44,333 nucleotides of DNA. Origin: an uncultured Lachnospiraceae bacterium. Lineage in GTDB: Bacteria > Bacillota > Clostridia > Lachnospirales > Lachnospiraceae. Of this stretch, positions 1-44,333 are shown in pieces. The stretch is from NCBI GenBank assembly GCA_902761665.1, contig CACWLA010000011.1, positions 1 through 44,333 of the forward strand, in the 5' to 3' direction. The position numbers were made by a program, and so were the translations under genes. Every line of letters starts with the position of its first letter. The stretch's first letter is position 1. The notes below the pieces were generated by a model that saw only the letters and a program-made list of their open reading frames with translations, was not told the origin of the DNA and did no database searches.

Positions 1-31
1 GAAACTATTGACACGGAAAGGGATCAACAAG

Positions 32-1819
<1,788 letters not shown>

Positions 1820-1843
1820 TTGAGATAAAGCCAGAAACTAAGG

Positions 1844-1883
1844 AGCAAGACTTCGCAAAACACGTATTTAGCGAAGTCTTGCT
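1844..1883. terminator. Bidirectional-type hairpin between convergent genes
   Basis: Perfect 13-bp stem, AGCAAGACTTCGC (1844-1856) with GCGAAGTCTTGCT (1871-1883), 14-base loop. It sits between the ends of the acyl-CoA ligase and the NHL gene. The T-tract is weak on the plus strand, so termination efficiency is uncertain. Confidence 0.75.
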
Positions 1884-1900
1884 TCTTGGCACCAAATTTT

Positions 1901-2881
1901 TTAATGATATAGGCTGTTTTGAGGGCTCGCAGCAACACGCCACATCAATTTTATTTTTCTGTATTTTTGTGTTCCAACATAACCTGCGGGATAATTTTTC
2001 CCAACCTCGCCGATATAAATACTTCCTTCACTGTCTACGGCTATCCCGTGTGCGGTATGGTAACTGACACCTTTTTCATCTCCGCATCCTGTATCCAGAC
2101 GATCGACGATTTGCCCATCTGGTGAAAGAATTGAAACACGACTGGGGCTCGCGTCGAATGTAACACAGTGGCTGCATTCGGCAATGTAAAAGAGACCGTC
2201 TGGACCAAGGCAGATTCCCGCAGGACGAATCAAATTATCCCAGATATCCAAACCATGGCCTGAGGTATCAAAGAGCTGTATCCTGTTGTTTTGACGATCA
2301 GCTACATATAGAATGCCTTCATGGTAAATAACATCATGCGGGAGATTGAATGCCCCTGGCGCATTACCGGGGTGACCAAAGCTATACAAGAGATTTCCTT
2401 TTGGCCCGAAAGCGTGAATGCGGGCATTGCCATAACCATCAGAAAAATAAAGAATGCCGGCGTTGTCTGATGTTACATTTGTCGGATAATTGAAAGGTTC
2501 TGATGCTTGTATAATTGTTTTATAGTCTTTGTTGACGCATCCAGTATTCGAAGGTTTTCCGGGGACTCCAAAGGTATGAACGAGCTCAAGATTCGGCGTA
2601 AACTGATATGCCGCGTGAGCTGCATCATCGACAACAATAATAGCTTTATCTTCAATAATATGAATCCCATGTGGTCTGACAAAACACTGATCGTCCCACG
2701 CATGAAGGCAATTACCATTTTTATCTAGTATCAGTATGGCGGGATGAGATCTTGTGAGCAGATAGATTCGATCCTTCTTATCTGCTCCGATTCCGGCAAT
2801 CTGCCCTTGAACCATCTTACTTATTTTGTGGTTCCATTCGGGATCGTTTTCAAATCGACCCGCTTTTGTATCAAATATCAT
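1901..2881 (-). CDS. NHL-repeat beta-propeller protein
   Basis: A 326-residue protein built of repeated NHL-type blades, recognisable from recurrent units such as LPHDVIYHEGILYVADRQNN and FNYPTNVTSDNAGILYFSDG. The family includes peptidyl-hydroxyglycine lyase-like and SMP-30-like proteins; the exact activity is not evident. No signal peptide is visible, so it is probably cytoplasmic. It is the last gene of the minus-strand catabolic run that starts at the tct genes. AGAAAGG lies about eight bases before the ATG. A strong terminator-like hairpin lies only about 20 bases upstream of the start, so expression depends on read-through or on a separate promoter. A role as lactonase or hydrolase for the imported acid is possible but only inferred. 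Confidence 0.75.
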   Translation of the reverse strand: MIFDTKAGRFENDPEWNHKISKMVQGQIAGIGADKKDRIYLLTRSHPAILILDKNGNCLHAWDDQCFVRPHGIHIIEDKAIIVVDDAAHAAYQFTPNLELVHTFGVPGKPSNTGCVNKDYKTIIQASEPFNYPTNVTSDNAGILYFSDGYGNARIHAFGPKGNLLYSFGHPGNAPGAFNLPHDVIYHEGILYVADRQNNRIQLFDTSGHGLDIWDNLIRPAGICLGPDGLFYIAECSHCVTFDASPSRVSILSPDGQIVDRLDTGCGDEKGVSYHTAHGIAVDSEGSIYIGEVGKNYPAGYVGTQKYRKIKLMWRVAASPQNSLYH

Positions 2882-2895
2882 TATCAGGCCTTTCT

Positions 2896-2931
2896 AAAAA
2901 CCCCCTCGCCCGAAGCTTGCGGGAGAGGGGG
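2896..2931 (-). terminator. Intra-operon terminator-like hairpin before the NHL gene
   Basis: On the minus strand, CCCCCTC-(A)-CCCG pairs with CGGG-(G)-GAGGGGG (11 pairs, one mismatch, AAGCTT-containing loop), followed directly by TTTTT. It lies between the aldolase stop and the NHL start, so it probably lowers NHL expression relative to the upstream genes. Confidence 0.8.
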
Positions 2932-2945
2932 AAGGAAGAGGTGCA

Positions 2946-3725
2946 TCAACCTAAGAATTCGCGAATGGCGCCTAAGTCTTTTTGCCAGGCTTTCGTTAAA
3001 ACCGCCAAATCAGAAGCAAAGCTGATCTGAGAAAAACCCTGAGCGATAGCTTCCTGTACAGCTGAAACGGAACCTGCAGCGGTTCCGACAGGAACGCCTT
3101 TTGCCTTGCAACGAGATATTGCATAGTCTACAACCTGCGTTACGCGCGGATCTTTTGTGTTTCCTTTTAAACCCATGCTCTCGGCAAGGTCGTTGCGGCC
3201 GATCCGGATGACATCCACGCCACTGTCGAGAATCTCATCAATTCTGTTTACTGCGGCTTCACTCTCAATCATAAAGAGAACGCAGGTGTTTTTATCTGCC
3301 AGCTCCCGATATTCGTTCTTTGAGATAAGGCCATAACTTGCGGCCCGTGAGCTCATTCCAGAGCCACGTGTGCCACGCGGCGGATACTTGCAGGCTTCCA
3401 CCAAGCGCCTTGCCTCTTCCCCATTTTCGACATGAGGAATGATAACGCCCATCACACCCGCATCCAAAAGATGCATCAGGATTTCAGGATCTTGTGAGGG
3501 AACACGTACAAGCGGGACTGTTCCAACACCGTGCGCTGCCCGGGCAATGTTTTCGATAGTTTCATCGTTACACATGAAGTGTTCTGTTTCCAGATAGATG
3601 AAATCGAAGCCTAAAAGCCCTGCTATTTCCACTGCCATTTCAGAACGACTTCGGATCTGTGTACCGATGGAAATCTCGCCACGGCGCAGTTTTTCCATCA
3701 TGATATTGCTATTGATAAACGACAT
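2946..3725 (-). CDS. HpcH/HpaI-family aldolase
   Basis: Class II, divalent-metal-dependent aldolase of the HpcH/HpaI/GarL family, 259 residues, the usual length. These enzymes cleave hydroxy-oxo acids to pyruvate plus an aldehyde or oxo acid. Recognisable motifs are YLETEH near residue 40, the VIIPHVENGEEAR segment, the PPRGTRGSG loop and VLFMIESEAAV, whose glutamate is a metal ligand in characterised members. GGAGG precedes the ATG by about eight bases. It lies 14 bases after the dehydrogenase gene, clearly in one operon with it. The natural substrate is not known; the neighbours point to a hydroxylated or oxidised carboxylate. Confidence 0.87.
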   Translation of the reverse strand: MSFINSNIMMEKLRRGEISIGTQIRSRSEMAVEIAGLLGFDFIYLETEHFMCNDETIENIARAAHGVGTVPLVRVPSQDPEILMHLLDAGVMGVIIPHVENGEEARRLVEACKYPPRGTRGSGMSSRAASYGLISKNEYRELADKNTCVLFMIESEAAVNRIDEILDSGVDVIRIGRNDLAESMGLKGNTKDPRVTQVVDYAISRCKAKGVPVGTAAGSVSAVQEAIAQGFSQISFASDLAVLTKAWQKDLGAIREFLG

Positions 3726-3739
3726 GTTTTATCCTCCGC

Positions 3740-4735
3740 TTACTTTTTGGCAACGATGATGTCCTGTGGATGTTTCGGGGCTTCACCTTTTTCAAACGCA
3801 GCAATATTGTAGTAAGCATGATTCGTAACATTCATAACATTATCTACGACACCGCCGCCACAGTGGCAGGTCAACACAACATTGTCCATGGTCAACAACG
3901 GATTATCTTTTTCGATAGGCTCAGATTCAAAAGTATCTAGAGCAGCGCCGTAAATCTTTCCTTCTTTCAAAGCTTGAATCAAGGCCTTTTCATCAACGAC
4001 TCCACCACGGGCAGTATTGACCAAGATGGCATTCGGCTTCATCATCTCGAACTGTTTTTCGCCAAGCATACCCTTTGTTGCCGGCATCATTGGAACGTGG
4101 ACTGAAAGGACGTCAGAACGCTGGCAAAGTTCTTCGAAGCTGACATAATGAGCACCAAGAGCTTCTTCCTGTTCAGACGACAAAGGCCGAATATCGTAGT
4201 AGATGATTTCCTTAGGATCAAAACCACTCACCATTCGAGCCACTTTTCTAGCAATATTGCCTATTCCCAACAAGCCGATCGTTTTTCCGTTCAGCATCTG
4301 GCACTCGGCTCTCATATCTTTGCGAATCCATTTCCCTTCGCGAACAGTCTTGTCGACGTAAGGTATACGGCGAAATGCAGAAAGCATAAGTCCGACGGCA
4401 AGCTCTGCAACAGGAATGGAGTTTGCACCTGAAGTGATATAAACGGGAATGTTATAATCTGAAGCTGCTTCTAAATCAACACGGTCAACACCAATGCCCC
4501 ATTTCTGAATCAGCTTAAGATTTTTGGCCGCTGCAAAGTCTTCCCTTGTCATGTCTGCCGTGATCAGATAATCAGCCTCTTCAATAATACGCCGAACTTC
4601 AACAGGATCATTCTCGTCTTTGGGACGAATAGTTGTAAAACCTTCCGGCACATTTTCATCTTCTTGTTTCATTAATTCGGGTGCATGAGCCTGCAACCAA
4701 CCGATTTTCTTAAGTTCCATTTCTTTATACCTCAT
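3740..4735 (-). CDS. D-isomer-specific 2-hydroxyacid dehydrogenase
   Basis: NAD(P)-dependent oxidoreductase of the D-2-hydroxyacid/phosphoglycerate dehydrogenase family, interconverting a 2-oxoacid and a D-2-hydroxyacid. The Rossmann motif GLLGIGNIARKVA is in the middle, and the catalytic triad is recognisable as Arg in NTARGGVVDE, Glu in DTFESEP and His in LTCHCGGG. At 331 residues it is of normal length. The ATG at 4735 overlaps the preceding stop by four bases (ATGA), a sign of translational coupling; an internal ATG at 4720 with GAGG upstream is an alternative start. Likely acts with the HpcH/HpaI aldolase on the same pathway. Similar to serA but not a biosynthetic SerA by context. Confidence 0.88.
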   Translation of the reverse strand: MRYKEMELKKIGWLQAHAPELMKQEDENVPEGFTTIRPKDENDPVEVRRIIEEADYLITADMTREDFAAAKNLKLIQKWGIGVDRVDLEAASDYNIPVYITSGANSIPVAELAVGLMLSAFRRIPYVDKTVREGKWIRKDMRAECQMLNGKTIGLLGIGNIARKVARMVSGFDPKEIIYYDIRPLSSEQEEALGAHYVSFEELCQRSDVLSVHVPMMPATKGMLGEKQFEMMKPNAILVNTARGGVVDEKALIQALKEGKIYGAALDTFESEPIEKDNPLLTMDNVVLTCHCGGGVVDNVMNVTNHAYYNIAAFEKGEAPKHPQDIIVAKK

Positions 4736-5484
4736 TCATCAAAGCTTACTGTAGTGGGAACAACCGTAAAGGTCTTTTCAATCGCTTCGCAAATCATTGC
4801 ATCCGGCGCGAAGGACTGCATGTGACGGTTGAATTCCGCCAGTTTGGCGCTACCGGGAATATAGTGGGTCGGGATGACGATCTTAGCACCAAGCATTTCC
4901 ACACTCTTGGCTGCTTCACGAGGGGTCTGCTCACAGGATGCACCGTCACGGATATTTCCGATACCGACAGCCATGACGTTCGGTGAGTAGAGTTCGCGCA
5001 TTAAGCGAAAACCATCATGAAGGGCCGTATCACCAGGATGGTAATAGGTGACGCCAGGCTCAACCTGTACCATAAAGCCAACGGGAATACCGTAGGACAA
5101 GAATCCGTTCTCATAGAGCGTTCTGGAACCGTGCCAGGCAACCATTGTACGGACTGTGGTAATGCCAAATTGTCTGCAGTCTCCGTAAATAGTTCCAATG
5201 ATTCTTTCCTTCGGAATCTCAGGCGCTTCTTTTTTGAAAATGTGGACGCAATCGCCAGGCATCATGACCTTGGCTTTGCTATTATTCTGCATAACTTCAA
5301 CAACATCGCCATAGTGGTCAGTGGCATGGTGTGTGACAAGTATCAGATCAACATCCGCAAAATCTGCGGGGACCTTCTCGGTGAACTGATTTTTGTGAAA
5401 GTAGGGGTCACAAAGGATCTTGAATCCATCGCTACGTTCGACTTTGATGCACATACCGCCGTAATATGTAAATTTAACTCCCAT
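4732..5484 (-). CDS. MBL-fold hydrolase, UlaG-like, with variant metal motif
   Basis: Metallo-beta-lactamase-fold protein of the UlaG/UPF0173-like group, about 250 residues. UlaG is an L-ascorbate-6-phosphate lactonase, so a lactonase role is conceivable. Visible features are an N-terminal beta strand (GVKFTYYGGMCIKVE), VTHHATDHYGD, YHPGDTALHDG and IPTHYIPGS. In the canonical HxHxDH motif the second histidine is replaced: here the order is H-H-A-T-D-H, so one metal ligand appears to be alanine. I chose ATG 5484 because AAAGGA lies eight bases upstream; an upstream in-frame ATG at 5508 overlaps the tctA stop and has no better site. Operon neighbours are tctA (23-base gap) and the dehydrogenase (4-base overlap). 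Confidence 0.8.
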   Translation of the reverse strand: MGVKFTYYGGMCIKVERSDGFKILCDPYFHKNQFTEKVPADFADVDLILVTHHATDHYGDVVEVMQNNSKAKVMMPGDCVHIFKKEAPEIPKERIIGTIYGDCRQFGITTVRTMVAWHGSRTLYENGFLSYGIPVGFMVQVEPGVTYYHPGDTALHDGFRLMRELYSPNVMAVGIGNIRDGASCEQTPREAAKSVEMLGAKIVIPTHYIPGSAKLAEFNRHMQSFAPDAMICEAIEKTFTVVPTTVSFDE

Positions 5485-5507
5485 GATATTATTCCTTTCG
5501 TTATTCA

Positions 5508-7034
5508 TTATTCATCACTGTTATCGCCTTCAGAGATAACATCTTTTGCGTCCTTCCGCATAGTACGGATTCCCGAAATCAGCGAAAGAATAGTAGCAAT
5601 CATAAATACGAGCGAGATCGGTCTGGTAAACAGCGATAATGCAAAGGGAAGTGCGCCTCGCGAGAGAGCAATTCCTTGCAACAGCCCTTTCTCCGTTAAT
5701 GGACCAAGTAGCATTCCTAAAACCAGAGGAACCACACTGAACTCATATTTCTCCATAAAATAGCCAATCACGCCAAACAGGAGCAGCAGGTAAACATTAA
5801 ACATTGTATTTGTTGCTGCAAAAATTCCTGCGGAACAAGCGATAACGACTGCGGCAGCCAACATGCTGTTGGGCACTTTAGTCACTGCTGCAAAGTATCT
5901 GGCGGTAAAATAGCCGACTAATAGCATAAAGATATTGGCAACAAACAAACCAACCATGAAGGGGTAAATTGTTTTTGCGCGAGTGGTAAACAAATCGTAA
6001 CCCGGAGAAAGACCGTGGACCATTAGCGCACTTAAGAAGATAGCCATTGGCGGTGAGCCGGGGATACCAAGCGTTAATGTGGGAACAAGAGCACCACCGG
6101 TAACACCGTTGTTTGATGCTTCGCAACAGGCAACGCCTTCCCTTGAACCTGTTCCGAATAGTCCGGCTTTGCCCTCTTTTGAAAAACGTTTTCCTTGTCC
6201 ATATGAGATGAAGGTGGCAATGTTTGCACCGGCCGCAGGCATAATACCTATACCGATTCCAATAATAGCTGAGCGCAGGTAAGTCATTGGATACCGGAAC
6301 AGATCCTTAAAAAAGTTATGCTTATTGGTTACCTTTGCCGCTTCTTTGTTTGCATCCTCGTTAAACGTCGCTCCTAGCTTAAACATACGGCTGATAGAGA
6401 ACATGCCGGTCATAACGGCGAGGGTCTGCAAGCCGGATTCAAGTTGATACATTCCGAAGGTATAGCGAGGTAATGCGTTAAACGGATCAATACCGACACA
6501 CCCCAGCAGCATACCGAAAGCGCCGACGATGAGTCCTTTCCAGACGTTTTTTCCACAGAGAGCTGAAATAATAGTAAGACCAAACAGAGCAACGGAAAAA
6601 TATTCCTGCGCGCTGAACTTAAGGGCAAATTTAGCAAGTGGAGGCGCGATCAGAATCAGCGCAACGACTGACAGCATGCCGCCCCAGAAAGATGCAACGA
6701 CAGCTTCGTCAAGAGCTTCACCGGCTTTCCCTTTCAGCGTCATTTGGTATCCGTCAAATGTTGTTGCTGCTGCCGCGCCGGTCCCGGGGGTTTTAATCAG
6801 AATGGCGGTAATGGATCCGCCATACTGTGTTGCGCAGTAGCAGGCAGCAAGCCCAAGAAGCGCTGTGGTAGGATTCATACCGTATGTAAGAGGAATGAGC
6901 AACGTCATGCCGATCGTCGGGCCAAGTCCGGGCATTGCGCCGATAGCAATGCCAAAAACGGTGCAGATCAGGCAGAAGACCAGATTTTCAACCGTGAAGA
7001 CCTGCTGTATTCCCATAAGAAGATTCTCAAACAT
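5508..7034 (-). CDS. tctA: Tripartite tricarboxylate transporter large permease TctA
   Basis: Large membrane subunit of the TTT family, about 508 residues with roughly a dozen hydrophobic segments. Family hallmarks are visible: GLGPTIGMTLLIPLTYGM near the N terminus, YGGSITAILIKTPGTGAAAAT, and LTLGIPGSPPMAIFLSALM in the second half, a duplicated GIPG-like signature. It forms the channel through which the TctC-bound substrate enters. ATG 7034 is preferred because GAGAGAGGG precedes it; the longer TTG start at 7052 overlaps the tctB stop. It lies 14 bases downstream of tctB. Confidence 0.93.
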   Translation of the reverse strand: MFENLLMGIQQVFTVENLVFCLICTVFGIAIGAMPGLGPTIGMTLLIPLTYGMNPTTALLGLAACYCATQYGGSITAILIKTPGTGAAAATTFDGYQMTLKGKAGEALDEAVVASFWGGMLSVVALILIAPPLAKFALKFSAQEYFSVALFGLTIISALCGKNVWKGLIVGAFGMLLGCVGIDPFNALPRYTFGMYQLESGLQTLAVMTGMFSISRMFKLGATFNEDANKEAAKVTNKHNFFKDLFRYPMTYLRSAIIGIGIGIMPAAGANIATFISYGQGKRFSKEGKAGLFGTGSREGVACCEASNNGVTGGALVPTLTLGIPGSPPMAIFLSALMVHGLSPGYDLFTTRAKTIYPFMVGLFVANIFMLLVGYFTARYFAAVTKVPNSMLAAAVVIACSAGIFAATNTMFNVYLLLLFGVIGYFMEKYEFSVVPLVLGMLLGPLTEKGLLQGIALSRGALPFALSLFTRPISLVFMIATILSLISGIRTMRKDAKDVISEGDNSDE

Positions 7035-7048
7035 ATGCAAGCCCTCTC

Positions 7049-7498
7049 TCAAATCAAAAAGCCTGTTGGCAAATTGATATGCATAAGCACCTTAAAAATC
7101 AGGAAGAACACTGCGGTTACGGCAACACTGATTATAATAATCTTGACGCGGCTCATGCCGGGAACGCCCATAATCAATGAAACCGCCACCATAAACAGCA
7201 ATGTTGATACAGTCCAGCCAAGAACCGTGATCAGAATAATATACGCTGCAATCATTCCAAACATGATAAGCATGCGTTTTTTCTGGTCCGGAGGAATAGA
7301 CTTTGCTTTGTGCACAGGCTTATTTTTCTTCTCCTTCAACGCAACTGAAACAAACTCTGCAACGGAGAATATCATTCCCAGCGCGCAACAAAACAAAGGA
7401 AAAATTTTTGATGTCGAGCTGAAATTCAAAGCCATAACAGCAGCTGCAGCAAAAATCGCAAAAACCACAGCTGCCACGATTTTGTTTTCTTTGTACAT
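7049..7498 (-). CDS. tctB: Tripartite tricarboxylate transporter small permease TctB
   Basis: A 149-residue membrane protein with four predicted hydrophobic segments and the charged central loop typical of TctB (here rich in lysine around residues 55-75). It is the small subunit of the TTT transporter. AAAGGAG lies about eight bases upstream of the ATG. It sits between tctC and tctA, the usual order in this family. Confidence 0.88.
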   Translation of the reverse strand: MYKENKIVAAVVFAIFAAAAVMALNFSSTSKIFPLFCCALGMIFSVAEFVSVALKEKKNKPVHKAKSIPPDQKKRMLIMFGMIAAYIILITVLGWTVSTLLFMVAVSLIMGVPGMSRVKIIIISVAVTAVFFLIFKVLMHINLPTGFLI

Positions 7499-7520
7499 AA
7501 TATTTGCTCCTTTTATAGAA

Positions 7521-7549
7521 CTGCCGTCCCCGAAGCAAGGAGACGGCAG
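7521..7549 (-). promoter_or_regulatory. Hairpin in the tctC-tctB intergenic region
   Basis: An 8-bp perfect stem, CTGCCGTC (7521-7528) with GACGGCAG (7542-7549), lies in the 82-base gap between tctC and tctB. There is no T-run after it on the minus strand. A likely role is protection of the tctC message 3' end, giving more binding protein than permease; that role is inferred from similar solute-binding-protein operons. Confidence 0.6.
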
Positions 7550-7580
7550 CGGGAAGGAACTGTGTAATAATTATCAACTA

Positions 7581-8627
7581 TTACTTTAAGAGTTCTGAGC
7601 AGGCGGCGTAAGTATCATCAATGAGTTTCTGTGCCTCTGCTGCAGGGCGATAGTCAACGGTAGTCACATACACATTATGGTTTTCATCCACATATTCTTT
7701 GTATTCAGCCATTTCGCCGAACAGACGGGACAGATAATTAATAATAGCGGGGTCCGTTCCCTTCTTTACAAAGAAGCAACGGGTGGTCGGGATCTTCAGG
7801 TCCACGCCTTTTTCAACAAGAGTAGGAACGTTCGGGAACAAATCGCTTCTCTTTTCGGCAGCTACAGCAATTGTGATTGCCTGATCAGCATCCGTGTTTG
7901 AAGCTGACACAGCACTCATCTCAGCATCTACATGCCCGCCAAGCAGAGCAGCATGGACTTCGTTGGTCGAAGTATAATGAACAACGTTGAATTCGTAGCC
8001 AAGCTTCTTTGCCAGAAGGGTTGCCATAAGACCGCCGGCACCATTTGCACCAGGCGTGCCAATCGTCAATTCACCGGGATGTGCTTTCATATAAGCTTCA
8101 AACTCTTCCCAGTTGGAAAAACGGGGATCGCCGGCTTTGATGGTGATTGAACGCGCATCATCGTGCATGGCGCAAATGGCAGAGAAGTCTTCAGCAACAA
8201 GCATGTTCGTTGTCATCTGTGCTTTTAAGTTTTCTTTTTCAATAAGCTTATAATCGTTAGGATCCGCAAGCGTCAGGTTTGCCAGATAGATTTTCAAACC
8301 GTCTGCGGGGGAGGCTGTTACGTCTGCCGCAGCAACACGTCCGCTAGAGCCGGCAATGTTGGTGACAACATAATTGTCACCGGTCAAGATTGTTGCGTAT
8401 TTGGCAGCCACACGGCAGTTGTTGTCTTGAGCGCCGCCGGCGTTAAATCCGCATACGACAGTTACAGTACCACCCTTCGGATATCCTGCAGGCTTAATTG
8501 ATTTGGCGGTGCCGTCATCGGTGTTTCCGCTTGCGGCTGGGGCAGTCGTTGAGCCTCCGCCTCCGCCACAGGCTGCCAATGATAAAACCATCATTGCAGC
8601 AAGGACAAGTGCAAACAGTTTTTTCAT
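7581..8627 (-). CDS. tctC: Tripartite tricarboxylate transporter substrate-binding lipoprotein TctC
   Basis: A 348-residue TctC/Bug-type solute-binding protein. The N terminus is a lipoprotein signal peptide with lipobox LAAC around residues 17-20, followed by a glycine-rich and Ser/Thr/Ala-rich linker, so it is anchored to the outer face of the membrane. The mature part has the family features GYPKGGTVTVVCGFNAGGAQ and LTIGTPGANGAGGLMATLLA. AAGGAGGAG precedes the ATG. It is the first gene of the minus-strand operon and is divergent from the LysR gene. The ligand, probably a carboxylate, cannot be told from sequence. Confidence 0.92.
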   Translation of the reverse strand: MKKLFALVLAAMMVLSLAACGGGGGSTTAPAASGNTDDGTAKSIKPAGYPKGGTVTVVCGFNAGGAQDNNCRVAAKYATILTGDNYVVTNIAGSSGRVAAADVTASPADGLKIYLANLTLADPNDYKLIEKENLKAQMTTNMLVAEDFSAICAMHDDARSITIKAGDPRFSNWEEFEAYMKAHPGELTIGTPGANGAGGLMATLLAKKLGYEFNVVHYTSTNEVHAALLGGHVDAEMSAVSASNTDADQAITIAVAAEKRSDLFPNVPTLVEKGVDLKIPTTRCFFVKKGTDPAIINYLSRLFGEMAEYKEYVDENHNVYVTTVDYRPAAEAQKLIDDTYAACSELLK

Positions 8628-8964
8628 CTTATATCTCCTCCTTTTTATGAGCCCTTGTTATCGTCCCGAGGACTTCATGCTTCGGTTTAACTATAATGTA
8701 CTTCTATCAACAATAATAGCAGTAATTTTTTTAAATTGTCTACAACAAAAAAGCTGTTGTAAAATATCTGTAAATGATTGTATGCTGTATTTTGGTTGTG
8801 GGAATTTCTTGCTCCTAAATAAATATATTGTATGACATGCAAAATGGAGTAGAAATGTGAGGGATAATCGAGAGAGCCTATAATCTGCTCATCTAAACAA
8901 ATAATGAGTTGTTGCTCGCACTTTTTTAAATAATATTGTTGTAACTGAGACGGAGGGGAACGCT
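8628..8964. promoter_or_regulatory. Divergent control region between tctC and lysR
   Basis: A 337-base AT-rich non-coding region holding the promoters of the tct operon and of the LysR gene. It contains the inverted repeat at 8741-8761 and a matching half-site TGTTGTA at 8937-8943 close to the lysR start. I could not place convincing -35/-10 boxes for either direction. Confidence 0.7.
8741..8761. promoter_or_regulatory. Candidate LysR-type operator
   Basis: Perfect inverted repeat TACAACA-N7-TGTTGTA, with T and A at the ends of a T-N11-A-like core as in LysR-family boxes. Its location between the divergent tct and lysR genes makes it the best candidate binding site for the LysR protein. Confidence 0.65.
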
Positions 8965-9942
8965 ATGAATTTTACAAATCTGTGGTATTTTGTGACTGTA
9001 GCAGATGAAATGAGTATGTCTAAGGCGGCTCAGAAGCTATATATCTCACAACAGAGCCTCTCCAATCACATCGCGCGGATTGAGCAGGAGTTTGGCGCAG
9101 AGCTGTTCGAGAGGACACCTCGGCTGAAACTGACCTATGCGGGCGAATGCGCAGCAAAAATGGCTCGAGAGATTCTATCTCTGAACCGTCAGATGCGTAC
9201 GCAGATTGACGATATAACCAACCAGCGAAAAGGACAACTTAATATTGGGCTTGCCACACGTGTTTGCGGGCGTATCGTGTTGCCACAGGTCCTCCCTAAA
9301 TACCATCTTCTTTATCCCAATGTCGAGCTGCATTTGGAAACAGGCTTGACATTGGAACTGCTGGACCATTTAAAAGACGGAGATTTGGATCTTATTCTTG
9401 GTGTTCAATTCCCTGAATATTTGCCCGAGATTGCGTCGGTTGAATTATATCAGGAACAACTTTGCCTAGTGGTTCCGAAGCGTATTATGCAGGATCTGTT
9501 CCCTGAAAACACACAGGCGGTCATTCGTTCTTTCCATGAAAAGGGAGTGGATCTGGAGGCTTTTAAAGAAGCACCGTTCTTGTTAATGGAAGAAGGGAAA
9601 AGAATTCGAAACCATTCCGACAAGCTCTTTGCAAAATGTGATTATTCTCCACATATCATCCTTCAGAGTACGGATATTGATATTCTTTTCGGACTTTGTT
9701 TTTCGGGTTTAGGCTCTATGTTTGCATTCGAGGAAAGCATCCGGAAGTATTTTCCTTTTGAGCAGGACTTTAAGGATATTTTGGACCCCATGGTCCATGT
9801 ATTTCCCATAATGGATGCATCTGCTGTTGGACACACATTGCTGTACTATAATGAGGTAAAGTATCACAGCAAAGCTTCACGGGATTTCATACAGTTGCTT
9901 TTTGAAACTTTCAACGTTCAGGAGAAAGCAACCATCATGTAA
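8965..9942 (+). CDS. LysR-family transcriptional regulator
   Basis: A 325-residue protein with the N-terminal winged helix-turn-helix of the LysR family (residues about 1-60, including SMSKAAQKLYISQQSLSNHI) and a C-terminal periplasmic-binding-protein-like effector domain. GGAGGGG precedes the ATG by six to seven bases. It is transcribed divergently from the tct operon, so it probably senses the transported acid or a derivative and controls that operon as well as itself. A 13-bp hairpin follows the gene. Confidence 0.92.
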   Translation: MNFTNLWYFVTVADEMSMSKAAQKLYISQQSLSNHIARIEQEFGAELFERTPRLKLTYAGECAAKMAREILSLNRQMRTQIDDITNQRKGQLNIGLATRVCGRIVLPQVLPKYHLLYPNVELHLETGLTLELLDHLKDGDLDLILGVQFPEYLPEIASVELYQEQLCLVVPKRIMQDLFPENTQAVIRSFHEKGVDLEAFKEAPFLLMEEGKRIRNHSDKLFAKCDYSPHIILQSTDIDILFGLCFSGLGSMFAFEESIRKYFPFEQDFKDILDPMVHVFPIMDASAVGHTLLYYNEVKYHSKASRDFIQLLFETFNVQEKATIM

Positions 9943-9987
9943 ATAGCCGGAAAATCTATAATCATCTTTTGCTATTATCCTATGGTG

Positions 9988-10037
9988 ATCAAAAGGTCTG
10001 TCGACTTTGTGTGTTGGCAGACCTTTTGATTCTATTT
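9988..10037 (+). terminator. lysR terminator
   Basis: Perfect 13-bp stem ATCAAAAGGTCTG (9988-10000) with CAGACCTTTTGAT (10018-10030), followed by TCTATTT. Confidence 0.8.
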
Positions 10038-10181
10038 AATATAAAGCTTTTGTCAGCATAGAATCTTGAGCTTTTTCGAATAGATAATCAATTTCTTGCC
10101 TCTTCTTTTTGGCGGACTGTAGTAGTTACTGCCGCCCGCCTTTTTTATACGAGTCTTTAGCTAGAGTCTGTTCAAAATAGA

Positions 10182-10204
10182 GGACCCGGAAGGGTCCTTT
10201 TTTC
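10182..10204 (+). terminator. Short intrinsic terminator
   Basis: GGACCC-GGAA-GGGTCC followed by seven T residues. It lies between the convergent lysR and AbiEii-like genes. An A-run on its other side means that it may work on both strands. Confidence 0.75.
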
Positions 10205-10227
10205 GTGAGCGGAAGTCATGGCAGATG

Positions 10228-11013
10228 CTATTTGCCGCTGCCGGGATCTTTCCCGGCGTCTTGCTGCATTTCCCGAAGACTTGCCAGAAGCGAAGCCCGG
10301 TTCGTTTTCTTCTGCAGGTTTTCCGCGACGCTGTCAGCATTTTCCTGCTTCAGAACGTCCGGATAATTCTGTTCAAATTGAATGAGCAGCGACCGCGTTT
10401 CTTTCTCGTCTGCTGCCATCTGCGAATACAGCTGTTCAAAACGGCCATCCTGAAAGACGCTCTGAATAAAGGCCTGTGAAGATTCCGGCAGCTGGTCCCA
10501 GCTTCCGTACAGGTCTGAAACCGCTTTTTCAATCTGTTCTATCCTGAGCGGCGCTCCTTTCTTTTCATGCTCAGCGAGAATGCCGATCACATCTGACAGG
10601 TCGCTTTTATACTGCCTGCCTGAACGAAGCTTCATCGCGACAAGATATTCAGCTGAAATAGTTCGAACGGTCAGTATATTGGACCAGGTCTTATAATAGA
10701 CCGAAAACTCAGCCAGTTTGGGTGAATACGAATCGGTTTGCCTGAAATCGCTATTTAGCCAGTCGTTCGGCAGGGAGTGTCTGTCGCCAACGAGACGGAT
10801 CGCATCTTTCATGGCGGAAGAGGCGTGGATCAGCGCATCGATATCGGTCGTCATATTTCGAAAGCCGTAATTGATGAGAACCGAAGCCCCTCCAATCAAG
10901 ATCAGTTCTGCCGGCATGGCCTTCCCGACCTGTTTTCTGTATTCTTTGGCAAGTTCCTTCAGGAAATCGTCGATGTTTTCCTTCGTAAATTCAAATCTTA
11001 CGTCAGACGACAT
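10228..11013 (-). CDS. AbiEii-like nucleotidyltransferase (toxin candidate)
   Basis: A 261-residue protein with a nucleotidyltransferase core near the N terminus: the GGASVLINYG motif around residue 42, followed by TTDIDAL with the DxD pair of metal-binding aspartates. This arrangement is seen in AbiEii-type toxins and in the related DUF6036-like families. The C terminus is polar and probably helical (QKKTNRASLLASLREMQQ). Its start overlaps the end of the XRE-family gene upstream by 11 bases, so the two are co-translated as in type IV toxin-antitoxin systems. The target is unknown, and a housekeeping nucleotidyltransferase role cannot be excluded. Confidence 0.72.
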   Translation of the reverse strand: MSSDVRFEFTKENIDDFLKELAKEYRKQVGKAMPAELILIGGASVLINYGFRNMTTDIDALIHASSAMKDAIRLVGDRHSLPNDWLNSDFRQTDSYSPKLAEFSVYYKTWSNILTVRTISAEYLVAMKLRSGRQYKSDLSDVIGILAEHEKKGAPLRIEQIEKAVSDLYGSWDQLPESSQAFIQSVFQDGRFEQLYSQMAADEKETRSLLIQFEQNYPDVLKQENADSVAENLQKKTNRASLLASLREMQQDAGKDPGSGK

Positions 11014-11572
11014 TTTTCACCTCGTTTTCAATGATGTTGAAGCGAGCAAATTCGGGAATGGCTGTTTCTGCGGCGCGCTTCATGGCGGTATCATTTTTCA
11101 TCGCAGCGCAGATAGCACGGACACCGGCGGGATATATCGGCTTTTCCAGTTTGCACAGGCGCAGATCGTCATATTCATCACAGAGCGGGATGTCGTTTTC
11201 CCGGCTTAAGTAGTCCAGCATGGCAAGAAGATACAGGCTTTCCGGGTACCATTTTCTGTCATAGTAATCCCGGATCTCCTGCCGCTCAAGCGTGTCCGCG
11301 ATAAAGGCGATGTCCCCCATGCTTTTTACGCGGTGGCATACCGTACTTTTGAAATTCTCGAAGCTGGGCCGTTTGACCATGTAAGGCGCTATCAGATCTT
11401 CCATGGAAACATTCAGTGAACGGCACAGCCGATACACTGTCTCGGCGCTGCATTTTTCCAAACGCGTTCTGCCGCTCACAATATCGTTCAGCGTGGTGTA
11501 CGGAACTTCGCTTGCCTTCGCAAGACGGTACATGGACATCCGGTTTTGCCGCATGGCGTCTTGAATCGTCAT
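11003..11572 (-). CDS. XRE-family helix-turn-helix protein (antitoxin candidate)
   Basis: A 189-residue protein with an N-terminal Xre-type helix-turn-helix (residues about 8-60, including MSMYRLAKASEVPYTTLNDI) and a C-terminal domain of about 110 residues of unknown fold. The pair with the downstream nucleotidyltransferase, with 11 bases of overlap, suggests an antitoxin and autoregulator. I prefer ATG 11572 over GTG 11581 because GGGAGG then lies eight bases upstream. The promoter probably lies in the short AT-rich stretch around 11600-11630. Confidence 0.8.
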   Translation of the reverse strand: MTIQDAMRQNRMSMYRLAKASEVPYTTLNDIVSGRTRLEKCSAETVYRLCRSLNVSMEDLIAPYMVKRPSFENFKSTVCHRVKSMGDIAFIADTLERQEIRDYYDRKWYPESLYLLAMLDYLSRENDIPLCDEYDDLRLCKLEKPIYPAGVRAICAAMKNDTAMKRAAETAIPEFARFNIIENEVKNVV

Positions 11573-11687
11573 GATGAGCACCTCCCTTCTGCGAAAATTA
11601 TAACGGTATACCGATATAGTGTCAAGGCGTTGTCTGCGTTTTTTTGGACTGGTACGGAAAAGTATTAGAGGGTAACAAGACCTTCTG

Positions 11688-12107
11688 TTATGCGTGATTA
11701 CCGGTTTCTCTGCACCAACCTGCTATTTTCGCAATCAGATCCAAGGGAAGATCGTCGGAATAAGGGATCTGAATCGAACCCTTGCTGTATCGGCATCCCG
11801 CCTGATCCAGTTTTTCGGCAAAGAAAGCGACTGCTTCCGGACCGGGATACAGGCCGATATGTTTCTGGTTTGCCGCGAAATGAATGATATTGTGGCCGTT
11901 CCACCAGGTCGGCATGGACCAGGAGATCCGCTCTGCCGCATCAGGCAGTTCTTTTCGGATGGCTTCTCTGACGCGCTGAAGCTGTCCTCGGATGCCCTCA
12001 TCCTGCGCGAGGATATATTCATCTATTGTTGCCGGAGCCTTACCGCAGTAATGGCTCTGGTTTTCTTTTGTGAAAGTACGTCCGCACTTTGGGCATTTCC
12101 ACATCAT
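11688..12107 (-). CDS. DUF1801 protein with N-terminal zinc ribbon
   Basis: A 139-residue protein. Residues 4-21 carry CPKCGRTF and a later SHYC, a small zinc-ribbon-like motif. The rest resembles DUF1801/YdhG (frataxin-like fold) proteins: IDEYILAQDEGIRGQLQRVR, WSMPTWW and HIGLYPG. Relatives are sometimes described as iron chaperones, but function here is not established. GGAGG lies six bases upstream of the ATG. It stands alone between the XRE and TetR genes on the same strand. Confidence 0.78.
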   Translation of the reverse strand: MMWKCPKCGRTFTKENQSHYCGKAPATIDEYILAQDEGIRGQLQRVREAIRKELPDAAERISWSMPTWWNGHNIIHFAANQKHIGLYPGPEAVAFFAEKLDQAGCRYSKGSIQIPYSDDLPLDLIAKIAGWCRETGNHA

Positions 12108-12203
12108 GCATTACCTCCGGGAAATTCATTTTCATGCTTATCGTTCAATCATTCGGTATGATTCCGGCTCCGATCCGCTGTTTCGTGCATATCCGCAGCA
12201 CGG

Positions 12204-12779
12204 TCATGTACCCCGGATAAAGCCCGAGGTGCAGCCTTCGCAGAGAGTATACAGCAGATTGCAGAAATCTTTTTCCGGGAGCTCATAGTCTGATCGTATC
12301 CATTCTACAAGCAGATCAAGGCTTCCGCTGATCAGGAACCGGTAAATGTTCTCTTCCGTCTTTTCTTCCATCCCTGATTTGAACACAGTGTGTGCCATGG
12401 TGCTTGTCAGATCGAACATCTTTGTTCTGAAGTGAGAGTCGCTGTTTTCCAGAAGCAAGGTGCGAAACAGCTCATCATTTTTCTTTACGAAATGAAGAAA
12501 TGACATCAGACAGCCTTTGGTGTCCGAATGGGCCAGATAGGATGACCCTATGGAAACGAGATATTCGTTGACCTGTGATATCGCGTCGTTTTCCAGTTCT
12601 TCCAGAACGCTGTTTGTCTCGGCAAAGTGCTGATAAAAAGTACTGCGGTTGATCTCCGCAGCGGAACAGATGTCCGTAACGCTTATCTTTCCGGTCCGCT
12701 TGGTATGCATAAGGCTCAGAAAGGCCTGCTTTATGAGAAGCTTTGTAATACGTGAACGTTGGTTGTTTTTTGTATTCAT
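12204..12779 (-). CDS. TetR/AcrR-family regulator
   Basis: A 191-residue protein with the N-terminal TetR helix-turn-helix (residues about 10-60; ISVTDICSAAEINRSTFYQH is the recognition part) and a helical C-terminal ligand-binding domain resembling the TetR_C group found in Bacillota. It is divergent from the SDR gene at 12962, and the intergenic space contains an inverted repeat that overlaps the SDR promoter. It probably represses that gene and perhaps itself. The effector is unknown. Confidence 0.87.
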   Translation of the reverse strand: MNTKNNQRSRITKLLIKQAFLSLMHTKRTGKISVTDICSAAEINRSTFYQHFAETNSVLEELENDAISQVNEYLVSIGSSYLAHSDTKGCLMSFLHFVKKNDELFRTLLLENSDSHFRTKMFDLTSTMAHTVFKSGMEEKTEENIYRFLISGSLDLLVEWIRSDYELPEKDFCNLLYTLCEGCTSGFIRGT

Positions 12780-12831
12780 GTTCTTTCCATTATTCCTGCA
12801 TTTATTGTCATAGTGTTGGCGTATATGAAAT

Positions 12832-12879
12832 TGTCGGTTTATATGATGATTGATAAAAACGACACGGCGTTGATATAAT
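12832..12879 (+). promoter_or_regulatory. SDR promoter with overlapping operator
   Basis: Promoter TTGATA (12850-12855), 18-base spacer, TATAAT (12874-12879). An imperfect inverted repeat, TGTCGGTTTAT (12832-12842) and ATAAAAACGACA (12853-12864), covers the -35 element, the usual placement for a TetR-type repressor site. Confidence 0.7.
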
Positions 12880-12961
12880 CATAACAATGACTGGATAATA
12901 GTCAATTGAATTCTGGAAAAAACTTTAGTTTTTGCCGCGAAACGATGACGGAGGAAAGACA

Positions 12962-13825
12962 ATGAAAATCAATGTAGTGACCGGAGGCGGTACGGGAATC
13001 GGAAAAGCAGTCGCCGCCATGCTCCCGAAAGATGAACAGGTGATCATCACCGGAAGAAGAATGGATAAGCTGAACAAGGCGGTTGAGGAACTGAACGCGG
13101 CGGGGTGCAAAGCATCTGCCATGACCTGCGACGTTTCCAAACGGGAAGACGTCCGGAAGCTTGCCGAACATGCCGCCTCCCTTGGAGAGATCGATAAGGT
13201 GATCCACTGCGCAGGGATCTCCGGCTCCATGGGAAAGCGTGAAACGATCATTCGCATCAATGCCCTCGGAACCGTACATGTCAATCAGGAGTTTTATAAA
13301 GTCATGAACGGCGGCTGCATCGTCGACGTGGCCTCCGATTCCGGCTATATGCTGCCGGGGCTCATGCTGCCCGGAAAGAGAACCTATCGCCTGGCAATCT
13401 CCGATGAAGAAGCTTTTGTTCAGAAAATGGTGCGGAAGGCAAAGCTGGGAAAAGAAGAAACCAGTTCGCAGATCGCTTACATGATCTCCAAAAATTTCGT
13501 AAGGTGGTATGCCGGGTGCTGTGCCTATAAGTACATGGTGACCAAAAAGATCCGTGTGCTGTCTGTCAGCCCGGGGTTTGTCAAGACACCGATGACGGAT
13601 GCGGAACAGGGAGAAGCGACCGATACCATGCTCAGCTATACCGGCTGGAAGCGGGGCGCGGAGCCGGAAGAACTGGCGTACGTCATAACGGCGCTGGCAG
13701 ATGAACGGGCAAGATATCTGATCGGTGCGGATATCCTGTGTGACGGCGGTGCGGTAACCAACGGCTATGGGATGATGACCGCAACGAAACGGTACGATGA
13801 ATCCTCCCTGAAAGAAAACTGGTAA
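12962..13825 (+). CDS. Short-chain dehydrogenase/reductase, 3-alpha-HSD-like
   Basis: A 287-residue SDR enzyme. The cofactor motif TGGGTGIGKA is at the N terminus, an NNAG-equivalent CAGISG follows, the catalytic Ser lies in VDVASDSG, and the catalytic YxxxK is YMVTK. A long insertion lies between Ser and Tyr, an organisation I associate with the 3-alpha-hydroxysteroid dehydrogenase/carbonyl reductase group, so a steroid or bulky ketone is a possible substrate. GGAGGAAAG precedes the ATG at 12962, which is preferred over an earlier in-frame start at 12932. The promoter-operator just upstream and the divergent TetR gene suggest induction by a small molecule. Confidence 0.85.
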   Translation: MKINVVTGGGTGIGKAVAAMLPKDEQVIITGRRMDKLNKAVEELNAAGCKASAMTCDVSKREDVRKLAEHAASLGEIDKVIHCAGISGSMGKRETIIRINALGTVHVNQEFYKVMNGGCIVDVASDSGYMLPGLMLPGKRTYRLAISDEEAFVQKMVRKAKLGKEETSSQIAYMISKNFVRWYAGCCAYKYMVTKKIRVLSVSPGFVKTPMTDAEQGEATDTMLSYTGWKRGAEPEELAYVITALADERARYLIGADILCDGGAVTNGYGMMTATKRYDESSLKENW

Positions 13826-13961
13826 AGCCGGACTGGCATGAAAAGTATCGGCGGCACAAAAGTGTTCCAATAAAGCGGACGAAGTACGAAATCCCGTTGT
13901 TTTTTACTGGATTTTTGAAGGTCGGACCCTGAGTTCGGAGCCTTCCTTCTCCGCGAAAAAG

Positions 13962-14005
13962 AGGTGAGAAAACCAGGAGGAATCAAGGTTTTCTCATCTG
14001 TTTTT
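13962..14005 (+). terminator. SDR terminator
   Basis: AGGTGAGAAAACC (13962-13974) pairs with GGTTTTCTCATCT (13987-13999) with one G-T pair; GTTTTT follows. Confidence 0.8.
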
Positions 14006-14085
14006 ACTATGCAGCGTCTTCTAAACCGGTTGGTATTATAGTACAATAATTCCCGGATATCAGAAAACAATGGGGGAAAATATAA

Positions 14086-14865
14086 ATGAGTCAGCTGTAC
14101 GACAGAGCAGAGATCTACGACCTGATAGAAAGCGAAAAACGAACTGAAATCATCCGCAGGGACTGGAAACGGTTCCTCGGAGACAGAGAGATCCGTTCAC
14201 TTCTGGATGTGAGCATCGGCACAGGAGGCATGACACTGCCGCTGCAGGAGCTGGGCATTGAAGTGTACGGCTCCGACCTGAGCGAGGCCATGCTTGCCAG
14301 ATGCCGCATGAAGGCTGCCGCAAAGAACAAGGAGGTTGAACTGCGGCGCAGCGATTTCAGGGATCTTTCCTGCTGGGGAGACCGCCTTTTCGACTGTGTG
14401 GTGAGCACGGGAAATGCACTCGCATATGTGTCAAACGAAGACGTGCTGACGGCATTGGAAAGAATGGATGCCCATGTGCGTCCCGGCGGTTATCTGTGCT
14501 TCGATTCGCGAAACTGGGAATTGATACAAAGGGAAAAGCAGCGCTTTTATTTCTATGATCCGTTCTTTCACAACGGGACAAGGGTAAACCTTGTGCAGGT
14601 CTGGGATCACGATCCGGACGGATCCATCACGTTCAATCTGCTGTATACCTTCGAGCAGAATGAAAAGATCGTCCAGAGGGAGATCTTTGAAGAGCATTAT
14701 CATCCGTTTCCGCTGCGGATAGTTAAAGAAAAGCTGTCCGATCTCGGATATGAAGAACTGTCTTTACGTCCCTTCCCCTGTGATATCCCGGAGACTGACT
14801 TTGAGAAAATGGAATGGTACAGGGTCATTGCAAGAAAAACACGGGAGAACTGCATGAACCTTTAA
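14086..14865 (+). CDS. Class I SAM-dependent methyltransferase
   Basis: A 259-residue Rossmann-fold methyltransferase. Motif I is LLDVSIGTGGMTLPL (residues about 39-53), the acidic ribose-binding residue follows in VYGSDLSEAM, and motif IV is FDCVVSTGNALAYV. The overall pattern resembles glycine/sarcosine N-methyltransferase-like proteins, but the acceptor cannot be named. GGGGG lies about nine bases before the ATG. It appears to be monocistronic; the next gene is on the other strand. Confidence 0.82.
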   Translation: MSQLYDRAEIYDLIESEKRTEIIRRDWKRFLGDREIRSLLDVSIGTGGMTLPLQELGIEVYGSDLSEAMLARCRMKAAAKNKEVELRRSDFRDLSCWGDRLFDCVVSTGNALAYVSNEDVLTALERMDAHVRPGGYLCFDSRNWELIQREKQRFYFYDPFFHNGTRVNLVQVWDHDPDGSITFNLLYTFEQNEKIVQREIFEEHYHPFPLRIVKEKLSDLGYEELSLRPFPCDIPETDFEKMEWYRVIARKTRENCMNL

Positions 14866-14899
14866 GGAAAAAGCGTGAACGGCCGTGCGCACCGGCGGC

Positions 14900-15385
14900 T
14901 CATACCATCCTGATCAGTTCGTACTGACGGGTCCCGAGCCCGATCTCTTCCGCGTGGATGAGTCCGGCTTCCCATTCGGCATCGGGGTGGTTCAGGTGGA
15001 AATATTCGTGGTTGGGATCCGTATCCCAGAGCTTCTTCCGGTGTCTGTCCAGGCGGCTCCCTTCGCATACGGGCATCTTGTTGCACAGGTCCACGCAGGC
15101 CTGGTCGAGCGCGTTTTTGCGGCTGCCGACGTACAAGGTGTTGCAGTCCGTAAGGAAGGGCTTGCCGCCGTGCTCGCGGACGTAATCCGTGACGACTCTT
15201 GCATACTGAGGACGCAGATGCGCCAGATTGCCGAGTTCGCCGAAATGGATCTTGACGGCGGCGTAGCGGTCGGTAAGATCGATCTCTTCAAAACCGGCGC
15301 GCTTCATCAGACGGTGCAGTTTCTGCGGAAGCGTTTCGATAGAGGTGGCGTGAAAATCGGTAAAAAATACTTTGGACGGTTTCAT
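14900..15385 (-). CDS. DUF362 protein with an apparent internal deletion
   Basis: A 161-residue open frame. The first ~94 residues match the N-terminal part of DUF362 iron-sulfur proteins (VFFTDFHATSIETLPQKL, AVKIHFGELGNLAHLRPQY, FLTDCNTLYVGSRKNALD). The remainder matches, from memory, the extreme C terminus of the same family (ACVDLCN, HLNHPDAEWEAGLIHAE, IGLGTRQYEL). Full-length members have around 370 residues, with two 4Fe-4S ferredoxin motifs in the middle, all absent here. The join falls at Ala-Leu-Asp (about 15101-15112), a tripeptide present in both halves of the full-length family. It is probably an in-frame deletion remnant. The reading frame is intact, so I leave it as coding; function is doubtful. 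Confidence 0.65.
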   Translation of the reverse strand: MKPSKVFFTDFHATSIETLPQKLHRLMKRAGFEEIDLTDRYAAVKIHFGELGNLAHLRPQYARVVTDYVREHGGKPFLTDCNTLYVGSRKNALDQACVDLCNKMPVCEGSRLDRHRKKLWDTDPNHEYFHLNHPDAEWEAGLIHAEEIGLGTRQYELIRMV

Positions 15386-15587
15386 GGTACATACCTCCTG
15401 CCTCCATTTTGATGAACAAATGCCGTTTTTGTCAAATCGTTTTTCGGCGGAAAAATGCGATCAGTCATTGACGGATCGCCGCGAATTGTTTATTCTGCAG
15501 AAAGAGCGGTACGGCAGGCTGCGCGGGGCGAACGTTCCCCGGCAGACGGCAGGGACAGCAGCGTACCGTGAACGGAGGTGCGGACGG

Positions 15588-16220
15588 ATGAACGGAGAAG
15601 CAAAAACGCCGGAATCGACGACTCCCGGGAACACCGGGAGCATGGAGGATCTCATCCGGCGCGGCGCGGCAGTCCTGGTGCCGCTCGTCCGGGGTGAGAA
15701 CGGACCGGCGCTGCTCATGGAGGTGCGGTCCATGAACGTCTGGCAGCCGGGGGAGATCTGCTTCCCGGGCGGCCACATTGAAGAGGGGGAGACCGCGGCA
15801 GAGACTGCCTTGCGCGAGACGGAGGAAGAACTCGGCATCCCGGCTTCTTCGGTCAAGGTGCTGAAGGAACTGGCGCCGGAACTGCACCGGGAAGGCCGCA
15901 TGCGCGTGTATCCGGTACTGGCGGAGATCGAAGGGTTTGACCCGGGGAGGCTTACCCTGCGCCGGGAGGAGGTTGCGGAGGTCTTTGCCCTGCCGCTCGC
16001 CTGGCTCCTCGCACAGGAACCGGAAATGTACGAAATGAGCGATCCCGAAAGCCCGGACATGCCCGGAAAGCTGAAAAACTACCTGGCCCATTACCCGCCC
16101 ATCCCGAAGAACAGAACGACGCCTTACTGGGAGTACGGACCCTACGGGATCTGGGGCCTCACGGCGCGCATCCTCGTGAAAGTGCGGGACCATTTCCGAA
16201 AAGAAGAGACGGCTCATTGA
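15588..16220 (+). CDS. Nudix hydrolase, CoA pyrophosphatase type
   Basis: A 210-residue Nudix protein. The Nudix box GGHIEEGETAAETALRETEE-ELGI is complete, preceded by the upstream signature LLMEVRSMNVWQPGEICFPGG typical of the CoA-diphosphatase (NudL/UPF0035) group, so it probably cleaves CoA or acyl-CoA to 3',5'-ADP and phosphopantetheine. ATG 15588 is selected because GGAGGTG lies seven bases upstream; an in-frame extension back to 15372 would overlap the divergent DUF362 gene. The stop codon lies inside the loop of its own terminator hairpin. Confidence 0.85.
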   Translation: MNGEAKTPESTTPGNTGSMEDLIRRGAAVLVPLVRGENGPALLMEVRSMNVWQPGEICFPGGHIEEGETAAETALRETEEELGIPASSVKVLKELAPELHREGRMRVYPVLAEIEGFDPGRLTLRREEVAEVFALPLAWLLAQEPEMYEMSDPESPDMPGKLKNYLAHYPPIPKNRTTPYWEYGPYGIWGLTARILVKVRDHFRKEETAH

Positions 16221-16234
16221 GAGCCGTCTTTTTT
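16207..16234 (+). terminator. Nudix gene terminator
   Basis: AGACGGCTC (16207-16215), loop ATTGA, GAGCCGTCT (16221-16229), then a T-run. The loop contains the TGA stop of the Nudix gene. Confidence 0.88.
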
Positions 16235-16245
16235 CATGATTGGAT

Positions 16246-16275
16246 TTGATTATTGGGGCATATCTGTGCTAAAAT
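16246..16275 (+). promoter_or_regulatory. Likely msrA promoter
   Basis: TTGATT (16246-16251), 18-base spacer, TAAAAT (16270-16275), about 40 bases upstream of the msrA start. Confidence 0.6.
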
Positions 16276-16314
16276 ATCCTAAAAAGAGACGATCATGCAA
16301 AAAAAGGGGAAATC

Positions 16315-16803
16315 ATGAAAACGATCTATCTTGCGGGAGGCTGTTTCTGGGGTGTCCAGCGCTATTTCGATCAGTTTGACGGCGTAAGGGAGACGGAAGT
16401 CGGCTATGCGAACGGGCCGGATCACGCGCCGAGTTATCAGGAGGTCTGCAAAAACAGCGGTCACGCGGAAACCGTGAAAATCGTCTACGACGAAGACCGG
16501 ATCGGGACGGAGGCGCTCCTGGACTTTTACTTTAACGTGATCGATCCGCTCTCCGTGAACCGGCAGGGCCATGACGAAGGCATCCAGTACCGCACGGGGA
16601 TCTTTTATGACGACGAAACGCTCCTTCCGGCCATCCGCACCGTCTATGCACGCGAGGAAGAGAAGGCGGGGCAGAAGCTTGCCGTCGTCGTTGAACCGTT
16701 GAAGAATTTTTACTCCGCGGAAGAATACCACCAGAAATATCTGGAGAAAAACCCGGGCGGCTACTGCCACATCCCGGACAGCTATTTCCATCTGAACGAA
16801 TAA
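16315..16803 (+). CDS. msrA: Peptide-methionine (S)-S-oxide reductase MsrA
   Basis: A 162-residue MsrA. The catalytic cysteine lies in GGCFWG near residue 10, and the family signatures GYANGPDHAPSYQEVC, HAETVKIVYD, DPLSVNRQGHD and YHQKYLEKNP are all present. It reduces methionine-S-sulfoxide in proteins, a repair role in oxidative stress. No MsrB domain is fused and no msrB is visible nearby. It starts a run of plus-strand genes through 20.2 kb. Confidence 0.96.
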   Translation: MKTIYLAGGCFWGVQRYFDQFDGVRETEVGYANGPDHAPSYQEVCKNSGHAETVKIVYDEDRIGTEALLDFYFNVIDPLSVNRQGHDEGIQYRTGIFYDDETLLPAIRTVYAREEEKAGQKLAVVVEPLKNFYSAEEYHQKYLEKNPGGYCHIPDSYFHLNE

Positions 16804-16844
16804 GCGGCAAAGAGGCCGCGGAACCTTGCTCCGGAGGAGACCGC

Positions 16845-17504
16845 ATGCAGATCTTACAATATCCGATGCTGGCCATGTTCGTCCTGGCGACGACGGTCCA
16901 TCTGAACGCATCCCTGAAACAGAATAAAATGCTGCGGAACAAGACCAAGCCGTTCATCCTGATCGGTCTCATGGGCTTTTATCTCGGTGCGGCGAATCCG
17001 GTCATCCTGTCCGTCGTCCTGGCCCTCTTTTTCTCCTGGCTCGGCGACATGCTGCTGATCCCGAAGGGGACGAAATGGTTCACGGCCGGCGGCATTGCCT
17101 TCATGGTGAGCCACGCCTTCTTCATTCTGAGTTACGTGCAGGATACCGATTTCGGGAAGATCCCGCTGGCGGTCCTCATCCTGCTGCCTGCGGCCTTCAT
17201 TGCCGCGTCGCTCGTCATTTTCCGCTTTCTGCGGCCGCATCTGCCGAAGGGCCTGTTCTACCCGATGCTGTTCTACCTGATCTTAAACGGCGCGATGAAC
17301 TGCTTCGCCTGGTTCCGCGCGATCACGGTGGGCGGCGCCGCAGGCATCATCACCGCAGTCGGCGCATTGCTGTTCTTCGTGTCCGACTCGTCGCTTTTCT
17401 TCGTGCGCTTCCATAAGGACAGCCGCCTGAAGACACATTTCCTGGTCATGCTGACCTACTCGCTCGGTGAATTCCTGATCATCTTAGGCCTGATCCTGAG
17501 ATAG
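16845..17504 (+). CDS. YhhN/TMEM86-family membrane protein
   Basis: A 219-residue integral membrane protein with about seven to eight hydrophobic segments. The conserved YhhN features are visible: KTKPFILIG near residue 35, FFSWLGDMLLI near 63 and VSDSSLFFVRF near 178. The eukaryotic relative TMEM86 is a lysoplasmalogenase; bacterial function is less certain, but a lipid-related role fits the downstream diacylglycerol kinase-like gene. GGAGGAG precedes the ATG. Confidence 0.82.
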   Translation: MQILQYPMLAMFVLATTVHLNASLKQNKMLRNKTKPFILIGLMGFYLGAANPVILSVVLALFFSWLGDMLLIPKGTKWFTAGGIAFMVSHAFFILSYVQDTDFGKIPLAVLILLPAAFIAASLVIFRFLRPHLPKGLFYPMLFYLILNGAMNCFAWFRAITVGGAAGIITAVGALLFFVSDSSLFFVRFHKDSRLKTHFLVMLTYSLGEFLIILGLILR

Positions 17505-17530
17505 GCGATCGATAAATAAGGAGGTCCGAT

Positions 17531-18361
17531 ATGAAATATTACCTGTACAATCCGCTGGCCAACAACGGGATCCTGCCCGGTGTTTCCCTCGAGGAGCTGA
17601 AAAAGACCGGCGCGCAGCCAATCGACGCAACGAAGATCGATTACGCGGAGTTCTTCGGAAAGCTCGAACCGGAGGATGAGGTGGTGATGGTCGGCGGGGA
17701 CGGCACGATCAACCATCTGATCAATCACGTGGACTGCGAAAACCTGAAGAACAACGTCTATCTGCTCGGAAACGGCAGCGGCAACGACTTCCTGAACGAC
17801 ATCGGCGAAAAGCCCGGCAGGGAGATCCTGCTGAACAAATATCTGAAGAACCTGCCGACCGTGCGCGTGAACGGCTTGGAAAGGAAATACATCAACAACA
17901 TGGGCTTCGGCATCGACGGCTACTGCTGCGAGGTCGCGGACGAGATCAAGGCGAAGACCCCGGGCAAGAAGATCAACTACACGGCAATCGCGATCAAAGG
18001 CCTCCTGTTCTTCTTCAAGCCCTGCCATGCCGTGGTCGAAGTGGACGGCGTAAAGCGCGAATTCGACAACGTCTGGCTTGCGCCGGCCATGAAAGGCCGC
18101 TACTACGGCGGCGGCATGATGATCGCGCCCGGCCAGGACCGCTTCTCCGACAAACTGACGGTCGTGGTCTATGCCTGCAGGTCGAAACTGAAGACCCTGA
18201 TCAATTTCCCGAAGATCTTCGAAGGCAAGCATGTGGAACTGACCGACATGACCACGGTCATTACCGGCAACAAGGTGCACGTCAGGTTCTCCCGTCCCTG
18301 TGCGGCGCAGATCGACGGCGACACCGTGCTGAACGTAAGTGAATACGAGGCGGAACTGTAA
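17531..18361 (+). CDS. Diacylglycerol kinase-family lipid kinase
   Basis: A 276-residue protein with the catalytic domain of the diacylglycerol/sphingosine kinase family. The nucleotide-binding motif VVMVGGDGTINHLI is at about residues 51-64 and LGNGSGNDF follows near residue 79. The C-terminal half holds the beta-sandwich (KYINNMGFGIDG, GGGMMIAPGQDR). It probably phosphorylates a lipid or a related small molecule with ATP at the membrane surface. AAGGAGG lies upstream; the gap to the preceding gene is only 26 bases. Confidence 0.85.
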   Translation: MKYYLYNPLANNGILPGVSLEELKKTGAQPIDATKIDYAEFFGKLEPEDEVVMVGGDGTINHLINHVDCENLKNNVYLLGNGSGNDFLNDIGEKPGREILLNKYLKNLPTVRVNGLERKYINNMGFGIDGYCCEVADEIKAKTPGKKINYTAIAIKGLLFFFKPCHAVVEVDGVKREFDNVWLAPAMKGRYYGGGMMIAPGQDRFSDKLTVVVYACRSKLKTLINFPKIFEGKHVELTDMTTVITGNKVHVRFSRPCAAQIDGDTVLNVSEYEAEL

Positions 18362-18406
18362 CACCAAAACCGCAGCGGCACAAAATAAACTTTACAGGAG
18401 GCGGAC

Positions 18407-20227
18407 ATGAAGAAGTGGACCAAATGGCTGCTGCTCCTTGCAGCCGTTGTTCTGGCAGCCGTTGTCGGCCGGAAAGTCCAGGCGTCAGGCACGTCTAATA
18501 TCATTTTTGACACCGACAATATTCACGACGGCACCGTCGGAAAGTACTATGAGGCAAACATCGTCTATTACGCCTATAACTGCACGCTGAAAAGCTGTGT
18601 CGTGACGGGCACGCTTCCGCCCGGTGTGAATGCCTACGTGGATACGGCGCGGGGCTGGATCGTTCTGAAGGGGACGCCGACATCGGCCGGCGAGTACAGT
18701 TTCGGAATTACCGGGATCGCCGACAACGGCACGAATGCCAACGCAGTGATGCGGACTGTCCGGATCGCGCCGGAGATCGGTCTGTTTACGCTTACGACGA
18801 CCTACTGCCAGGCGAAGCATAAGGACGGAAAGATCGACAATGCGTTTGCTGCCGGCGAACTGGTCACACTGCTGCCGAACATCAGCGCGGAAATGTATGT
18901 GGATCACTACGTGTCGACACCAAAACTGAGCATCCCGACGGGGTATCCGGGAGAGCGCGTCTTCGGCATCCCTGAGCACAGTTTTTACATGCCGGCCGAG
19001 AGCGTCCAGGTCTACCCGGTGAATAAGATCAAGAATCTGGGAAGCATCAACCACGATGCTGCGTCGAAGGGGACGGGGATCCTGTGCGATCATCTCCTGA
19101 TCGCAACCATGGATTTCGCAATCGACCACGATCTGGCCTGGGCGGATCTCGACCATGAAGGGCACGATGCGAACGCGCAGAACCAGGGCGATTTTCTGTA
19201 TTATCATATCGATCTGGACAAGGACGGGACGCCGGATCTGGAGATGATCAAGGCCTACGGTAAACGTTGGAATGCAGCCGGCTATGGTCAGGGAATCGCT
19301 GTCCTGCCCGGCCGAAACGTTTTCGGCACCTATACGCTGGACATCCCCGTGGAAAAGATCAACAAGGACTCCGATACCGGTCTGTATTCGAAGGTGGTTT
19401 TCAACATGGGGACGCCGGAGCATACCCACAGTCCGAAGCTCGCTGCAGCCAAGGAGCCGACCTGCACGGCGCCGGGGGCTAAGGAACACTATGAATGCTC
19501 CTGCGGCAGCTGGTTCTGGGATGCCGCCGGCAAGAACGTGATCAGCAACCATGCGGATGCGATCATCAAACCTCTCGGCCACAAGATGAACGTGGTCACG
19601 GCGAAGGCTGCCACCTGCACGGCAGACGGCATCAACTGGCACGTTGAGTGCGAAAACTGCGGCAACTGGTATTGGGACATTTACGGCAGCAGTCTCATTG
19701 CGGATCACAGCAAGCTGGTCACGAAAGCGTACGGGCACAAATGGTCCGAGTGGGAGGTCGTGAAAGCTGCCACGGAGACGGAAGAAGGGCTGAAGGAGCG
19801 CCATTGCTACAATAATGCGGCGCATAAGGAGCAGGAGTCGATCCCGAAGCTTGAGCCGGCGCCGACCGAGCCGACGACGGAAGAGCTGCCGGTGACGACT
19901 GAGGCGCCGGAAACGACGGAAGCGCCGACCGAGCCGGAGACCACCGAAGCGCCGACTGAACCGACGACGGAGGAGCCGCCGGAAACGACTGAGGCGCCCC
20001 CCGCGCCGGAAAGCACCGAGGCGCCGACGGAAGCACCCACTGCGCCGGCCCCGACCGAAACGCAGCCCGCGCCGACTGCACCCGCCCCGACCGAAGCACC
20101 GCAGAAGGAGGGCGGCGGAAACACCATCCTGTGGATCCTGCTCGGGGTCATGGTCCTCATTGCCGGCCTCCTCGGCGGCATCCTGATCGGCCAGTCCGGA
20201 AAGAAAGGAAAACAGGGCAAAAAATAA
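18407..20227 (+). CDS. Large surface protein with Ig-like domain, Cys/Trp repeats and C-terminal anchor
   Basis: A 606-residue extracellular protein. Residues 1-26 form a signal peptide ending near VQA. An Ig-like (putative He_PIG) domain follows to about residue 120 (SCVVTGTLPPGVNAYVD). A middle region of unknown fold runs to about 345. Two imperfect ~50-residue repeats follow, each with CxxCG-W-W-D-type spacing (ECSCGSWFWDAAGK and ECENCGNWYWDIYG) and each ending in GHK(M/W). A long Thr/Pro/Glu/Ala-rich stretch and a C-terminal membrane helix plus lysine tail close the protein. There is no LPxTG signal, so anchoring is by the helix. AGGAGG precedes the ATG. Confidence 0.82.
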   Translation: MKKWTKWLLLLAAVVLAAVVGRKVQASGTSNIIFDTDNIHDGTVGKYYEANIVYYAYNCTLKSCVVTGTLPPGVNAYVDTARGWIVLKGTPTSAGEYSFGITGIADNGTNANAVMRTVRIAPEIGLFTLTTTYCQAKHKDGKIDNAFAAGELVTLLPNISAEMYVDHYVSTPKLSIPTGYPGERVFGIPEHSFYMPAESVQVYPVNKIKNLGSINHDAASKGTGILCDHLLIATMDFAIDHDLAWADLDHEGHDANAQNQGDFLYYHIDLDKDGTPDLEMIKAYGKRWNAAGYGQGIAVLPGRNVFGTYTLDIPVEKINKDSDTGLYSKVVFNMGTPEHTHSPKLAAAKEPTCTAPGAKEHYECSCGSWFWDAAGKNVISNHADAIIKPLGHKMNVVTAKAATCTADGINWHVECENCGNWYWDIYGSSLIADHSKLVTKAYGHKWSEWEVVKAATETEEGLKERHCYNNAAHKEQESIPKLEPAPTEPTTEELPVTTEAPETTEAPTEPETTEAPTEPTTEEPPETTEAPPAPESTEAPTEAPTAPAPTETQPAPTAPAPTEAPQKEGGGNTILWILLGVMVLIAGLLGGILIGQSGKKGKQGKK

Positions 20228-20252
20228 GATATGAGCCTGCAGCAGGCACGAA

Positions 20253-20285
20253 AAAAGACCGTACCCTGAACGGATGCGGTCTTTT
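20253..20285. terminator. Terminator between convergent genes
   Basis: AAAAGACCG (20253-20261) pairs with CGGTCTTTT (20277-20285). A and T runs on both sides suit both strands. Confidence 0.78.
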
Positions 20286-20305
20286 CATCTGCCGCGAAGC
20301 GGCGT

Positions 20306-21199
20306 TCATTCGGCTTTTTTCGGTTTCGCTTCGCTGTATTCCAGGCCGTGATCGAAGAGGACCTTTTCCGGCGGCTGCTCCAGAAGCTCGGGATGCAGCA
20401 GGTAGCGGCGCATGTCCGTGAAGAAGTGCGCGTAGTGCGCACCGGAGCAGATGCGTTCGTCTGCCGTGATGCCGATGGGCAGGAAACGCTTCATGCGGAT
20501 CTTCCCGTTTTCCTCGACGGCGACCTTCTCCGCAGTGCCGAGGCTGAAGAAGAGGCCGATATTGCCGAAATTGTAGATGTGGTGGTTCACCTCGTGCAGG
20601 CGGATGGACGCGACGTTGGTCACGTACATGCTCCCGTGGAAGGGAAGTTCGTTCAGCAGGGCACCGGGGCAGAGGCCGTAGCGGTCGAGCAGGCGGATCA
20701 GCGCCACGAGGAAGGTGGCAAGACCGGGGACCGCGAAGCCGAAGTTCAGGAGCTTCTCCAGGAAGCCTTCCTCCGCGTTCGCGCCGCGCAGGGCATCGAT
20801 GTTCGCCTCGATCCTGTCGCGGACGTCGTAGATCGTATCCGTAAGGTCGAAGCGCGTCTTGCAGACCAGCTCACCCTTGTCGATGTGATAGGGATCCTTC
20901 AGCACGTTGAACGAAACGGTGCAGTTGTTCCGCGCGAAGAGCTGCTTGTTCATGACGAAGCGGTTGACGCAGGGGTTCTGGCTGAGGGCCCGCACGTAGG
21001 CGGCGATCAGGATGGTCATGTAGCCCAGCTTTTCGCCCTTATCCGCCTGCTTGTGGATATAGGACGCAAGAAGCTCCATATCCGTTCTGTGCTTTAAGAA
21101 AATCTGCGCGTCGCAGCGCTGGGGCATGACATAGGGGGTGATCTTGACTACGGGATCGATATCATTGACGCGTCTTCCGTCAGGACGTCTTCCGAACAT
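20306..21199 (-). CDS. E2/CAT-like acyltransferase-fold protein without the usual catalytic motif
   Basis: A 297-residue protein resembling the catalytic domain of 2-oxoacid dehydrogenase E2 (chloramphenicol acetyltransferase fold), with no lipoyl or E1-binding domain. The middle (GSMYVTNVASIRLHEVNHH) and the C-terminal segment TADERICSGAHYAHFF align with the E2 region that in classical enzymes reads DHRxxDGA. Here His is replaced by Glu and Asp by Ser, so the canonical acyl-transfer residues are missing. It may have another activity or only bind a CoA-type ligand. AAAGAGG precedes the ATG. The genes around it give no hint about the partner. Confidence 0.7.
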   Translation of the reverse strand: MFGRRPDGRRVNDIDPVVKITPYVMPQRCDAQIFLKHRTDMELLASYIHKQADKGEKLGYMTILIAAYVRALSQNPCVNRFVMNKQLFARNNCTVSFNVLKDPYHIDKGELVCKTRFDLTDTIYDVRDRIEANIDALRGANAEEGFLEKLLNFGFAVPGLATFLVALIRLLDRYGLCPGALLNELPFHGSMYVTNVASIRLHEVNHHIYNFGNIGLFFSLGTAEKVAVEENGKIRMKRFLPIGITADERICSGAHYAHFFTDMRRYLLHPELLEQPPEKVLFDHGLEYSEAKPKKAE

Positions 21200-21370
21200 G
21201 GGCTACCTCTTTCTGCGCCGCTTCTTCGTGCGGCAGCATACACGGAAAATATAGCACAAACCTGCGCCGCGGGCAACGGAAAAGAAAAAAATCGGAAATA
21301 AAATCGAAAAAAAGAATAAAAAAACTGCCGGAGCGCGGCAGGATAGTGTTCCGTTGACCGGCAGCGCAGG

Positions 21371-22150
21371 TCACTTGCGTGCGCGCCGCAGGAGGAAGAG
21401 GTACCGCAGCCCGTACCAGAGCGCGGTGACGGCGGTCCCGATCAGGATGAAGGCGGTCAGATACCCGCCGTAACCGCCGCGTTCGTAGAACGAAGTAAGC
21501 GGCGAGTCGTAGCCGGGCCCCGCCATGAACCAGTAATTGGTATCCGTTGCCCGGTCAAAGAAGTACATGATGAGCATCCCGGAAAGGAGGAAAACGGCCG
21601 AGCGCGCAAAATCGCGGAGGATCAGCTTTTTCGGCTCCGCTGCCTCCGCGTTCTGCACGAGGATCGAGGCGCCGTAGACGGAGACCATGCCGTGGCCCAT
21701 GAAGCCGCAGATGCTGAGGTAGTTCCAGAAGGGGTAGTAGAGCCAGTCCGGGAAGAGCAGGGCAGCCCAGGCGGCGAGGATGCCCGGGTGGAAGATGACG
21801 GCGCCGAGGAAGGCGTGGAGCTTCGCACCGAAGGAACCGGGGCGGGCAGCGTTCGTCCAGGCGTGGAGAGGGACCAGCATGTACATGAGGCTGCAGACGT
21901 GGATCGGCAGGGTGTAGACCGTGAAGCGGCCGACGAGGAAGGTGATGAAGTATTCGCAGAAACCGAAAAAGAAGACGAGGGAGCCGGTGATCCGCTCGGC
22001 GGTCTTCCGGCGGCGTTCGTCTGCTCTTCGGAACCAGATGGCATAGAGGAGCGTGGCCGCAAGAAAGAACGCGATGTACGCAAGGTGCATCGCGCAGAAG
22101 CGTTCGTTTCCGACGTCCGCCGGAAGATCTTCACCGTGAAGCCAGAACAT
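21371..22150 (-). CDS. YwaF-like integral membrane protein
   Basis: A 259-residue membrane protein with about seven hydrophobic segments, resembling the YwaF/TIGR02206 family of uncharacterised membrane proteins (CEYFITFLVGRF, LPIHVCSLMYMLVPL, FGAKLHAFLGAVIFHPGILA). No catalytic motif is recognised. GAGGTG lies just upstream of the ATG. It follows the PhzF gene on the same strand, across a 208-base repeat region. Confidence 0.72.
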   Translation of the reverse strand: MFWLHGEDLPADVGNERFCAMHLAYIAFFLAATLLYAIWFRRADERRRKTAERITGSLVFFFGFCEYFITFLVGRFTVYTLPIHVCSLMYMLVPLHAWTNAARPGSFGAKLHAFLGAVIFHPGILAAWAALLFPDWLYYPFWNYLSICGFMGHGMVSVYGASILVQNAEAAEPKKLILRDFARSAVFLLSGMLIMYFFDRATDTNYWFMAGPGYDSPLTSFYERGGYGGYLTAFILIGTAVTALWYGLRYLFLLRRARK

Positions 22151-22167
22151 GGGTCACCTCGAAGTTG

Positions 22168-22360
22168 CTGCCTCGCGTCAGGCCGAAAGCTTTCTCGGAA
22201 CGAATCACTTCGTTCTTATGTTCCTCGAAAGCTTTGTCTGCCCGCTCGGCGGGGAATTGTCCGGTCGTCTGCCTCGCATCCGGGGCAGGTCTTTCTCAGA
22301 ACGATTTACTTCGTGCATATGTTCTTCGAAAGCCCTCTCCGGCCTGCTCGGCTTGCAATT
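22168..22360 (-). repeat. Two tandem copies of a ~91-base structured repeat
   Basis: Copy one spans 22168-22258 and copy two 22269-22360, with a 101-base period. Each carries a hairpin, 22190-22231 and 22291-22332. Written in the transcribed (minus) orientation it is CTTTC-GA-GGAAC pairing with GTTCC-GA-GAAAG in copy one, and CTTTC-GA-AGAAC with GTTCT-GA-GAAAG in copy two. The G-C to A-T change is compensatory, and both keep a symmetrical GA/GA mismatch. The pair fills nearly the whole gap between the PhzF and YwaF-like genes. Confidence 0.75.
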
Positions 22361-23222
22361 AATCCAGTCTTGCCTTGCCGCTGATCCTCGTGGCGGTAAC
22401 TTCGCCGTTTTCCAGGAAGCAGGCGGCGTAAATGAGGCTGGGCCGCCCCATGGCTTCGCCCTGGCGGACCGTGATCTCGTTCCAGCCGTCCTTAAGCGGG
22501 ATCAGCCGGTGACCGATGAGATAGGCGGAGAGGGCGGAGGCGGCAACGCCGGTCGCGGGGTCTTCGGGATATCCGGCACGGCAGGGAAACTGCCTCGCGC
22601 AGAAGAGGAAGGGATCGTCACCGGGTTCCTTCGCGTAGGGGTAGAAGCCGGTCGTTCCGTATTTGTCGCAGAGCGACCAGAGATATTCGTAGTCGGGCTC
22701 CAGCGCGTACACCGTTTCCTTGTCGGTGAGCGGCACGATCAGCTTGAAGCGGGAGGTGGCGGCAGACTGGACCGGGAGGTCCGCAAGCTTGTCCGGCGTG
22801 ATCCGGAGGGCGCGGCAGAGCTCCTCCGCCGTCGGAGCTTCGTCCTTAAACCGGGGAAGGAACTGCGAAAGTGAGACCTTCACGGCGTCGCCGTCCATTT
22901 CCCAGTCGACGAGGACCTGGCCGAGGGCGGTCTCAAGCCGCACCGGGGACTTTGTCACCCGCCCGGTCTTCACCAGCACCGTCACGGCGCCGATCGTATC
23001 GTGGCTGCACATCTCCATCTCGTGCAGAGGCACGAAGTAGCGGGCCCGGACGTCGCAGTCGTCCCGCGCGGGCTTCATCAGGAAGACGGATTCTTCGCCG
23101 AAGCGGAAGGTCATCGCCTGCATTTCTTCGGCGGTCAGTTCGTCCGCGTCCAGGGTCACGGGCGCGGGATTGCCGCCGCCCGGCTTTTCTTCGAAAACAA
23201 CGGAATGGATGGTTTTGTACAT
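22359..23222 (-). CDS. PhzF-family isomerase/epimerase-like protein
   Basis: A 287-residue PhzF-like protein with the two-fold diaminopimelate-epimerase-like fold. Diagnostic segments: GGGNPAPV near the N terminus, the catalytic glutamate in FGEESVFL near residue 44, MCSHDTIGA, and DPATGVAASALSAYLI in the C-terminal half. PhzF isomerises an intermediate in phenazine synthesis, but most homologues, including this isolated gene, have unknown substrates. ATG 23222 is chosen because the family begins at MYKTIHSV; an upstream in-frame extension has no family similarity. Confidence 0.88.
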   Translation of the reverse strand: MYKTIHSVVFEEKPGGGNPAPVTLDADELTAEEMQAMTFRFGEESVFLMKPARDDCDVRARYFVPLHEMEMCSHDTIGAVTVLVKTGRVTKSPVRLETALGQVLVDWEMDGDAVKVSLSQFLPRFKDEAPTAEELCRALRITPDKLADLPVQSAATSRFKLIVPLTDKETVYALEPDYEYLWSLCDKYGTTGFYPYAKEPGDDPFLFCARQFPCRAGYPEDPATGVAASALSAYLIGHRLIPLKDGWNEITVRQGEAMGRPSLIYAACFLENGEVTATRISGKARLD

Positions 23223-23299
23223 GGAAAGCCTCACTTGACAGATGAAATCGTAAGAAAAGGATAGCATAATCGGCGGGCAAAGGCAAGAAGCCAAACAGC

Positions 23300-23331
23300 G
23301 GGGCGGCCATGGGCCGCCCCGTTTCATTTTT
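23300..23331. terminator. GC-rich hairpin between PhzF and the dehydratase locus
   Basis: GGGGCGGCC (23300-23308) pairs with GGCCGCCCC (23312-23320). A T-rich stretch follows on the plus strand. On the minus strand it lies just after the small membrane protein gene, so it probably ends the first dehydratase transcript, although the U-tract there is poor. Confidence 0.6.
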
Positions 23332-23356
23332 CGCCGGTCCTTCGGACCGTCCGTGT

Positions 23357-23578
23357 TTAGTTGTTTACCGGTTCTTTCGAAGCGTAAGGCGTTCCGGTCA
23401 GGTCCGGACGCTCCATCTTGTTGAAATGATCGTTCATGTTCGGTTCCACCACATGGTAGAGGAGTTTGCCGTCCAGATCGAAGAAGAAAACGATGAAGAG
23501 GATGAGGTAGGCAAAGCCGGCGACCTTAAACAGGAACCACAGCGCTTTCAGGCACTTCTTAACGATAGCTTTTTTCAT
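23357..23578 (-). CDS. Small single-pass membrane protein of the dehydratase locus
   Basis: A 73-residue protein: a basic N terminus (MKKAIVKKCLK), one membrane helix (about residues 13-33), then FDLDGKLLYHVVEPN and a polar tail. The basic start places the N terminus inside and the tail outside. It resembles the 55-residue proteins at 36947 and 44078 in layout and in the (N/D)LDxK motif right after the helix. GAAAGGAG precedes the ATG. It is 25 bases downstream of the large dehydratase subunit gene, in the same operon. I know no named family for it. A tether or stability factor for the dehydratase is inferred. Confidence 0.8.
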   Translation of the reverse strand: MKKAIVKKCLKALWFLFKVAGFAYLILFIVFFFDLDGKLLYHVVEPNMNDHFNKMERPDLTGTPYASKEPVNN

Positions 23579-23603
23579 GAGATTCTCCTTTCAGGCCGAT
23601 GCT

Positions 23604-25358
23604 TTACCACGAATCGTTGTCGTCGAAATCCAGCAGGGTGGGATCGAGCGGTTCTTCGTGCATGACGGTGAACATATAGTCGTTGACGATCTGGCGGATC
23701 TCGCGGCGGGAGACCGTGCGCTTATCCGGCAGCGCGTGCGGCATCCAGATCGCGTGGATGCCCCGTTTGCGGAATTCGTCCTCGAACATGCCGTGGACGC
23801 CCTGCATGCCCTTGCATGCCAGCTGGTCGTACATCATGACCATGTCGCAGTTGAAGCGTTCCATGTACTGCCAGAGCTGGAAGATGTGCTCGTGGCCGCC
23901 GACGGCCATCGCGCGCATGGGCGCCTTCTCGTTGAACCAGGTGAGGTCTTCCAGGGCGTGCTCGTAGGTGTCGGTGCGAAGCATCTGGTCGAACATCAGG
24001 GAGTCCATGTTGATGATGCAGTTGAGACCCCAGCAGTTGTAAGCCCAGGTGCACCAGTGCGAGTAGTACAGCGGCGCGCAGCTCCAGGCGATCACGCGGT
24101 GGCGGGTCTTCGGGAAGGAGTTGATCTTCTGCGTCACGCACTTTTCGATGATGCGTCTGACTTTCTTGTCGACGAAGTGCCAGATGTCACGGTCGCCGTC
24201 CTGCGAATAGTAGATGCGGTACAGCGCCTGCGCGACGCCGGTGATCGGATAGTAATCCGTATTCGCGGCGATGTCCCATTTCTCATGCTCGAATTCGGTG
24301 AGCTTGTTGAAGGCTTCTGCGTGCTTTACGTATTCGTCCCAGTTCATCTTCTGGCCGGTCTGCTCCTCGATGAAGCGCCAGCAGCCTTCGATCTCTTCCT
24401 GGCAGTGCTTCTGTACGAGCGGGTCGTCGTAGCGCATCGGCTGCGGCATGGCATAGAGCGGGCGGTCGAGGAACCAGTCCTGCAGAATGGAGGTGCCGAC
24501 GGAGCCGTCGCAGGCTTCGTTCGAGGTCACGACCACGGGGCTGTAATCCGGAACGTCGTTCAGCACGAAGATGCCGGCTTCGGCCTGGCACATCGGGCAG
24601 GGGTCGCCCGGCAGGCCGATGGACTGCGCGGCGTCGATGTAGTTCAGCACGGTATGGTTGTTGACGTGGCAGGTGACGAAGTAGGGGATCATCTGCAGGG
24701 CGACGTCGTCCATGCGGTCGCGCCAGCCGTAGAAGATGTTTCCGGAAACGGTCTCGTCATGGGAAATGGTGTTCTTCCAAAGTTCATTTGCCTCGCCGCC
24801 GTTTAAGCGCTTATCGGCGGAGAACATGCGCATGAACTGGCGGATGGACTCATTGACCATGCCGCGGTAGTGCCAGGCAGAAGCCCGGAGCGCTTCGCCG
24901 CGCGTGCCTTCCAGGCCGCGGTCGAACCAGTGCATGACGGTGAGATAGCACTGCCCCATCCAGCGGTAGCGCATGGCTCCTTTCAGCGCGGTGATCGGGC
25001 CGCCGTACTTCATGATGTCGGTCACCATGTGGGCGTAGTTGTACAGCCAGATCATATTGAAATAATACATGGTGTCCTTGACGCCGCGCCATTCACGGTG
25101 CTTGTAGAGGCCGGTACCGGGAACGTACAGGTCGCCCAGGCGGCGTTCTTCGTGCGGCTTGCCGTAAATGAAATCGCGGGCGACTTTTTTTGCGTCAAGA
25201 TTCCTGATCTTATCCGCCGTATCTTTCGCCTTCTGTTTGAAATCGGTCGTTTTCAGCTTTTCAAGCTTGGCTGCGGCCGCTTCCTTCAGCTTCAGTTCCT
25301 GGAGCCAGCCCTTGGAGAACAGGCGGATCTCCTTTGCTTCATTGGTCTTGTAGATCAT
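23604..25358 (-). CDS. 2-hydroxyacyl-CoA dehydratase, large subunit (locus 1)
   Basis: A 584-residue protein of the HgdA/HgdB/BcrB-BcrC superfamily (2-hydroxyacyl-CoA dehydratase/benzoyl-CoA reductase), about 100 residues longer than typical HgdA because of an N-terminal extension rich in Lys and Ala helices. Conserved cysteines likely to hold a 4Fe-4S cluster are in DPCPMCQAE, NEACDGS and DQLACKG. These enzymes remove water from a 2-hydroxyacyl-CoA, or reduce an aromatic acyl-CoA, by one-electron chemistry. It is a paralogue of 34238-36022, sharing the HREWRGVKDT-like segment and the C terminus EEPLDPTL. The start overlaps the upstream subunit gene by four bases (ATGA). No activator gene is adjacent. 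Confidence 0.88.
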   Translation of the reverse strand: MIYKTNEAKEIRLFSKGWLQELKLKEAAAAKLEKLKTTDFKQKAKDTADKIRNLDAKKVARDFIYGKPHEERRLGDLYVPGTGLYKHREWRGVKDTMYYFNMIWLYNYAHMVTDIMKYGGPITALKGAMRYRWMGQCYLTVMHWFDRGLEGTRGEALRASAWHYRGMVNESIRQFMRMFSADKRLNGGEANELWKNTISHDETVSGNIFYGWRDRMDDVALQMIPYFVTCHVNNHTVLNYIDAAQSIGLPGDPCPMCQAEAGIFVLNDVPDYSPVVVTSNEACDGSVGTSILQDWFLDRPLYAMPQPMRYDDPLVQKHCQEEIEGCWRFIEEQTGQKMNWDEYVKHAEAFNKLTEFEHEKWDIAANTDYYPITGVAQALYRIYYSQDGDRDIWHFVDKKVRRIIEKCVTQKINSFPKTRHRVIAWSCAPLYYSHWCTWAYNCWGLNCIINMDSLMFDQMLRTDTYEHALEDLTWFNEKAPMRAMAVGGHEHIFQLWQYMERFNCDMVMMYDQLACKGMQGVHGMFEDEFRKRGIHAIWMPHALPDKRTVSRREIRQIVNDYMFTVMHEEPLDPTLLDFDDNDSW

Positions 25359-26563
25359 GCTTCACCTCCGGAGGCTTTCTGGGCCTGCGCCAGTTTCTTG
25401 AGTTCGATGCTCTCGACGAAGGCCTGGAAACGGGTCCTCAGCTGGCCGACGGCGTTGTTGACATATTCCTTTTCGATGGAGCAGACCGGGATGCCGTAGT
25501 CGCGGTTCAGGACGACGGTATCGATCGTGCGCTCGTAGCTCCAGTATTCGCAGAACTTCATCTGTGCGATGACGATGCCGTCCGCCTTGTACTCTTTCGC
25601 GACGTTCGCGAGATATGCCTTGCGGTCACGCATGACGTGCTGTTCCATGAAGCGCGGGCACTGGCTGTTTTCCAGATAGTGGCGGGCTATCGCGCGGAGC
25701 GGGGTCTCGCCTTCCTTTACGACGATGTCCTCGCGGCCGGGAAGGGAGCCGTAGCAGTGGCGGTCGGCAACGACCAGGGCGCCGCATTCCTCGATCAGCT
25801 TCGTGAAGTCCGGATCGTCCTCTTCGGAGCCGGCAAGGACGACCTTGCAGCGCCACGAAGGCTTCTCGTCGGGTTCGCGGGTCTTTAACTGCTCGGCGAT
25901 GTCGCGCAGCTTGTCCATGATGAGGTACTTCGGGCAGACCTGCGTGACCAGCTGGATGATCTGGAACTCGCGGCCGGTGATGGTCGGATTGTCGAGTTTC
26001 CGGTATTCGCCGATCTCGCGGATCAGGCGGCAGAGTTCGTTGTGCTCCTCGATGGCCTTAAGCAGTGCTTCATCCGAAACGTCGATCCCGAAATGCTCAT
26101 GCAGCTTGTCCAGCACGTGGGCCTGCAGCTGGCGGGCGTAGTGGTCGACGGAGTTTTCATTCTTCTTGAAGGGGACGTCGGTGAACTCACAGAAGAAATC
26201 GGGGTTCTGGATGACGTCCATCCGCTGCAGATGTTCCTGAAAGCGGCAGGTCACGGTGCAGGTCTCGGTCGCCATTTCGGCGTCGAGGAAGTTGAAGCCG
26301 CCTTCCATGGCACGCTCCAGAAGGCAGCGGCCGTACATGCAGGTCCGGTTGGTCATGTAGTAGGTCGCGATGTCCGGCGAAGTGCTCCGGGGCGCGCGGA
26401 GACGCACGGAGAAGCAGCCGGGGATGTCCAAAAGGACTTCCGGCATGAAGTTGCAGGTATAACCGAGGGCGCGTTTTCCCTCTTCCTTTGCCTGCCGTAC
26501 GAGGTCGTTGCCTGCTTCCTGGAGCAGGTCTTCAAATTCAATGATGTGTACTAGGTCACGCAC
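25355..26563 (-). CDS. 2-hydroxyacyl-CoA dehydratase, small subunit (locus 1)
   Basis: A 402-residue HgdB-like subunit. Three cysteines at positions 37 (GYTCNFMPE), 270 (RHCYGS) and 338 (KFCEYW) match the expected 4Fe-4S ligands; the locus 2 homologue has cysteines at exactly the same positions. I chose the GTG at 26563 because GGGAGGTC lies about seven bases upstream and the locus 2 homologue begins at the same place in the alignment. It is the first gene of its operon. A small hairpin (GCAGAC-GGT-GTCTGC, 26608-26622) lies in its leader. The upstream alcohol dehydrogenase is separated by a strong terminator, so this operon needs its own promoter, which I could not place. Confidence 0.88.
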   Translation of the reverse strand: MRDLVHIIEFEDLLQEAGNDLVRQAKEEGKRALGYTCNFMPEVLLDIPGCFSVRLRAPRSTSPDIATYYMTNRTCMYGRCLLERAMEGGFNFLDAEMATETCTVTCRFQEHLQRMDVIQNPDFFCEFTDVPFKKNENSVDHYARQLQAHVLDKLHEHFGIDVSDEALLKAIEEHNELCRLIREIGEYRKLDNPTITGREFQIIQLVTQVCPKYLIMDKLRDIAEQLKTREPDEKPSWRCKVVLAGSEEDDPDFTKLIEECGALVVADRHCYGSLPGREDIVVKEGETPLRAIARHYLENSQCPRFMEQHVMRDRKAYLANVAKEYKADGIVIAQMKFCEYWSYERTIDTVVLNRDYGIPVCSIEKEYVNNAVGQLRTRFQAFVESIELKKLAQAQKASGGEA

Positions 26564-26685
26564 GCAGGGACCTCCCTTTCGTTTCCGGTTCTTATTTACG
26601 GTCAATTGCAGACGGTGTCTGCTCCCTCGTATCAATCTATCATATTTTTTTGAAAACGTAAACCGGAAAATGCACAGAAATAAAA

Positions 26686-26713
26686 AGAGCCTGCGGCGTT
26701 TGCCGCAGACTCT
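26686..26713 (-). terminator. Alcohol dehydrogenase terminator
   Basis: On the minus strand, AGAGTCTGCGGC-AAAC-GCCGCAGGCTCT (one mismatch in 12 pairs) followed by TTTTA. Confidence 0.9.
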
Positions 26714-26737
26714 CTGCCCTGCCGTTCGGACGGCGGT

Positions 26738-27955
26738 TTAGAAATCCACTTCGGTGTCGTAGTAGCAGCACTTCAGCAGCTTTTCCATCTCTTCCTGGCT
26801 CGGCTGGCGGGGGTTGGAACCGGTGCAGGCGTCTTCCAGCGCGCGGGCGGCGATGCCGGGCAGTCTTTCCAGGAAGACTTCTTCCGGAACGAAGCCCTGC
26901 TCGGTCGGATAGCTGTCCTTGCCGTAATGGCCGATGCAGTGCGGGATGTTCATGTCGTTATTCATCTTGCGCAGATAAGCGATCAGGAGGGCGACCTTCT
27001 CGTCATCGTTCTTTCCGCCGAGGTGCATGTAGTCGGCGATCACGCCGTAGCGCTTCTTCGCGGTCTCATCCTTGGCGTTGAAGGCGATGACCTTCGGCAG
27101 GTACATGGCGTTGGCCGCGCCGTGGATGATGTGGGCGCCGTAGTCGGCGAAGACCGCGCCGGTCTTGTGGGCCATGGAGTGGACGATGCCGAGCAGCGCG
27201 TTGGAGAAGGCCATGCCGGCCAGGCATTGTGCATAGTGCATGCGGTCGCGGGCTTCCATGCTGCCGTTGTAGGAATCAACGAGGTCGGCCTGGATCATTT
27301 CGATCGCGTGGATGGCCAGCGGATCGGTGAATTCGCAGTTCGCAGTGGAAACGTAGGCCTCGATCGCGTGGGTCATGGCGTCCATGCCGGTGTGGGCAAC
27401 CAGCTTCTTCGGCATGGTCTCGGCCAGTTCGGGGTCAACGATGGCGACGTCGGGCGTGATCTCGAAGTCGGCGATCGGGTACTTGGTGCCCTTCGCGTAA
27501 TCGGTGATGATGGAGAACGCCGTTACCTCGGTCGCGGTGCCGGAAGTCGAGGAGACCGCGCAGAATTTGGCTTTGTGACGGAGTTCGGGGATGCCAAAGA
27601 CCTTGCACATGTCTTCAAAGGTGCATTCCGGATACTCGTACTTGATCCACATAGCCTTAGCCGCGTCAATGGGGGAACCGCCGCCGATCGCGACGATCCA
27701 GTCGGGGCCGAATTCCTGCATGACGGCAGCGCCCTTCATGACAGTCTCGACGGAGGGATCGGATTCGATGCCTTCGAACAGCTTCACTTCCATGCCGGCT
27801 TCTTCCAGATACTTCTGTGCTCTGTCAAGGAAACCGCCGCGCTTCATGGAGCCGCCGCCCACGCAGATGATGGCCTTTTTACCCTTGAAGGTCTTCAGAA
27901 CTTCAAGAGAGCCTTTGCCGTGGTAAATGTCTCTCGGTAACGTAAAACGTGCCAT
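26738..27955 (-). CDS. Iron-containing alcohol dehydrogenase
   Basis: A 405-residue group III alcohol dehydrogenase. NAD(P)-binding motif VAIGGGSPIDAAKAMW is near residue 90, and the metal-binding region HTGMDAMTHAIEAYVS is near 200, followed by the His ligands in LGIVHSMAHKTGA and HGAANAMYLP. Members include butanol and 4-hydroxybutyrate dehydrogenases; the exact substrate is not evident. Likely reduces an aldehyde in fermentation. A clean promoter lies upstream and a strong terminator downstream, so it is probably a well-expressed single-gene unit. GGAGG precedes the ATG. Confidence 0.92.
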   Translation of the reverse strand: MARFTLPRDIYHGKGSLEVLKTFKGKKAIICVGGGSMKRGGFLDRAQKYLEEAGMEVKLFEGIESDPSVETVMKGAAVMQEFGPDWIVAIGGGSPIDAAKAMWIKYEYPECTFEDMCKVFGIPELRHKAKFCAVSSTSGTATEVTAFSIITDYAKGTKYPIADFEITPDVAIVDPELAETMPKKLVAHTGMDAMTHAIEAYVSTANCEFTDPLAIHAIEMIQADLVDSYNGSMEARDRMHYAQCLAGMAFSNALLGIVHSMAHKTGAVFADYGAHIIHGAANAMYLPKVIAFNAKDETAKKRYGVIADYMHLGGKNDDEKVALLIAYLRKMNNDMNIPHCIGHYGKDSYPTEQGFVPEEVFLERLPGIAARALEDACTGSNPRQPSQEEMEKLLKCCYYDTEVDF

Positions 27956-27993
27956 ACAATACCTCCTGGTATTTGTTAAATAATTATCATTTT

Positions 27994-28022
27994 TTTATAC
28001 CACAAAAAGGGCAAAAAGTCAA
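27994..28022 (-). promoter_or_regulatory. Promoter of the iron-containing alcohol dehydrogenase
   Basis: On the minus strand, TTGACT (28022-28017), 17-base spacer, TATAAA (27999-27994). This is a near-consensus housekeeping promoter about 40 bases from the start codon. Confidence 0.8.
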
Positions 28023-28073
28023 GCAAGACGCGGGAATATTGCGCCGTGACAAGTTAATTTCATCTCTCTTTTT

Positions 28074-28727
28074 TCAACAATGAACGTTTTCTTCGCGGAC
28101 GCGCCGAATCGCCTCGAGGATCAGGATGCCGTGGTCTGCGGCAATGCCGTCAGCCTCGTAGTTTACGTACCGGTATTCCCACAGGCGGTCATTTCCGCGG
28201 CGGACGCGGGTCGCCTTTACGCTGAGCCTGCGGTCTCCGGCCGTAAGGCTGAGCAGAAGATCGCTGCCTTCTTCCGCCGGCCTTTCCTCCAGCGACCACG
28301 CAAACCATACGGCATCCGCCGCGTCGTCACCAGCCTTTGCCGCAGGCTTTTCCGGAAGCACGGCGGCGTAAAGCGTAGTGATGACCCGCCAGCGCGGATC
28401 GCGGTCCCAGGCGCCGAAAGTTTTCACCTGCACGAGGGGAAGGTCCCGCACGCCGGTCTCTTCCATGAGCTCGCGGGCAGCAGCGGTCTCCAGATCTTCG
28501 CGCAGTTCGACAAAGCCGCCGGGAAGCGCAAACATGCCGATGTTCGGGTGTCCGCCCCGTCTGATGAGAAGCACCTCGCCTTCGGCAAAAACGGCAATGT
28601 CCACCGTGTTGCTCGGGCAGTCATACTTTTTCGGATCGTAAGCATCGAGAAATTCCTGAAGGGTCTTGCCCTTTCTGTCCCGCTCTCCCGTACCGAGGAA
28701 AGCGGAATTGTCCTGTAAATAACTCAT
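28074..28727 (-). CDS. Nudix hydrolase
   Basis: A 217-residue Nudix protein with the complete box GGFVELREDLETAAAR-ELMEETGV near residues 69-92. The preceding TVDIAVFAEGEVLLIRRGG and the segment FGAWDRDPRWRVI resemble ADP-ribose pyrophosphatase/NrtR-type Nudix domains. The C-terminal ~65 residues have no recognised motif and no winged helix. The substrate is probably an ADP-ribose-like nucleotide sugar. Its start overlaps the end of the KdpE-like gene by four bases (ATGA), so the two are coupled. Confidence 0.85.
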   Translation of the reverse strand: MSYLQDNSAFLGTGERDRKGKTLQEFLDAYDPKKYDCPSNTVDIAVFAEGEVLLIRRGGHPNIGMFALPGGFVELREDLETAAARELMEETGVRDLPLVQVKTFGAWDRDPRWRVITTLYAAVLPEKPAAKAGDDAADAVWFAWSLEERPAEEGSDLLLSLTAGDRRLSVKATRVRRGNDRLWEYRYVNYEADGIAADHGILILEAIRRVREENVHC

Positions 28728-29146
28728 GAGTCTCCTTTTCGGGGCGGAGCGCCTGAGGCGCCGATGTCCCCCTGCTCTGCCATGCGGTAGCCGACGCCGA
28801 CCTCGGTGATAATGTACTTCGGATCGTTGGGGTTTTCCTCGATCTTGCGGCGAATGTTGGCCATGTGGACCCGCAGGATCTTGTTGTCGATGCCCGAAGA
28901 CGGGCCCCAGAGCTCCCGCATCATCATTTTGTAGGTGAGCACGCGGCCGGGATGCTTGCCCAGCAGCGAGATGATGAGGAACTCGTTCGGCGTCAGTCCC
29001 GCGTCGGTACCCCGAATATAAACCCTCATTTTTTTATAGTCAATCACCAGATCGCCCACGCTGTAGCTGGCACTCAGGGCGACCTCCTCGCTTTCCGCTG
29101 TCGTGCGGGTGTGGCGGAGCGCCGCCCGGAAGCGGGGATCGGCCAT
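28724..29146 (-). CDS. OmpR/KdpE-type DNA-binding protein lacking a receiver domain
   Basis: A 140-residue protein consisting of a winged-helix DNA-binding domain of the OmpR/PhoB type (about residues 25-120: LTPNEFLIISLLGKHPGRVL, then RVHMANIRRKIEENPNDPKY and EVGVGYRM). It resembles the C-terminal half of KdpE most. Residues 5-14, RFRAALRHTR, look like the linker that follows the receiver domain in KdpE. The receiver domain with its phosphorylatable Asp is absent, and no histidine kinase gene is nearby. It may be a decayed response regulator or a phosphorylation-independent regulator. It is coupled to the Nudix gene downstream. Confidence 0.8.
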   Translation of the reverse strand: MADPRFRAALRHTRTTAESEEVALSASYSVGDLVIDYKKMRVYIRGTDAGLTPNEFLIISLLGKHPGRVLTYKMMMRELWGPSSGIDNKILRVHMANIRRKIEENPNDPKYIITEVGVGYRMAEQGDIGASGAPPRKGDS

Positions 29147-29230
29147 CCTTTCCGGAAAATTAACGCGGAATCAGTGTATTGTCAAAAAGAAGGAACGCGG
29201 CGTGACCGCGGACGGAAAGGACGGATGATC

Positions 29231-29431
29231 ATGGGATTATTTCATAAAGGCGGAAAGAAGGAAAAGCAGCTGACGAAGTACAGGATCACCATGACGGTCG
29301 ACGGCAAACTGCACGAAGACAGCAAGCCGACGGTCGTGGAGATCGAAGAAGACTGCGAATTCAACGCGATCTGGGAAGCGGAGAAAAAGAATCCGCACAT
29401 GAAAGTTGCCAAATACGAAAAAGCAGAATAA
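29231..29431 (+). CDS. Small basic protein, paralogue of the protein at 42621-42842
   Basis: A 66-residue cytoplasmic protein starting MGLFHKGGKKEK. The body alternates beta-like segments (YRITMTVDGKLHED, VVEIEEDCEFNAIWEAEKK). It aligns over most of its length with the protein encoded at 42621-42842: shared MGLF-K, FRI/YRI, GK-H, V-I--D-EF-A---AEKK and the KV-K-EK end. No family name is known to me. ATG 29231 is chosen by that alignment; an ATG two codons earlier also lies after the GGAAAGGA site. A terminator follows at once. Confidence 0.72.
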   Translation: MGLFHKGGKKEKQLTKYRITMTVDGKLHEDSKPTVVEIEEDCEFNAIWEAEKKNPHMKVAKYEKAE

Positions 29432-29461
29432 AGTTTCCTCCGGGCGGACTGGGCTGCCCCG

Positions 29462-29487
29462 AACCGCGCTTCGGCGCGGTTTTTTAT
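29462..29487 (+). terminator. Intrinsic terminator
   Basis: AACCGCGC-TTCG-GCGCGGTT followed by TTTTATT, with a stable UUCG tetraloop. Confidence 0.93.
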
Positions 29488-29680
29488 TATGTTTGAAACA
29501 TGATGATCACACGGCAGACCTTGTAAAACGAAATATGGCTGTGTACAATGAAAACAATGCAGCTGGCAGCTGATTTGCCAGCGGGTCCCGTAATTCATTG
29601 AAACGTTTTGCCGTGAAACGACGCTTATAAGGGTGAAAGATCCTGAGAACGGAAAGCTTCTCGGAGAAGGAGGTACTACC

Positions 29681-30241
29681 TTGGATGACAACAAGATCAT
29701 AGAGCTTTATTTATCCAGGGATGAGTCCGCCATCCGGGAAACGCAGGAAAAGTACGGCGCTAAGCTTCGGCAGACAGCTTACCGGATCCTGGAAAATCAC
29801 GGTGAGGCAGAAGAGTGCGAAAACGACACCTATCTGAAGGCTTGGAACAGTATCCCCCCGCATGAACCGCGGGGCTATTTCTTCGAATTCCTTGTCAGGA
29901 TCATCAAACATGAAGCAATTGATGCATGCCGGCGAAACAGCCGGTTGAAACGGAAGGCAAATTTCTGCGAACTGACGAAGGAAATGGAGGAATGCCTGCC
30001 CGGGGAAGGAGGCGCGGACCGAAAAATCGAATCACAGGAACTGAATGAAATCATTGCGGATTTTCTGCGGGGTTATCCGGAAGAGCCAAGAGGCATCTTC
30101 CTACGCCGCTACTGGTATTTTGATACCGTCCCGGAGATCAGCCGCCGCTTCGGCTGCACACAGGGAAAGGTCAAAAGCACCCTTTTCCGCATGCGGGAAG
30201 CGCTGAAAAAGCGATTGGAAAAGGAGGGGTACAGGCCATGA
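29681..30241 (+). CDS. ECF-type sigma-70 family factor
   Basis: A 186-residue sigma factor with region 2 at the N-terminal side (AYRILENHGEAEECENDTYLKAWN) and region 4 at the C terminus (VPEISRRFGCTQGKVKSTLFRMREALKKRL). TTG 29681 is chosen as start because AAGGAGG lies seven bases upstream; earlier in-frame starts have no such site. Its stop overlaps the ATG of the membrane protein gene that follows, a typical sigma/anti-sigma-like arrangement. It probably directs its own operon and other unlinked genes. Confidence 0.88.
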   Translation: MDDNKIIELYLSRDESAIRETQEKYGAKLRQTAYRILENHGEAEECENDTYLKAWNSIPPHEPRGYFFEFLVRIIKHEAIDACRRNSRLKRKANFCELTKEMEECLPGEGGADRKIESQELNEIIADFLRGYPEEPRGIFLRRYWYFDTVPEISRRFGCTQGKVKSTLFRMREALKKRLEKEGYRP

Positions 30242-30852
30242 TGAGCGCGTATGATGCATACGATCTTCTGGAAGCCGTAAACAATGTCGACATGAAAACC
30301 CTCGATCCGGGCAGAAGACTCAGGCCTGCCGTGCTGATCCGCCGCATCGTCGTTCTTGTCGTGATCGCGTTCTTTCTCATTCCGCTGCCGTTAACGAGGA
30401 CGGTTCAGGCGGTGGAGATCAGGCAGAAGAGCGGCGAGACGACCCTTCGGGAAGTTCAGATCAAAGGTTGGTATCACATCAATTTGTTTACTCCTGACCG
30501 TTTCCGGGGCACGATCCGGATCGACGGATATCCGCTGACCGAGCTGCCGATCATAAACGGCATTGACGTGAAACTCTCCGTTGAAAGCCCGGTGGATTAT
30601 GACTGGAAGGCCGTTTGCGAGAGGCTGCCGGAGCTGGAGAGCATGAAAGATGAGCGGGGAATGATCTGGAATTTTTCACTGATTTCTTCCCGGCCGTGGT
30701 TCGGACGCTTTGTGATCAACGTTTATGATCACGAGATCGCGGATGGGAAAGTCACGGCGCATTTTTCGGGAGCGGAAGGGACGGTTATCGTCGGCGGATT
30801 TACGGACCGCGAAGCCGCGGAGAAGTGGCTGAAGGAGGTCAGAAGCTGGTAA
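30238..30852 (+). CDS. Membrane-anchored protein, possible anti-sigma partner
   Basis: A 204-residue protein with a short cytoplasmic part (about residues 1-34, including EAVNNVDMKTLDPGRRLR), one membrane helix (about 35-54) and an extracytoplasmic domain of about 150 residues. The layout matches an anti-sigma factor or sensor, and the gene overlaps the sigma gene stop by four bases (ATGA). The cytoplasmic part is short, and I see no anti-sigma zinc motif, so its role is inferred from position only. A perfect hairpin terminator follows. Confidence 0.72.
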   Translation: MMSAYDAYDLLEAVNNVDMKTLDPGRRLRPAVLIRRIVVLVVIAFFLIPLPLTRTVQAVEIRQKSGETTLREVQIKGWYHINLFTPDRFRGTIRIDGYPLTELPIINGIDVKLSVESPVDYDWKAVCERLPELESMKDERGMIWNFSLISSRPWFGRFVINVYDHEIADGKVTAHFSGAEGTVIVGGFTDREAAEKWLKEVRSW

Positions 30853-30893
30853 GGCGGCAGCCCGGACAAACTGTCAGAACAGCGACAAAGCAG

Positions 30894-30920
30894 AAAAGAC
30901 AGATGATCTCTGTCTTTTTT
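30894..30920 (+). terminator. Sigma operon terminator
   Basis: AAAAGACAGA (30894-30903), loop TGATC, TCTGTCTTTT (30909-30918), then T residues. Confidence 0.9.
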
Positions 30921-31016
30921 TATCGGCTCATTTTCGGATGGTTTATCGTTGACGAAATCCGGAAATCGTGTTACCTTATATATTACCAAGAATTCCGAAA
31001 AAACAAGGAGTTTGAC

Positions 31017-31775
31017 ATGCATCAGGCTAGTGTTATCGCGCTGACCGGCAAAGGCGGGGTCGGCAAGACGTCGCTGTCTGCCGCCATCGTGAGAGTGTTA
31101 ACGGAAGCGCACCCTGAGGCGAAAATACTTGCCATCGACGCGGATCCGGCCATTGGCCTTTCCGTGGCTCTTGGCGTGGAAGTAAAAGAAACGCTGGACG
31201 AGATCAGGCTGCGCGTCGCGAAGGATGTGACCGAAGGACTGCAGGATACGCAGGATATTCTCGCGGAGGCGAAATTCCGTATTTTCGAAGCCATGCAGGA
31301 ACAGAAAGGCTTTGCCTTCCTCGCGATCGGACGCCCCGAGGCGGCCGGCTGTTACTGCGCCATCAATACGTACCTTCGGCAGGTGATCAGCCTGCTCGTG
31401 AATGAATTCGACTACGTCGTCATCGACGGCGAGGCGGGCATCGAACAGATAAACCGCCGCGTCATGGAGAAGGTGACGCATCTTTTGTGCGTCTCGGACC
31501 AGAGCCGGAAGGGCATCCAGATCATCTCCACGATCAAGGAGGTTTCGGACAAATTGGCCTCGGCGGATAAGGTGGGCGCGGTCTTAAACCGCGTGCTGCT
31601 CCCCGAGCGGATCACCGAGACCGAGATCGGCGGCGTCCCGCTCATCGCCGTCATCCCGCCGGATCCCGCCCACGCGGAAAACGACATCGAAGGAAAGAGC
31701 GTCTTCGATCTTCCCGACGACTCCACGATCCTCGCCGGCGCCCGGAAGATTCTGCAGAAGATGGGATTGCTGTGA
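31017..31775 (+). CDS. CooC-type ATPase (nickel/CODH maturation-like)
   Basis: A 252-residue MinD/ParA-superfamily ATPase of the CooC branch. The deviant Walker A motif GKGGVGKTS is near residues 10-18, the switch region DADPAIGL follows near 42, and VVIDGEAGIEQINRR near 132 is typical of CooC. The segment GCYCAINTYLR carries two cysteines in the place where CooC has its CxC metal-binding pair. CooC inserts nickel into carbon monoxide dehydrogenase. No CODH catalytic gene is in the window, but CooT-like and His-rich genes lie 6-7 kb downstream. AAGGAG precedes ATG 31017. The next gene starts 28 bases after its stop. Confidence 0.85.
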   Translation: MHQASVIALTGKGGVGKTSLSAAIVRVLTEAHPEAKILAIDADPAIGLSVALGVEVKETLDEIRLRVAKDVTEGLQDTQDILAEAKFRIFEAMQEQKGFAFLAIGRPEAAGCYCAINTYLRQVISLLVNEFDYVVIDGEAGIEQINRRVMEKVTHLLCVSDQSRKGIQIISTIKEVSDKLASADKVGAVLNRVLLPERITETEIGGVPLIAVIPPDPAHAENDIEGKSVFDLPDDSTILAGARKILQKMGLL

Positions 31776-31803
31776 TTTTTTGAAAAGCAAATGAAAGGAG
31801 ACG

Positions 31804-32760
31804 GTGATTTCCGGGATCCGGAAATGCCGGGCAAAGATAATGAATTGTTTGACAAGGGCATTTACTGTGGCAGCGATAAGACCGGTACCGATCGTGGCAG
31901 CGGTTTTGATCGTTGTTTTGATTGCTGTCCTGATAAAACTCTCGCTTGCGGTGGTCCCGACCGGGCACACCGGAGTCGTCGTGACTTTCGGAAGAGTGGA
32001 GGACCGCACATTGGATGCCGGGATCCACTGGAAAAAGCCCTGGCAGAAACTGATCAATATGGACAACCGTGTGCAGAAAGCCAGATTGAAGCTGAACTGC
32101 TATTCTGCCGACATTCAGGAAGTTTCCGTCGTTTATACGGTCAACTATCAGATCCGTAAGGAAAATGCGATGACGATCTACAGTACGATTGGAAAATCGT
32201 ATTTCGAAACGGTATTTTCGCCGAACGTATCGGAAGCTGTGGAGGTCATGACGGCAAAATATACGGCGGAAAATCTGATTTCCTCCCGTGACGAGCTTGC
32301 GAAACTGATTGAAGACCTGCTGAAGGAAAAGCTGTCCCCGTATCATATCCTGATCGTGGGGACCTCCATTGAGGGAATGGACTTTACCGAGGCCTTCACC
32401 AATGCGGTGGAATCCAAGCAAGTCGCAGCACAGAACAAGCTGCAGGCGGAGATCGAACAGGCTCAGAAGACCATGGAGCAGGAGGCGCAGGCACAGCGGA
32501 ATGTGATCGATGCGAATGCGGCTTCGGAAGTGGCAAGGATCCAGGCGGAATCGGATCTGAGAGTGACCAAGATCCAGGCCGATGCCGCTGAGTATGCCGG
32601 ACAGAAGGAAGCGGCCAAGAACAAGGCCATTTCGGAATTCCTGACGAAAGACCTGCTGGATTATTATTACGTTCAGCAGTGGAACGGGAAACTTCCCGAA
32701 AATTATGTCGGCAGCGACAGGGTCAACACCCTCATAGGTCTGGGAAACAAGCACGAATAA
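31804..32760 (+). CDS. SPFH/Band 7 (prohibitin-like) membrane protein
   Basis: A 318-residue protein with an N-terminal membrane helix (about residues 23-50), an SPFH/Band 7 domain (VPTGHTGVVVTFGRVEDRTL and the stretch to about 190) and a long Ala/Glu/Gln-rich coiled coil (about 200-285, AAQNKLQAEIEQAQKTMEQE). Such proteins form large rings or scaffolds in membrane microdomains. GTG 31804 is the likely start, with AAAGGAG three to four bases upstream; ATG 31840 is an alternative. The close spacing to the CooC-like gene suggests cotranscription, but no functional link is known. Confidence 0.83.
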   Translation: MISGIRKCRAKIMNCLTRAFTVAAIRPVPIVAAVLIVVLIAVLIKLSLAVVPTGHTGVVVTFGRVEDRTLDAGIHWKKPWQKLINMDNRVQKARLKLNCYSADIQEVSVVYTVNYQIRKENAMTIYSTIGKSYFETVFSPNVSEAVEVMTAKYTAENLISSRDELAKLIEDLLKEKLSPYHILIVGTSIEGMDFTEAFTNAVESKQVAAQNKLQAEIEQAQKTMEQEAQAQRNVIDANAASEVARIQAESDLRVTKIQADAAEYAGQKEAAKNKAISEFLTKDLLDYYYVQQWNGKLPENYVGSDRVNTLIGLGNKHE

Positions 32761-32773
32761 ACTTCCGCCGCCC

Positions 32774-32792
32774 GGCGGACGCCCCGTCCGCC
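32774..32792 (+). terminator. GC-rich hairpin after the SPFH gene
   Basis: GGCGGACG-CCC-CGTCCGCC, 14 bases after the stop codon, followed by CTTTC rather than a true T-run. A second small hairpin (AGGAC-CTCA-GTCCT) follows. Weak terminator or 3' end stabiliser. Confidence 0.5.
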
Positions 32793-32897
32793 CTTTCACA
32801 GGACCTCAGTCCTGAAAAGGGAAAGGATGCGATTAAGATTATCAGCGCCGAGCGTATCGGACATATTTTCGCTTTTCTTCACAGCGAGCGCGCCCGA

Positions 32898-32953
32898 AAT
32901 GTTCTTTCGAGGCGACTTTGAAGCGAAGCGGAACGGAGCCGAGAAAGAATATT
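32898..32953 (+). repeat. Third copy of the GA/GA hairpin element
   Basis: AATGTTCTTTC (32898-32908)-GA-GGC pairs with GCC-GA-GAAAGAATATT (32943-32953), one G-T pair. It keeps the symmetrical GA/GA mismatch of the hairpins in 22168-22360 but has different flanking pairs. It lies in the leader region of the second dehydratase operon, in the same orientation relative to transcription as those copies. Confidence 0.6.
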
Positions 32954-33031
32954 CGAGGCAGCGAGCAGGACAGCTTAAGTCCGGACGCGAGGCGCAGCGA
33001 ATACACGCACATTTTTAGGAAGGGAGGTCCT

Positions 33032-34234
33032 ATGAAAGATCTCAAATACCTGATCGAATTTGAAAACCTGCTGGAGGACGCCGACAACGCCCTGGTCCGG
33101 CAGGCGCAGGAGGAGGGAGGAATTGCGGTCGGCTATACCTGCTACCACATGCCGGAAGTGCTCTGCAACGTGGGCAAAGCCTTCTCGGTGCGCATCCGCG
33201 CGCCGCGCACGGGCAGCATCGATATCGCCACCTACTACATGTCCAACTATACCTGCGAGTACGCCAGGTCCCTGCTCGAGAGAGCAATCGAAGGCGGCTA
33301 CCAGTTCCTGGATGCGCTTGCCGGCGTTGACGCCTGCTCCGCCATGAACCGCTGCTACGAGCACATGGAGATCCTGAACTGCAACACGAAGCCGAATTTC
33401 TTCGTCAGCCACTGTGACATTCCGTATAAGGTAGAAACTTATACCGTGGAGCAGATGCGCACCCAGATGAGGATCCATCTCCTGGATGAGCTGACGGCGC
33501 GCTACGGCGTGGACACCTCCGACGAAGCCCTGCTGAAGGCTGTCGAGGAACACAACGAAGTCTGCCGCATCATCACCGAGATCGGCAACCTCAGGAAGCT
33601 GCCGAATCCGCCGGTCACCGGTTACGAATTCCACGTGATCGTTCTGGCAAGCTACTGCTGCCCGAAGGCGCTCATCCTGCCGAAGCTCCGCGAAACGCTG
33701 GAGGAGATCCGGAACCGCGAACCCGACGAGAAGCCGAAGTTCCGCGCAAGAGTCGCCGTGGTCGGCAGCGAGATCGACGACCTCGATTTCACCCGCCTGC
33801 TGGAAGATGCCGGCGCCCTGGTCGTGGCCGACCGCTACTGCTACGGCTCGACCCCCGGCCGCGAGGAGATCGTGATCAACGAAGGCGAGGACATCCTCAC
33901 CCAGATCGTGCGGCACTACATGAAGACCTCCGAATGCGCGCGCTATATGAGCGAAGAAAAGATCACGCAGCGCCGCGAGACGGCCGACCGCCTGGCCCAT
34001 GAATACGGCGCGGACGGCATCGTCTACGAGCAGATGAAGTTCTGCGATTTCTGGGCCTTCGAGCGTCCGCTTGCCAGCCACATCCTTCACGATGAATACG
34101 GCTGGCCGGTGCTGTCGATCGACCGTCCGTACAACGTCCGCAACTCCGGACAGCTCCGCACCCGTTTCCAGGCCTTCGTGGAAGCCCTGGAGATCAAACG
34201 GATCCACGCGGCAGAAGCAAAGGAGGAGGAATAA
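33032..34234 (+). CDS. 2-hydroxyacyl-CoA dehydratase, small subunit (locus 2)
   Basis: A 400-residue HgdB-like subunit, paralogue of the 25355-26563 product. Cysteines at 37 (GYTCYHMPE), 270 (RYCYGS) and 338 (KFCDFW) are the likely iron-sulfur ligands. ATG 33032 has GGGAGGTCC just upstream; an in-frame extension back to 32918 would run through the hairpin repeat and has no family similarity. It begins the operon that continues to the oxidoreductase at 40517. It should pair with the large subunit 4 bases downstream. Confidence 0.9.
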   Translation: MKDLKYLIEFENLLEDADNALVRQAQEEGGIAVGYTCYHMPEVLCNVGKAFSVRIRAPRTGSIDIATYYMSNYTCEYARSLLERAIEGGYQFLDALAGVDACSAMNRCYEHMEILNCNTKPNFFVSHCDIPYKVETYTVEQMRTQMRIHLLDELTARYGVDTSDEALLKAVEEHNEVCRIITEIGNLRKLPNPPVTGYEFHVIVLASYCCPKALILPKLRETLEEIRNREPDEKPKFRARVAVVGSEIDDLDFTRLLEDAGALVVADRYCYGSTPGREEIVINEGEDILTQIVRHYMKTSECARYMSEEKITQRRETADRLAHEYGADGIVYEQMKFCDFWAFERPLASHILHDEYGWPVLSIDRPYNVRNSGQLRTRFQAFVEALEIKRIHAAEAKEEE

Positions 34235-34237
34235 ACA

Positions 34238-36022
34238 ATGGCTAAGATCAAATATCCCGATCCGAAATTCTTCCGCATGAAGGACCATATTGACTGGAAA
34301 GCCCAGCTGGAGAACCTGAAGGAAGTCGGCGGCATCGTCGGCGGCATGCTGAAGGAGACCGACTGGAAAGGCGTCGCCAAGGCCATGGGGAACGAATGGA
34401 AGGCCTTCGGCAAGCGCGCGAAGATGGAAGCCGGCCTGTTCGCGAAGATGACGAACGAAGAGCGCCTCGACTGGCTCATCAACGGTGAAAAGCAGCTTGG
34501 CAAGCTTTACCGGAACGGCAAGATGGCCACCGTCCGCCGCGAATGGCGCGGCCTGAAGGACACGGCCTACGACTACTACGAATGGCTCCACATGTGGGGA
34601 ATGCTCCTTTCGACCTTCTCCAAGGACCTCATCCCGGCCTTAAACGGCGCGGTCCACTACCGCTGGATGATCTCCTATTTCTGCTGCCATTCCTTCATGG
34701 ACAAGAATACGCTCGGCCTGCGCGGCAACGCGCTCAAGATGCACCACGAACTGATCTTCGCGATCTTCCGCTACGTGGCGGAGAACCTGGTGCTCCTGAT
34801 GAAGAGCGACGAGAAGAACGGCAACTCGACCGACCTTTCCAAGAAGATCGTGCTGCTTGACGAAATGACCATGGCGCAGATCATGGCCGGCTTCCCGGAT
34901 CTGGTGGGCATCCCGTATCAGCTGATGCCGGTGTTCCTGCTTTCCGAGATCGACCAGCTCGCCTGCATGCCGTACATCGACGCCGTCGAAAGCTACGGCC
35001 TGCCGTCCGATACCTGCCCGGTCCCGACCTCCGAATGCGGCGCCTGCGTCATCGACGCCCTGCCGCACATGGGCGCCTGCTTCATTTCCAGCTCGATGCC
35101 CTGCGACGGATCCGTCATGGCCTCGTCCTACACGAGCCGCCGCTTCAAGGATCTGCCGACCTACCACCTCTGCTTCCCGGTCCGCTACGAGGACGAATCC
35201 TCCATGCAGGCGGCCGTGGCCGACATCAAGGGCTGCATCAAGTTCATCGAAGAACAGACCGGTGCGAAATGGAGCTGGGACGCTTACTTCGCCGCCATAA
35301 AGCGTTTCAACAAGGAAACGCAGTATGAGCTGCAGAAGTGGGAAGTCAACCAGACGCCGTTCCCGCAGCTGATCGGCCCGTGCTACGAGCTGTTCCGCAA
35401 GTGGAATTACGAGATGGACGGCGGCCTCGATCCGCGCATCATGAATACCTTCAAGAAGGTCGACAAGATCATGATGGAAGCGTATTCGAAGAAGGAAGAG
35501 CCGTGGCGCGGCAAGATGCGCCACCGCGCGATCGTCTGGAGCGTGCCGGCGCACTACTACGCCAACTTCTCCAACTGGCTGGCCAACTGCTGGGGCATCA
35601 ACGTGCTCGTGGAAATGGAAAGCCTGAACTTCACGAAGCCGCTCGAGACCGAAGATCCCGAAGAAGCCCTGAAGGACATGGCGAGACTCTACGAGCGCAT
35701 GGTCATGCGCCGTCACACGAACGGCGGCTACGACCACGTGCTGACCGAGCTCTGGCGCCAGGTCGAGATCTGGAAGCCGGACATCGTCATCATGTACCAG
35801 CACGTTTCCTGCAAGAACATGTCCACGCTGAACGGCCTCTTCGACGATCAGGCGAGAGAACACGGCGTGCGCCTCATCTGGATCGAACACGACCTGATGG
35901 ATCCGCGCACCGTTTCCCGCAAGGACATGCGCGCGAAGGTCAACGAATACATGCGCACGGTCATGCGCGAAGAGCCGCTTGATCCGTCGCTCGTGGACTT
36001 CGAGGACGACGCCAGCTGGTAA
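34238..36022 (+). CDS. 2-hydroxyacyl-CoA dehydratase, large subunit (locus 2)
   Basis: A 594-residue subunit of the dehydratase/benzoyl-CoA reductase superfamily with the same N-terminal extension as locus 1. Likely cluster cysteines are in DTCPVPTSECGAC, SMPCDGS and HVSCKNM. It shares RREWRGLKDTAYDYYEW and the C terminus REEPLDPSLVDFEDDASW with its paralogues, including the fragment at the right edge of the window. The gene follows the small subunit after a three-base gap, and an activator gene follows. The long N-terminal part may be a docking domain; this is inferred from its presence in two paralogues and absence from classic HgdA. Confidence 0.9.
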   Translation: MAKIKYPDPKFFRMKDHIDWKAQLENLKEVGGIVGGMLKETDWKGVAKAMGNEWKAFGKRAKMEAGLFAKMTNEERLDWLINGEKQLGKLYRNGKMATVRREWRGLKDTAYDYYEWLHMWGMLLSTFSKDLIPALNGAVHYRWMISYFCCHSFMDKNTLGLRGNALKMHHELIFAIFRYVAENLVLLMKSDEKNGNSTDLSKKIVLLDEMTMAQIMAGFPDLVGIPYQLMPVFLLSEIDQLACMPYIDAVESYGLPSDTCPVPTSECGACVIDALPHMGACFISSSMPCDGSVMASSYTSRRFKDLPTYHLCFPVRYEDESSMQAAVADIKGCIKFIEEQTGAKWSWDAYFAAIKRFNKETQYELQKWEVNQTPFPQLIGPCYELFRKWNYEMDGGLDPRIMNTFKKVDKIMMEAYSKKEEPWRGKMRHRAIVWSVPAHYYANFSNWLANCWGINVLVEMESLNFTKPLETEDPEEALKDMARLYERMVMRRHTNGGYDHVLTELWRQVEIWKPDIVIMYQHVSCKNMSTLNGLFDDQAREHGVRLIWIEHDLMDPRTVSRKDMRAKVNEYMRTVMREEPLDPSLVDFEDDASW

Positions 36023-36127
36023 AGATCTTCCCTGTCATCCCAAGGCGGGCACGGCCCGGCGAAGGATAAGGCAGAGGGCGCTGACATAACACATCATTAA
36101 TGAATCATATAAAGGAGAACATATATC

Positions 36128-36928
36128 ATGAAATATTTCGGCGGCTGCGACGTTGGGTCGACTTACACCAAGGCAGTGATCGTGGACGAGAACGGCAAGA
36201 TCGTGGCGGATACCACGATGAAGAGCAAGATCAATGCGGAAGAGAGCGCGAAGCTCGCGATGGCCGAGGTCCTGAAACAGGTCGGGCTGGAGAAGTCCGA
36301 AGACCTCGAATACCTCATCGGCACCGGTTACGGGCGCAACAAGGTCCCGTTCGCGGATGAGAATATCTCCGAGATCTCCTGCCATGCCATGGGCGTGCAC
36401 GTTACGAACCCGAACGTCAAGGCTATCATCGACATCGGCGGCCAGGACATCAAGGGTATTTCCATTGATGCCGACGGCACCGTGAAGAACTTCGCCATGA
36501 ACGACAAATGCGCTGCCGGCACCGGCCGCTTCTACGAAGCCATGGCGCGTTCGTTCGAAATGAGCCTGCCCGAATTCTCGAAGCTGTCCCTGAGCGCGAA
36601 GAACGTGATCCCGATCACCGCGCAGTGCACCGTTTTCGCGGAATCCGAAGTCATCACCCTGGTGGGCGAAGGCAAGCCCATGAACGAGATCGCGGCCGGC
36701 ATCCAGATGGCTGTCGCAAAGCGCTGCTTCGTCATGAGCAAGAAGGCCGGCGCGACCGATTCCATCACCCTGACCGGCGGCTGCGCGAAGAACGACGGCC
36801 TGAAGGCGGCCATCGAGCACGTGCTGAAGCTGAAGGTCGTGGATCTTGACACCGATCCGCAGCTGATGGGTGCGCTCGGCGCAGCGGAATATGCCCGTCA
36901 GAAAGGAATGGCGAAAAAGACCGCCTGA
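36128..36928 (+). CDS. 2-hydroxyacyl-CoA dehydratase activator ATPase (HgdC-like)
   Basis: A 266-residue activase of the BadF/BadG/BcrA/BcrD family, ASKHA ATPase fold. The phosphate-binding motifs are GGCDVGSTYTKAVI at the N terminus and IIDIGGQDIKGI near residue 100; LTGGCAKNDGL is the adenosine part. The cysteines at 128 (NDKCAAGTG) and 167 (AQCTVFAES) match the positions that hold the 4Fe-4S cluster at the dimer interface of HgdC. It passes one electron to the dehydratase, driven by ATP. It probably serves locus 1 too, since no activator is near that one. AAAGGAG lies upstream. Confidence 0.95.
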   Translation: MKYFGGCDVGSTYTKAVIVDENGKIVADTTMKSKINAEESAKLAMAEVLKQVGLEKSEDLEYLIGTGYGRNKVPFADENISEISCHAMGVHVTNPNVKAIIDIGGQDIKGISIDADGTVKNFAMNDKCAAGTGRFYEAMARSFEMSLPEFSKLSLSAKNVIPITAQCTVFAESEVITLVGEGKPMNEIAAGIQMAVAKRCFVMSKKAGATDSITLTGGCAKNDGLKAAIEHVLKLKVVDLDTDPQLMGALGAAEYARQKGMAKKTA

Positions 36929-36946
36929 GCGTGAAAGGAAAAGCGC

Positions 36947-37114
36947 ATGAAAGAATTTTTCAAAGTACTGAAGGTGGTCCTGGGGATCCTGGTAGCCCTG
37001 TGCATCGTGCTTTTCGTGGTCTATTTCTGGAACCTCGATCAGAAGCTCATGGAATGGGCCTACCGCAGAGTCAACACCATCTTTGACCGGAAGAAGACAG
37101 ACATCCGGTTCTAG
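36947..37114 (+). CDS. 55-aa single-pass membrane protein of dehydratase locus 2
   Basis: A 55-residue protein: MKEFFKVLKVVLG start, one membrane helix (about residues 8-27), then FWNLDQKLMEWAYRR and a basic tail ending in FDRKKTDIRF. It has the same length as the protein at 44078-44245 and shares the (V)YF-NLD-K motif after the helix. AAAGG lies upstream; the gene is 18 bases after the activator and 5 bases before the next gene, so it is in the operon. It is too short for many gene callers. No known family comes to mind. A membrane tether for the dehydratase complex is inferred. Confidence 0.82.
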   Translation: MKEFFKVLKVVLGILVALCIVLFVVYFWNLDQKLMEWAYRRVNTIFDRKKTDIRF

Positions 37115-37119
37115 CGGCA

Positions 37120-37815
37120 ATGAAGTTATACGACGCGATAATCAATGCGACAAGGGACGCGGCAGGCGGCGCGAAGCGCCTGCCGGAAAGGCCTGCCTGG
37201 CCGGATCTCGGCCGGAGCGAGCTTGTGATGCAGCGGGACGCCGCCTTTGAACTGGGCGGCTCCGGCTGCCCGTCCGTCAACTATACCTGCGTGACTACGT
37301 CGGCACTTCCGGGCGGCGAAGGGGTATTCCTGCTGGGCCGGGATCTTCCGGAACTGAAGAAGGATACGGCCTTTGCCCGCATCGTCGTGCTGCAGACGGA
37401 GGAGATCTCGGAGGATGACGAAGGCCACGACATGATCCGCTCGATGGAATACGTGCGCTATCACGTGTTTCCGACGGGCTACATGGTCCGCGTTTCCTCA
37501 ACGAGCTACGAAGAGCAGGTCCGGGTAAGCAAAGAGGCTGTTAAGCGCGGGATAAATTTTGCTGCGGTCGGCGCCGCGTACCTCGAAAAGTACAGGGCGG
37601 TGAAGGGCGTTAAGGCCGCGCAGATCGTTTTCATTACCGACGAAGCAGTCGTGAAAGCCCTGCAGCCGAACGCGAAGAAGGTCGAAGACATCACGAAGAC
37701 CCTCTCGCACATCTTGGACGGTCTGCCCACGGACTGCAGCCACTGCACGCTGAAGCCAGTCTGCGACGAAGTCGAGGGCATGAAGGAAATGCACCTCGGA
37801 AGGAAGAAATCATGA
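37120..37815 (+). CDS. Protein resembling part of acetyl-CoA synthase beta subunit (CdhC/AcsB)
   Basis: A 231-residue protein whose pattern recalls, from memory, the CdhC/AcsB (acetyl-CoA synthase) region outside the A-cluster domain: ELVMQRDAAFELGG, VFLLGRDLPELKKDTAF, GYMVRVSSTSYEEQVRVSKE and QIVFITDEAVVKAL. The C terminus has a Cys cluster, CSHCTLKPVC, that could bind metal. The catalytic A-cluster domain is absent, so it is unlikely to make acetyl-CoA. It sits directly before a His-rich protein and a CooT-like protein. A scaffold or metal-loading partner is plausible. I am moderately sure of the family. Confidence 0.55.
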   Translation: MKLYDAIINATRDAAGGAKRLPERPAWPDLGRSELVMQRDAAFELGGSGCPSVNYTCVTTSALPGGEGVFLLGRDLPELKKDTAFARIVVLQTEEISEDDEGHDMIRSMEYVRYHVFPTGYMVRVSSTSYEEQVRVSKEAVKRGINFAAVGAAYLEKYRAVKGVKAAQIVFITDEAVVKALQPNAKKVEDITKTLSHILDGLPTDCSHCTLKPVCDEVEGMKEMHLGRKKS

Positions 37816-38249
37816 AGTATTGCCATCACGACTATCACGGGGAGCATGACCACTGCTGCCATGAGCATCATCACGATCATGACCATGAAGGCTGCTGCCA
37901 TGAGCATGAGCATGATCACGATCACAAGCACTGCTGCCATGAACATGAGCACCATCATCACGATGAAGCGGTAAGAGACCCCGCTTCTTTAGGTGAACTC
38001 GAGAAGGCCCGCATCCTTCTTTCTCACATGCTGGATCACAATCAGCATCACGAAGAGGAACTGGCGGCGCTCGCGAAGCGCTTTACCGACGCCGGCGACG
38101 CGGCCACGGCAAAGAAGATCCGCTCGGCCCGAGCCCGCATGGTGGAAGCCAATCTCGCCCTGATGGAGGCCGTGAGCCTCGCCGCACCGAAAGCGGAAGA
38201 GACCTCTCCGGCGGAGAAGGAGCCCGCAGCCCCGGGACAGGAGGCGTGA
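37812..38249 (+). CDS. His/Cys-rich metal-binding protein (CooJ-like candidate)
   Basis: A 145-residue protein. The first 51 residues hold 23 His and 7 Cys, with three CCHEH units, followed by Asp/Glu-His pairs. From about residue 55 on it has a helical region (LGELEKARILLSHMLDHNQHHEEELAALAK) with further His, then a Pro/Ala/Glu-rich tail. It should bind several Ni, Zn or Co ions. The neighbouring CooT-like gene favours nickel. CooJ has a His-rich C terminus, so the order differs. The ATG overlaps the preceding stop by four bases. Confidence 0.78.
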   Translation: MKYCHHDYHGEHDHCCHEHHHDHDHEGCCHEHEHDHDHKHCCHEHEHHHHDEAVRDPASLGELEKARILLSHMLDHNQHHEEELAALAKRFTDAGDAATAKKIRSARARMVEANLALMEAVSLAAPKAEETSPAEKEPAAPGQEA

Positions 38250-38250
38250 C

Positions 38251-38466
38251 ATGTGCCTTTCGAACGTTTACCGCGCCTCGGACCGTGAGCTCATCATGGA
38301 ACTTGCGGCGCAGATCCGGCAGGAGGCGGGGTACGTCACCGTCCGCGACCTCTTCGGCGCTTCGAAGCGCATCCCCGGAAGCGTCGCATCCGTCGACCTC
38401 GAAAACAATGTAGTACTCATTCAGACGCAGGAGGCACCTGCGGATGTTAAAAAGGAGGTAATATGA
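38251..38466 (+). CDS. CooT-family nickel-binding protein
   Basis: A 71-residue protein that begins MCLSNVY, the Met-Cys start characteristic of CooT, whose Cys2 binds nickel. The remainder is a short beta-rich fold (YVTVRDLFGASKRIPGSVASV, VVLIQTQE) in agreement with the family. CooT works with CooC and CooJ in CO dehydrogenase maturation, and small CooT-like proteins also occur elsewhere. It is coupled to its neighbours: one base after the His-rich gene stop, and a four-base ATGA overlap with the oxidoreductase start. Confidence 0.8.
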   Translation: MCLSNVYRASDRELIMELAAQIRQEAGYVTVRDLFGASKRIPGSVASVDLENNVVLIQTQEAPADVKKEVI

Positions 38467-40517
38467 AGCAGGAATACCAAGCATTATTCACCCCCTGGAA
38501 AGTCGGCAACCTGGAAATCAAGAACAGGATCGTGCTGGCACCCATGGGCGGCACCTGCATTTTCGGTTGGATGGAACCCAACCACTTTGACAAGGAGGCG
38601 GCAAAGCTCCTGAAGAACGTCGCCGACAACAATTGCGGTCTGGTCATCCCCGGCATCGCGCCTATCCGCGACGTGCTCGGCCGCATGTGGCTGTACCAGA
38701 ACAAGGCGAAATTCAAAAAGCTCAAAGAGTTCATGGACGAGCTGCATAAGACCGGCGCCAAGATGTTCATCCAGATGACCGCGGGCTTCGGCCGCTCCAT
38801 GGCCCTGTCGGATGCCCTGGCGATGCTCGCCACCAACAAGGTCCTCGGCCGCATCGCGAGCCCCGTGATCGACGTCGAATACCTGACGGCTGCCCCGAGC
38901 GTGCTCCCGAACCGCTGGCACGACAAGGTCACCTGCCGTGAAGTGACGAAGAAGGAGATCGCGCAGATCGTCTATGCCTACGGCGAAACGGCCCGCCTGT
39001 GCAAGGAAGCCGGCGTCGACGGCGTGGAAGTGCACGCGGTGCATGAAGGCTATCTGCTTGACCAGTTCACGCTGAAATATACGAACCAGAGGAAGGACGA
39101 ATATGGCGGATCCTTCGAGAACCGCTACCGCTTCGCCGTGGAGATCGTCCAGGAGATCAAGAAGAAATGCGGCAAGGACTTCCCGGTCTCGCTCCGCTAT
39201 TCCGTCGTCTCCAAGACCAAGGCTTTCCGCGAAGGCGCGATGCCCGGCGAGGACTACATCGAGATCGGCCGCGACATGGAAGAGAGCGAGAAGGCTGCCA
39301 AGTACCTGCAGGATGCCGGCTACGACATGCTGAACTGCGATAACGGCACCTACGACGCCTGGTACTGGTCGCACCCGCCGCAGTACATGCCGCTCAACTG
39401 CAACCTTGAGGACGTTGAGCACATCAAGAAATTCGTGGATATCCCGGTAGTCTGCGCGGGCCGCATGCAGCCGAAGGACGGCGCTGCCGCAATCGAACGG
39501 GGCGGCATCGACGCCATGGCTGTGGGCCGTCAGTTCCTGGCCGACCCCGAATGGGTCACCAAGCTCCTCGCGGACAAGGAAGAAGAGATCCGTCCGTGCA
39601 TCGGCTGCCACGCCGCCTGCTTCAACCTGTCGAAGCACAACGGCACCGGCAACGATCAGGACTTCTCCGATACGCTCGGCATGTGCCGCTGCGCCATCAA
39701 CCCGCCGTCCATGCAGTCGAACAAGTACAAGATCGTTCCGACCAAGCATCCGAAGCGTATCGCCATCATCGGCGGCGGCATCGGCGGCATGGAAGCGGCC
39801 AGAGTCCTGAAACTGCGCGGCCACTATCCGACCATTTACGAGAAGAGCGGCGAGCTCGGCGGCATTTTCATCGCGGCTGCAGCCCCGTCCTTCAAGGAAA
39901 ACGATAAGAAGCTGATCGAATGGTTCAAGCTGCAGATGAAGGATCTGGACATCCCGGTGAAGTTGAATACCGAGGTGAAGGACCTGAATTCCCTGCTGGC
40001 CGACGAGATCATCATCGCCACCGGTACCACGCCGAAGAAGATCCCGATCCCGGGCGCCGAGCGCGCCATGGACGCGACGGAATACCTGCTCGGCGAGAAG
40101 GAAGTCGGCGACCACGTGGTCATCATCGGCGGCGGCCTGACCGGCTGCGAGATCACGCTCGACCTGTTCCGCAAGGGCAAACACCCGGCCATCGTGGAAA
40201 TGATGAACGACCTGATGGCGGTGAAGAACCTGTGCCTTGCGAACTCCAGCTATCTGCGCGACTGCTTCAAGACCAACAACATCCCGGTCTTCCTGGAAGC
40301 GAAGACGAAGGAGATCGGCCCGGATTACGTGCTGGTTGAAGGCAAGGACAAGCGGCTGACGAAGGTCCCGGCGGATTCCGTCATCTTCTCGGTCGGCTAC
40401 CGTCCCGCCCCGCTTGTTCCGGGCGGAAAGAACGTCCACCTCATCGGCGACTGCAACAAGGTGGGGAACCTCCGCAGCGCCATCTGGGGCGCCTGGGACG
40501 TCGCGATGAAGCTGTAA
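38463..40517 (+). CDS. 2,4-dienoyl-CoA reductase/old yellow enzyme-family FMN-FAD-FeS oxidoreductase
   Basis: A 684-residue protein. An FMN-binding TIM barrel (residues about 1-370, with GVEVHAVHEGYLLDQF) is followed by a Cys cluster CIGCHAACF and CRCAINP (about residues 379-410) for a 4Fe-4S cluster, and by a pyridine-nucleotide/FAD region with two GxGxxG-type motifs (IIGGGIGGMEA near 435 and IIGGGLTGCEI near 554). Family members reduce C=C bonds in unsaturated acyl-CoAs or bile-acid intermediates (BaiCD/BaiH). In this operon it may act on the unsaturated acyl-CoA made by the dehydratase. AAGGAGG precedes the ATG. Confidence 0.93.
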   Translation: MKQEYQALFTPWKVGNLEIKNRIVLAPMGGTCIFGWMEPNHFDKEAAKLLKNVADNNCGLVIPGIAPIRDVLGRMWLYQNKAKFKKLKEFMDELHKTGAKMFIQMTAGFGRSMALSDALAMLATNKVLGRIASPVIDVEYLTAAPSVLPNRWHDKVTCREVTKKEIAQIVYAYGETARLCKEAGVDGVEVHAVHEGYLLDQFTLKYTNQRKDEYGGSFENRYRFAVEIVQEIKKKCGKDFPVSLRYSVVSKTKAFREGAMPGEDYIEIGRDMEESEKAAKYLQDAGYDMLNCDNGTYDAWYWSHPPQYMPLNCNLEDVEHIKKFVDIPVVCAGRMQPKDGAAAIERGGIDAMAVGRQFLADPEWVTKLLADKEEEIRPCIGCHAACFNLSKHNGTGNDQDFSDTLGMCRCAINPPSMQSNKYKIVPTKHPKRIAIIGGGIGGMEAARVLKLRGHYPTIYEKSGELGGIFIAAAAPSFKENDKKLIEWFKLQMKDLDIPVKLNTEVKDLNSLLADEIIIATGTTPKKIPIPGAERAMDATEYLLGEKEVGDHVVIIGGGLTGCEITLDLFRKGKHPAIVEMMNDLMAVKNLCLANSSYLRDCFKTNNIPVFLEAKTKEIGPDYVLVEGKDKRLTKVPADSVIFSVGYRPAPLVPGGKNVHLIGDCNKVGNLRSAIWGAWDVAMKL

Positions 40518-40537
40518 TTCCTATCTGACGACAGCGT

Positions 40538-40573
40538 CCCGTACTGCAGATCCTGCGGTACGGGGCGTTTTTT
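40538..40573 (+). terminator. Terminator of the second dehydratase operon
   Basis: CCCGTAC (40538-40544) and GTACGGG (40558-40564) with an inner GCAG/CTGC pair, then GCGTTTTTTG. Confidence 0.88.
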
Positions 40574-40578
40574 GTGCC

Positions 40579-40622
40579 TTGACGCAGCGTCAATAGCTTT
40601 TTCAGGGGCATTGTGCTATGCT
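40579..40622 (+). promoter_or_regulatory. Operator-promoter module, copy A
   Basis: Perfect inverted repeat TTGACG-CAG-CGTCAA (40579-40593), TAG, 14 unconserved bases, then TTGTGCTATG (40611-40620), read as an extended -10 region TGnTATGCT. Identical order and spacing occur at 43054-43095. Confidence 0.7.
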
Positions 40623-40667
40623 GAGGCTGGAAGCAAGGCGCAGCAGCGCGAAAAAGGAGGCGGCACC

Positions 40668-40979
40668 ATGAGATGGCCCGAAGGTTTGAGGATACTTTGG
40701 AATCTGCTTGACGGGCAGTTTGGCGGGTGGATCTTTTGTCTGGTTGGGATCCTTGCGGCAGTGATTTTTCATCTGCGGGATAAAAAGGCCCACCTGTGGC
40801 CGGCGCTTGCTGCCATTGCACTCTGGCAGGCCTGCGAATATGCCGGGAACCATGTGCAGAGCTATGGTATCGAAATGCTGGCATTGCTGATTGGCTTCTT
40901 TACCATTGGTTACGCAGCCGCCTGGCTGGTCCTGGACCTCGTATTGGCCCTGAAAAACAGGAAGAAAGAGCGGAAATAG
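40668..40979 (+). CDS. Small membrane protein in front of an HTH-membrane regulator
   Basis: A 103-residue protein with about three hydrophobic segments (WIFCLVGILAAVIFHL, LWPALAAIALWQ, LLIGFFTIGYAAAWLVLDL) and a basic tail. AAGGAGG lies upstream of ATG 40668. It is seven bases ahead of the HTH-membrane protein and shares its upstream operator module, so the two form an operon. Unknown family; a sensing partner is possible. Confidence 0.7.
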   Translation: MRWPEGLRILWNLLDGQFGGWIFCLVGILAAVIFHLRDKKAHLWPALAAIALWQACEYAGNHVQSYGIEMLALLIGFFTIGYAAAWLVLDLVLALKNRKKERK

Positions 40980-40986
40980 GTTGTAG

Positions 40987-41844
40987 ATGGATGCGGCAAA
41001 GACAGGAAAACTGATTCGGGAGCTCCGGACGGAGAAGGGACTGACGCAGCAGGAACTAGCGTCGCTTCTTAAGGTGTCTGCAACGGCTGTGTCCAAATGG
41101 GAAAACGGACGCGGCCTGCCGGACATTTCCATGCTGGAGCCGCTCGCCAGAGTTTTTAACGTGACATTTGCCGAGATCATTCTGGGAGAACGCGCCGCGC
41201 AGGCAGTGACAGAAACGGAGACTACGATGGACAAGACAGAAGAAACCGGCGGAGCGGCAAATCCCCCGGTGAAAGATCAGACAGAGGCTGTCGGAGCAGA
41301 AAAGACTCCGGCAGAAGATAAGGCGGAAGCAGCAATCAAATCCGTGATCGACGAGGCGATCATCCGGAAGGAGCAGAGTGCACGCTTCGGCACCGTCATG
41401 ATGGCGATCATTATGCTGATCCTGGCAGCGGCGTTTATCGTGGTCACGCTGACCGGAATCGGTTTTTCAAAGCACCGCTCGACGCTGGATCTTACCGGGC
41501 TGGAAAATATATCGTCGCTCCCGATGGACGGCGCATTTGTGCAGGGCGGGAAGCAGTACCTGCACTACAGCAATGTTGACGGATGGGAATTTGATAATTT
41601 GATGGAGAAACTGAATGTTTCGTCTCCTGATCAGATCGGGAAGGTCGTCGCTTTCCGTTTCACACCGAACGGCAGCGCGTGTTACTATTACTGCACCGTA
41701 GATGCGCTGCCCGGCGACTGGCTGCTGATGTTCCATGATGATGGGAAGGGCGGGATTCCCAGTGCGGAGACTGCCGTCTATCTCTACTGCACGCAGGAAA
41801 GCCTGGAGCACGTCCCCGATTGGGTCAAGGAACTGCATAATTGA
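40987..41844 (+). CDS. XRE-type HTH regulator with membrane helix (paralogue A)
   Basis: A 285-residue protein: N-terminal Xre helix-turn-helix (residues about 1-68: KTGKLIRELRTEKGLTQQEL, ATAVSKWENGRGLPDISMLE), an acidic Thr/Glu/Ala linker, an AIKSVIDEAI box, a membrane helix (about 138-158) and an extracellular domain of about 120 residues with Cys pairs (SACYYYCTV). Single-polypeptide membrane one-component regulators are built like this. Paralogue of 43119-44036, sharing the HTH and the AIKSVID box but not the outer domain. Operon with the small membrane gene upstream. Confidence 0.82.
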   Translation: MDAAKTGKLIRELRTEKGLTQQELASLLKVSATAVSKWENGRGLPDISMLEPLARVFNVTFAEIILGERAAQAVTETETTMDKTEETGGAANPPVKDQTEAVGAEKTPAEDKAEAAIKSVIDEAIIRKEQSARFGTVMMAIIMLILAAAFIVVTLTGIGFSKHRSTLDLTGLENISSLPMDGAFVQGGKQYLHYSNVDGWEFDNLMEKLNVSSPDQIGKVVAFRFTPNGSACYYYCTVDALPGDWLLMFHDDGKGGIPSAETAVYLYCTQESLEHVPDWVKELHN

Positions 41845-41879
41845 CAGCACTTCCATCAATAAGCAGATGCATCAACAAA

Positions 41880-41903
41880 AAGGCGCCTGAAGGCGCCTTG
41901 ACT
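41880..41903 (+). terminator. Terminator of the HTH-membrane operon A
   Basis: AAGGCGCC-TGAA-GGCGCCTT, followed by GACTTTT. The right arm overlaps the -35 element of the mazEF promoter. Confidence 0.8.
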
Positions 41904-41934
41904 TTTGCCCCGCAGGGATATACAATAGATATAC
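41898..41934 (+). promoter_or_regulatory. mazEF promoter with direct-repeat operator candidate
   Basis: TTGACT (41898-41903), 17-base spacer, TACAAT (41921-41926). The -10 region is covered by a direct repeat GATATAC at 41917-41923 and 41928-41934, 11 bases apart, a plausible autoregulatory site for MazE. Confidence 0.75.
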
Positions 41935-41951
41935 CAAGGAGGTGGTAAAAA

Positions 41952-42194
41952 ATGCAGACGCAGGTAAAAGCATGGGGCAATAGCCAGGGCGTGAGGATCT
42001 CGAAAGAGGTCCTTCAGGCGGCTGCCATATCGATAGATGACACGCTGGACATCAAGGTTTCCGACGGAATGATCATGCTGGTCAAGCCGTTCAGACATAA
42101 GACGCTGGAGGAACGGGCAGCGGAATTCGGCGGAAAACTCGCGTTGGACGGTGAATTTGACTGGGGCAAGCCGGTCGGAAGAGAGGTCTGGTGA
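41952..42194 (+). CDS. mazE: MazE-type (AbrB-fold) antitoxin
   Basis: An 80-residue protein with the AbrB/MazE swapped-hairpin fold: VKAWGNSQGVRISKEVL, SIDDTLDIKV and the C-terminal acidic, flexible tail that wraps the toxin (TLEERAAEFGG, FDWGKPVGREVW). It binds its own promoter and neutralises the MazF-like toxin. AAGGAGGTGG lies upstream. The TGA overlaps the toxin ATG by one base, so translation is coupled. Confidence 0.92.
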   Translation: MQTQVKAWGNSQGVRISKEVLQAAAISIDDTLDIKVSDGMIMLVKPFRHKTLEERAAEFGGKLALDGEFDWGKPVGREVW

Positions 42195-42499
42195 TGAAAA
42201 AAGAACTGCACCAGGGCGATATTCTGAAGATTGAGAACATCAGGGTCCCCGTTCTCGTTGTCAGCAAGGATTTCTTCAATCAGACCGGAGAGATCATCGG
42301 CTGCCCGATCTATCCGGCCGGCGAGGCAGGGCCGCTGCACATCCCGGTCCACACAGATAGAACGGAAGGCTTCGTCCAATGCGAAAAACTGGCTCTGCTG
42401 GACCTGAACGTCAGGGGCTGGGTAAAAACGGACAGGATCCACATGGAAGACATCATCAATATTACCGATGCCATCCAGGGAATATTCGATTACATCTGA
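42194..42499 (+). CDS. mazF: MazF/PemK-type endoribonuclease toxin
   Basis: A 101-residue MazF-like toxin, an mRNA interferase. Recognised by KELHQGDILKIEN at the N terminus, the central VLVVSKDFFNQ and GCPIYPA strands, and EKLALLDLNVRGWVK near residue 70. The usual N-terminal RGD-like loop reads HQGDI, keeping a glycine-aspartate pair. The start at 42194 is the ATG; an upstream in-frame GTG at 42191 is less likely. Confidence 0.9.
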   Translation: MKKELHQGDILKIENIRVPVLVVSKDFFNQTGEIIGCPIYPAGEAGPLHIPVHTDRTEGFVQCEKLALLDLNVRGWVKTDRIHMEDIINITDAIQGIFDYI

Positions 42500-42564
42500 A
42501 AATCGATATATGGGCTGCAAAAGACAGGACGCTTCTTAGTCCTATCTTCTGTCTAAATCATAAG

Positions 42565-42608
42565 AAAAAGCCTTGCGGCCGCGGGATCTGCGGTACGCAA
42601 GGCTTTTT
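42565..42608. terminator. Bidirectional terminator
   Basis: AAAAAGCCTTGCG (42565-42577) pairs perfectly over 13 bp with CGCAAGGCTTTTT (42596-42608). A-run and T-run at the ends serve mazF on the plus strand and the small gene on the minus strand. Confidence 0.92.
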
Positions 42609-42620
42609 CATTGGAAGGGC

Positions 42621-42842
42621 TTATTTCTTTTCCGGCCAGACTTCACCGATCTTTTCGACCCGGACGACTTTCAGGCGCGGATAAAACTTCTTCTCCGCGT
42701 CTATGACTGCCAGAAATTCATTGTCATCGGTAATATCCACGGTTTCGGAGGCAGGGTCATGTGCCTTGCCGCTTTCGTTCATGTAGATCCGGAAAGTCCC
42801 CTTGGGGTAGATTTTTTTCGGCTTTCTTTTAAACAGTCCCAT
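42621..42842 (-). CDS. Small basic protein, paralogue of the protein at 29231-29431
   Basis: A 73-residue protein starting MGLFKRKPKK, with beta-like segments FRIYMNESGKAHD and VDITDDNEFLAVIDAEKK and an end rich in Lys, Glu and Pro. It aligns with the 66-residue product at 29231-29431. GGAGGAAACAG precedes the ATG. It stands alone between mazEF and the second HTH-membrane gene. Function unknown; its partner has a different context. Confidence 0.72.
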   Translation of the reverse strand: MGLFKRKPKKIYPKGTFRIYMNESGKAHDPASETVDITDDNEFLAVIDAEKKFYPRLKVVRVEKIGEVWPEKK

Positions 42843-42970
42843 CTGTTTCCTCCTTCTTTCCGAAAATGCTATTGCTGCATTTCCGCGTTTGCCGGTATCA
42901 TAGAATGAAAATTCGCTAATATAACGGAAGGAAGAAAAGCTGGCCGGAATCTTAACAACGGCCTGTCAGC

Positions 42971-42988
42971 GGGAGCGGCAAAGCTCCC
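42971..42988. other. Small hairpin in the non-coding region 42843-43118
   Basis: GGGAGC and GCTCCC around a six-base loop. The surrounding 276 bases have no gene I can support. They hold the leader of the small gene, this GC-rich hairpin and the operator module of the next gene. Confidence 0.4.
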
Positions 42989-43053
42989 TCCGGCAGACCT
43001 TCGCTTTATCGCTTCATCGTGCGGCTCGGCAGAAAAAGGGCAAATACTTCCGC

Positions 43054-43100
43054 TTGAGCAGGGCTCAATAGACTTATTCCCTCCTTTGTGCTATGTTTTA
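43054..43100 (+). promoter_or_regulatory. Operator-promoter module, copy B
   Basis: Inverted repeat TTGAGC-AGG-GCTCAA (43054-43068), TAG, 14 unconserved bases, TTGTGCTATG (43086-43095). Same spacing as copy A at 40579. The repeat arms differ between copies but stay self-complementary (ACG/CGT versus AGC/GCT). Confidence 0.72.
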
Positions 43101-43118
43101 GCCGGAGGAGGGGTTTTT

Positions 43119-44036
43119 ATGGATGCGGAAAAGACCGGAAAACTGATCAAAGAACTCCGGACGGAGAAAAATTTGACGCAGCAGGAACTCGCGTCCCGTC
43201 TTAAAGTATCTTCGACAGCCGTTTCCAAATGGGAGAACGGAAAGAACCTCCCGGATATTTCCATGCTGGAACCGTTAGCAGAAACTTTGGGCGTATCAAT
43301 CTATGATATCGTCAAGGGGAAGAGTCCCGCGCAGAAGGAGGAAACGGAAATGGCAGCAGAGACGGCGAGCGAAAAGGGATCCGCCGACACGGCGATCAAA
43401 TCGGTGATCGATGCGGCGATCGACCAGAGAAAGAAACGGACCCGGCGGATCATCCGGACCGTGCTGGCACTCTCGCTGATAACCCTGGTCTTCTGGTATT
43501 ATTATCACGACGAGCCTGCTCCGCAGTTTTACGTGGAATTCTCGGACCTGAGGATCCATCACGAAACGGATCTGCTGCAGCAGGGGATGATAACTGAATT
43601 TGCCGACATCGGGATCCGAAAGGAGGATATCCGGAGAAGCATCGAAGAAGCGCTGGGCACGAATGCCCTGGACATAGAGGTGGAAACGCTCGGACTGATC
43701 TGGAGATCCGATGACCTCAGACTTCAGCTGTTCAAGGACGATGAAAAAATGTGGGTCGATAACGGACCGGAAAGTCCGGCCTGGCCGATGAGGCAGGCGG
43801 GATACTTTGAGGCGCAGTGGAGCCTGAGAAAGCGGCTTGAGGAGACAGAGAAAGGCCTGTACCGGATCGGGACGCAGGGGAGGCTGCTTTTTGCCGGGCC
43901 TGCAGGCACGGATGTCAAATTGAATGCGCACGTCTGGATCAAGGTGACGTACCGTGACCGCTTTATCCTTTCCCGGCGGCATGAGGTCTGGCTGATCTCG
44001 TCAAATTATGCCGAGGATACGATTTCGGTGAAATGA
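43119..44036 (+). CDS. XRE-type HTH regulator with membrane helix (paralogue B)
   Basis: A 305-residue protein: N-terminal Xre helix-turn-helix (KTGKLIKELRTEKNLTQQEL, SSTAVSKWENGKNLPDISML), polar linker, AIKSVIDAAI box, membrane helix (about residues 108-126, with a basic KKRTRR before it), and an extracellular domain of about 180 residues with no recognised motif. ATG 43119 is chosen because GGAGGAGGGG lies six bases upstream. It has the same upstream operator module as paralogue A; the outer domain differs, so a different signal is likely. Confidence 0.82.
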   Translation: MDAEKTGKLIKELRTEKNLTQQELASRLKVSSTAVSKWENGKNLPDISMLEPLAETLGVSIYDIVKGKSPAQKEETEMAAETASEKGSADTAIKSVIDAAIDQRKKRTRRIIRTVLALSLITLVFWYYYHDEPAPQFYVEFSDLRIHHETDLLQQGMITEFADIGIRKEDIRRSIEEALGTNALDIEVETLGLIWRSDDLRLQLFKDDEKMWVDNGPESPAWPMRQAGYFEAQWSLRKRLEETEKGLYRIGTQGRLLFAGPAGTDVKLNAHVWIKVTYRDRFILSRRHEVWLISSNYAEDTISVK

Positions 44037-44039
44037 AAA

Positions 44040-44071
44040 AAACGGCTCCCCCGCAAGGAGGAGCCGTTTTT
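44040..44071. terminator. Bidirectional terminator
   Basis: AAACGGCTCC (44040-44049) and GGAGCCGTTT (44060-44069), with A and T runs on the two sides, between convergent genes. Confidence 0.9.
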
Positions 44072-44077
44072 GCGTCT

Positions 44078-44245
44078 TCAGATATACTGTTTCCGGTCGA
44101 GCCTGTCATACCACTTCTCCAACAGCGGTGCCAGCAGGGAGGTGGCTTTCATGTCCAGATTAAAGAAATAGACCATAAACGTGACCGCGAACAGTCCGAG
44201 CAGGACGGCGGGAACGATCAGCAGGATCTTCGTCAGTTTTGACAT
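44078..44245 (-). CDS. 55-aa single-pass membrane protein of dehydratase locus 3
   Basis: A 55-residue protein: short basic start (MSKLTKILL), one membrane helix (about residues 7-28), then YFFNLDMKATSLLAPLL and a basic end (YDRLDRKQYI). It has the same length and the same NLDxK motif after the helix as the protein at 36947-37114. AAAGGAG lies eight bases before the ATG. It starts 15 bases after the stop of a dehydratase large subunit. Same inferred role as its two relatives. Confidence 0.8.
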   Translation of the reverse strand: MSKLTKILLIVPAVLLGLFAVTFMVYFFNLDMKATSLLAPLLEKWYDRLDRKQYI

Positions 44246-44260
44246 ATGCGTAACTCCTTT

Positions 44261-44333
44261 CTACCAGGCTTCGTTGTCGGGGAGATTTTCCAGGGAAGGA
44301 TCGAGCGGTTCCTCCCGCATGACGGTGCGCATG
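44261..44333 (-). CDS. 2-hydroxyacyl-CoA dehydratase large subunit, C-terminal fragment (locus 3, cut by window edge)
   Basis: Only the last 23 codons are visible; the 5' part lies beyond the window. They read MRTVMREEPLDPSLENLPD then NEAW and stop. The locus 2 subunit ends MRTVMREEPLDPSLVDFED then DASW, so this is clearly a third paralogue. The downstream 55-residue membrane protein gene is in the same operon. Confidence 0.85.
   Translation of the reverse strand, partial: MRTVMREEPLDPSLENLPDNEAW

Follow-up and report, generated by a model that had tools for sequence, protein, structure and literature searches.

A conserved gene cassette of Clostridia joins a putative ATP-driven reductase to a cut-down acetyl-CoA synthase and predicted nickel-handling proteins

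The class Ib benzoyl-CoA reductases BzdNOPQ and MbdONPQ (3-methylbenzoyl-CoA reductase) have two activases, and (R)-2-hydroxyisocaproyl-CoA dehydratase pairs HadBC with an activator. We know of no dehydratase or class I benzoyl-CoA reductase (BCR) that uses nickel, nor of any fragment of acetyl-CoA synthase (ACS) that works outside the CO dehydrogenase/ACS (CODH/ACS) system. According to PMC11971306, the double-cubane ligands of BzdN are C36, C73, C100, C263, C293 and C327, 2-hydroxyacyl-CoA dehydratase (HAD) does without a double cubane, and the double-cubane cluster protein (DCCP) is a homodimer made from one reductase gene. Among nickel proteins, PMC6006190 gives the two CxC cysteines as the metal-binding pair of CooC-1, implicates Cys2 of Rhodospirillum CooT in nickel binding and places the His-rich nickel-binding region of CooJ at the C-terminus. 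What does a locus look like in which relatives of such proteins stand side by side? One lies in the 44,333-nt contig CACWLA010000011.1 (assembly GCA_902761665.1) of an uncultured Lachnospiraceae bacterium, the whole of which was analysed and is called here the window. Its features are as follows.

31017..31775, + strand: CooC-type MinD/ParA ATPase (phmmer best match 3kje CooC)
31804..32760, + strand: Band-7/SPFH gene (PF01145)
33032..34234, + strand: HgdB/BzdN-like subunit (PF06050, 304 bits)
34238..36022, + strand: long HgdA/BzdO-like active-site subunit, 594 aa (PF06050, 121 bits)
36128..36928, + strand: HgdC/BadF-type ATP-dependent activase (TIGR00241, 219 bits, cut-off 125.4)
37120..37815, + strand: CdhC-like truncated acetyl-CoA synthase, 231 aa (PF03598, 21.1 bits, cut-off 24)
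37812..38249, + strand: His/Cys-rich protein (from its translation; 23 His and 7 Cys within residues 1-51)
38251..38466, + strand: CooT-like protein with an MC start, i.e. Cys2 (PF10133, 52 bits, cut-off 27)
38463..40517, + strand: BaiCD-like Fe-S flavoenzyme of the old yellow enzyme (OYE) family (PF00724 and PF07992)
40533..40569, + strand: terminator-like hairpin 3' of the last gene (17 pairs, loop of 3, T run)
23604..26635, - strand: second long-HgdA/HgdB pair (23604-25358 and 25355-26635; PF06050), no adjoining activase

The operon content read originally from the bare sequence (dehydratase subunits, activator, CdhC-like, His-rich and CooT proteins) is borne out by the ORFs and their families. 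The CdhC-like, His-rich, CooT and OYE genes are tightly coupled, with successive gaps of -4, +1 and -4 bp. Terminator-like sites in the region number 17 against 10.7 in shuffles, and promoter-like sites are no more numerous than chance. No Rfam family reaches its gathering score in the window or in four loci, so that no nickel riboswitch was found there. Upstream of CooC, several relatives have a divergent pair resembling the second HgdA/HgdB pair.

What kind of enzyme do the three Hgd proteins form? Both PF06050 subunits lie well above the cut-off of 28.4 bits and, with the TIGR00241 activase, place the set in the BCR/HAD superfamily. HgdB has six conserved cysteines (C37, C75, C102, C270, C302 and C338) which, aligned to BzdN (8s02_B), are in register with the double-cubane ligands, so that the ligand set of a predicted double cubane is present; C270 is kept in 57 of 58 sequences and the other five in all 58, where this and the other cysteine counts take in the window and also, in the case of HgdA and HgdB, the second pairs of the same loci. 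DCCP likewise has a six-cysteine ligand set and is an ATP-dependent reductase, but a single gene encodes it whereas two subunits are found here; the difference from HAD lies in these six ligands and in the nickel-linked genes. Compared with BzdO, HgdA is longer at the N-terminus by about 160 residues, mostly helical, and it has the invariant cysteines C260, C289 and C525, plus C451. If C289 corresponds to BzdO Cys128, the position of the BzdO acid/base His131 is taken by an invariant Ser. Compared with BzdNOPQ and MbdONPQ, the cassette thus has one activase instead of two, an HgdA with a long helical N-terminus, and CooC and an ACS-derived protein in addition, while in subunit folds and activase it is like HadBC with its activator. 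HgdB and HgdC stay below the NCBIfam cut-offs of every BCR subunit model that they match (for HgdB, 74.6 against 453.8 with the benzoyl-CoA reductase equivalog TIGR03190 and 48.7 against 421.2 with TIGR02263), and the DCCP model NF040772 gives 136 against a cut-off of 350. An HgdC activase, an HgdB with double-cubane ligands and an HgdA of BzdO/HadB fold together make up a predicted reductase.

The CooC gene was first noted as lying 2 kb upstream of the operon. It is indeed present and of CooC type: its best solved relative is 3kje CooC (E 4.7e-15, phmmer) with the CxC motif aligned, and it has a deviant Walker A (GKGGVGKT) and a CYC metal motif whose cysteines, C112 and C114, are kept in 42 of 42 sequences, window included. 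It is 35% identical to one and 31% to the other of two CooC-type ATPases from a genuine CODH/ACS operon. The separation, in contrast, is not shared by the relatives: in the window the 1.26 kb between CooC and HgdB is occupied by the Band-7 gene, whereas the 49 loci of relatives that have CooC as well as HgdB space them by 2-389 bp, with a median of 64. None of 80 loci of relatives has the Band-7 gene, which is probably not part of the system. The short spacing and the missing Band-7 gene in relatives make it more probable that the cassette starts with CooC than that CooC is a neighbour at a distance.

Is the set confined to one genome? It is not: the CdhC-like protein occurs in 15 of 98 genomes, the source genome included, and a scan across named genomes gave 100 relatives. 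The 80 that were retained are, as labelled, mostly Lachnospiraceae, Oscillospiraceae/Ruminococcaceae and other Clostridia, many from ruminant gut. The conservation of gene order in genomes with and without CODH, which had been proposed as a check, was found. Where 6.5 kb or more of upstream sequence is available (48 loci), HgdC stands beside the CdhC-like gene in 47, CooC in 45, HgdA in 44, HgdB in 43, and all four together in 43. Unsupervised clustering of the ORFs of 80 loci returns CooC, HgdB, HgdA, HgdC and the CdhC-like protein as the five commonest families (43-70 loci), the sixth being present in 20 of 80; counts of picked ORFs are lower bounds since an antisense ORF was sometimes picked, and the gene-order tallies and CooC-HgdB gaps rest on tblastn. 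Long HgdA (E <1e-50) is found in 16 of the 98 genomes, namely the 15 with a CdhC-like gene and one that is 83% complete (G005), and six further genomes have weak HgdA matches only (E 3.4e-11 or worse). Pairwise distances of the five core proteins correlate at 0.75-0.96, values that come from the 27 loci with all five clean ORFs and stand by themselves, with no background set. More widely, 58 of 398 evenly drawn genomes of the phylum match the CdhC-like profile. A small CdhC-like ORF appears, besides the source genome, in G306 only (245 aa, E 4.2e-39); the open frames behind the remaining matches have AcsB size (712-814 residues), except for six of about 400. The distant copy in G306 (L161) has in a row HgdB, a subunit resembling HgdA, a pair of activases, the CdhC-like protein and then CooC, preceded by a 594-aa protein with no Pfam family and, next, an acyl-CoA dehydrogenase.

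The CdhC-like protein is the least expected member. In the window it scores just below the PF03598 cut-off, which is passed in a relative (L062, 36.1 bits; no plasmid copy of this protein was found). It consists of the A2 domain followed by C206-x2-C209-x5-C215 and H225, and it lacks the N-terminal domain of AcsB/CdhC, the CGC nickel site and the rest of A3; the four A-cluster cysteines are not all there, the fourth being His or lost, and the chain of 231 aa stops before any CGC. The original prediction described it as without the A-cluster domain, which holds for the nickel-binding part; the C-x2-C-x5-C stretch, however, is retained and, going by alignment, is probably the start of the A-cluster motif. 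This comparison used AcsB from L127, L128, L130 and L133-L160. The correspondence of the cysteines is moderate, being equalled by 14 of 300 and 4 of 200 tail shuffles, and H225 falls opposite a gap in all three MAFFT modes and is not retained in the distant copy.

Downstream of this gene the loci differ. The CooT protein passes PF10133, and the MC start is present in the window and in the nine relatives inspected. The His-rich protein matches no Pfam or NCBIfam family at E 0.001 and is CooJ-like in composition, with the His-rich region N-terminal and not C-terminal. The cassette is like the CooC/CooT/CooJ set that matures CODH in the CxC motif of CooC, in Cys2 of CooT and in having a His-rich protein, and unlike it in the place of the His-rich region and in the absence of a CODH from the operon. 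In the 63 loci that extend 4.5 kb or more downstream of the CdhC-like gene, CooT is found in 13 and HypA in 18, never both; the OYE protein (346 bits with NF041087, below the cut-off of 825) in 17 and a FAD/4Fe-4S oxidoreductase in 18, again never both. CooT is accompanied by OYE in 11 loci and HypA by the FAD protein in 17; nine loci have the His-rich protein, and 26 loci have none of CooT, HypA, OYE and the FAD/Fe-S protein in range. HypA, a second type of nickel chaperone, takes the place of CooT in other loci. The L062 HypA passes PF01155 (102.5 bits) and not the hypA equivalog TIGR00100 (64.7 against 88.1). In the source genome, HypA and two HypB genes adjoin a 1003-aa homologue of the L062 FAD/4Fe-4S protein (52% identity). 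HypA is over cut-off in 12 of 15 genomes with the cassette and in 21 of the 83 that lack it, but it makes a weak proxy because 9 of those 12 belong to one genus.

Could an ordinary CODH/ACS elsewhere in the genome account for these genes? The 94% complete source genome yielded no CODH, NiFe hydrogenase or corrinoid Fe-S protein, and the operon has no CODH catalytic subunit, as had been predicted; a full CODH/ACS operon was thus not found as an explanation. Genome-wide searches covered the genomes of 49 of the 80 loci plus the source genome, 50 in all, except for CODH (49). A CODH catalytic subunit is over cut-off in 1 of the 15 and 7 of the 49 cassette genomes (two of them, G041 and G141, have identical CODH coordinates and are probably one genome), leaving 42 of 49 with none over cut-off. 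For the corrinoid Fe-S protein the cut-off is low, and 9 of 50 genomes pass it: in four the match is long, in five it is short and partial and lies in an ORF of about 800-900 residues. CODH over cut-off accompanies the long match in three genomes. In the remaining one, G142, which is the genome of L089, no CODH reaches the cut-off; G142 carries CooC, both corrinoid Fe-S subunits and an AcsE-type methyltransferase in one cluster, its AcsC, AcsD and AcsE being named by likeness to L127 and not by family search. The usual acetyl-CoA synthesis was rejected: it is not expected without a CGC site, and just these 4 of 50 genomes have a clear corrinoid protein. Of the 50 genomes, 40 have HypB and 43 have HypA over cut-off. 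A NiFe hydrogenase as their client was likewise set aside, PF00374 being absent from the source genome; its cut-off is passed in 12 of 50, only over positions 1-69 of 508.

The conserved set of an ATP-powered reductase, a cut-down ACS and nickel-handling proteins suggests an undescribed, probably nickel-containing enzyme system. No description of the cassette was found in titles and abstract openings among the literature matches listed, a scope outside which most subscription papers fall. Our preferred reading, to which we give an even chance, is that the cassette is a distinct nickel-linked subclass of the ATP-driven BCR/HAD systems. Electrons would pass from a flavoenzyme or ferredoxin to HgdC, which would hydrolyse ATP and drive them to the double cubane of HgdB and on to a [4Fe-4S] cluster of HgdA, where a CoA thioester or similar substrate would be reduced. 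The CdhC-like protein would hold an Fe-S, probably Ni-Fe-S, centre on C-x2-C-x5-C and might be an extra subunit or a loading platform. CooC would insert nickel, supplied by the His-rich protein and CooT here and by HypA in another clade, and the flavoenzyme (OYE type here, a GltD-like FAD/4Fe-4S type elsewhere) may supply electrons or handle the product. A CoA ester is the favoured substrate, as suggested by the enzyme family, by the flavoenzymes and by the acyl-CoA dehydrogenase that lies close to the distant copy. In favour of the preferred reading are the neighbourhood kept in 43 of 48 loci, the co-occurrence of long HgdA with the CdhC-like gene, the correlated distances of the five core proteins, the cysteines and folds, the alternation of CooT and HypA, the tight coupling of the four genes from CdhC-like to OYE, and the set that stays together in the distant copy. 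The nickel- or CODH-related component tied to acyl-CoA reduction or dehydration that was first proposed is supported in part: it gains from the conserved order and the second chaperone HypA, but loses from the 26 loci with no downstream set. Counting against the nickel-linked subclass, some loci have no nickel chaperone adjoining, and the 21 genomes mentioned above have HypA without the cassette; to these are added the hypA equivalog cut-off missed by the L062 protein, the moderate A-cluster match, H225, which is unaligned and lost in the distant copy, the negative riboswitch search, the chance level of promoter-like sites, and the fact that no substrate gene was identified. If true, the cassette would give a further metal and a further subunit to a superfamily responsible for some of biology's lowest-potential chemistry, and would offer a concrete candidate for nickel use and unexplained CO/acyl-CoA metabolism in rumen and gut Clostridia. 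A bolder version, that a miniature Ni-Fe-S ACS subunit on an ATP-driven double-cubane reductase forms a new class of nickel enzyme for C1/acyl-CoA chemistry, and possibly provides CODH-less gut Clostridia with the carbonyl branch that they miss (carbonyl transfer, or CO2 to CO), strikes us as a long shot; G142 is the one genome whose gene content would fit it unusually well.

Is nickel needed at all? CooC as an Fe-S carrier ATPase and the CdhC-like protein as a scaffold might build or mend the [8Fe-9S] double cubane of HgdB, with CooT and HypA as unrelated neighbours. All six double-cubane cysteines are in HgdB, C-x2-C-x5-C could hold a plain [4Fe-4S] cluster and CooC weakly matches the NUBPL/Mrp-type Fe-S carrier model PF10609 (19.3 bits, below cut-off). 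Yet the closest homologues of CooC and the CdhC-like protein come from nickel systems, two distinct nickel-chaperone families recur beside the cassette, and 'nickel' and 'CooC' each occur 0 times in the BzdNO double-cubane paper (PMC11971306), which thus describes the cluster without such partners. We consider this reading possible but unlikely.

The set might also be an ordinary long-type 2-hydroxyacyl-CoA dehydratase, with CooC and the CdhC-like protein as relics, kept by linkage, of a CODH/ACS operon since lost. HgdA, HgdB and HgdC are clear family members, and of the five proteins the CdhC-like one is the fastest to diverge (mean distance 0.55), but one gene order across genomes, cysteines invariant in 71 of 71 sequences and near-perfect co-occurrence are unexpected for relics, and G306, the genome of the distant copy, also carries an AcsB-size match; conservation thus disfavours this explanation, which we regard as improbable.

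Least probable, indeed very doubtful, is that the cassette replaces CODH as an alternative CO dehydrogenase or carbonyl branch and explains the CO dehydrogenase activity reported for 'Ca. Galacturonibacter soehngenii', an acetogenic member of the same family with no CODH/ACS genes (PMC7000372): an ACS-derived protein, CooC and CooT are present where CODH is mostly missing, and G142 has its corrinoid protein cluster with no CODH over cut-off, but the CGC site is lacking, clear corrinoid proteins are few and mostly accompanied by CODH, and acyl-CoA chemistry is indicated by the flanking flavoenzymes and, at the distant copy, by the nearby acyl-CoA dehydrogenase.

Returning to the nickel-linked subclass, some carriers are not labelled as metagenome-assembled: Eubacterium sp. 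14-2 and Lachnospiraceae bacterium FE2018, with no CODH match in their genomes, and Pseudobutyrivibrio sp. YE44, with one. These records are taken to be isolates, and the system therefore looks testable.

Between the CooC and HgdB genes of the cassette, the window carries a Band-7/SPFH gene, and a gene of this kind occurs in none of the 80 loci of relatives. Elsewhere in the window there is a second long-HgdA/HgdB pair, without an adjoining activase, next to an alcohol dehydrogenase gene; a genome search of G000, the window's own genome, returned eight PF06050 matches, arranged as four pairs. The window opens with an acyl-CoA ligase and a transporter region.

Features of the window
8–1819 (+), AMP-binding acyl-CoA ligase
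1901–8627 (-), tripartite tricarboxylate transporter TctABC with 2-hydroxyacid dehydrogenase, HpcH/HpaI aldolase and metallo-beta-lactamase-fold protein
23604–26635 (-), second long-HgdA/HgdB pair
26738–27955, iron-containing alcohol dehydrogenase
31804–32760, Band-7/SPFH gene

Outside the window, a distant cluster of HgdAB, CdhC-like and CooC genes (L161) is headed by a 594-aa protein with no Pfam family.

Features of other loci
L129 (G142), 9616–13856 (-), CooC, AcsD-like and fused AcsC/AcsE-like genes in a row
L127, 3933–8368, two tandem AcsB genes, 80% identical, in one CODH/ACS operon
L161, 16187–17971 (-), 594-aa protein
L120 (contig C17 of G000), 8901–13672, 1003-aa FAD/4Fe-4S oxidoreductase and, in divergent orientation, HypB-HypB-HypA

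G142, a cassette genome to which locus L089 belongs, has no CODH over the cut-off, and the ORFs next upstream of its L129 row appear unrelated to CODH/ACS. L162 (G179:C37:110000-126000) has a 736-aa frame of AcsB size and, some 6 kb away, a second open frame, 397 aa long, that gives an ACS A2-like match; frames of about 400 aa with such a match are also present in other genomes. No NiFe hydrogenase is detectable in G000, which carries the HypB-HypB-HypA genes of L120, and at three further loci (L123, L124 and L125) HypB likewise adjoins a large protein similar to the 1003-aa oxidoreductase.
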